This document shows positions 1 through 34,196 of a stretch of 34,196 nt of DNA, piece after piece (position 1 is the stretch's first letter; each line of letters begins with the position of its first letter). A program made the position numbers and the translations under genes. The stretch spans positions 1 to 34,196 of the forward strand of contig JANWKE010000163.1 of NCBI GenBank assembly GCA_025451535.1, read 5' to 3'. The notes under the pieces were generated by a model. It was given only the letters and a program-made list of their open reading frames with translations, did no database searches and was not told the origin of the DNA. Source of the DNA: Verrucomicrobiia bacterium (GTDB lineage Bacteria; Verrucomicrobiota; Verrucomicrobiia; Limisphaerales; UBA11358).

Positions 1-2
1 GG

Positions 3-3000
3 ATTCTCACCTACGGCACCAATGCCCGCGGCATTTTCATTCAAAGCATCGGCGGCGGCGGCGGGAGCGGCGCAGGTTCCGGCGGATTGGTTTCGATTGG
101 CGGCGACGGTTCAAGCGCCGGCAACGGCGGGATCGTCACCCTGACCAACAGCGGAATGATTTCAACCACGGGAAGCCTTTCCACGGCCATCCAGGTGCAG
201 AGCATTGGCGGTGGCGGCGGCAGCGGAGCCGGTTCGGGTGGGCTCATTTCGCTTGGCGGCCGGGGTTCTTCCGGAGGAAACGGAGCCGCGGTCATCGTGG
301 CGAATTCCGGTAACATCCACACCGCTGGCGATGATGCGCGGGGAATCTACCTTCAAAGTATTGGCGGCGGCGGTGGTGACGGCGCCGGCTCCGGCGGACT
401 GGTGTCTATTGGTGGAAGCGGCAGCCTCGGCGGCAACGGCGGCAGCGTCACGCTCACGAACTCAGGGTCGGTGACCACCCTCGGCGATAATGCCGATGCC
501 ATCTTCGCCGAAAGCATCGGTCGTGGAGGCGGGAGTGGGGCCGGTTCCGGCGGCCTGCTCATCTCGATTGGCGGCAGTGGCAGCGGCGGCGGGGATGGCG
601 ATAGTGTGACCATTGCCAATAGCGGTTCCCTCTACACGGCGGGGACAAACTCTTGTGGAATTTTTGGCCAAAGCGTCGGCGGCGGCGGTGGTCAGGGGGC
701 CGGCTCCGGAGCCTACAGCTTTTCCATGGGCGGCGAAGGCGGCGACAGCGGCAAAGGTGGCTCCGTCAGCATCGTGAACAGCGGAAGCGTTACAACCATG
801 AGCAATTTCTCCTACAGTATTTTTGCGCAAAGCGTGGGCGGCGGTGGCGGCAGCGGGCGAGGCTCCGGAGCGTGGAGCTTTTCCATGGGCGGCAACGGCG
901 CAGGCGGTGGTGATGGCGGCCTGGTCCAGGTCATAAACACCGGCGCGCTCACGACATTTGGCACCAATGCCAGTGGCATTTTTGCTGAAAGCGTCGGCGG
1001 CGGTGGCGGGAACGGGGCCGGTTCCGGGGCGTTCACCGTTTCGTTGGGCGGCGACGGCGGAAACTCCGGGAATGGCGGGGTCGTTACGGTCACCAATGCA
1101 GGCGCCATCACAACTTATGGCGACAATTCACCGACAATTTTTGCACAGAGCGTGGGCGGCGGCGGCGGCAACGCAAATACCGTCGGGGCGGCGATTTTCT
1201 CGCTGGGCGGCGATGGGAACAGCGGCGGCAATGGCAGCAACGTAACGGTCACCACCCGTCAGCAATTAGAGGCTTTCGGCCAGAATTCCAGCGGCATCTT
1301 TGCGCAGAGCGTGGGCGGCAAAGGCGGAAACGGCGCCAACGTGGTCAATGTCTCGGTTGCCGCCAACATCGGGGTCAGCGTCGGCATCGGCGGCGGTGGC
1401 GGGCAAGGTGGCGATGGCGGCCTGGTCACAATCAACAGTGACAGCGACATTATCACCAGTGGCACTAATGGGATGGGCATCGTCGCCCAGAGTGTCGGGG
1501 GTGGCGGCGGCAACGGTGGAAATACTTTCGTTTTGTCCGCAGCGGCGAATGTCATTGACGAAATTCCTTTCGCGGCAAATGTGGCCGTCAGTGTGGGTGG
1601 TTCCGGAGGCGCAGGTGGCAACGGCGGAATCGTTGCGGTGCAAAGTTCCGGTGTCATTATCACTTCCAATTCCCTTTCTGCCGGCATCCTGGCTCAGAGC
1701 GTGGGTGGTGGCGGCGGCAATGGTGGGAACAGCACCGCCGTCAGCCTCACCTATAATTGCGATGTCACCGCAAACGTCGCCGTGGGAGGCAAAGGCGGCG
1801 TTGCGGGCAACGGGGCGGCAGTTGGCGTCACCAACAACGGTGGGATTCGGACGGAGGGCAATTATTCCTCCGGCATCTTTGCGCAAAGCGTGGGTGGCGG
1901 CGGCGGACAGGGTGGCGACAGTACAACCATCAGCGGAGACCTGAGCGTGCTGACAAGCGCGGAAGACATCAGTCCCAGCTATTCGTTCACGATGTCCATG
2001 GGCGGCAACGGCGGTGGCGGTGGAACCGGTGGAACAGTCAATGTCAACAGCTTCAACAACATAGTCACAAAAGGCGCGTTCTCCTATGGCATCCAGGCCC
2101 AAAGCATCGGCGGTGGCGGTGGGAGCGGTGGAAATGCCTCCACCTATCAAATTGAACTCAGTAACACGCCGGAATCGCTCGCGCCGGCTCTCAGCCTGTT
2201 AAGTTTCAGTTCCACTTTCATTCTGGGCGGCAACGGTGGCGCTGGCGGCGACGCCGGGGGCGTGACAGTCAACAACGTAAGCAACGTCTGGACCGAAGGC
2301 GTATTTGGCGTCGGCATTCTGGCCCAAAGCGTGGGTGGTGGCGGCGGGGCCGGCGGAAACGTGCTGACCTTTGATTTCAGCAATGACGGTTTGCCTGAGA
2401 GCTCATCACCTTTTGAGGATGTGCTCACGAATCTCACCCAATTTACCCAGACCATGGTGGTTTCAAACGGCATGGGCGGGGCCGGCGGCAACGGCGGGAA
2501 TGTGACGGTCACCAATCGCGGTGACATCGTGACGCATGGCGCATTTGCGCACGGTATCCTGGCGCAAAGCGTCGGCGGAGGCGGCGGGTTTTCCGGAATC
2601 AGCGACGAGCTGGATTTAAGTTCGCTGCTCTTTGGTCCGGGCACTCAAGCTCAAGGCGACGCGACTCAAAGCCCCGGCTCCGGTGTGAGTTTCGCCGGCA
2701 GCGTCGGCGGGAACGGTTCCGGCGGGACGGTCACCGTCGTGCAATCCGGCAACATCGTCACTTACGGCAACGATGCACACGGCATTTACGCCCAGAGCGC
2801 AGGGGGCCTGCTCTCGGGCCAGGCCGTCAGCGTTACTGTGGATGGCAATATCTTCGCCCAGGGAACCAACTCTGACGGCATCCGCGCCCAGAGTGTCGGA
2901 GCTGCCGGCGGAGGCGATATTTCCGTGAACATACTCAGCGGTACGGTGCAGGGCGGCTGGGGTTCAAGCGTCGGGGTCCGCCTGCTGGGCGGGGCCGGCA

Positions 3001-4760
3001 ACACGCTCACCAACTACGGCGCGATCACGACGTTGAACGGCATGGACGGCACCGCCATCATTGGCACTGGCGGCAATGAAACCGTCAACAATTACGGCGT
3101 CATCATCGGCTCGGTTGACCTGGGCGGCGGCAACAACCAGTTCAACAATTTTTCAAACAGTTGGTTTAACGCGGGCGGAACGATCAATCTCGGCCAGGGC
3201 AATCTCTTTCGAAATTCGGGCGTGCTGTGTCCCGGCGGCAATGAAAGGATTCAGACAACGGCACTTACGGGCAATTTTACCCAAACCGCTGATGGGAGTC
3301 TCGGAATCAAACTGGCAGCGCTCCCCGACCAACTCGCCATCAACGGCGCGGCGGCCATCGACGGAACGCTCGTCGTCTCCCTGTTTAATGGTTTTGTGCC
3401 AACGAAAGGCGAGCAGTTTACAATCTTGACCGCAACGGACGGTGTGACCGGCCAGTTCACAACCCTGGACGATCAGTTGAAGAGCACCTATGCGCTTGAA
3501 CTCGGCGCTCTTTATGAGGGCAACAAAGTTGACCTGATTACTCTGCAAGGCAGCTTTATGCCGTTTGCCCTCACGCATAACCAGCGGGCGGTGGCCGGAA
3601 CCCTTGACTCCTTCTCCGGATACCTGAGCACGAACCAATTGCAAGGCGACCCGCGCGAGACGAATTTGATCGCAATCCTTGATGCCGTTCCCGGACCGCA
3701 GCTTCCGGCGAACTTCGACCTGATCGCGCCGGAGGAATTGGGCGCCCTGTTCGACATGGAATTCGGCAGTGTGGACACGATCGTCGGCAGTGTGCAAAGC
3801 CGTATGAACGATCTGCGCAATGGCTACGCGTTGGCGAGTGGCAGCGTGTCGCTGTTCGAACCGGGCGGACCCGTGATGCAATTGGCTTCCGCGGATCGGA
3901 GCCTGCCCTTGATGGAAAAATCCATGCCGAATGACGACTGGAGTGCGTTTGCCGGTGGCTACGGCCAGTTCATCAATGTCAGCAGCTCGGCCGATGCTCC
4001 CGGCTACCGTCTCCAGAACTCCGGCGTCACTTTGGACTTCGATAAACGGGTGGACACCGGCCTCGCGGGCGGGTTCACGCTGGATTACGCCGGCGGAGAA
4101 GCCAGCCTGGCGAATGGCGGCAGCGCGAACATGGAAGGTGGCCGGGGCGGCATTTACGGGACCTGGTTCAGCACCAACGCCTACCTGGAAGCCCAGGTGG
4201 GTGCCGGCGGCGGTCGTTACGACAGCAAACGCGCCGCGCTGGGTGGCTTTGCGAGCGGGGATACCAAAGGTTACGAAATTGATACCATGTTTGGCGGCGG
4301 CTATGACCTGCAACACACCGGTTTCACCAATTTCACTATTGGCATGCTGGCCGAGCTGCACTACGTCTATGTTGATATTGAGGGATTCACGGAAACCGGT
4401 TCTTCATCACCACTGCAGGTCATGGAAAACGACAGTCACTCCCTGTGGAGCTTGATCGGATGGCGTTTGGCATACGAATGGCACGTCGCCAGGGAAACCT
4501 TGCGGCCCGAGGTACGCATTGGCTGGCGGCACGAATTCCTGGACACGGCCCGGACGATCAAGTCGCAGATGGCCAGTGGTGCCGGAACCGTTTTCCAGGT
4601 GGAAAGTCCTTCCCTGGGCCGGGACAGCCTTTCCCTGGTCACCGGTTTGAGCACGCGCTGCTCGCAGCACCTTTCAATCTTCGCCTATTACGACGGTGAA
4701 CTGGCGCGCGACAATGCCGCCAGCCATACGGTGAATGGAGGCATTAGCTGGGACTTTTGA
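3..4760 (+). CDS. Giant autotransporter, 3' part (5' end outside window)
   Basis: The frame is open from base 3, so the start codon lies upstream. A TTG at 87 is only an internal codon. The passenger (to about 3000) is built of glycine-rich units that each begin with a QSVGGGGG or QSIGGGGG motif. A less repetitive linker follows (about 3000-3900), including a stretch near 3280-3450 typical of the passenger-to-barrel junction. The last 275 or so residues, from about 3931, alternate polar and aromatic residues as an autotransporter beta-barrel (PF03797-like) does, and the protein ends in WDF, the terminal aromatic expected for outer-membrane insertion. Expected role: the barrel sits in the outer membrane and exposes or releases a fibrous beta-helical passenger. 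The ligand cannot be told. The signal peptide would lie upstream. The domain call is confident; the function is open. Confidence 0.9.
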   Translation: MLTYGTNARGIFIQSIGGGGGSGAGSGGLVSIGGDGSSAGNGGIVTLTNSGMISTTGSLSTAIQVQSIGGGGGSGAGSGGLISLGGRGSSGGNGAAVIVANSGNIHTAGDDARGIYLQSIGGGGGDGAGSGGLVSIGGSGSLGGNGGSVTLTNSGSVTTLGDNADAIFAESIGRGGGSGAGSGGLLISIGGSGSGGGDGDSVTIANSGSLYTAGTNSCGIFGQSVGGGGGQGAGSGAYSFSMGGEGGDSGKGGSVSIVNSGSVTTMSNFSYSIFAQSVGGGGGSGRGSGAWSFSMGGNGAGGGDGGLVQVINTGALTTFGTNASGIFAESVGGGGGNGAGSGAFTVSLGGDGGNSGNGGVVTVTNAGAITTYGDNSPTIFAQSVGGGGGNANTVGAAIFSLGGDGNSGGNGSNVTVTTRQQLEAFGQNSSGIFAQSVGGKGGNGANVVNVSVAANIGVSVGIGGGGGQGGDGGLVTINSDSDIITSGTNGMGIVAQSVGGGGGNGGNTFVLSAAANVIDEIPFAANVAVSVGGSGGAGGNGGIVAVQSSGVIITSNSLSAGILAQSVGGGGGNGGNSTAVSLTYNCDVTANVAVGGKGGVAGNGAAVGVTNNGGIRTEGNYSSGIFAQSVGGGGGQGGDSTTISGDLSVLTSAEDISPSYSFTMSMGGNGGGGGTGGTVNVNSFNNIVTKGAFSYGIQAQSIGGGGGSGGNASTYQIELSNTPESLAPALSLLSFSSTFILGGNGGAGGDAGGVTVNNVSNVWTEGVFGVGILAQSVGGGGGAGGNVLTFDFSNDGLPESSSPFEDVLTNLTQFTQTMVVSNGMGGAGGNGGNVTVTNRGDIVTHGAFAHGILAQSVGGGGGFSGISDELDLSSLLFGPGTQAQGDATQSPGSGVSFAGSVGGNGSGGTVTVVQSGNIVTYGNDAHGIYAQSAGGLLSGQAVSVTVDGNIFAQGTNSDGIRAQSVGAAGGGDISVNILSGTVQGGWGSSVGVRLLGGAGNTLTNYGAITTLNGMDGTAIIGTGGNETVNNYGVIIGSVDLGGGNNQFNNFSNSWFNAGGTINLGQGNLFRNSGVLCPGGNERIQTTALTGNFTQTADGSLGIKLAALPDQLAINGAAAIDGTLVVSLFNGFVPTKGEQFTILTATDGVTGQFTTLDDQLKSTYALELGALYEGNKVDLITLQGSFMPFALTHNQRAVAGTLDSFSGYLSTNQLQGDPRETNLIAILDAVPGPQLPANFDLIAPEELGALFDMEFGSVDTIVGSVQSRMNDLRNGYALASGSVSLFEPGGPVMQLASADRSLPLMEKSMPNDDWSAFAGGYGQFINVSSSADAPGYRLQNSGVTLDFDKRVDTGLAGGFTLDYAGGEASLANGGSANMEGGRGGIYGTWFSTNAYLEAQVGAGGGRYDSKRAALGGFASGDTKGYEIDTMFGGGYDLQHTGFTNFTIGMLAELHYVYVDIEGFTETGSSSPLQVMENDSHSLWSLIGWRLAYEWHVARETLRPEVRIGWRHEFLDTARTIKSQMASGAGTVFQVESPSLGRDSLSLVTGLSTRCSQHLSIFAYYDGELARDNAASHTVNGGISWDF
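39..2930 (+). repeat. About 17 glycine-rich passenger repeats within the autotransporter
   Basis: Units of roughly 50-90 codons each start with a Q/E-S-V/I-G-G-G-G-G core followed by G-x-G-S or G-G-N. Each then has a second glycine cluster and a T-N-x-G-x-I-x-T strand-like stretch. By eye there are 17 cores, the last two (around 2800 and 2890) degenerate. The units also resemble each other at the DNA level around the core, so unequal recombination could change the copy number. The repeats are coding and in frame, so they are not a CRISPR array or a noncoding satellite. Confidence 0.85.
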
Positions 4761-4819
4761 TTTGGACCATCCGGAGAACCATGAACCATGGGGGGAACGA
4801 TTGACTTTCCCGGCGGGTT

Positions 4820-5188
4820 TTAGTCTTTGGCGCGGACGGCGGTGATGGCCAGCCAAAGCCATCCAACCAGAAAACTGAGCCCGCCCAGCGGCGTGATGGC
4901 GCCCAGCCAGTGCGCGTCGGTCACCGCCAGCAGATAAAGCGAGCCGGAGAAAACCACGATGCCCGCCAGAAAACACCACCACGGCCCGGCGGCCAGCGGT
5001 TTCCGCCCCGTCAGCACAAACAACATGACAGCGTGAATGAAATGGTAAAAGACCGCTGTTTCCCAAATCGCCGCCGTTCCGTTTTGCTCCAGGATTTTCT
5101 TCAACCCGTGCGCGCCGAACGCACCGAGCGCCACGGCCAGAAAGCCAGCGATGGCGGCGACCCGGGTGGCGATGGTGTTGGTCAGCAC
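4820..5188 (-). CDS. DUF423 family small membrane protein (YgdD-like)
   Basis: This is a 122-residue protein with four hydrophobic segments. It carries the family-typical N-terminal stretch rich in A, G and F (ALGAFGAHGLK), an ETAVFYHFIHA-like motif, and a closing LGGLSFLVGWLWLA helix. Length and order of features fit DUF423, small inner-membrane proteins of unknown biochemical role. It starts with ATG at 5188 and is transcribed away from the deacetylase gene, with 83 bases between the two starts. A longer minus-strand frame (4674-5222) overlaps it but is compositionally a shadow. The family call is confident; no function can be given. Confidence 0.88.
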   Translation of the reverse strand: MLTNTIATRVAAIAGFLAVALGAFGAHGLKKILEQNGTAAIWETAVFYHFIHAVMLFVLTGRKPLAAGPWWCFLAGIVVFSGSLYLLAVTDAHWLGAITPLGGLSFLVGWLWLAITAVRAKD

Positions 5189-5271
5189 AGAAACAAAAGT
5201 GCCAGAAGCATCCCGCTGGCAAAATTCAATAATTTGTGTTTATTCGCGCCCGTTCATGCTTAATTTCTTCT

Positions 5272-6135
5272 GTGAAAATCATCACCGACGAACGCTGCGC
5301 CGGTTACTCCAGTTATGGTCATCCCGAAAGTCCCCGGCGTGTCACGGCCACGATGGCCAGCCTCAAGCAACAGACGGAGCTGTCGCTTGCCTGGGTGGTG
5401 CCGGGCCAAGTGAGGGATGGACAAATTTTGCGCGCGCATTCGCCGGAACATCTTGCGCGTCTGAAAATTCCAGAGGATTTCGACGCGGACACGCCGTTTT
5501 ACGAAAACATCACCGACTATGCCCGCGCGTCCGCTGCCGCGGCGCTCGATGCCTTGCAAGCCGCGCGCAACGGTGAAACTGTTTTCAGTCTCATGCGTCC
5601 ACCCGGCCACCACGCCTTGCACGATCAGGCGATGGGTTTTTGTTATTTGAACAACGTTGCCATTGCCGCGCTGGATGCCGCGGCCACGGGAGCGAAACGC
5701 GTTGCGGTTTTCGATTTCGACGTGCATCACGGCAATGGCACCGAAGCCATTCTCCTGGATCAGCCCGGTGTCGCGTTCTTCTCCACCCACCTGTATCCCT
5801 TTTATCCCGGCACCGGCGGCGTCAACGTCGGCAAAAACTGTTTCAATTACCCGGTTGCGCCGGCTTCACCGCACGAAACCTACCGCGCCGCCCTGGCCCG
5901 TGCGCTGGAGGACATGAAACATTTCCGGCCGGAGCTGGTCGCCGTGTCCGCCGGGTTTGATGCCTATGTGCGTGATCCGCTCGGCGGTGGCACCCTGGAG
6001 CCGGAGGATTTTCACTGGCTCGGCCAATCACTGCGCGGGCTTGGCGTGCCGATGTTCAGCGTGCTGGAAGGCGGTTACAGCCGCGATTTACCCGAACTCA
6101 TCTTTGCCTATCTCATGGGGATTGAAGGCAAATAA
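5272..6135 (+). CDS. HDAC-like zinc deacetylase (class II / acetylpolyamine amidohydrolase superfamily)
   Basis: The 287-residue protein has all the arginase-deacetylase fold signatures: the RPPGHHA segment with the paired histidines (113-114), FDFDVHHGNG with zinc ligands D150 and H152, SAGFDA with zinc ligand D230, and EGGY with the transition-state tyrosine (269). The family removes acetyl groups from lysine or polyamines; the substrate cannot be told from sequence. A GTG at 5272 was chosen because the family's usual N-terminus (KIITDERC, then the GHPE motif) begins there. An upstream GTG at 5236 would add 12 residues with no family support. No Shine-Dalgarno site precedes either. It has no signal peptide, so it is probably cytoplasmic. 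The next gene follows after 98 bases with its own promoter candidate. Confidence 0.9.
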   Translation: MKIITDERCAGYSSYGHPESPRRVTATMASLKQQTELSLAWVVPGQVRDGQILRAHSPEHLARLKIPEDFDADTPFYENITDYARASAAAALDALQAARNGETVFSLMRPPGHHALHDQAMGFCYLNNVAIAALDAAATGAKRVAVFDFDVHHGNGTEAILLDQPGVAFFSTHLYPFYPGTGGVNVGKNCFNYPVAPASPHETYRAALARALEDMKHFRPELVAVSAGFDAYVRDPLGGGTLEPEDFHWLGQSLRGLGVPMFSVLEGGYSRDLPELIFAYLMGIEGK

Positions 6136-6196
6136 ATTTCCCGGTGGCGGCTTTCAAGGCGGTGCCCCAAAGTGCAGGTTTCCCAATCAAAAGGCG

Positions 6197-6226
6197 TTGA
6201 CCCGAGCAGAGGCGAAAGTCTAATTT
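6197..6226 (+). promoter_or_regulatory. Sigma-70-type promoter candidate for the GH26 gene
   Basis: TTGACC at 6197-6202 and TAATTT at 6221-6226 are 18 bases apart. The -10 element ends 7 bases before the ATG at 6234, so transcription would begin at or next to the start codon, giving a leaderless mRNA. No Shine-Dalgarno site is visible, which agrees. This is seen by eye only. Confidence 0.4.
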
Positions 6227-6233
6227 CCAAAGC

Positions 6234-7307
6234 ATGAACCTCAAACAAATTTCCCTTGGTTTTTTTCTGGTCCTCTTTTGCGCGATCCCGCCGGCGCTGA
6301 TGGCGGATGGTGCCACGCCGCCCTCCGTCAAGCCGGTGACCCCGAACGCCTCGCCGGAAGCGGTCCAATTGCTGCAGTATCTGTACAGCATTTCCGGCAA
6401 CCACACGCTGACCGGCCAGCATGCCGTGCCGCTGCTGCGTTCCGCGCGCCTGGTCGAGGCGCAGCGCGCCGGCGGAAATTATCCGGCGGTTTTCGGGATG
6501 GATTTTGGTTTCGATTCGCCCGGCACCTGGGATGGCATCAACTTCCGCCAGCAGATTGTGGACGAGGCGATTCAAAAATATCATGAGGGTTACATTATTG
6601 TGCTCATGTGGCACGCGGTGCGGCCGATTGAAGACGAGCCGGTCAAATTCAAGGATTCCATCCAGGGCAAGCTGACCGAGGAGCAGTGGCACGATTTGAT
6701 CACGCCGGGCACGGAGATCAACGAACGCTGGAAATCGCAGGTGGATGTCATTGCCTGGTTTCTCCAGCAATTGCGGGACGCGCACGTGCCGGTGCTCTGG
6801 CGCCCGTACCATGAAATGAACGGCGGCTGGTTCTGGTGGGGCCAGAAGCGCGGCCCGGACGGCTACCAAAAATTATACCGGATGCTGTTCGACCGGCTGG
6901 TGAATTTCCACAAGCTGAATAATTTAATCTGGGTCTATGGCGCCAATGAAGTGACACCGCCGAATGTGGATCCCTACGATACCTGTTACCCGGGAGACGA
7001 TGTCGTCGACGTTCTGGGCACCGACATTTACCACACGGGTTTTGCCCCGAATCAGTATGACCAGCTTCTGGCGCTGGCCAAGGCCAAGCCCATTGCGCTG
7101 GCGGAAGTCGGCGCCGCGCCGTCACCGGAAATTTTGAAGGAACAGCCACGGTGGACGTGGTTCATGGTCTGGGACGATCCGACGGAAGGCGGCTCCACGG
7201 CGCGGGGGATACGCGCCACCTACAACTGCGACCAGGCCATTACGTTGAACAAACTGCCGTGGGTGGAAGCCGGGCACCCGGCCGACCACTCGTTTACACA
7301 GCCATAG
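6234..7307 (+). CDS. Secreted glycoside hydrolase family 26 (beta-mannanase-like)
   Basis: The 357-residue protein has an N-terminal signal peptide (basic start, hydrophobic core, likely cut near ALMADG, residues 21-26), so it is exported. GH26 signatures are clear: SGNHTLTGQH near residue 55, GMDFGF near 88, the acid/base motif WRPYHEMNGGWFWWG with E194, and the nucleophile motif ALAEVG with E291. GH26 enzymes are retaining glycosidases, mostly endo-beta-1,4-mannanases, with some acting on mixed-linkage glucan or xylan, so mannan is the likely but unproven substrate. No carbohydrate-binding module is seen. The 3' end overlaps the convergent kinase gene by 14 bases. The ATG at 6234 directly precedes the signal peptide. 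Confidence 0.9.
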   Translation: MNLKQISLGFFLVLFCAIPPALMADGATPPSVKPVTPNASPEAVQLLQYLYSISGNHTLTGQHAVPLLRSARLVEAQRAGGNYPAVFGMDFGFDSPGTWDGINFRQQIVDEAIQKYHEGYIIVLMWHAVRPIEDEPVKFKDSIQGKLTEEQWHDLITPGTEINERWKSQVDVIAWFLQQLRDAHVPVLWRPYHEMNGGWFWWGQKRGPDGYQKLYRMLFDRLVNFHKLNNLIWVYGANEVTPPNVDPYDTCYPGDDVVDVLGTDIYHTGFAPNQYDQLLALAKAKPIALAEVGAAPSPEILKEQPRWTWFMVWDDPTEGGSTARGIRATYNCDQAITLNKLPWVEAGHPADHSFTQP

Positions 7308-9354
7308 TGGAGCCGGAATCAATCGGCAGCAGGACGCGCACGGTGCCATGCTGGCCGGCCTGCGGGGGAACGATTTCCAGTTTGCCGTGGTGCGTTTCGA
7401 TGATTTTGCGGCTTACGGTGAGGCCCAGGCCGAGGCCGACGTTGCGCGTGGTGAAAAAGGGCGAGGGTACTTTCTGCGCAGTTTCCGAGGTGAAACCCGT
7501 TCCGTTGTCCTGGACTTCAATTTCCAGTTCGCGTCCGCCCGTGTTGTTGGGATTGGTGTGCAACTTCACACCGATCCTGGGTTCCTTGGGATTGGCTTGC
7601 AAGGCGTTAAGCATGATTTCGGCCAGGGCATGTTTCAAGGCGGCGCGGTCGCCGGTGATGACGATGGGTTTGCCGCCATTCTCGTATTGCAACTGGGCCT
7701 TGTCCGCCGGTTGGTGCTTGCGCGCCTCCTGGTAGGCATCTTCGATGAGTTGCTCGACGGGGAACGCCTGCGGTTCCGGTTCGTTCTCCCGCGCCAGAAA
7801 TCGCATCTGGTTGAGCAAGCGCGAAACCCGCTTGACCCCGTCGGCCAGGGCGAAGTCGAGCGATTTGCGGAACTCCGCGTCTCGGAATTTTTCCCCGAGC
7901 AACTGTTGATGGGTGGAGAGCGGCACCATCGCATTGCCGATTTCGTGCGCGAGCCGGTCGGCCATGGCCTTGATGAGGCGGAGATTGGCGGCCTCGACCT
8001 CCAAATGGCGCAACTGTTCGGTTTGAGTGAGGTCCTCCGCCGTCAGCAGGGCGGAAACCGGCACGGAGGAATTCCCGCGCTGAAACGGGACGACATTGAC
8101 GCTGTAAACGGTGCCCGGCGAACTCTCCGGCTCGTAACGGAACGGTCCCATCGCTGCGCCGGTGTGCAGGACCTGATAAATCTTCGCACCCAACACCTGC
8201 GGCAAATCGCTGAATTCCAGTTCGCCGGTCCGCCGGTTTTTGTGGCCGAAATGGCGGCGGGCCGCCTTGTTGGCGTGGAGCACCCGCAGGTCGCGCCCGA
8301 CGACGACACACGCGCTGCTGAGTTCCCGCAGCACATCCGTCATCATCTCGTGATTGCCGGCCAGCTGGTCGTGCAGCCAGATGTTGCGCAGGGCCAGGCC
8401 AACCTGTTCGAGCAGATGGAAAATGAGTTCCAGTTCGGTGTTGACCAGCGGTTCGCCGGTGACACGGCCGTCGAAGACGGCGACGCCCACAACTGTTTCG
8501 CGGTCGAGCACGGGCACGGCGACCTGGGTGCCGAGCAATTCAAATTCCTTCTGTGCCTCGGGGTCGGCGCGGACTTCGTCGCTGTCGCGACGGAGGATTC
8601 GGCCCAGCCGGACCAGTTGTCCGCCGATCCCGGCCTCGAGCGACAGTTCAAAATGTTCGAGCAATCCCGACGGGAGACCGATGGCGGCGGTGGCGCGCAG
8701 ACCGTGGTTCTGACCCGGGGACACCGTTTCGCTGAGCGGCAGGACGGGGCGGTTCAAAAAAATGGCGGCGCGATTGACGCTGAAAATTTCGCGCAAGAAC
8801 AGCAGGAATTGTTTGAGCATGGCCTCGGCATTCAGGGAATGCGTGAGGATGGACGAAAAATCGCGCAGGACATTCAGCGTCTGCGACGCATTGGCAACGC
8901 GGCCGGAAAGCGATTCGGTGGGGCGTGAGACGGCAGCCGGTGGCAGCAAGGGCGTAAGGGCCGTCGGTTGAGTGGCGCGCGCTTGCGGATACTTGGGCAC
9001 CGACCAGAGGCGCTCCAGCAGTGAATTGAGCAGCCGGGCGCGGATAGGTTTGGTCAGGACATGGGTGACACCGTGCAGGAAAGCCTCTTCCTCCCATTCG
9101 GACTGGTTGTCGGCGGAGTAGGCAATGATGGGACATTTGCTGTCGCGCCGGCGAAGCCGTTCGATGACCCAAACTCCCTGGACCCCGATGAGATCAACAT
9201 CCAGAACGCAGGCCCGGACCAGCCCATGGGTTAACAGCGGTTCGGCTTCCTCCACTCCGATGCGATGAACAATACGATACTCCTCCGGGTTCAGACTTGC
9301 CTGAATCACTTCGGCGAAGTCTGGATGAGGAGACAACACCAAAATGGTTTTCAT
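7294..9354 (-). CDS. REC-GAF-PAS sensor histidine kinase
   Basis: This is a soluble 686-residue kinase. Residues 1-117 are a receiver-like domain (acidic LDVDL with D52 or D54, TKP lysine K102). About 165-325 is a GAF domain, 338-445 a PAS domain, then a dimerisation domain with H470 in a LAHEIGN motif, an N-box asparagine near 583, DNGTG at 616-620 and GLGLGL near 641. The N-terminal receiver lacks the canonical paired acidic residues after the first strand, so it may be degenerate. It is the last gene of the signalling block on this strand, 127 bases after the previous gene, and may have its own promoter. It could be an accessory regulator of the Phc-like locus. Its input signal is unknown. 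Confidence 0.85.
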   Translation of the reverse strand: MKTILVLSPHPDFAEVIQASLNPEEYRIVHRIGVEEAEPLLTHGLVRACVLDVDLIGVQGVWVIERLRRRDSKCPIIAYSADNQSEWEEEAFLHGVTHVLTKPIRARLLNSLLERLWSVPKYPQARATQPTALTPLLPPAAVSRPTESLSGRVANASQTLNVLRDFSSILTHSLNAEAMLKQFLLFLREIFSVNRAAIFLNRPVLPLSETVSPGQNHGLRATAAIGLPSGLLEHFELSLEAGIGGQLVRLGRILRRDSDEVRADPEAQKEFELLGTQVAVPVLDRETVVGVAVFDGRVTGEPLVNTELELIFHLLEQVGLALRNIWLHDQLAGNHEMMTDVLRELSSACVVVGRDLRVLHANKAARRHFGHKNRRTGELEFSDLPQVLGAKIYQVLHTGAAMGPFRYEPESSPGTVYSVNVVPFQRGNSSVPVSALLTAEDLTQTEQLRHLEVEAANLRLIKAMADRLAHEIGNAMVPLSTHQQLLGEKFRDAEFRKSLDFALADGVKRVSRLLNQMRFLARENEPEPQAFPVEQLIEDAYQEARKHQPADKAQLQYENGGKPIVITGDRAALKHALAEIMLNALQANPKEPRIGVKLHTNPNNTGGRELEIEVQDNGTGFTSETAQKVPSPFFTTRNVGLGLGLTVSRKIIETHHGKLEIVPPQAGQHGTVRVLLPIDSGSTMAV

Positions 9355-9481
9355 TGTACTCTGAGCCAGTGACGGCGACGCTCAATTCCAGTCACTCCGG
9401 TAATCATCTACAAATTGAGCCAAAAGGTCAATCTAATCTTGCGGCAGAAATTTGGAAAAACTTTGGCTAAAAGGCTGAAAA

Positions 9482-10738
9482 TCAGGCTGAAGTGAGCAGT
9501 TTTTCCCACAAATTCTCGTTGAGCAGCGCCTTCCGGAGAAAATCCGTATCGCTGGAGGAAATGGTCACCGGTTCCCCCTGGAGCGGCAGGTGGAGGGTGA
9601 AGGTCGTGCCCTGACCGGGCTTGGTCCTGGCTTCAATCTTGCCGCCGTGATGATGCACGATGAAGAAGCACGCCATGAGGTGGATGCCGTATTCGGACGG
9701 CGTCTGGTCGCGCACGACAAACGGATCAAAGACCGCCCGTAGCGCTTCCTCCGGCAGGCCCGGGCCGTTGTCGTTGATTTGCACAACGATTTCCGGCGAA
9801 GGACCATCCTGCAATTCTGCCGCCAGGGTGATCCGGCTGCCGGCGGGCAGCATCGCCAGTTCTTCCTTCAGCAACAGTTCAAACAGCCGGGTGAATTTCG
9901 GCCTGTCCACCCGCAACAGAGGCAGCGTATCCGGAATGCGGTTTTCAACCTCGATCCGCCGGGCGGCCAGCGGTTCCTTGTACAATTTCACCGCGTCGCC
10001 GACGATTTGATACAACGAAACCTGGTCGGTGAAGGGCGCCGACGGATTGGACGACGCCGTCCAAAGGTCTTTGAGCAAGGCGTTGATTTTCTCGATTTGC
10101 GACTGCACGTTTTGGTGGTAGTCCTTCCAGAAGTCGGGATTACGCAGACCCTGCAAATCCGTCTTTTCCTCGCTCATTTTCACCGGCGCGAGATCGAGAA
10201 AGGTTTTCACCGCCACCAGCGAATTGCGGATGTGATGGCTCAGTCCGGCGGCCAGCAGGCCCAGGCTGACAATGCGGTCGGCGATCAGCATGTTATGCAG
10301 GACAGACATTTTCTCGCGGAGCAACTGGTCGCGTTCGGACTGCACGATGAAAAATTCCAGCCCGCGCTTCAGGGTTTGTTCCAGTTGCGGCGGGTCCCAC
10401 GGTTTGGAAACGTACTTGTAAATCGCGCCGCTGTTGACCGCGGCGATCGCGGCGTCCATGTCGGCGTAGGCGGTGACCAGCACCCGGATGACGCGCGGAC
10501 GGAATTGCCGGGCGCGCTCCAGCAGCCACACGCCCTTTTCGCCGGGCATCCGCTGGTCGGTCATCAGCAGGCCGATTTCATCAGCGTGGTCCTCCAGCAA
10601 TTTGAGGCCTCCCTGCGCGGTCGTCGCCGTCATGGTGCGGAATTGCTCCCCGAAGGCGCGCGTGAAGTTGGTTAATGACTTCTCTTCGTCGTCCACGTAA
10701 AGAATCGCAAATTTTTTATAGTCGTACAGGTTCTCCAT
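9482..10738 (-). CDS. Receiver-histidine kinase protein, PhcQ-like
   Basis: The 418-residue protein starts at ATG 10738, overlapping the upstream gene by 23 bases, with a GGAA site about 8-10 bases before it. The longer frame to 10810 is entirely inside the upstream gene. Residues 8-125 are a receiver (YVDDE with D16/D17, TDQRMP with acceptor D61, T89, SKPW with K112). This variant is common in proteins that sense or relay cell-density and redox signals. The kinase part has an unusual H-box, GLSHHIRN (H168-H169, where the second His replaces the usual Glu), DNGPG at 323-327, and no recognisable N-box asparagine, since its place near 290 reads LLLKEEL. Domain order matches Ralstonia PhcQ (and PhcR). 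ATP use looks doubtful. It is the third gene of the Phc-like operon. Confidence 0.82.
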   Translation of the reverse strand: MENLYDYKKFAILYVDDEEKSLTNFTRAFGEQFRTMTATTAQGGLKLLEDHADEIGLLMTDQRMPGEKGVWLLERARQFRPRVIRVLVTAYADMDAAIAAVNSGAIYKYVSKPWDPPQLEQTLKRGLEFFIVQSERDQLLREKMSVLHNMLIADRIVSLGLLAAGLSHHIRNSLVAVKTFLDLAPVKMSEEKTDLQGLRNPDFWKDYHQNVQSQIEKINALLKDLWTASSNPSAPFTDQVSLYQIVGDAVKLYKEPLAARRIEVENRIPDTLPLLRVDRPKFTRLFELLLKEELAMLPAGSRITLAAELQDGPSPEIVVQINDNGPGLPEEALRAVFDPFVVRDQTPSEYGIHLMACFFIVHHHGGKIEARTKPGQGTTFTLHLPLQGEPVTISSSDTDFLRKALLNENLWEKLLTSA

Positions 10739-13403
10739 GTTCAATTTCCGGTTCGGCGGTCGGTTTGGTCTTGGCGGGGAAATCCAGGATAAATTCGCAA
10801 AAATGGCCAACCTCGGTGTTCACCAATATGCGTCCGTCAAATCCTTTCACAATGCGGTGGCAAATGCTCAGGCCCAACCCCATCCCCTCCCCCACGTCCT
10901 TGGTGGTAAAAAACGGGTCAAAAATCTTGTCCAGATGCTTGCGTTCGATGCCCGGGCCGTTGTCGCGAACGATGACGAGGCTCCGGTCGTCCTCCAGCCG
11001 GCCCTGGATCGAAATCATCGGCGTTTCGTTCTCGAATTTTTTTTGTCGCATCGCGTCGAGTGAATTCTGCAATAAATTCACCAGAACATGAATCAATTTG
11101 TTGCGGTTGGCCAGCACCGTCTGTCCCGGGACGACTTTCAGTTCGACCCGCACCTTGTCCTTCCACTCGCCGGCCAGAAATCGCAGTGACGTGTTGACGG
11201 CCTCGGTCACGTCGACCGGCTCGGACGGTCCGGACTCCGGGTGCGTGAACATGCGCAGATCCGACACGATATTGCGCACGCGTTTCATGCCTTCCTCAAT
11301 GTCGCCCAGGATCTCCTCGTATTCATGGCGGGCTTCCGGCGTGAGTTGTTTGCATTTGTTGCGCAGGGCGAAAAGGCCGGTCGTCGCGAAATTCAGCGGG
11401 TTGTTGATTTCGTGGATGATGCCCGCGCTCATGCGGCCGAGGGAAGCGAGCTTCTCGGATTGCACCAGTTGTGACTCGGTATCCTTGAGTTGCTCGATGG
11501 TATTGGACAGCGCGCGGTTTTGCGTGGAAAGATGGCGCTGGAAATCGTGGGATTCGACAAGGTTTCGGATGCGCGCGTGAAGTTCGGTGGACGAGAAGGG
11601 CTTGGCCAGAAAATCATTGGCCCCCAGTTCCAGGGCATTGAACTTGGTTTCCTCATCCGCTCGCGCCGTCAGCAAAATGATGGGAACGACTGCCGTCTCC
11701 TCATGTTTGCGCAATTCCCGGCACACCGCCAGACCATCCATCTCCGGCATCATCATGTCCAGCAAAATGATGTCCGGCAGGAATTGGTTCGCCTTTTCCA
11801 TGGCCTGGATGCCGTCCGCCGCCTCCAGCACATCGTAATCCGCGTCGAGTTGCGTTCGTAAAAAACGCCGCATATCCGGTTCGTCATCGGCCACGAGCAC
11901 CACGGGCCGCTGGCCGCGTTTGCCCAATTCCACGGGCTTGGCTGCCCCGCGCAGGGACACCATGGCCGGAAAAAGTTCCGCGCGACGGTATAGATTGGCC
12001 AGCCATTCCTCCTTGGCAACCACACCGGTTTCCGCCGGGGTGCCGGTCGGGGATTTGGCCACCGGCTCCGCCTTTTGATACGGCAGGCGCACGGTAAAGC
12101 TCGTGCCTTTCCCTTCCTGGCTTTCCACCACCACGGTGCCGTGCATCATTTCGGTCAATTCCTTGACCAGCGCCAGCCCGATGCCGACGCCTTGATACCG
12201 GCGTTGCGCCGAACTGTCCGCCTGCCAGAAACGGTCGAACACAAACGGCAGGTTTTTTTCGGCGATGCCGATGCCGGTATCGTTGACAACGAAAACGAGT
12301 TCTTCGGCCTGCTTTTCCGCGCGCAATTCCACCCGCCCGCCGGCGGGCGTAAATTTCAACGCGTTGAACAAGAGATTGAGCACGACCTTTTCGACTTTGT
12401 CCGAGTCGGCGGCCACCACGCCCAGCCGCAGGTCGGTGTAGGTTTCCAGTTTGATTTGTTTGTCCTCCGCCACCTGCCGCGCCGCGCTGGCCAGGCCTTT
12501 GATGAAATCCGCAACTTCCACGGGCTCGTTTTTGATTTCCATCCGGCCGGCTTCCAGCCGGATGAGGTCGAGCAAATCATTGATGAGTTTGAGCAGCCGC
12601 ATGCCGTTGGCATGCATCGTGAGCAGCAATTCATGGACGCCGTTATCCACCTGGCCGGCAAAGCGTTGGAGCAGTGTTTCCAGGGGCGAGAGCAACAGCG
12701 TGAGCGGGGTGCGCAGTTCATGGCTGATGTTGGCGAAGAACCGGCTCTTGAGGCGGTCGAGCTCGACGAGCTTGCGATTCGTTTCCTCGAGTTCCCGATG
12801 GCTCTTGTCCAACTCATAGCGGAGGGTGAATTCGCGAAAGCGCAGCTGATTAAAAAGCCGGTTTCCGCACACGACGATGATTCCCGTGAGGACAAGGAAA
12901 TAAAGGTTGTTGAAGACGGCCCCGAATCTTTCCTCGCCCAAACCTCTAAACACATACGCCGTCAAATACATGAAAATGACGCTGCTGACGGCGAGCAGTG
13001 TCTCCAACATGCTCCAATGTCCTACGGCGCTGACGGCGAGCAGGATCAAGTTTAATCCCGCGTAGTAGGGTGAGGCGGACCCTGTTACGTATACCATCCA
13101 GGTGATGAAAAACGCGGGGAGAATTACAATGGGCAATCCCACCAGCGGATAATGTTTGCGTGCGATGGCAGTTGAGTGGAGCGCCCAGACCACGGCAATC
13201 AACAGCGAACACACGAGTCGTAATTCCAGGAATTCAACCAAGTAATCGCGGTAGACAAAATAATCCAGGACGATGCCCAGCGGCATCAAGGCGAATACCA
13301 GGGCGCAAGCAAGCCTGCCGGTACTGATGCGAACTTCCCGTTCGTTGGCAGAAAATGCCTTCCAGAATTCAGGCCCTTTCAAACTGTGATGATTAGCCGT
13401 CAT
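10716..13403 (-). CDS. Membrane hybrid kinase TM-HK-REC-HK (PhcS-PhcR-like fusion)
   Basis: The protein has 895 residues from ATG 13403, which overlaps the methyltransferase gene by 11 bases and has GGAGG 13 bases upstream. The GTG at 13448 is less likely. Residues about 30-190 hold around six hydrophobic helices. A coiled coil (about 195-225) leads to the first kinase core (H228 in ISHELRTP, N347, DTGIG, GIGLAL). A receiver follows (paired D near 506, acceptor D549, K601), then a second kinase core (H664 in IIHEINNP, DNGPG 814-818, GMGLGL). Both kinase cores look complete. In Ralstonia, PhcS is the membrane sensor kinase and PhcR is a receiver joined to a kinase. This gene reads as those two in tandem. 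It is probably the receptor and first relay for the product of the adjacent methyltransferase. Confidence 0.85.
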   Translation of the reverse strand: MTANHHSLKGPEFWKAFSANEREVRISTGRLACALVFALMPLGIVLDYFVYRDYLVEFLELRLVCSLLIAVVWALHSTAIARKHYPLVGLPIVILPAFFITWMVYVTGSASPYYAGLNLILLAVSAVGHWSMLETLLAVSSVIFMYLTAYVFRGLGEERFGAVFNNLYFLVLTGIIVVCGNRLFNQLRFREFTLRYELDKSHRELEETNRKLVELDRLKSRFFANISHELRTPLTLLLSPLETLLQRFAGQVDNGVHELLLTMHANGMRLLKLINDLLDLIRLEAGRMEIKNEPVEVADFIKGLASAARQVAEDKQIKLETYTDLRLGVVAADSDKVEKVVLNLLFNALKFTPAGGRVELRAEKQAEELVFVVNDTGIGIAEKNLPFVFDRFWQADSSAQRRYQGVGIGLALVKELTEMMHGTVVVESQEGKGTSFTVRLPYQKAEPVAKSPTGTPAETGVVAKEEWLANLYRRAELFPAMVSLRGAAKPVELGKRGQRPVVLVADDEPDMRRFLRTQLDADYDVLEAADGIQAMEKANQFLPDIILLDMMMPEMDGLAVCRELRKHEETAVVPIILLTARADEETKFNALELGANDFLAKPFSSTELHARIRNLVESHDFQRHLSTQNRALSNTIEQLKDTESQLVQSEKLASLGRMSAGIIHEINNPLNFATTGLFALRNKCKQLTPEARHEYEEILGDIEEGMKRVRNIVSDLRMFTHPESGPSEPVDVTEAVNTSLRFLAGEWKDKVRVELKVVPGQTVLANRNKLIHVLVNLLQNSLDAMRQKKFENETPMISIQGRLEDDRSLVIVRDNGPGIERKHLDKIFDPFFTTKDVGEGMGLGLSICHRIVKGFDGRILVNTEVGHFCEFILDFPAKTKPTAEPEIEHGEPVRL

Positions 13404-14916
13404 TCGGTTTGCGTGCCTCCAGGAATATGTTGATGCCCGTTTTATCACTCCTCATCCGGATGTCTTCCCGGGCGATTATGCCTGAGCAGATTTGTTCAAA
13501 TTGCGCCACGTTGCGATAGATCAAATGCCAGTCCAGAATCAGTTCCAGGCTGCCCCGGTTGGGAGCCAGGGGTGTGACATTGGTAACCACCAACAGTCCG
13601 CCCGGCGCCAGCCAGTCGTAAAAAATTTGTACTATTTGCTTGCACGCGGAATCGGTCAAATAATCGAACAGTCCGGCGCAGTAGATGAAATCATACGCGC
13701 ATTTTTCATTGCCTTGCTTCGTGGCCTGTTTGTACCCCTCTTTGATCAATTGATGAACGTTCCTTTTTTGGAACCGGACCGGGGTTCGCCAGCCAAGCCG
13801 TTCCTTGATGCGGGCGATCGCCTTTTGAGTATGGGCCAACGTTTCATTGTCGAAATCCGCCAGCGTGAACTCAAGCTGGTCGCATAAAGGGGAATCCTCG
13901 AGGAATTGCTGCACTTCGATGGCCGGGCCACAGGCGAAATTGAAAATACGGGCGCGTCTGCCTTCACGTGCCACCCGCAGCGTTTCCAGCTCAATGCATT
14001 TGGTGAGATACGTCAGCCGGTTGCGGTGGGCGGTGGCTGAACCTTGTTCGATCAGCCAGACATTAAAAATTTTGGCGAAAAGCGAAGCCCCTTCCTGCGG
14101 GTTTCTGGCCATCATGTTGACCATCTCATAATCCCCGGGATAGCCCAGGGGTTTTTCATACGCGCGCCGGGCAAAGGGAGCGCAGAGCACAATGGGATGC
14201 AAATGCCTTTGAATGTAATGGCGATGGGCCGGGCGCCTCTCTTCCTCCAGCTTTTGGCCGATGGTTTCAAACCTTTCGAACAAGCCGTTGAGCAAGGGAA
14301 TGATCTCCGGGATTAATTTTTCGATGACCGCCTGCTCCAATTGCCTCTGCCCCCCCTCCGGCAGGGAATGAATCGCCAGCTCCACCTGTTCCAGCCAAAG
14401 CCGCAAGTCGGTAAGGAACATTTCTATATCGGTGACCGCTTCCTTGAATTCCGGGAGGACCCGGTAGAGTTTTTGCCAGTCTCCCACAAAGCGACCGAAC
14501 TCTTCGACCAGCCGATGGTCGCACGTTGCCACCAGGTCGGCGCTCACGTCCAGCCAGCGCTTTTCATCAAGCGTAACCTCAAACACCTTTTTTGACCCCG
14601 CATCGACCAGGTTGCTGACCACAGCGCGTCCGGAATAAACCGTTCGGGTTTGTAGAATGATGGCGAATTCATCGATGGCTTCGGAGAGCCGTGGAATGAA
14701 GTCGGGATGGTACAACTCAAAGGTGACATGATGGCGCGTAATTCGCACGGGCACACCACTCAACCCCAACCCGTCACGGGTTTCAAAAGTCACCCGGCTG
14801 CCTCGATCTCCGGCTGAAGGCGCGGCGGGCGCAGGTCGCGGGACCCGTCTTTTGGCCGGGGGCAACAGGCCACCGGCCCCGCTGCCATTGCCATTGCCTT
14901 CGAGAATCTTGCTCAT
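13393..14916 (-). CDS. PhcB-like SAM-dependent methyltransferase with PilZ-like N-terminus
   Basis: The protein has 507 residues from ATG 14916. The frame runs on to 15174 but that part has no family character, and an ATG at 14937 is an alternative. Residues 1-38 are a low-complexity G/P/A linker. Residues about 40-125 resemble a PilZ-like domain (RTVYSGRAVVSNL). Residues 130-245 are helical. The segment GYPGDYEMVNMM (259-269) and HRNRLTYL (297-304) lead into a Rossmann methyltransferase with motif I FNFACGP (325-331), acidic LADFD (352-356), FIYCAGLFDYL (410-420) and LAPGGLLVV (436-444). From family knowledge this is the PhcB group, whose Ralstonia member makes 3-hydroxy fatty-acid methyl ester signals. 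The overlapping sensor-kinase gene supports a signal-synthase role. The product is inferred, and cytoplasmic location is likely. Confidence 0.8.
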   Translation of the reverse strand: MSKILEGNGNGSGAGGLLPPAKRRVPRPAPAAPSAGDRGSRVTFETRDGLGLSGVPVRITRHHVTFELYHPDFIPRLSEAIDEFAIILQTRTVYSGRAVVSNLVDAGSKKVFEVTLDEKRWLDVSADLVATCDHRLVEEFGRFVGDWQKLYRVLPEFKEAVTDIEMFLTDLRLWLEQVELAIHSLPEGGQRQLEQAVIEKLIPEIIPLLNGLFERFETIGQKLEEERRPAHRHYIQRHLHPIVLCAPFARRAYEKPLGYPGDYEMVNMMARNPQEGASLFAKIFNVWLIEQGSATAHRNRLTYLTKCIELETLRVAREGRRARIFNFACGPAIEVQQFLEDSPLCDQLEFTLADFDNETLAHTQKAIARIKERLGWRTPVRFQKRNVHQLIKEGYKQATKQGNEKCAYDFIYCAGLFDYLTDSACKQIVQIFYDWLAPGGLLVVTNVTPLAPNRGSLELILDWHLIYRNVAQFEQICSGIIAREDIRMRSDKTGINIFLEARKPNDG

Positions 14917-15072
14917 TCTGTATGCAGAATGAATCATTTTTCGCGCCAAAACAATGGGATTATTGCCATCCGCCGGGCCCTGTGGACATCCGATACGGGG
15001 GAGAGAATAGTCCCAGGGTGACGAAACGGACCATCTGTTCGCCCGCCGGGAAGCGTTTCGACGAACTGGCTG

Positions 15073-15116
15073 CTGGCAGGCGGTTGCCATGGTGCGCCGG
15101 GAAGCCCCGCTGCCAG
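15073..15116. other. Imperfect inverted repeat after the porin gene
   Basis: Arms at 15073-15083 and 15107-15116 pair with one bulged base around a 23-base loop, just past the porin stop codon (minus strand). No T-run follows, so a rho-independent terminator is not well supported. The rest of 14917-15148 shows no gene. Confidence 0.3.
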
Positions 15117-15148
15117 AATTTCGGCGTCCGGAATCGGTGCCAAGGCCG

Positions 15149-16549
15149 TCAAAAACGCAGGGTGGTTTGAACAATGAAAACCCAGGCGTCGGGAATGTCG
15201 GCGCTCACGCGTCCGCCGGGATGGAACACCCGCTGCAGGCTGGGCTGAATCGTCCACCAGGCGGTCATTTGCGCCTTGTAACTCACTTCAATCACACCCT
15301 CGTAGTCGGCAAGTTTTGCAAATGGCGGCGAACCGCCAAGTCCAACGACCGTCGCATTGACGTCGCGCTGCGCCCGGCGAATGTCATCGCTTATTTGAAG
15401 ATAGGATAGCCCGAGGCCAAGGGTGTCCCAGTCACGTTTTGGGAACAGGCCTTTATAAACGAACCCGCCGTCAACCCCCAATTGCGCGAGGTTCCGGCCC
15501 GCCGGCGCCCCGGCGACCCGGAAGAATCCCGCCAGGCCCTGTTGCGCCGGATCCGCTTTGCCTTGCTCCCGGTAAAGTTGCTGTTCGGCCAACAGGTAGA
15601 GGCCGTAGTTATATTCATGCAGACCGACGGGCGACCCCGGGAAAACTGCGGCTGTCAAACCATCATACACGTCGTCAAAATCGCCCGTATGAAACCACGC
15701 GCCGAGTTTGTAGCTGCCGCCGGGGCCGGTGTCGTCTTTTTGCTGGTTTAAGCGGTAGCCGATTTCAAAATAAGAGAGCGCGCCTTCGTTCTGGCTCAGG
15801 TTGAAGCGGGTGCCCGAAGAGCTTTGGTCGGGGTCGCCACTGTAAACCGCCGCCTGTGCGTAAAATTGCGGCGCAGGGTCCCAGCGCAACACCGCACCGG
15901 GAGCGGCGTTCGGCGTGGAGGGCAAACCATGATTACGCGGTGGAAAGCCCGGAATGTCATAAACGTCAAACGCCATCGTGGGATAAAAAAACGTCTGGTT
16001 CAGAAAATTGATCGACGCGAGGGAATTATAGTATTCCGGCACGATGAAATCGTCATCCACGACCAGGTCGCCGAATTTGAATGACCAATGGTCGTCGAAA
16101 AATTTCTGTTGATACCAAAGCTCCCAGAGACGAAGGCTGTTGGGAAAATCAAGCAGGTTGACCTTGTTCAGGTCGCCGACATAGTCGTCGGAGAACGGCT
16201 TGGCGCCATTCAACCAGAGCGAGCCGACGTGGAAGGTGCCGCCGTGATAACCCACCAGCTTGTCCGAATCCAGGTCCAGCGTCATCAACAACGCGCCTTG
16301 ATACAACGAGCCGGTTTTCAGGCCCCCGTCCAGATTGTTCGGCACGGAGCCGGCATAAAAGAATTCGAAATCGATGCCGTGATTGGAGAGATTGGTGCGC
16401 ACGCCCCCCCAGTCGCCCAGGAGGTAATCCTGTTCACAAAATCGCATGAAGCTGGATTCCGGCGGTGGCGCCGGGTTGTCCGCGCGCACGGCGGATGCCA
16501 TCGCCAGCAAAATCGCTCCGCCAAGGGCCCCCAGTGTTTCCGGTTTCAT
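15149..16549 (-). CDS. OprB-family carbohydrate-selective porin
   Basis: The 466-residue protein has a signal peptide (MKPETLG, hydrophobic core, cut near AVRADN). The mature start (LLGDWGGVRTNL followed by GIDFEFFY) is the OprB hallmark. It continues with alternating aromatic strands (YSGDP, GYRLNQQ, YKLGAWFHTGDFDD) and ends in LRF, an outer-membrane C-terminal aromatic. OprB proteins let sugars or other small solutes cross the outer membrane. ATG 16549 was chosen because it overlaps the upstream stop by ATGA, the arrangement for coupled translation. The longer frame to 16606 lies in the upstream gene. It is the last gene of a three-gene overlapping operon. The substrate is unknown. Confidence 0.87.
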   Translation of the reverse strand: MKPETLGALGGAILLAMASAVRADNPAPPPESSFMRFCEQDYLLGDWGGVRTNLSNHGIDFEFFYAGSVPNNLDGGLKTGSLYQGALLMTLDLDSDKLVGYHGGTFHVGSLWLNGAKPFSDDYVGDLNKVNLLDFPNSLRLWELWYQQKFFDDHWSFKFGDLVVDDDFIVPEYYNSLASINFLNQTFFYPTMAFDVYDIPGFPPRNHGLPSTPNAAPGAVLRWDPAPQFYAQAAVYSGDPDQSSSGTRFNLSQNEGALSYFEIGYRLNQQKDDTGPGGSYKLGAWFHTGDFDDVYDGLTAAVFPGSPVGLHEYNYGLYLLAEQQLYREQGKADPAQQGLAGFFRVAGAPAGRNLAQLGVDGGFVYKGLFPKRDWDTLGLGLSYLQISDDIRRAQRDVNATVVGLGGSPPFAKLADYEGVIEVSYKAQMTAWWTIQPSLQRVFHPGGRVSADIPDAWVFIVQTTLRF

Positions 16550-17718
16550 AAGGTTGGTTTCGTGGAATGGTTTTTTCGGGTCTTCCAGAAAGTGAGCATG
16601 CCCCAAAGCAGGTGTCCCAGCGCATCGAAATAGCCCCGCGTGATGTCGGCGGACAGAAAGGCCAGATAAATGTCATTGCTGGGCCAGAAGCTTCGGGAGC
16701 CGAAGTAGAGGAATTTTTCGCTGCCGCGGTATTTGGATTTGTGAAAAGCCAGGCCGTTGAAATTGTAAAGGTTGTTGCCGTATTTGGCGGTCAGTTCAAA
16801 AAATTTTCTGGCGCCCCAGTCGTCGTTGAATTTTCCCGCGCTGACTTTATCAAAAGGCGCCAGACATAAATTCAATGTCTGCTTCCCTTCGATTTTGAAT
16901 TTTTCCATGGCCTCCATGTGGATGGCCGTAATGAGCCGGCCAAAACGCTGCTCGTCACTGCGCGCAATGTTCGCCGCGTAGCCGAAAATATTCCCGTTGC
17001 GATACATGGGGTCGTAAAAAGCAAATCCGACGGCGCGGCCGGCACGGTCGTAAGCGACAAATTTGCGGACATCCGGCTCGGCCTCGAAAACGGGCCGGCG
17101 CGCGTAAAGCCAGATTTCACGATCGTTTACTTTTTTGGTTCCGATCCATGTGTTCGAGATCGCGTCCAACTGCGCGCGGTTCACCGTCTCGATGTCTTCT
17201 TCCCGAATCTTGACGCCTTCGCGCCGGGCTTCGTTCCGGGAACGCTTGATCATGTCCAGTTCCTTCCAATTGCCGCCGGTATTGTAGGTCTGAACCGGCA
17301 ACTCCACTTCGTAGCCGAGGCAATTGACCTTGAAGTGCATCCCGTGCAACACGGCCGCGCATGTTTCGGAAACGCAGGCGAACACGGCGCGGGGATGCGT
17401 CGCCAGAAAGCGGCCGACAATTTCCGGATAATCCTCCGGCGCGCAGACCGGATCGGAAAAGGTGATTTGCCTGGGCTGGCGCGCGAATACCGGGTGCTGC
17501 GCAGTCACATAGGCGATATAACCGCGGTCATCCACGAAGTATTCCAGGCCGGCCTGGAGGGTGGGATAGGCCAGCGCCTCGCGCCCGTGCTGTCGCAAAA
17601 AAGGCGCCAGCACCTCCCATTTATCATTTTGGCCGAACGACTTGGCTTCCGCCCCTTCGATGATTCTGGGAGTTTTGGTGGACCATGGTTGTGACAATTG
17701 GCTGGAAGGAGTTAGCAT
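16546..17718 (-). CDS. DUF2156 (MprF C-terminal-like) GNAT-fold protein
   Basis: The 390-residue protein resembles the catalytic domain of phosphatidylglycerol lysyltransferase (MprF/LPG synthase C-terminus, DUF2156). It has an early FVDDRGYIAYV strand, the central MIKRSRNEARREG helix, VAYDRAGRAVGFAFYDP, and the late LNLCLAPF strand. The N-terminal membrane flippase half of MprF is absent, so a soluble or peripheral aminoacyl or acyl transferase is implied. The acceptor is unknown. The start is ATG 17718, overlapping the upstream stop by 7 bases. A TTG at 17745 is less likely. The 3' end overlaps the porin start by 4 bases. Family assignment is good; the reaction is inferred. Confidence 0.8.
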   Translation of the reverse strand: MLTPSSQLSQPWSTKTPRIIEGAEAKSFGQNDKWEVLAPFLRQHGREALAYPTLQAGLEYFVDDRGYIAYVTAQHPVFARQPRQITFSDPVCAPEDYPEIVGRFLATHPRAVFACVSETCAAVLHGMHFKVNCLGYEVELPVQTYNTGGNWKELDMIKRSRNEARREGVKIREEDIETVNRAQLDAISNTWIGTKKVNDREIWLYARRPVFEAEPDVRKFVAYDRAGRAVGFAFYDPMYRNGNIFGYAANIARSDEQRFGRLITAIHMEAMEKFKIEGKQTLNLCLAPFDKVSAGKFNDDWGARKFFELTAKYGNNLYNFNGLAFHKSKYRGSEKFLYFGSRSFWPSNDIYLAFLSADITRGYFDALGHLLWGMLTFWKTRKNHSTKPTL

Positions 17719-18584
17719 TCTCGTGCCAGGCGTTTCATCGCCCAATCCGCGGTCAGCGCAAATACCTGTTCTTTGTTTCGGTCCAAATGGCCGACATGGC
17801 CGTTGCCGGGAATGATATGCAGTTCCTTTTCACAGGTCAGGGCGTTGAGCAGCAAACGTCCGCTTTCCGGCGGGTCCAGTTTGTCATCTTCGCCCCACAA
17901 GACCAGGGTTGGCGCCTTGATCCGGGATACGCGTTTCAAGGTGTCCACGAAAAAGGCCTCGCCGCCGCCCGGGAACGGGAAATTCATGAATGCCGCCAGC
18001 GCGCGCGGGTCCGCTAAAAGTTCCCGCTGAACATTGGGGTCGGAGGCCAGATGGAATTCACCGGACATTTTCGCCAGAGGTACACGCCATTCGCGCCCCA
18101 TGCAAACCTTTTTGATTCGGCCCAGCAGCACGAGGAATTTCAGAAAGCAGGTAAGGGGCAGCGCCAGTGAATTGCGCACCGTGGCGTCGAGCGCCACCAG
18201 CACGTTGAGCCGGAAATCCAAAACGGCCGCTTCCAGGATCGCCGTTCCACCGGAAGACAAGCCGAATGCGCCAATGCGGTTCTTGTCAATTTCCGGGCGC
18301 GTGGCCAGAAAATCGATCGCCGACCGGATGTCGGAGACCCATTCGTTCATCCGGACGCAAAAACGTTCGCCCCCGCTCTCACCGTGACCGTGCATGTCCA
18401 TGACCAGGCTGGCCACGCCGCGGCCCGCGAGCACATTGCACATTTCAAAATAGTTTTCCTTAAATTCACCGGCGCCGTGGCAGATAATCAGCACGGGCGC
18501 TGGGCCGGCGGACGTGGGCGTAAACAGCGCGCCGGAGATGACGTCTCCCAGGGAACGAAAATTGATTGGTTTTGCTTCGATCAT
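17712..18584 (-). CDS. Alpha/beta hydrolase (serine esterase/peptidase-like)
   Basis: The 290-residue protein has the hydrolase core: oxyanion region ICHGAGEFKENY (34-45), MDMHGHGES after strand 4, nucleophile elbow GLSSGG with S110, acid in WGEDDKLD (230-237) and a histidine in GNGHVGHLD (261-268). There is no signal peptide. It starts with ATG at 18584 without a clear Shine-Dalgarno site. It leads the overlapping operon with the DUF2156 protein and the porin (7-base and 4-base overlaps), so the three are probably made together. The substrate is not predictable. A role on fatty-acid esters is possible given the neighbours but has no direct support. Confidence 0.85.
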   Translation of the reverse strand: MIEAKPINFRSLGDVISGALFTPTSAGPAPVLIICHGAGEFKENYFEMCNVLAGRGVASLVMDMHGHGESGGERFCVRMNEWVSDIRSAIDFLATRPEIDKNRIGAFGLSSGGTAILEAAVLDFRLNVLVALDATVRNSLALPLTCFLKFLVLLGRIKKVCMGREWRVPLAKMSGEFHLASDPNVQRELLADPRALAAFMNFPFPGGGEAFFVDTLKRVSRIKAPTLVLWGEDDKLDPPESGRLLLNALTCEKELHIIPGNGHVGHLDRNKEQVFALTADWAMKRLAREC

Positions 18585-18974
18585 ATATAGGAGAAGAAGC
18601 GCCTATGGTGCCAATTACGAATTCTGGATGATAAAAACAAACCGTCGATCCGCCGTCCCTGTCTTTTGGCAAATCGACGCTGACAGTCCAAAACTGGGAC
18701 AACGTTGCCCCCGCTCCCGCCAGTTCCGGGGTTTCGACTGGATCCCCGATAACCCTAATAACCTCCGTTGACGATGTCCGGCCAATACATGAGTTTCGAT
18801 GAATTTGCCTTAAGTTCCATTCATTCAAATTTCAGCGGTCGGCTGGCATCGTCGTTGCTTTGTTAAATTCCGTAGCCATGGGAAAAATCGAGTTAAAAAT
18901 GGCAATTCGTTCAGAAGGGACTCCGAAAGGCGTGCCGGGAAATGCCAATCCGCCGCAATGAGAAAGTTTGGGAT
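18585..18974. other. Gene-poor divergent region between two hydrolase genes
   Basis: About 390 bases separate the divergent starts. No frame here has family character; a 120-codon minus frame (18466-18828) runs into the hydrolase gene and is a shadow. A TTGACG at 18770-18775 has no good -10 partner at normal spacing. It presumably holds the two promoters, but I cannot place them. Confidence 0.5.
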
Positions 18975-19880
18975 ATGATGAAAACAATCGGCCTTGCCTG
19001 CAGCGCAACCGGGCAGTCTTCCTCCACCGGTGGCGCTGCCGTTGATAAAGCCAATTCCCTGGCCGGGCACAATGGGCATTTCAAATCAAATTTCGCCTCC
19101 GTCGGGGCGGACAAAATTCACTATGTCACCGCGGGCGCCGGCGATCACAGCATCGTTTTCGTCCATTGTTGGGCCGGCAATCTTGGCTTCTGGCGGGAAC
19201 AGGTCCCTGCGCTGGCCAACCGGGCGCGGCTGCTGCTCATTGACCTGCCCGGCCACGGTCAAAGCACCGGAAGGGACACCGGACACAGCATGGACGGTTT
19301 CGCGAATGCCGTTCTGTCCGTGATGCAAGCCGCCGGAGTGGATAAAGCGACGCTCGTCGGTCACAGCATGGGCGGCCCGGTCATCTACCGCGTTTACGAA
19401 CAGGCCCCGGAGAAAGTTTCCGCGCTGCTGGTGGTGGACGCCTTCCTGCGCCGGCCGAAAGTGCCGCCTGCCCAGGCCGAAGAATTCATCACCCCCTTCC
19501 GTACGCCGCATTATCGTGAGTTCACCCGTCAGTTTTTCGGCGCCATGTTTCCCGCTCCCGGCACCGAAGCCTTGCGCGAATGGGTCTTGTCCCAGATGGT
19601 CACCACGCCGCAGGACGTCATGCTCGGCGCGATGGAGGGAATGTTCAGTCCGGCTCAGCCCGATTGGACTTTGAAAAAGGTGGACGTGCCCCTGCTGGCC
19701 ATCAACTCCAAGGGCCAGATGTGGGACGCCGACGGCGAAAAATTCATCCAGTCGCTGTCGCCGCAAACCGAGTATCACGCCATGGCCGGCGTGGGTCACT
19801 GGCTCATGCTGGAGCGCCCTGCGGAGTTCAACGCCGTCCTCACGGGCATGCTCCGGAAATTCAATCTGATTGACAGGTAA
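18975..19880 (+). CDS. Alpha/beta hydrolase
   Basis: The protein has 301 residues from ATG 18975 (another ATG follows directly; an ATG at 18942 would add 11 residues). A degenerate leader of about 35 residues precedes the core, with a cysteine in GLACSATG that is not a good lipobox. The core shows HYVTAGAG, FVHCWAGNLGFW (oxyanion region with an unusual Cys after His), LIDLPGHGQS, the nucleophile elbow GHSMGG with S131, and the histidine in VGHWLMLERP near the end. This is the mainstream hydrolase group that includes esterases, haloperoxidases and dehalogenases. The substrate is unknown. It stands alone on this strand, convergent with the FadL-like gene 44 bases away. Confidence 0.85.
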   Translation: MMKTIGLACSATGQSSSTGGAAVDKANSLAGHNGHFKSNFASVGADKIHYVTAGAGDHSIVFVHCWAGNLGFWREQVPALANRARLLLIDLPGHGQSTGRDTGHSMDGFANAVLSVMQAAGVDKATLVGHSMGGPVIYRVYEQAPEKVSALLVVDAFLRRPKVPPAQAEEFITPFRTPHYREFTRQFFGAMFPAPGTEALREWVLSQMVTTPQDVMLGAMEGMFSPAQPDWTLKKVDVPLLAINSKGQMWDADGEKFIQSLSPQTEYHAMAGVGHWLMLERPAEFNAVLTGMLRKFNLIDR

Positions 19881-19924
19881 GCCGGCCCGCTGCCTTTTGC
19901 CGCGACGCCATCACGGCCTTTGGA

Positions 19925-21196
19925 TTAAAAGTGCATCCCGACCGTCACCAACACCGCATGGCTGATGAAATCATATTTGCCGTCGGCGGTCTGACTGTTA
20001 TTCACTCCGGATAATGACGAGGGGGTGCTTCCGGAAACTGTGTGTGCCGGGCCGTAGCCGAATTGGTAGGTGACGTCGAAATCGAATCGCCTGCCTTTGC
20101 GACCGGCCCCGATGCTGAAAAAATGCCGGGTCAAGTCTGCCGCCAACGGGGTGTAATAGGCATCCGGCACTGAGGTTTCGTTATAAACATAACCGGCGCT
20201 GACATGCCAGCCGTTGTCAAAATACCGCGTCACGCCCAGTTCGTATATCCAGCTTGATTGCCAGTCGAAGGTCAAGGATGGGTCTTGTGTTCCCCCAGGT
20301 GGAGGACTGCCTTGTTGGTAGATCGTTGTTGTTTCAAAGCTGCCCCAATCCGTGTAATCAGCATCAAATTCCAGGTTCCATTTTGGCGTGGGGCGATAAG
20401 AAACACCAACAACCGCCGTCAACGGAAACGTAAAATCCGCGTGGGCCGGGAGGGTGGTAAAAGGTATTCCCGCCGACAACTGTTCGAATTCGGTCTGGCC
20501 ATCCATAGTAAATGGTGTTGCGCTACGGAAGGTTGCGCCGAGGGAAATTTTTTCATGCGGTTGCCAGAGCACGCCCAAATTATAGCCTACGCTCCAGCCG
20601 TCACCTTTGAAGCGATAGAAGTTAGCAGGTTGTGGAGAAGTCCGAAGCCCTGATTCCATATCGATGTTTCCGTAATCCACCATGACACCTCCGCCGATGG
20701 ACAAGTTTGGCGCCAGCTTAAACGCAACAACGGGGTTAACTCTGAAATACTTGAGTGATCCCTCAGTGGCAAGAGTTCGAAACCCGGTATCCTGCGGCCA
20801 ATCGATGTTTCCGCCATACGGCGCATATACTCCCAGTCCCACACTGACCGGACTATTTTCAAACGAATGCGTGAGAAAAAGCTGCGGGATGAAATTGTAG
20901 TGCTTGCCGATGTTGTAGGTTGCCCCGGCATTCGGCGCCGTGTCGGGTGGTCGGAAGGTCGGATCGAGATAAATGCTGTAAAGTCCGCTTCGAAGCTGGC
21001 TGCCCTCAAGCTGGGTGATGCCGGCAGGATTGTAATAAATGGCAGATGCGTTGTCTGCCGTGGCAGCGAACGCCTCACCGCGAGCTGTCGCAAAGCCGTC
21101 CTGGCTTGCCAGCCGAAAACCGTTCGCTGAAGCGTCCGAGACCGAAAGACTCATCAGGATGATCGCAAGAAGCCTTGATGTGTTGTGTCGGTTCAT
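19925..21196 (-). CDS. FadL/OmpP1-family outer-membrane hydrophobic-compound channel
   Basis: The 423-residue protein has a signal peptide (MNRHNTSRLLAIILM, cut after DASA). The mature N-terminus NGFRLASQD and the NPAG motif in SAIYYNPAGITQLEG are diagnostic of FadL, which moves long-chain fatty acids and other hydrophobic molecules across the outer membrane through an N-terminal hatch. The rest alternates as a barrel (GLGVYAPYGG, VGVSYRPTPKWNLEFDADYTDW, FDVTYQFGYG) and ends in VGMHF, an outer-membrane terminal phenylalanine. It starts with ATG at 21196 with only a weak ribosome site. It is divergent from the SGNH gene. The ligand could be fatty acids, aromatics or the methyl-ester signal proposed for the nearby locus; the last is speculation. 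Confidence 0.9.
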   Translation of the reverse strand: MNRHNTSRLLAIILMSLSVSDASANGFRLASQDGFATARGEAFAATADNASAIYYNPAGITQLEGSQLRSGLYSIYLDPTFRPPDTAPNAGATYNIGKHYNFIPQLFLTHSFENSPVSVGLGVYAPYGGNIDWPQDTGFRTLATEGSLKYFRVNPVVAFKLAPNLSIGGGVMVDYGNIDMESGLRTSPQPANFYRFKGDGWSVGYNLGVLWQPHEKISLGATFRSATPFTMDGQTEFEQLSAGIPFTTLPAHADFTFPLTAVVGVSYRPTPKWNLEFDADYTDWGSFETTTIYQQGSPPPGGTQDPSLTFDWQSSWIYELGVTRYFDNGWHVSAGYVYNETSVPDAYYTPLAADLTRHFFSIGAGRKGRRFDFDVTYQFGYGPAHTVSGSTPSSLSGVNNSQTADGKYDFISHAVLVTVGMHF

Positions 21197-21370
21197 TTTA
21201 CCGGTTATTGGTTCAACAACTGGACGGACACCTAAAGGGCGCGTGGGTGATGCCCTTGACCAAACAGGTTATCTGCCGTTTTACGTCACGCCAGCAAATT
21301 CCCGGAACCAGCCTCGTTAATAGCACTCCCGTCTTTACATTGGTCTGGCTTGGGGCAGACTCGGGAAAAT

Positions 21371-22543
21371 GTGAAAAGCTTCATTCGATTCACATGGTGT
21401 CTGTTGTTGTTCGGAATTGTCGTTCTTCCCACCCGAGCTTCGTTCTCGTCACTCTACATTTTTGGAGATGGCGTTTCCACTACCACAAATAATCTGGTAG
21501 CTGGCCAATCACCTTATTATGGCCTACGCCGTTCCAATGGCCGGGTTTGGGTTGAAGTGCTGGCGCAGCAATTGAATCTGACCAATAATTTCTGGTATTC
21601 CAACAACATCGCAAACCATCTGTCGTACACCAACCTGTCAGCTTCCAGTACCAACTGGTCTTACTCTAGTAACAATTGGTCCTATTATGGAGACGACAGC
21701 ACGAATCAAAACATGAATCTGGTGGCGAATGTCAATGCCTTCATCGCGCCGCCAGATGCCTCAAACGCCCTGTTCATCGTTTGGGTCAATGACGCCAATT
21801 TTGTTGATTATATGGGCTCCATTTACCCTTCGACGAATATAGTCACATGGACCAATGCCATCAACCAGTCGCTATCCAACCAATGGCAGGCTGTCACAAA
21901 TTTGTATTTTGCCAAAGGGGCTCGCATTCTGGTTATGCCGAACGCCGTTGATATTACCGAGATTCCACAGTACAATGCTAACCCTGCAGCTGTTAAAAGT
22001 TTCGTCCGCCAAAGAATCATTGATTTCAATGTCGAGTTCACCGCCATGTTGAGCAATGCCATGGACACATGCCCCGGCTTACGAATTTATGAGCCGGACT
22101 TTTTTGCGAAGCTCGATGACGTTTTGACCAACGCCGCTGCCTACGGAGTTACCAATGTACTTTCCGGTGGACACACTACTGACGCGGTGGAAAACCTGAC
22201 GAACCCATCCCTGAATGGTCCGGGCGCAAATTACATCTTTTGGGATGCGACTGACCCGACGGCAAAGGTCCATGCGATCATGGCGGGTGTCGCCAGGCAG
22301 CTCATCGCTCCGGTGGAAATCGACGAAATCACATCACAGAATGGCACCAATCAGTTGGAACTGGCCAACGTGCCGGTCGGCTTGAATGGCATTGTGCTGG
22401 GCAGTTCGAATCTGGCACTGACGAATTGGACAACGGTGATGAGTTTCAACAGCACCAACACCGTCCAACCGGTTTTCGTCCCGATGTCCGGCCCCGTGCA
22501 ATTTTACCGGCTGAATTTTCCGTTCACCTGGACCTGGCCGTAA
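21371..22543 (+). CDS. Secreted SGNH/GDSL-like protein, catalytic residues apparently lost
   Basis: The protein has 390 residues from GTG 21371, which has GGGA a few bases upstream and begins a good signal peptide (MKSFIRFTWC, cut after PTRA). A TTG at 21350 would spoil it. The order of blocks fits plant-type GDSL esterases: YIFGDGVS (30-36) for block I, FIVWVNDANF for block III, and FWDATDPTAKVH (about 290-301) for block V. In block I the nucleophile position reads Gly (GDG, not GDS), and in block V the usual His of WDxxHPT reads Asp (D295). The next Ser (36) and His (301) might substitute, or the protein may bind rather than cut. The C-terminal 75 or so residues, ending FYRLNFPF, look like an appended beta-sandwich tail. 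It is asparagine- and threonine-rich between blocks. Confidence 0.75.
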   Translation: MKSFIRFTWCLLLFGIVVLPTRASFSSLYIFGDGVSTTTNNLVAGQSPYYGLRRSNGRVWVEVLAQQLNLTNNFWYSNNIANHLSYTNLSASSTNWSYSSNNWSYYGDDSTNQNMNLVANVNAFIAPPDASNALFIVWVNDANFVDYMGSIYPSTNIVTWTNAINQSLSNQWQAVTNLYFAKGARILVMPNAVDITEIPQYNANPAAVKSFVRQRIIDFNVEFTAMLSNAMDTCPGLRIYEPDFFAKLDDVLTNAAAYGVTNVLSGGHTTDAVENLTNPSLNGPGANYIFWDATDPTAKVHAIMAGVARQLIAPVEIDEITSQNGTNQLELANVPVGLNGIVLGSSNLALTNWTTVMSFNSTNTVQPVFVPMSGPVQFYRLNFPFTWTWP

Positions 22544-22569
22544 GCGGGGAATGCTGAACGCAGAATGAA

Positions 22570-22627
22570 GAATGCAGAAACAGGAATTCTGGTCATTCCG
22601 CCTTCTGCATTCTGACTTCTGCATTCT
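22570..22627. repeat. Palindromic repeat with three copies of a 10-base unit
   Basis: GAATGCAGAA at 22570-22579 is matched by its reverse complement TTCTGCATTC at 22603-22612 and again at 22618-22627. It can fold as a stem-loop between the convergent SGNH and DAHP synthase genes and may act as a two-way terminator, though no clean T-run is present. It reaches into the DAHP synthase reading frame. Confidence 0.7.
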
Positions 22628-23678
22628 CCGGCAGTTTCCCCAGCATCTCGTAACCCCAGCGCAGCATGCGTTCGGTGGTTTCCCAGCCGATGCACGAGTC
22701 GGTGAGCGACACGCCGTAACGCAGGTCCTTCAGGTTTTTCGGGATGGGCTGGTTCCCTTCGTGCAGGTGGCTTTCGACCATCAGGCCGATGAGCGCGCGC
22801 GTGCCTTCGACGCGTTGCTGGATGACGCTGCGCCACACGTCCTCCTGTTTCGCGAATTGTTTGCCGGAGTTCGCGTGGCTGCAATCCACCATCAGTACCG
22901 GCGGCAGCTTTTCCGCCTTCAATATCTCTTCCGCCGCGCGGATGCTGGCTGCGTCGTAATTGGTCTGGCTCCGTCCCCCGCGCAGGACGATGTGAGCGTG
23001 CGGATTGCCGGTCGTGCGCACAATGCTCGTCACACCATCCTCGCTGATGCCCAGAAAACTGTGCGGGTGCCGGGTCGCCCCCATCGCGTCAATCGCCGAT
23101 TGCAGGCTGCCGTCGGTATTGTTCTTCAAACCGATGGGCATGGACAGGCCGCTGGCCATCTCGCGGTGCGTCTGCGATTCCGTCGTGCGCGCGCCAATCG
23201 CCGCCCACGTCACCAGGTCCGCCGTGTATTGCGGCACGATCGGGTCGAGAAATTCCGTCGCCGTCGGCAGACCCAGGCCGGTGATTTCCAGCAACAGTTT
23301 CCGCGCGATTTTCAGACCGGTTTCAATGTCCTGCGACCCATCCAGGTGCGGATCATTGATCAATCCTTTCCAGCCGATGGTGGTGCGCGGTTTCTCAAAA
23401 TAGACGCGCATGACGATTTCCAGGCGGCCGGCCAGTTCCTGGCGCAACGCATTGAGCCGCGTCGCGTACTCCAGCGCGCCCTTTTCGTCGTGGATGGAGC
23501 ATGGCCCGATGACGACCAGCAGGCGCGGGTCTTCCTGCCGCAGGATGCGGATGATCCGCTCGCGGCTGCGCGCCACCGTGGCGTTCGCGGCGTCGGGCGT
23601 CGGCAACTGCGCCTTTAATTCCCGCGGCGTCAGCAGCCGGACGATTTCTTTAACGTGTAAATCCTGCGTCCGATACAT
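22593..23678 (-). CDS. aroG: 3-deoxy-7-phosphoheptulonate (DAHP) synthase, class I
   Basis: The 361-residue enzyme condenses phosphoenolpyruvate and erythrose 4-phosphate, the first step of the shikimate pathway, in the cytoplasm. It has the class I (AroF/G/H) signatures: VVIGPCSIHD with metal-binding C60, VYFEKPRTTIGWKGL (93-106), GARTTESQTHREMASGLS, VLRGGR and DCSHANSGK. Length and start match the family. The aroF, aroG and aroH forms cannot be told apart here. The last 11 or so residues (ENAEVRMQKAE) are encoded by the palindromic repeat and are probably not original. The start ATG at 23678 has a TATACT 7 bases upstream. The gene is alone on its strand, with the insertion sequence 90 bases upstream of its start. 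Confidence 0.95.
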   Translation of the reverse strand: MYRTQDLHVKEIVRLLTPRELKAQLPTPDAANATVARSRERIIRILRQEDPRLLVVIGPCSIHDEKGALEYATRLNALRQELAGRLEIVMRVYFEKPRTTIGWKGLINDPHLDGSQDIETGLKIARKLLLEITGLGLPTATEFLDPIVPQYTADLVTWAAIGARTTESQTHREMASGLSMPIGLKNNTDGSLQSAIDAMGATRHPHSFLGISEDGVTSIVRTTGNPHAHIVLRGGRSQTNYDAASIRAAEEILKAEKLPPVLMVDCSHANSGKQFAKQEDVWRSVIQQRVEGTRALIGLMVESHLHEGNQPIPKNLKDLRYGVSLTDSCIGWETTERMLRWGYEMLGKLPENAEVRMQKAE

Positions 23679-23685
23679 GCGAACG

Positions 23686-23691
23686 AGTATA
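23686..23691 (-). promoter_or_regulatory. -10 element candidate of the DAHP synthase gene
   Basis: On the minus strand TATACT (5 of 6 to consensus) ends 7 bases before the ATG. That places transcription start at the start codon, so the message may be leaderless. The -35 region (TTTCCG-like) is poor. Confidence 0.4.
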
Positions 23692-23767
23692 CCACGTTTT
23701 CAGGTGGCGGAAAGCTGAAAGCAGGGTTGTGGATCAGTCTGCCTTTCCGGTGGGGCGAGCGTCCGGT

Positions 23768-23815
23768 ATATTCTCACCACATAGGTAACACTTTGTTCTC
23801 AGGAGATGGGTGACA
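23768..23815. repeat. Left terminal region of the insertion sequence, two units
   Basis: An outer unit (23768-23790) and an inner unit (23791-23815) both match, inverted, the two 24-base units of the right end. The inner unit ends in ATGGGTGACA (23806-23815), which is also the transposase start codon, so a transposase-binding site probably overlaps the start of translation. Confidence 0.7.
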
Positions 23816-25014
23816 GATTTCCAAGGCATATGCCTTGGAAGGCTAGAGACCAACAGGAACAGCGCTACGAGCTGATTCGATCAATGATGAGACGGGAACA
23901 AACGGTAAAGGAGCTGAGTTGCCGTTTTAAGGTTTCCCGCAAGACGGCGTATAAATGGCTTGGGCGGTATCGAGCGGGACGATTAAGGGGATTGGCGGAC
24001 CGGTCCCGTCGGCCTGGGCGTTTGGCCGGACGGACCAGCGGGTTATGGTTGAGCCGGTTGCGGCAGTTGCGCCGACGGCGGCCGACATGGGGGGCGCGCA
24101 AGCTGCGACATGTTCTTGGGGAACGATATGGTACGGCAGGCTTGCCGGCGGTAGTAACGTGGAGCCGGTGGCTGAAGCGATGGGGTCTGGTGGCTCGCCG
24201 GCGCCGATATCGGAGGGGGCCGGTGGTATTAGGCCAGGGATTGAGACCGGCGGTGCGGAACAATGAAGTTTGGACGGTAGACTTTAAGGGGTGGTACCGG
24301 ACGGGCGACGGGCAGCGAGTCGATCCGCTAACAGTACGGGATTTATACAGCCGCTACGGTTTGGGGATTCGATTACTAACCAGCCAGAGTGTCAGGGAGG
24401 TGCAGCGAGCCTTTTGCAAAATCTTCAGGCAATTCGGGCTGCCCGAGCGGATCCGCAGTGATAATGGAACGCCCTTTGGTGGCGGTGGACCGACGGGACT
24501 GACACGGTTGAGCGCCTGGTGGGTGAAGCTGGGGATCGCAGTGGAGTTTATCCGACCGGGGTGTCCCTATGAAAACGGAGCCCATGAACAGTTTCATCGT
24601 GTGTACCAAGCCGAAGTGGTGCCACAGCCGGCCCGAGGACGGCGTGGGCAGCAACAGCGGAGTGATCGTTGGTTGCGATTTTATAATGAGGAGCGGCCGC
24701 ATGAAGGGTTAGGGATGAAAGTACCCAAGGTAATTTATGATCCGAGCCAGCGGCGGTTGCCGCCGCAGCTAAAGCCATGGACGTATGCCCAAGGGTGGAA
24801 TCGGCGGTGGGTCAAGGGTAGTGGAGAGATTTGTTGGCATGGGCAAAGGCGCTTCATTGGAGAGGCATTCGCGAATGACTACGTTGGATTGAAGCCGAGG
24901 GGGACAGGTCGCTGGGAGGTCTATTTTGGGCCAAAATTGATTGGCGAGTTGCTGGAAAATGACTCAGCTAACATCCGTCTGGCCCGTTACCGGAGATCGG
25001 CGCCAGCCCGATGA
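23806..25014 (+). CDS. IS481-like DDE transposase
   Basis: The 402-residue protein has an N-terminal helix-turn-helix (about 18-65: VKELSCRFKVSRKTAYKWLGRY), an arginine-rich linker (65-150) and an rve-type catalytic domain with D159 (VWTVDFKGWYR), D219 (RIRSDNGTPFG) and E261 (ENGAHEQFHR). The D-to-E spacing of 41 residues and the terminal RPHEGLGMKVP segment fit IS481. A C-terminal region of about 100 residues with WHGQRRFIGEAF is also usual. All three catalytic residues are present, so it may be active. ATG 23806 follows AGGAG (23801-23805) with no spacer, too close to serve as a ribosome site, so ATG 23833 is a possible alternative. The frame is intact. Confidence 0.88.
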   Translation: MGDRFPRHMPWKARDQQEQRYELIRSMMRREQTVKELSCRFKVSRKTAYKWLGRYRAGRLRGLADRSRRPGRLAGRTSGLWLSRLRQLRRRRPTWGARKLRHVLGERYGTAGLPAVVTWSRWLKRWGLVARRRRYRRGPVVLGQGLRPAVRNNEVWTVDFKGWYRTGDGQRVDPLTVRDLYSRYGLGIRLLTSQSVREVQRAFCKIFRQFGLPERIRSDNGTPFGGGGPTGLTRLSAWWVKLGIAVEFIRPGCPYENGAHEQFHRVYQAEVVPQPARGRRGQQQRSDRWLRFYNEERPHEGLGMKVPKVIYDPSQRRLPPQLKPWTYAQGWNRRWVKGSGEICWHGQRRFIGEAFANDYVGLKPRGTGRWEVYFGPKLIGELLENDSANIRLARYRRSAPAR

Positions 25015-25061
25015 GTGGCCTCATTACGGCTCGCTACGCTCGCCTTCATGAGGCCACTCAT
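25011..25061 (+). terminator. Long perfect hairpin over the transposase stop codon
   Basis: ATGAGTGGCCTCAT (25011-25024) and its exact inverse at 25048-25061 form a 14-base-pair stem with a 23-base loop. The transposase stop TGA (25012-25014) is inside the left arm. There is no T-run, so it may block transcripts from outside or stabilise the message rather than act as a classical terminator. Confidence 0.55.
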
Positions 25062-25071
25062 ATGTCAAAAG

Positions 25072-25119
25072 TGTCACCCATGTGGTGATAACGTTTGTCA
25101 CCTATGTGGTGAGAACATT
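25072..25119. repeat. Right terminal region of the insertion sequence, tandem 24-base units
   Basis: Units 25072-25095 and 25096-25119 agree at 21 of 24 positions, each beginning TGTCAC and containing ATGTGGTGA. They are inverted relative to the left-end pair and are the likely transposase-binding sites. Confidence 0.75.
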
Positions 25120-25209
25120 CCGTCCTCGCGAGTCGGACTTTGCGTAAAGCAAGCGGCGGCTGGTCAGTAGCCTCGCCCCTCCATCACAATTCCCCGAAAA
25201 CAACTGCGA

Positions 25210-25238
25210 TTGGACACGGCGCGGTTTTTGTGTATTTT
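25210..25238 (+). promoter_or_regulatory. Sigma-70-type promoter candidate for the conserved gene at 25265
   Basis: TTGGAC (25210-25215) and TATTTT (25233-25238) are exactly 17 bases apart. The start of transcription would fall near 25245, giving a short leader of about 20 bases before the ATG at 25265. Confidence 0.5.
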
Positions 25239-25264
25239 GCGTGCGAAGGGGTCGAAGCCCGATG

Positions 25265-26686
25265 ATGAACGAGCCAACCATGGATACCGCGCAGAAGGCG
25301 CTTCAAATCAACCTGGATACCGCGAAGTACGGCGCATTTGCCGAGATCGGCGGCGGACAGGAGGTCGCCTGCAGTTTCTTCCGGGTCGGCGGCGCGGCCG
25401 GCACGGTGGCCAAGACGATTTCGGCCTATGACATGGCGGTGAGCGACGCGATTTATGGTCCCACGGACCGATACGTCAGCCGCAAGCGGCTGCAGGCGAT
25501 GCTGGGCTACGAGTTCGACCTGCTGCTGCAACGGCTCAACCAGTCACGCGGCGACAAATCCACCTTCTTTGTTTTCGCCAACACGGTGGCCACGCACAGC
25601 TTCTCCCATCAAACCGACGGCCAGGGCTGGCTCGGCATCAGATTCCAGACCCGGCCGCGCGACGAGCCCTCCGAAATCATCATCCACGTGCGGATGCTGG
25701 ACCGGGAGAATGTCCGCGAGCAGGAGGCGCTCGGCATCATCGGCGTGAATTTGATTCACGGCGCGTTTTATCATCATGCCGAACCGCAGCAATTGATTGG
25801 CCGGCTCATGGACAACCTGTCGCGTGACCGGATGGAGGTGGACATGATCAAATTTTCCGGGCCGTGCTTTGCGGACGTGGACAACCGGCTGATGGCCTTG
25901 CAGCTCGTGGAGCAGGAACTCACCGACACGGCCATGTTCACCGCCGACGGCGAAACGGTGGTGGCGGGCGAGGTGCTTTACAAAAAACCGGTGCTGGTCG
26001 AGCGCGGCAGTTTTCGTCCGCTCACCAATCCCATGCTCGACCTGCTCGAGCGCGCGCAGGAGCAGTTTCTCCAGGAGGAATCGCTCAAGGGCGAAGCGCC
26101 GGTGGTCATCACGGAAATGACGCTGCGCCAGTTGCAGGTGGATGACGTGATTGATCACCGCGATTTTCTGGACCGGGTGGACACCCTGAGCGCCCTGGGC
26201 AAGACGGTCCTCATCTCCAGTTTCTTCCGGTATCACCGCCTGGTCATGTACCTTTCCAAATACACGCAAAAAACCATCGGCCTGCCGCTGGGCCTCGTGC
26301 GGTTGCGCGACGTGATGGACGAGAGTTTTTATACCGACCTCGAAGGCGGCCTGATGGAATCGCTTGGCCAGTTGTTCAAGAACGGCGCGAAGGTGTACGT
26401 CTATCCGTCCCTGGACCGCAAGACCGGCAAACTGACCACCGTGGAAAACATGGAAGTCGCGCCGCACCTGCGCCATCTCTACGCGCATCTGGTGGAAAAC
26501 CGGTTTGTGGAAAATATCCGCAATTACAACCCGGAGTATCTCACCATCTATTCCCGCGACGTACTTGAAAAAATCAAAGCCGGCGACGCCTCCTGGGAAA
26601 AGCTCGTCCCGCCGCCGATTGCCCAGGTCATCAAGACCAAGCGCCTGTTCGGCTGGACTGAAAAAGCCGCGGCGGTGACGGCTTGA
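25265..26686 (+). CDS. Conserved cytosolic protein of unknown function, about 470 residues
   Basis: The 473-residue protein has no signal peptide or membrane segments. ATGs at 25262, 25265 and 25280 are all possible; the recognisable N-terminus (TAQKALQINLD) starts at the last. Notable conserved-looking stretches are KYGAFAEIGGGQEVA, FFRVGGAAGTVAKTISAYDMAVSDAIYG, FVFANTVATHSF, GWLGIRFQ, the mid-protein FSGPCF, and ITEMTLRQLQ. I recall homologues in cyanobacteria, planctomycetes and verrucomicrobia that carry inconsistent database names; nothing here supports a receptor or a nucleotide-transferase role. It stands alone, with its own promoter candidate and the insertion sequence just upstream. 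I do not assign a function. Confidence 0.85.
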   Translation: MNEPTMDTAQKALQINLDTAKYGAFAEIGGGQEVACSFFRVGGAAGTVAKTISAYDMAVSDAIYGPTDRYVSRKRLQAMLGYEFDLLLQRLNQSRGDKSTFFVFANTVATHSFSHQTDGQGWLGIRFQTRPRDEPSEIIIHVRMLDRENVREQEALGIIGVNLIHGAFYHHAEPQQLIGRLMDNLSRDRMEVDMIKFSGPCFADVDNRLMALQLVEQELTDTAMFTADGETVVAGEVLYKKPVLVERGSFRPLTNPMLDLLERAQEQFLQEESLKGEAPVVITEMTLRQLQVDDVIDHRDFLDRVDTLSALGKTVLISSFFRYHRLVMYLSKYTQKTIGLPLGLVRLRDVMDESFYTDLEGGLMESLGQLFKNGAKVYVYPSLDRKTGKLTTVENMEVAPHLRHLYAHLVENRFVENIRNYNPEYLTIYSRDVLEKIKAGDASWEKLVPPPIAQVIKTKRLFGWTEKAAAVTA

Positions 26687-26728
26687 AAATAACGGGAGGA
26701 ATGGCGTGTCGCTGTCCTTGAAATTGAA

Positions 26729-27538
26729 TCAGACCACGACGCCCCGTTTCGGTAACACCCTCATCGTGTAACGCCCAGCTCGGGTTTGTAGTCTGGCCCG
26801 CGCATTGAATGCCTGCGATAACATCCCGGTTTCGAGCATTTCCGGCTTCGTTCCGGCAGCCAGCACCCGTCCACTTTTCAAAATCAGCACGTGTGAAAAT
26901 ACCGGCATGATTTCCTCGACGTGATGCGTAACCAACACGAGCGTCGGCGCATTTTTGGTTTTGCCGAGCCGCTGGAGGAATTGCAGGAAATGTTCGCGCG
27001 CGGCAGGGTCCAATCCGGCGCACGGTTCATCGAGAATCAAGACCTTCGGTTTAGCCATCAACGCCCGGCCAATCAATACCCGCTGGCGTTCGCCCTGCGA
27101 CAGCACCCGCCACGGCCGCTCCGCCAGGTGGGCACACTCGATTTGCCGGAGGATTTGCCGCGCGCGATTTTTGTCAGCGCGCGACAAAGTTCCCCAGAAA
27201 TCAATCATCGCGTATTTGCCGCTGGCGACGGTTTCCAGTGCCGGTTCATCGTCGGCCATCATTTGCCGGACGGCGGAACTGACCAGGCCGATTTGTTTGC
27301 GCAACTCGCGCCAGTCCGAACGGCCATAAGTCCTGTCCAGCAACAAAATTTCCCCCGCCGTCGGTGTCAGGTAGCCGGTCAGCGCACTCAACAGGGAGGT
27401 TTTGCCTGAGCCGTTGGCGCCCAGAATCACCCAATGTTGTCCGCGTTCCACCCGCCAGCTCACCCCATCGAGAATGGTGGTGCCGCTCCGTTCCACGCGC
27501 AGGTTGCTGACGGCCAGAATGGTTTTTGAATTTCTCAA
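26729..27538 (-). CDS. ABC transporter ATP-binding protein (stand-alone)
   Basis: The 269-residue ATPase has Walker A GANGSGKTS (40-48), signature LSQGER (146-151), Walker B VLILDEP (166-172), D-loop GLD and the H-loop histidine H205 in LVTHHVEE. The order and the THHVEE segment resemble ModF/YlmA-type ATPases. No permease or binding protein is beside it, so its partner must lie elsewhere, or it may act in a non-transport role. It starts with TTG at 27538, three bases past the TPR gene stop, with GGAG about 11 bases upstream, so the two genes form a coupled pair. The C-terminal 40 residues beyond the ATPase core have no known match. Confidence 0.88.
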   Translation of the reverse strand: MRNSKTILAVSNLRVERSGTTILDGVSWRVERGQHWVILGANGSGKTSLLSALTGYLTPTAGEILLLDRTYGRSDWRELRKQIGLVSSAVRQMMADDEPALETVASGKYAMIDFWGTLSRADKNRARQILRQIECAHLAERPWRVLSQGERQRVLIGRALMAKPKVLILDEPCAGLDPAAREHFLQFLQRLGKTKNAPTLVLVTHHVEEIMPVFSHVLILKSGRVLAAGTKPEMLETGMLSQAFNARARLQTRAGRYTMRVLPKRGVVV

Positions 27539-27539
27539 A

Positions 27540-28043
27540 TCAAAGCTCCCGGATTTCCGCCCACAGCGGCTGCAAATCGTCGTCGGCCAGCGCCATTTTC
27601 CGGATGGCGTCCTTGCCGCCCGCCTTCATCGCCCGCCGCAGCCATTGTCGCGCGTTATCCAGCTGTTGCATCTGGCAGGCGTAACACGAAAGATTGTAGG
27701 CAATGACCGGTTCGCGGGGAAATTTTTCCGCTGCGGGCAACAGCGCCTCCCAGGCTTGCGGCAAACCGCCGGCCGGAACGCGACGCAAGGCATAGGCGCG
27801 ATGCAACCAGCCGGCGCAATCGTCGGGTGCACCCGCCAGTTCGGCCCGCGCGATTTCCAATGCCTCGGCCCAGTGTTTTTCCCGCGCGCAAAGTGTCCAG
27901 CGCGCCTCCAGTACGGCCGGATGTTGTTGTCGCGCGGGTGAAATGAGATCCAGTTCCGTCCGTGCCTCGGCGGCGCAATCCAGCCCCAGCCACCCGACGG
28001 CGGCGTCGAGGTGGTGCGAATCCGGCGGTCCCAGTCGTTGCAC
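27540..28043 (-). CDS. Small TPR-like helical protein
   Basis: The 167-residue protein starts with GTG at 28043, the only plausible start in frame; no Shine-Dalgarno site is clear. Tetratricopeptide-like helix pairs are seen around residues 13-45, 46-80 and 113-147 (HWAEALEIARAEL, PREPVIAYNLSCYACQ, NARQWLRRAM). It is rich in A, L, W and C. There is no signal peptide. It is directly upstream of the ABC ATPase on the same strand, one base between stop and start, so it is probably cotranscribed. Its partner is unknown. A divergent promoter for the hydrolase gene lies 40-70 bases upstream. Confidence 0.7.
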   Translation of the reverse strand: MQRLGPPDSHHLDAAVGWLGLDCAAEARTELDLISPARQQHPAVLEARWTLCAREKHWAEALEIARAELAGAPDDCAGWLHRAYALRRVPAGGLPQAWEALLPAAEKFPREPVIAYNLSCYACQMQQLDNARQWLRRAMKAGGKDAIRKMALADDDLQPLWAEIREL

Positions 28044-28084
28044 AAGGGATAGGAAGCCTGCGGGACGTGGCCTGTGTCAAGCCG

Positions 28085-28113
28085 TTGGCAATTTGCACGG
28101 GAACGGTTACAGT
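28085..28113 (+). promoter_or_regulatory. Sigma-70-type promoter candidate for the dienelactone hydrolase gene
   Basis: TTGGCA (28085-28090) and TACAGT (28108-28113) are 17 bases apart, and the -10 element ends 6 bases before the ATG at 28120. Transcription would start at the ATG, another leaderless candidate. Confidence 0.4.
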
Positions 28114-28119
28114 AACGCC

Positions 28120-28899
28120 ATGAAAAATTTGATTTCCACCTTGCTCGTTTTAATTTGCGCCATGACGGTGCGCACGGCCATCCAGACCAGGACCGTTGAA
28201 TATAAACAGGGCGACACCACGCTCGAAGGCTTCGTCGCCTGGGATGACGCCATGAAGGGTGCGCGGCCCGGTGTGCTGGTCGTGCACCAGTGGATGGGGC
28301 TGACCGATTATGAAAAGCACCGCGCCGAAATGCTCGCCCAACTCGGCTACGTCGCCTTCTGCGCCGACATCTATGGCAAAGGCGTCCGCCCCCAAAACAC
28401 GCAGGAAGCCGGCGCCCTGGTGGGCAAATACAAGGGAGGCGACCGCCAGCTATTGCGCGCTCGCGTCAACGCCGGTTTGGACGCGTTGCGGCATCAGCCG
28501 CTGGTGGATCCCAAACGCATCGCCGCCATCGGTTATTGTTTCGGCGGCACCACCGTGCTGGAACTGGCGCGCAGCGGCGCGGAGTTGAACGGGGTCGTCA
28601 GTTTTCATGGCGGACTGGATGCCCCCCATCCGGATGACGGGAAAGACATCAAGTGCAAGGTGCTGGTGTTGCACGGCGCGGATGACCCCTTTTCCTCGCC
28701 GCAGGACATTGCCGCGCTGGAAAATGAAATGCGCCAGGGCGGAGTGGACTGGCAGCTCGTTAAATTCGGCGGGGCGGTCCATGCCTTCACCCAGCCGATG
28801 GCCGGCAACGACAATTCCAAAGGCGCCGCCTACAACGAACGCGCCGACAAACGCTCCTGGGAATATATGAAGCTGTTCTTTGCCGGGATTTTTAAATAA
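28120..28899 (+). CDS. Secreted dienelactone hydrolase family protein
   Basis: The 259-residue protein has a short signal peptide (MKNLISTLLVLICAM, cut near VRTA), so it is exported, unlike the classic cytoplasmic enzyme. The dienelactone hydrolase triad is complete: C140 in GYCFGG, D189 in HGADDPF and H221 in AVHAFT, with the family strand GVLVVHQWMGL near residue 51. The family cleaves cyclic or linear esters. The natural substrate here is unknown. ATG 28120 was chosen because the signal peptide starts there; the upstream open frame to 27943 overlaps the TPR gene and is spurious. A large palindromic repeat follows, then rsmD. Confidence 0.9.
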   Translation: MKNLISTLLVLICAMTVRTAIQTRTVEYKQGDTTLEGFVAWDDAMKGARPGVLVVHQWMGLTDYEKHRAEMLAQLGYVAFCADIYGKGVRPQNTQEAGALVGKYKGGDRQLLRARVNAGLDALRHQPLVDPKRIAAIGYCFGGTTVLELARSGAELNGVVSFHGGLDAPHPDDGKDIKCKVLVLHGADDPFSSPQDIAALENEMRQGGVDWQLVKFGGAVHAFTQPMAGNDNSKGAAYNERADKRSWEYMKLFFAGIFK

Positions 28900-28905
28900 T
28901 CAGAT

Positions 28906-28980
28906 CGGAGGGGCGAGTTACACGAGCCCCTGAACTGCGAAACTTTATTAAAAATGAGACTCGTGTAACTCGTCCCTCCG
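28906..28980. repeat. Intergenic palindromic repeat, 21-base arms
   Basis: Arms at 28906-28926 and 28960-28980 are inverse copies with one mismatch, around a 33-base loop. It sits 6 bases after the hydrolase stop and 9 bases before rsmD. It looks like a dispersed mobile palindrome; a transcription terminator or attenuator effect is possible. Confidence 0.75.
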
Positions 28981-28989
28981 AAAATTAAA

Positions 28990-29583
28990 ATGCGCATCAC
29001 CGGCGGCAAAGCGGTCCGACGTCTTCTGAAGGTTCCCCGGGGATTCGACGTCCGGCCCACGCCCGACCTTGTCAAGCAGGCCGTCTTCAACTCACTCGGC
29101 CCGCGGGTGGTGGGCGCGCGGGTGCTCGAATTGTTCGCCGGCTCCGGCGCCTTGAGCCTGGACTGCCTGAGCCGCGGCGCCACGTCGGCGCTATGCGTCG
29201 AGAAATCGTACAAACATGCGGAGTTCATCCGTGGCAATGCAGCGGCGGCCGGCTTTGAATCCAATCTCGAAGTCCGCACGCAGGACGTTTTTACAATGGT
29301 GCATCAACTGGCCGAATCCGGGCGGCAATTCGATTTGATTCTGGCTGACCCGCCTTACGGCGAGAAAAATGTCGGCCGTCGCTCCACTTCTTTTGCGCAG
29401 CAACTGCTCGACGATCCGCATCTGCCGAAGCTGCTGGCGCCCGGCGGGCGATTCATCCTCGGCCACACCAAACGCGACACGCTGGAAATTGTCAGGCCCT
29501 GGCGTGAAGTGAAAACGCTCAAGCACGGCGACAGCCTGATGCGGTTTCTGGACTTGGAGGGAAGCGCTTCGTCGCTTCCCTGA
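28990..29583 (+). CDS. rsmD: 16S rRNA (guanine-966-N2)-methyltransferase RsmD
   Basis: The 197-residue enzyme methylates G966 of 16S rRNA during 30S assembly, using SAM. Seen: the N-terminal MRITGG motif, the RPTPDLVKQAVFNSL segment, SAM motif I VLELFAGSGALSL (45-57) and the N6/N2-methylase motif DPPYGE (120-125). Length fits the family. The last eight residues (EGSASSLP region) are encoded by a palindromic repeat and are probably an addition. It starts with ATG at 28990 immediately after the upstream palindrome. The next gene is convergent. Confidence 0.95.
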   Translation: MRITGGKAVRRLLKVPRGFDVRPTPDLVKQAVFNSLGPRVVGARVLELFAGSGALSLDCLSRGATSALCVEKSYKHAEFIRGNAAAAGFESNLEVRTQDVFTMVHQLAESGRQFDLILADPPYGEKNVGRRSTSFAQQLLDDPHLPKLLAPGGRFILGHTKRDTLEIVRPWREVKTLKHGDSLMRFLDLEGSASSLP

Positions 29584-29620
29584 TATCAGACACTGACGAA
29601 GCAGTGCTACGACGCTTCCC
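29559..29620. repeat. Palindromic repeat between convergent rsmD and obg
   Basis: GGGAAGCG (29559-29566) pairs with CGCTTCCC at 29573-29580 or, alternatively, with a second copy at 29613-29620. Inside lies a short hairpin with arms CACTG (29591-29595) and CAGTG (29602-29606). The element contains the stop codons of both genes and supplies their last codons. Confidence 0.75.
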
Positions 29621-30785
29621 CCACCGCCTCACGAATCATTTTCAGAAACTTCTCAACGCCCTGGTCAAAGGCGGCGGAAATGGGCAGGAGCGCGACCTTT
29701 TTAATTTTCTTTTTGAACTGCTTCAGATTTGTCTCCGCGACGGCTTCATCCATTTTGTTCGCGACGACCAGGCGGGGCTTTTCGAGCAGGGTAGGATCGT
29801 AAAGCTCCAGTTCCTTGAGCAACTGTTTGTAATCGTCCCACGGCGCCCGGTTGTCCGTGCCCGCCATGTCCAGCAGCAGCACGAGAATTTTGCAGCGCTC
29901 GATGTGGCGCAGGAAGGCATGGCCCAACCCGACATTCTGATGCGCGCCTTCAATCACTCCGGGCACGTCGCAGACGGTGAGCCGGTGAAAATCCCCGTAC
30001 TCCACGATGCCGATTTGCGGATGCAGCGTCGTGAACGGATACGGTGCGACTTTCGGGCGCGCCTTGGAAATGGCCGTGAGCAGCGTGGACTTGCCGGCGT
30101 TCGGATAACCGATCAGCCCGACTTCCGCGATGATACGGAGTTCCAGGAGAAAATCGCCTTCGCCGCCCGGTTCACCCGGTTGTGCGAAGCGTGGGGTCTG
30201 CCGCGCGGCAGTGGCGAAGTTGCGGTTGCCCAGGCCGCCCCGTCCGCCCTGGCACAAGACAAATTGTTGCCCGTGCTGCGTAAGGTCGGCAATCAGTTCA
30301 CCTTTGTCGGCTGAAGCAGATTCGCCGACCACACTTTCCTTGCTCAAATCTATTTCCTGTGCCAAGGCGCCGCTGGCACTGCGGATCAATGGGCGTTTGC
30401 TGGCGCTGGTAGTGAGCCTGGGCTTCTCCTCTTCCTCCTCGAAATTTTTTCCCGGTTTCGTTGTCGCCGGCAGAATGCCGGCGCTCCCGGCCAGTTGCCA
30501 GACCAGCGTGCCGCAGGGAACCTTGACGATTAAATCCTTTCCAGCGTGGCCATCCATGCCCTTGCCCAGGCCGTGCTCACCTTCAGCCGCGACCAGCCGC
30601 GGCTGGTAATACTGGGCGATGAGATTATTGAGGTCGTGGTCGGCCTGTAAAATCACGCTGCCACCGCGCCCGCCGTTGCCGCCGCTCGGCCCGCCCTTGG
30701 GCACGAACGCCTCGCGGTGGAACGCGACACAGCCCTTGCCGCCGTGCCCCGCCCGCGCGTAAATTTTAATTTCGTCAACAAACAT
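29607..30785 (-). CDS. obgE: Obg-family GTPase (ObgE/CgtA) with a large in-frame insertion
   Basis: The 392-residue GTPase acts in 50S ribosome assembly and growth control. The glycine-rich Obg fold opens MFVDEIKIYARAGHGG, and residues 85-95 match family (VKVPCGTLVW). Then about 64 residues (97-160) with an acidic run FEEEEEK and no family match are inserted before the family sequence resumes at ELIADLTQHGQ. The GTPase domain is complete: P-loop GYPNAGKST (226-234), TT at 252-253, DVPG (273-276), NKMD (343-346) and a G5 SA near 370. The C-terminal OCT domain is missing, as in many bacteria. It ends in the palindromic repeat. It lies downstream of rpmA but past a terminator, so its own promoter is likely. 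Confidence 0.95.
   Translation of the reverse strand: MFVDEIKIYARAGHGGKGCVAFHREAFVPKGGPSGGNGGRGGSVILQADHDLNNLIAQYYQPRLVAAEGEHGLGKGMDGHAGKDLIVKVPCGTLVWQLAGSAGILPATTKPGKNFEEEEEKPRLTTSASKRPLIRSASGALAQEIDLSKESVVGESASADKGELIADLTQHGQQFVLCQGGRGGLGNRNFATAARQTPRFAQPGEPGGEGDFLLELRIIAEVGLIGYPNAGKSTLLTAISKARPKVAPYPFTTLHPQIGIVEYGDFHRLTVCDVPGVIEGAHQNVGLGHAFLRHIERCKILVLLLDMAGTDNRAPWDDYKQLLKELELYDPTLLEKPRLVVANKMDEAVAETNLKQFKKKIKKVALLPISAAFDQGVEKFLKMIREAVGEAS
30306..30497 (-). other. In-frame repeat-like insertion inside obgE
   Basis: This block of 64 codons lies between conserved Obg-fold strands, with no counterpart in the family as I know it. It contains a short palindrome, GCCGGC at 30466-30471 and 30477-30482 separated by five bases, read as SAGILPA. 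I recall that peptide from repeat-derived segments in verrucomicrobial proteins. The insertion keeps the frame, so the protein is still made whole. Confidence 0.7.
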
Positions 30786-30804
30786 GCCGCTGTATTTACG
30801 ATTG

Positions 30805-30866
30805 ATGATTTACGATTTACGATTTAAAAAACGCACCAGATCATCAGTCATAAATCGTGAATCATA
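30805..30866. repeat. AT-rich palindromic repeat upstream of obgE
   Basis: ATGATTTACGATTTA (30805-30819) and TAAATCGTGAATCAT (30852-30866) are inverse copies with one mismatch. A partial direct repeat (ATTTACG) flanks it. It lies between obgE and the terminator of rpmA and may include obgE promoter sequence. Confidence 0.6.
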
Positions 30867-30868
30867 AT

Positions 30869-30896
30869 AAAAAAGGCGAGGCGCCTGGCCTCGCCG
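30869..30896 (-). terminator. Rho-independent terminator of rplU-rpmA
   Basis: Read on the minus strand, an 8-base-pair stem GGCGAGGC/GCCTCGCC with a 5-base loop (30876-30896) is followed at once by a run of seven Ts (30869-30875). It lies 20 bases after the rpmA stop. Confidence 0.85.
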
Positions 30897-30915
30897 GGAA
30901 ATTCATTAATGCCGT

Positions 30916-31176
30916 TCAGTTCTTGGCGGCGGGCTCGGGCTTCACGTTCACCCGTCGGCCATTCTTGTCGAAAGCAATCTTGCCGTCCACGAGCGCGAAC
31001 AGCGTCCAGTCGCGGCCGGTGCCAACATTCTGGCCTGCCTCAAACCGGGTGCCGCGCTGCCGGATGATGATGCTGCCGGCGGTGACGAATTCGCCGCCAA
31101 ACGTTTTCACGCCGAGCCGCTTGCTGACGCTGTCACGACCGTTGCGGACGCTGCCTTGACCTTTTTTATGTGCCAT
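30916..31176 (-). CDS. rpmA: 50S ribosomal protein L27
   Basis: The 86-residue protein is clearly L27: [16 protein letters not shown] at the N-terminus, whose tail reaches the peptidyl-transferase centre, then [35 protein letters not shown] and a lysine-rich end. In most bacteria MAHKKGGGS is usual, so one Gly is Gln here. It starts without any N-terminal extension, so no Prp-type cleavage is expected. It is cotranscribed with rplU, 75 bases upstream, and followed by a strong terminator. Confidence 0.98.
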
Positions 31177-31196
31177 AAAATTCTGTCTGGTTGCTG

Positions 31197-31247
31197 GTAG
31201 GGACGCCGCGCTGCGGCGTCCGGACAGCGCAGCGCGCTGTCCCTACC
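31197..31247. repeat. Cloverleaf-like palindromic repeat between rplU and rpmA
   Basis: Outer arms GGTAGGGAC (31197-31205) and GTCCCTACC (31239-31247) enclose two inner hairpins, GACGCCGC/GCGGCGTC (31203-31220) and GACAGCGC/GCGCTGTC (31223-31241). The two inner stems share bases with the outer arms, so either a long stem with two branches or alternative pairings can form. Confidence 0.75.
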
Positions 31248-31251
31248 GGTT

Positions 31252-31563
31252 TTACACTTTAATTTCTTTGATCTTCACGACCGTGAGTTCCTGGCGATGG
31301 CCGATCGTTTTGTGATAACCTTTGCGGCGTTTCATCTTGAACGTGAGCGTTTTCTCGCCGCGCTTGTGTTCGACCACGTCGGCCACGACGCTCGCCCCGC
31401 TGACCGTGGGGGCGCCCACGCTCAGCTTGCCGTCGCGGTTGACCAGCAACACGCGGTCAAAAGTGACGGGCTTGCCGGCCTCGACGGCCAGCCGCTCGAT
31501 TTCCACCGTGTCGCCTGCGGCCACACGATACTGTTTGCTTCCGGTTTCCAATACGGCGTACAT
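31252..31563 (-). CDS. rplU: 50S ribosomal protein L21
   Basis: The 103-residue protein has the L21 start MYAVLETGSKQYRV, central EAGKPVTFDRVLLV, GAPTVSGASVVADV, and the signature FKMKRRKGYHKTIGHRQELTVVKI. Length is normal. It begins the rplU-rpmA unit. The ATG at 31563 has GGGA 7-10 bases upstream and a strong promoter 25-53 bases upstream. L21 binds 23S rRNA and sits beside L20 in the large subunit. Confidence 0.98.
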   Translation of the reverse strand: MYAVLETGSKQYRVAAGDTVEIERLAVEAGKPVTFDRVLLVNRDGKLSVGAPTVSGASVVADVVEHKRGEKTLTFKMKRRKGYHKTIGHRQELTVVKIKEIKV

Positions 31564-31587
31564 AAAATTTCCCGCAAAAGGGGAGAG

Positions 31588-31616
31588 ATAAAACCAGAAA
31601 GGCGCCGGCCTGTCAA
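31588..31616 (-). promoter_or_regulatory. Sigma-70-type promoter of rplU-rpmA
   Basis: On the minus strand, consensus TTGACA (31616-31611) and TTTTAT (31593-31588) stand exactly 17 bases apart. The leader to the rplU ATG would be about 18 bases and holds a GGGA ribosome site. This is the best promoter in the window. Confidence 0.7.
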
Positions 31617-31684
31617 CGCTTGATTTCCGGGAAAATGGTTAAGACCGCATGAATCAGGGTCCCCGCCCGCTGATTTGTTGGGAA

Positions 31685-32569
31685 TTAGAGGGGGTGGCCC
31701 TTGCGCCCTTTAAATGTCAGTTCCGCGATGCCGGACTTGTCGAGGTCGCCCAGGCCTTCCTTTATCATCCGGTCGTACTGTTTCTTCGTGGCGGCGGCAA
31801 GCGGGAGATTCAAGCCCTGTGCCTTGGCCAGCTTGAGCGCGATGCCAGAATCCTTGGCCGCGTGCGCGGCGGAGAAAAAGCACGCGTGGTCACGTTTTTG
31901 CATGTCTTCGCCGTCAGTCCGCAGCACGGACGAATTGGCGCCCGTCTGGGCGAACACCTCGCGCAACATCGTCAGGTCGAGGCCGAGCGCAGCGCCCAGA
32001 CCCAACCCTTCCGCGAGCGCGGCGGTGTTGCAATTCATGACCATGTTCACGAGCGCCTTCACCTCGGCGGCCTTGCCGGCCGGGCCGATGTAACGGAGTG
32101 ACGCGCCCAATTTTTCCAGGATCGGTTTGGCGCGCTCGAACGCCTCCGGTTTGCCGCCGCACATCAGGTAAAGCGAACCTTCCCGCGCCTGGGTGATGCT
32201 GGAGGCCATGCACGCTTCCAGCGATTGCGCGCCTTTGGCTTCGCATTTCTGTTCCACCCAGATGTGAATGCCGGGCGTGAGGGTGGCGCAATTGATGAAC
32301 AACTTTCTTTTCGCCCGGCTCAGCAACCCGCTGCGATAAATGTTCTTCATGGCGCCGTCATCGGTGACGACGGTGAAAATCACGTCTGCCAGCGCGGTAA
32401 CGGCCTTGAGGTCACTGGCCGCTGTGCTGCCCAGTTCCTGCGCGAGTGATTGCGCGGCGCCCGCGTTCACGTCAAATACGGCGGCGATGGGCCAGCCGCA
32501 GTCCTTGAGACGGCGTGCCATATTCGCGCCCATCCGCCCGACTCCGACAAATCCAATGTTTTCCGGCAT
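31685..32569 (-). CDS. NAD(P)-dependent beta-hydroxyacid dehydrogenase (HIBADH family)
   Basis: The protein has 294 residues from ATG 32569, preceded by AAAGGA at proper spacing; the frame runs on to 32626 without support. The Rossmann start GFVGVGRMGANMA (6-18) and the NCATLTPG strand match 3-hydroxyisobutyrate/glyoxylate reductase-type enzymes, as do catalytic K171 in KALVNMVMN and K239 in AAKD. The substrate-loop motif, usually DAPVSGG, reads EACMASSI (118-125), so the specificity may differ. It probably oxidises or reduces a small hydroxy acid in the cytoplasm. It is on the same strand as rplU but separated from it by 121 bases and that gene's promoter. Confidence 0.88.
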   Translation of the reverse strand: MPENIGFVGVGRMGANMARRLKDCGWPIAAVFDVNAGAAQSLAQELGSTAASDLKAVTALADVIFTVVTDDGAMKNIYRSGLLSRAKRKLFINCATLTPGIHIWVEQKCEAKGAQSLEACMASSITQAREGSLYLMCGGKPEAFERAKPILEKLGASLRYIGPAGKAAEVKALVNMVMNCNTAALAEGLGLGAALGLDLTMLREVFAQTGANSSVLRTDGEDMQKRDHACFFSAAHAAKDSGIALKLAKAQGLNLPLAAATKKQYDRMIKEGLGDLDKSGIAELTFKGRKGHPL

Positions 32570-32723
32570 AAAGTTCCTTTGCGATTCAGTTCCGGAAGGA
32601 AAGTACCAGAACCGCCCGGTTTTCAAAGTCCGGATGCAGACTCGGGATGCCGACGGAAACGGCCAAAAATGGAAAGAGATTTTTTGTCACCCGTTTGGCT
32701 TTTGGCGGGACATATCTGACAAT

Positions 32724-34196
32724 ATGATGACCAATAGAAACATGGCAGCAGCACAAGACACGGATGCGGAACTGGTTTCACGCACCCTGGCGGGCGATCG
32801 GGATGCTTTCAGCCGGATTGTTTCGCGATACCAGATATTGATTTGTTCGCTGGCTTACAGCCGCATCGGCCATCTTGGCCTGAGCGAGGACGTGGCGCAG
32901 GAAACGTTCATCACCGCCTGGAAACATCTCCGGCTCCTGCGCGAACCGGAGAAGCTGCGCGCCTGGCTGTGCGGCATTGTCCGCAACCGGATTCACAAGA
33001 ACCTGCAGCGGGAAGGGCGCGAGCCGGTGCATGTCGCCGAGCCTTTGGAGCTGGTGGATGATTCGCCGGCGCGCGAGGCACTGCCTTCGGAACAGACTAT
33101 CGGGCGCGAGGAAGAAGCGATTTTGTGGCGGTCGTTGGAACGAATCCCGGAGCTTTACCGCGAACCGCTCATCCTGTTTTATCGCGAGCATCAATCGATC
33201 GAAACCGTCGCCGCCAATTTGGATTTGACCGAGGACGCCGTGAAACAACGCCTGTCGCGCGGGAGAAAACTGTTGCAGGAGCAATTCCTCGCCTTTGTCG
33301 AAGGTGCGTTGGCGCAGACCAGCCCCGGCCCGAACTTCACGCTCTCCGTTCTCTCGGCGTTGCCGGCGCTCACGCTTTCCGCCAAGGTCGGCGCTCTCGG
33401 CGGCGCTGCGGCCAAAGGCGGCGCCGCCGCGAAAAGCGCCGGAGTCATGGGCCTGTTCAGCGCGATCCTCACCCCGCTGGCGGTGATTGCCGGGAATTAT
33501 GCGAGCTACCGAATGAGTATGAACGAGGCTCATTCCGATTTGGAACGCAGCCATATCAAACGAATTTTTCGGAACGCGCTCCTGGTGGCCCTGGGCATTT
33601 CCGCGATTCTGGCAGTCCCGCTTTATCGCGCGTTCGACGGTCAGCTTAACACGACGACTTTTGCGAGCGTGGCGTTCAGTCAGACAATCGTCATTTACTT
33701 TCTCACCATGGCGGCCTTTGTATTCGGCACATTGCCCAAACGCCGCCGTTATCTCGCCAAAATTTTAGCCGATCAACACGGCGGAAATTTTCCTCCGCCC
33801 GCCTTCGAGTATCGCAGTCGGTGGTCGTTGTTCGGACTCCCACTCATTCATATCCGCACGGGCGACCGTTTCGACATCTTGCGCGGGCCGGTGAAAGGCT
33901 GGATCGCCGTCGGCAGCAGTCACGCCGTGGGTGTTCTCTTCGCTTCCGGCGGTCTCGCGATTGCGCCCTTGAGCTTCGGCGGCATGGCGGTTGGTCTGGT
34001 GCCGTTCGGCGCGGTTAGCATCGGCGTATTCTCCCTGGGTGCCATCAGCTTCGGTATTTGGGCGTTGGGCGGAGCCGCCATCGGCTGGCAGGTCTGCTGC
34101 GGCTGCGGTCTCGCCTGGAACGCCGCGGTCGGCGGAATAGTGGCCGCGCACGATTTTGCCATGGGCGGAATCGCCATCGCGCGGGAAACCAACAAC
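32724..34196 (+). CDS. ECF sigma factor fused to a membrane and glycine-repeat domain (3' end outside window)
   Basis: The frame is open from ATG 32724 (also ATG 32727 and 32742) to the window end, 491 codons so far, so the stop is outside. Residues 11-95 are sigma region 2 (LAGDRDAFSRIV, SEDVAQETFITAWKHL), and 130-185 are region 4 (ERIPELYREPLILFYREHQSIETVAANLDLTEDAVKQRLSRGR). These define an ECF sigma factor. Beyond that lie an Ala/Gly stretch (205-240), three likely membrane helices (about 240-257, 284-300, 320-337) and an EYRSRWSLFGLPLIHI strand. A string of hexapeptide-like repeats such as FGGMAVG, FGAVSIG, LGAISFG and LGGAAIG (about 405-455) follows. No anti-sigma gene is seen next to it, so the membrane part may itself hold the sigma in check. 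No clear ribosome site. Confidence 0.85.
   Translation, partial: MMTNRNMAAAQDTDAELVSRTLAGDRDAFSRIVSRYQILICSLAYSRIGHLGLSEDVAQETFITAWKHLRLLREPEKLRAWLCGIVRNRIHKNLQREGREPVHVAEPLELVDDSPAREALPSEQTIGREEEAILWRSLERIPELYREPLILFYREHQSIETVAANLDLTEDAVKQRLSRGRKLLQEQFLAFVEGALAQTSPGPNFTLSVLSALPALTLSAKVGALGGAAAKGGAAAKSAGVMGLFSAILTPLAVIAGNYASYRMSMNEAHSDLERSHIKRIFRNALLVALGISAILAVPLYRAFDGQLNTTTFASVAFSQTIVIYFLTMAAFVFGTLPKRRRYLAKILADQHGGNFPPPAFEYRSRWSLFGLPLIHIRTGDRFDILRGPVKGWIAVGSSHAVGVLFASGGLAIAPLSFGGMAVGLVPFGAVSIGVFSLGAISFGIWALGGAAIGWQVCCGCGLAWNAAVGGIVAAHDFAMGGIAIARETNN

Follow-up and report, generated by a model that had tools for sequence, protein, structure and literature searches.

A rebuilt version of the Ralstonia phc signaling gene set, with a FadL-type channel gene close by, identified by homology in a distant bacterium

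The phc gene set serves chemical communication in Ralstonia, where it senses crowding. Our analysis identifies, by sequence homology, a rebuilt version of this gene set in a distant bacterium of the Verrucomicrobiota, with a gene for a FadL-type channel close by. With regard to the host, TIGR02598 gave two matches under its cut-off of 51.4 bits (25.1 and 21.6 bits), too weak to bear on its placement. Within the stretch of DNA that we analyzed (the window, 34,196 nucleotides), overlapping genes encode homologs of PhcB, PhcS, and PhcQ, which are arranged in the Phc order and conserved as a block. On balance, and with some reservation, we favor the reading that they form a Phc-type phcB-phcS-phcQ operon without phcR, acting as a hydrophobic autoinducer circuit; most likely, this circuit would use a fatty acid ester and have its own uptake port.

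The original prediction had described three overlapping minus-strand genes, one for a methyltransferase, one for a hybrid kinase in the membrane, and one for a receiver-kinase, and the open reading frames, codons, and Pfam matches agree with that description. Inspection of the ATG and stop codons gave overlaps of 11 bp between genes 1 and 2 and of 23 bp between genes 2 and 3; the methyltransferase gene stops at 13393 and likely starts with the ATG at 14916, with an alternative start at 14937. Pfam matched gene 1 to Methyltransf_12 (3.7e-5) with 24.8 bits where the cut-off is 30, gene 2 to two HATPase_c domains, two HisKA stretches, and one Response_reg domain, and gene 3 to Response_reg, HisKA, and HATPase_c. 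Gene 3 is followed, on the same strand, by an accessory fourth kinase gene, which recurs in the downstream position in 19 of 56 loci, the window included. Alpha/beta hydrolases, a GDSL-lipase match below its cut-off, and OprB are also encoded near the operon. The features are as follows.

13393..14916, minus strand: PhcB-like methyltransferase with an N-terminal beta domain, a helical middle, and a class I SAM methyltransferase domain (BLAST, tree, AF2)
10716..13403, minus strand: PhcS-type membrane kinase, into which an HK1-REC cassette is inserted (Pfam, BLAST, kinase tree)
12813..13373, minus strand, borders approximate: PhcS membrane sensor region (25% identity to R. pickettii PhcS, alignment)
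12054..12773, minus strand, borders approximate: HK1, the inserted kinase domain (missing in short-form sisters; kinase tree)
11553..11912, minus strand, borders approximate: inserted receiver domain of gene 2, not PhcR (receiver tree)
10764..11513, minus strand, borders approximate: HK2, the PhcS kinase domain (kinase tree)
9482..10738, minus strand: PhcQ-like protein with receiver, linker, and degenerate kinase (BLAST, receiver tree, N-box check)
7294..9354, minus strand: accessory fourth-gene kinase with degenerate receiver, GAF, PAS, and HK (Pfam, neighborhood counts)
19925..21196, minus strand: FadL/TodX outer-membrane channel (Pfam PF03349, genome counts)

As a reference, we used the R. 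pickettii phcBSRQ locus (L160), recognized by four published residue positions, PhcB R22, PhcS H230, PhcS L161, and PhcQ R154, all of which it carries. Reciprocal BLAST within the two stretches paired the window methyltransferase with R. pickettii PhcB (35% identity over 461 amino acids, E 1e-90; 32 to 36% for its separate parts), and such searches support the kinship with the Phc proteins that had been proposed from family motifs. The original assignment of the methyltransferase as PhcB-like also held in a tree, where it falls into a full-length family with PhcB, apart from the shorter methyltransferases (branch support 96/88, with long-branch warnings). For this tree, a selection of 80 rows from the available loci was reduced to 70 by dropping four long branches (L185, L184, L179, and L032) and six near-copies. 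The AF2 model of the methyltransferase has a mean pLDDT of 80.1, and in a PDB search its methyltransferase part matched 3ocj with a Z score of 20.4, superposing 253 residues at an rmsd of 2.9. Among the models listed for the R. pickettii proteins (Pfam and NCBIfam for PhcB and PhcQ, Pfam for PhcS and PhcR), none is named PhcB or PhcQ.

The three genes recur together. Among the group's loci whose contigs extend far enough, 48 of 51, the window included, have all three in identical order and on the same strand, and the PhcS gene adjoins phcB in 54 of 55 assessable loci; L164 and L138, where the gene is there and the ORF starts overran the permitted distance, are counted as positive, and the phcB of L110, split into two ORFs, is counted once. 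The expected co-occurrence of the methyltransferase with these kinases was borne out, as both kinase partners stand beside 48 of 51 full-length methyltransferases versus 2 of the 17 rows from outside Burkholderiales that have a short methyltransferase. The same block, with PhcR added in most, is found in the Burkholderiales-type loci (n = 81). The named scan lists the best 80 matches, ranked by closeness to a Paraburkholderia protein, and gives no measure of absence elsewhere.

A linkage that had not figured in the original prediction concerns the FadL gene, the sole PF03349 match found in this genome. FadL lies within 4.8 kb of the operon in 34 of 43 genomes, where random placement would yield 0.2, and away from it in 5 of 39 assessable genomes. 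It is present in all 43 methyltransferase-positive genomes versus 5 of 16 methyltransferase-negative ones, whereas the control porin OprB is found in 22 of 43 and 7 of 16, respectively (p 0.77). Within the genus, methyltransferase and FadL occur together in 29 genomes, both are missing from 7, and neither occurs alone. Well-supported branches of the single-gene tree (Obg, 55 of 59 genomes; three had no match and G010 a partial one) leave only three independent pairs, too few for significance. BLAST with the window FadL gave no convincing match within reach of 12 full-length loci from other families of the phylum, where it returned two short fragments, and none within reach of 80 full-length Burkholderiales-type loci; the link between FadL and the operon is restricted to this order.

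Such a channel would also suit another scenario, in which the homologous genes sense foreign fatty acids or hydrophobic nutrients entering through FadL, with the methyltransferase serving to modify or detoxify this ligand and no self-made signal involved. While the FadL linkage and the neighboring alpha/beta hydrolases, sub-cut-off GDSL-lipase match, and OprB are consistent with nutrient sensing, OprB does not co-occur with the methyltransferase, synthase-like and sensor-like genes adjoin in 48 of 51 loci, and the homologous Ralstonia trio belongs to an autoinducer system according to the portions consulted of two reports (PMC8578825, PMC10653808); we regard this scenario as rather unlikely. 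A second alternative would retain signaling but change the substrate of the methyltransferase to another methyl ester or a protein, making this a non-fatty-acid signaling operon. An identity of 35% to PhcB leaves the substrate unfixed, and the values for the methyltransferase parts (32 to 36%) and for the sensor against PhcS (25%) are compatible with such a change. However, alignments containing the window-type and PhcB groups share many invariant columns in the methyltransferase domain, and a hydrophobic channel is linked to the operon, so that a changed substrate seems to us distinctly improbable.

With respect to gene 2, the membrane sensor is 25% identical to that of R. pickettii PhcS (alignment and BLAST), and HK2 shares 39% identity with the PhcS kinase over 259 amino acids. 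In the kinase tree, which like the receiver tree was built from the genes of 41 chosen loci, HK2 and PhcS form one 41-row set (SH-aLRT 98), and HK1 falls into a separate 20-row set (SH-aLRT 98) that includes one row labeled as a short form. The HK1-REC block is missing from many sister species, and in the aligned short-form proteins the membrane part is joined straight to HK2. A separate cassette tree has 50 rows; dropped from it were 13, mostly short forms, comprising one truncated protein and 12 without a match to the H-box pattern, of which some are cut or shortened and seven read HDILNP-, HDVLNP-, or HEIKNP-like, with the His kept. Gene 2 thus has a homologous sensor and kinase beside phcB, plus an extra HK1-REC block. 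Judged by homology, we identify the membrane sensor and last kinase as PhcS and the HK1-REC block as a cassette inserted within it.

The first proposal, a PhcS-PhcR fusion followed by PhcQ, has in its favor the resemblance of the domain order TM-HK-REC-HK to PhcS plus REC-HK. We reject it as very improbable, as the receiver of gene 2 groups beside that of the fourth gene and away from PhcR, its last kinase groups with PhcS, the short forms run from the membrane part directly into HK2, and a PhcR-like gene was found in none of 56 related loci. Of the phcB-phcSR-phcQ arrangement in the original prediction, the order of PhcB, PhcS, and PhcQ therefore stands, but the PhcR part does not. PhcR, a receiver-kinase, likewise went undetected in 3 of 81 Burkholderiales-type loci, and a phcR deletion in strain OE1-1 left quorum-sensing phenotypes largely unchanged, according to the part consulted of PMC8578825; for these reasons, we do not take PhcR as defining. 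That generic kinases and a generic methyltransferase are neighbors by chance, as the purely generic domain names from Pfam and NCBIfam might suggest, is hardly credible given the block in 48 of 51 loci and in the 81 Burkholderiales-type loci.

The earlier PhcQ assignment proved right for the receiver and linker of gene 3: the protein is 43% identical to R. pickettii PhcQ over 204 amino acids (BLAST), and its receiver falls into one set with that of PhcQ (SH-aLRT 98). Past the linker, similarity between the two is undetectable and the region is not alignable (hhalign probability 2 to 3%). The kinase ending the window protein, in which Glu replaces the N-box Asn, is probably inactive. The idea that the C terminus of PhcQ is itself a decayed kinase found no sequence support in the hhalign comparison and remains a guess; in PDB searches with the PhcQ model, receivers filled the list of matches, which bears on the receiver part.

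No PhcA had been noted in the window, and this extends to the genome with caveats: it has four LysR-type matches in all, and our partial PhcA candidate, whose identity is presumptive, found no match there. The candidate matched none of nine genomes of the group, but it also lacked a close match in three of five phc-bearing betaproteobacterial genomes. As no PhcA match was found, we propose that the PhcQ-like protein acts on another partner. In the circuit that we favor, the methyltransferase would form a (3-hydroxy) fatty acid methyl ester, which would exit the cell and return via FadL. The PhcS membrane sensor would then detect the ester, and HK2 would phosphorylate the receiver of the PhcQ-like protein. 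The flow would be tuned by HK1-REC and by the fourth gene. The PhcQ-like protein would pass the signal to its partner through its linker and pseudokinase. We tentatively raise the possibility, less secure than the circuit itself, that an order outside Betaproteobacteria possesses a Phc-type ester quorum system in which a dedicated FadL port is a fourth core part and a PhcQ-type receiver-pseudokinase, as the last link, replaces PhcA and PhcR.

Carried by most of the genomes sampled from a distant order, the homologous operon would offer these bacteria a testable communication signal. The comparison would separate core Phc parts (B, S, and Q) from add-ons (R and A), and the linkage would suggest FadL as an entry route for such signals.

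Across 6,937 proteobacterial genomes, a survey from 2023 placed the phc cluster only in Betaproteobacteria, according to the portion consulted (PMC10653808), and the excerpts of the literature covered contained no report of Phc in Verrucomicrobiota or of FadL together with PhcB. The LvrA/LvrB hybrid kinases (NCBIfam NF047465 and NF047466) resemble genes 2 and 3 at the level of generic kinase similarity, not membership: LvrA, the best of the NCBIfam matches listed for gene 2, reached 317.8 of 1200 cut-off bits, and LvrB, among those listed for gene 3, 56.7 of 500. In Sinorhizobium fredii, long-chain N-acyl homoserine lactones (AHLs) are taken up via FadL, which parallels the FadL-family channel and the putative hydrophobic long-chain signal of the window, but the signals there are AHLs, and the consulted part of that report describes no gene-order link between fadL and a synthase gene (PMC9938287). 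The phc-type operon on the Paraburkholderia graminis plasmid pPHS1_P (L031, NZ_CP024936.1) has the order B-S-R-Q and a methyltransferase 34% identical to ours over 77% of the query; unlike the window, it is plasmid-borne, with a 134-amino-acid receiver at the PhcR position and a PhcS of the ordinary short form. Compared with phcBSRQ of Ralstonia, Cupriavidus, and Paraburkholderia, the window has no PhcR and no PhcA match, and it carries an HK1-REC cassette in PhcS, a probable pseudokinase ending the PhcQ-like protein, an accessory fourth kinase, and a FadL gene nearby. Common to both are the full-length PhcB-type methyltransferase, the PhcS sensor and kinase, the PhcQ receiver and linker, and the order B-S-Q.

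Our data make it near certain that the operon in the window is a rearranged homolog of the Phc operon, which serves quorum sensing in Ralstonia. It lies on contig C163 of a 4.40-Mb draft genome comprising 188 contigs, and the features considered here, including a FadL/TodX gene, are as follows.

13393-14916, minus strand: methyltransferase gene (ORF; stop at 13393, likely start at 14916)
10716-13403, minus strand: hybrid membrane kinase gene, gene 2 (ORF)
9482-10738, minus strand: receiver-kinase gene, gene 3 (ORF)
7294-9354, minus strand: fourth gene, with receiver, GAF, PAS, and kinase domains (Pfam)
19925-21196, minus strand: FadL/TodX gene (Pfam PF03349)

The methyltransferase and hybrid kinase genes overlap by 11 bp and the hybrid kinase and receiver-kinase genes by 23 bp, while a 127-bp gap precedes the fourth gene. 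Because Pfam and NCBIfam give the operon proteins generic domain names only, the Phc relationship is invisible to annotation alone. The window also encodes a 1557-aa protein with an autotransporter beta-domain (87-4760) and, close to the FadL neighborhood, an integrase-core gene (23806-25014) that also matches an IS481-type leucine zipper.

Searching named genomes with a profile of the family returned at least 577 relatives; the analysis retained the best 80, those nearest to a Paraburkholderia sequence. We use "Burkholderiales-type" for the genera found among these best 80 (Ralstonia, Cupriavidus, Paraburkholderia, Janthinobacterium, Massilia, Pseudoduganella, Duganella, Rugamonas, and Candidatus Nitrotoga) and for the other betaproteobacterial records among them. 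The reference locus from R. pickettii SSH4 (L160) consists of four consecutive genes encoding 470, 442, 368, and 335 aa. We accepted it as a true phcBSRQ locus because Arg22 of PhcB, His230 and Leu161 of PhcS, and Arg154 of PhcQ fall exactly at the positions reported for strains of the R. solanacearum complex (PMC6989110, PMC11960443).

In a gene-by-gene comparison restricted to the reference and window stretches, PhcB matched the window's methyltransferase with 35% identity over 461 aa (E 1e-90), and its three parts taken separately, including the N-terminal beta domain, each gave 32-36%. PhcS matched gene 2 with 39% over 259 aa, located on the last kinase domain of gene 2 (HK2), and with 25% in the membrane sensor. 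PhcQ matched gene 3 with 43% over 204 aa; gene 3 was the top match of PhcR as well, but it favors PhcQ (146 versus 114 bits).

The trees agree with this assignment. The methyltransferase tree (70 rows, 261 columns; 80 rows in an earlier version) separates the full-length proteins of the Burkholderiales-type loci and of the window's relatives from the short ones on a branch supported at 96/88, with a tool warning of long branches meeting among the short methyltransferases, and the Burkholderiales-type rows grouped with genome G393 at 100/100. The receiver (86 rows) and kinase (108 rows) trees are quick trees with SH-aLRT support only. In the former, PhcQ and gene-3 receivers form one set (98) with PhcR separate, and the internal receiver of gene 2 joins that of the fourth gene, far from PhcR. 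In the latter, PhcS, nine short-form rows, and the long-form HK2 domains form one set of 41 (98), the inserted kinase HK1 makes up a separate set of 20 (98) that includes one row labeled short form, and the PhcR and gene-3 kinases each stand apart.

The original prediction read gene 2 as a PhcS-PhcR fusion; this is replaced by an HK1-receiver cassette gained or lost repeatedly within a PhcS-like kinase. In the short form (about 450-490 aa) found in the window's genus, HK2 follows the sensor without interruption, as it does in PhcS; the long form (about 900 aa) of the same genus carries the cassette between them. Apart from the window, 52 loci were scored, and ORF length sorts them into 27 long forms, 24 short forms, and one kinase of 687 aa. 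Contig ends truncate L063 and L067, both counted among the short forms, and L063 is a long form, since part of HK1 is present. On an HK2 tree (50 rows, including seven reference rows), at least four changes of form are required, three of which are forced by well-supported branches, and the block has therefore been gained or lost repeatedly. The short-form kinases of L048, L062, L066, L070, and L073 carry the H-box HDILNP rather than HEINNP.

The PhcQ-like protein conserves the receiver Asp and the linker, and its C-terminal domain clearly derives from a kinase, with an hhalign value of 99.9% against PhcS-type kinases. The C-terminus of published PhcQ is described as uncharacterized (PMC6989110), and past the linker hhalign detected no similarity between PhcQ and the window's protein. 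The H-box retains its His in 33 of 49 rows, and the N-box Asn position holds Asn in 0 of 43 filled rows and Asp or Glu in 40; the window's protein has the His and a Glu, respectively. Judged by these residues, it would be a pseudokinase. L165, L166, L167, L169, and L170, relatives from other families of the class, encode a protein of PhcQ size that lacks the ATPase part. Downstream of the methyltransferase, L167, L169, and L170 have a tandem PhcQ-like pair and then a third receiver-type gene, suggesting a longer relay.

The window's group of related loci comprises 56 full-length loci including the window, five of which end too early, leaving 51 for neighbor counts. PhcS-like and PhcQ-like genes both follow the methyltransferase in 48 of these, the PhcQ-like gene being missing at L058, L168, and L173, and PhcR was found at none of the 56. 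Among 81 Burkholderiales-type loci, selected on the methyltransferase alone, all have PhcS and PhcQ and 78 have PhcR, which was not found at L102, L127, and L142. Outside the Burkholderiales type, the pair accompanies short methyltransferases in 2 of 17 rows (eight from the window's group, five from R. pickettii's class, and four plasmid), and on the strand of the Pseudanabaena plasmid protein L032 (344 bits, annotated 280 aa) neither gene was found. The two rows, L175 (5506-9347) and L176 (2860-6724), place a 319-aa methyltransferase near the pair; both come from one genus (f31, g59) and represent a second Phc-like set parallel to the full-length one, which the same genomes also carry. A Paraburkholderia graminis plasmid typed conjugative carries a phcBSRQ-type operon (L031, 7971-12346) with a 134-aa receiver at the PhcR position, and the PhcR-type ORFs of loci L082-L096 are comparably short (140-253 aa). 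The phcB-S-R-Q order is complete in Candidatus Nitrotoga (L147, 9971-14899), and a Cupriavidus draft genome has a phcB-like gene split between two open frames (L110, 1981-3372).

The window's FadL gene is the sole PF03349 match in its genome. Across the genus and order, 43 of 59 genomes, the window's own counted, have the methyltransferase; FadL occurs in all 43 versus 5 of the 16 negative genomes, two of the five being weak (Fisher P = 1.6e-8), although draft genomes can lose linked genes jointly and species are not independent. Within the genus, 29 genomes have both and seven neither (P = 1.2e-7). The porin family OprB, also in the window and used as a control, showed no association (22/43 versus 7/16, P = 0.77). 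In 34 of the 43 genomes, no more than 4.8 kb separates FadL from the methyltransferase, against 0.2 expected under random placement, with a median gap of 258 bp and 25 within 500 bp; in the nine others, contig ends cut in (G026, G051, G035, G023) or the contig is not cut (G040, G050, G020, G011, G056). On a single-gene tree of Obg, covering 55 of the 59 genomes, well-supported branches yielded only three independent pairs, on average 2.5 in the same direction and none opposite, a number too small for significance. BLAST with the window's FadL found at most two short fragments at 12 full-length loci from other families of the phylum, and no FadL in the flanks of 80 full-length Burkholderiales-type loci; the linkage is limited to the window's order. 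Beside FadL, a GDSL-lipase match below cutoff and an unknown gene (21350-23618) recur upstream of the methyltransferase at 13 and 19 of the 56 loci, respectively, window counted.

Regarding output, PhcQ is reported to bind PhcA in Ralstonia (PMC13320629). The window's genome has four LysR-type HTH matches. About 10 kb past phcQ, R. pickettii has an open frame lacking its N-terminal part, a candidate PhcA by its LysR type and its position, which we take to be that of phcA in strain GMI1000. This partial sequence had a 72% match in one Cupriavidus genome and no match at E 1e-5 in nine genomes of the window's group; in Janthinobacterium, Nitrotoga, and P. xenovorans, LysR matches were weak or absent. 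Such sparse matches suggest that PhcA may not be part of the Phc-type system everywhere.

In conclusion, a FadL partner accompanies the rearranged Phc operon in this taxonomic order, and the operon would probably function as an ester-based autoinducer circuit, a reading made slightly less likely because the FadL link stops at the order. FadL reportedly mediates the uptake of long-chain AHLs in Sinorhizobium fredii (PMC9938287). A 2023 survey that covered Proteobacteria only found phc in no class but Betaproteobacteria (PMC10653808), and our literature search found no report of phc beyond them. Full-length methyltransferases occurred in 13 of 240 genomes drawn from the window's phylum (any match, 15) and in 2 of 184 from R. 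pickettii's class, one being R. pickettii (any match, 6). Partly on the basis of these different draws and of the deep split in the trees, we place the window's group outside Betaproteobacteria.
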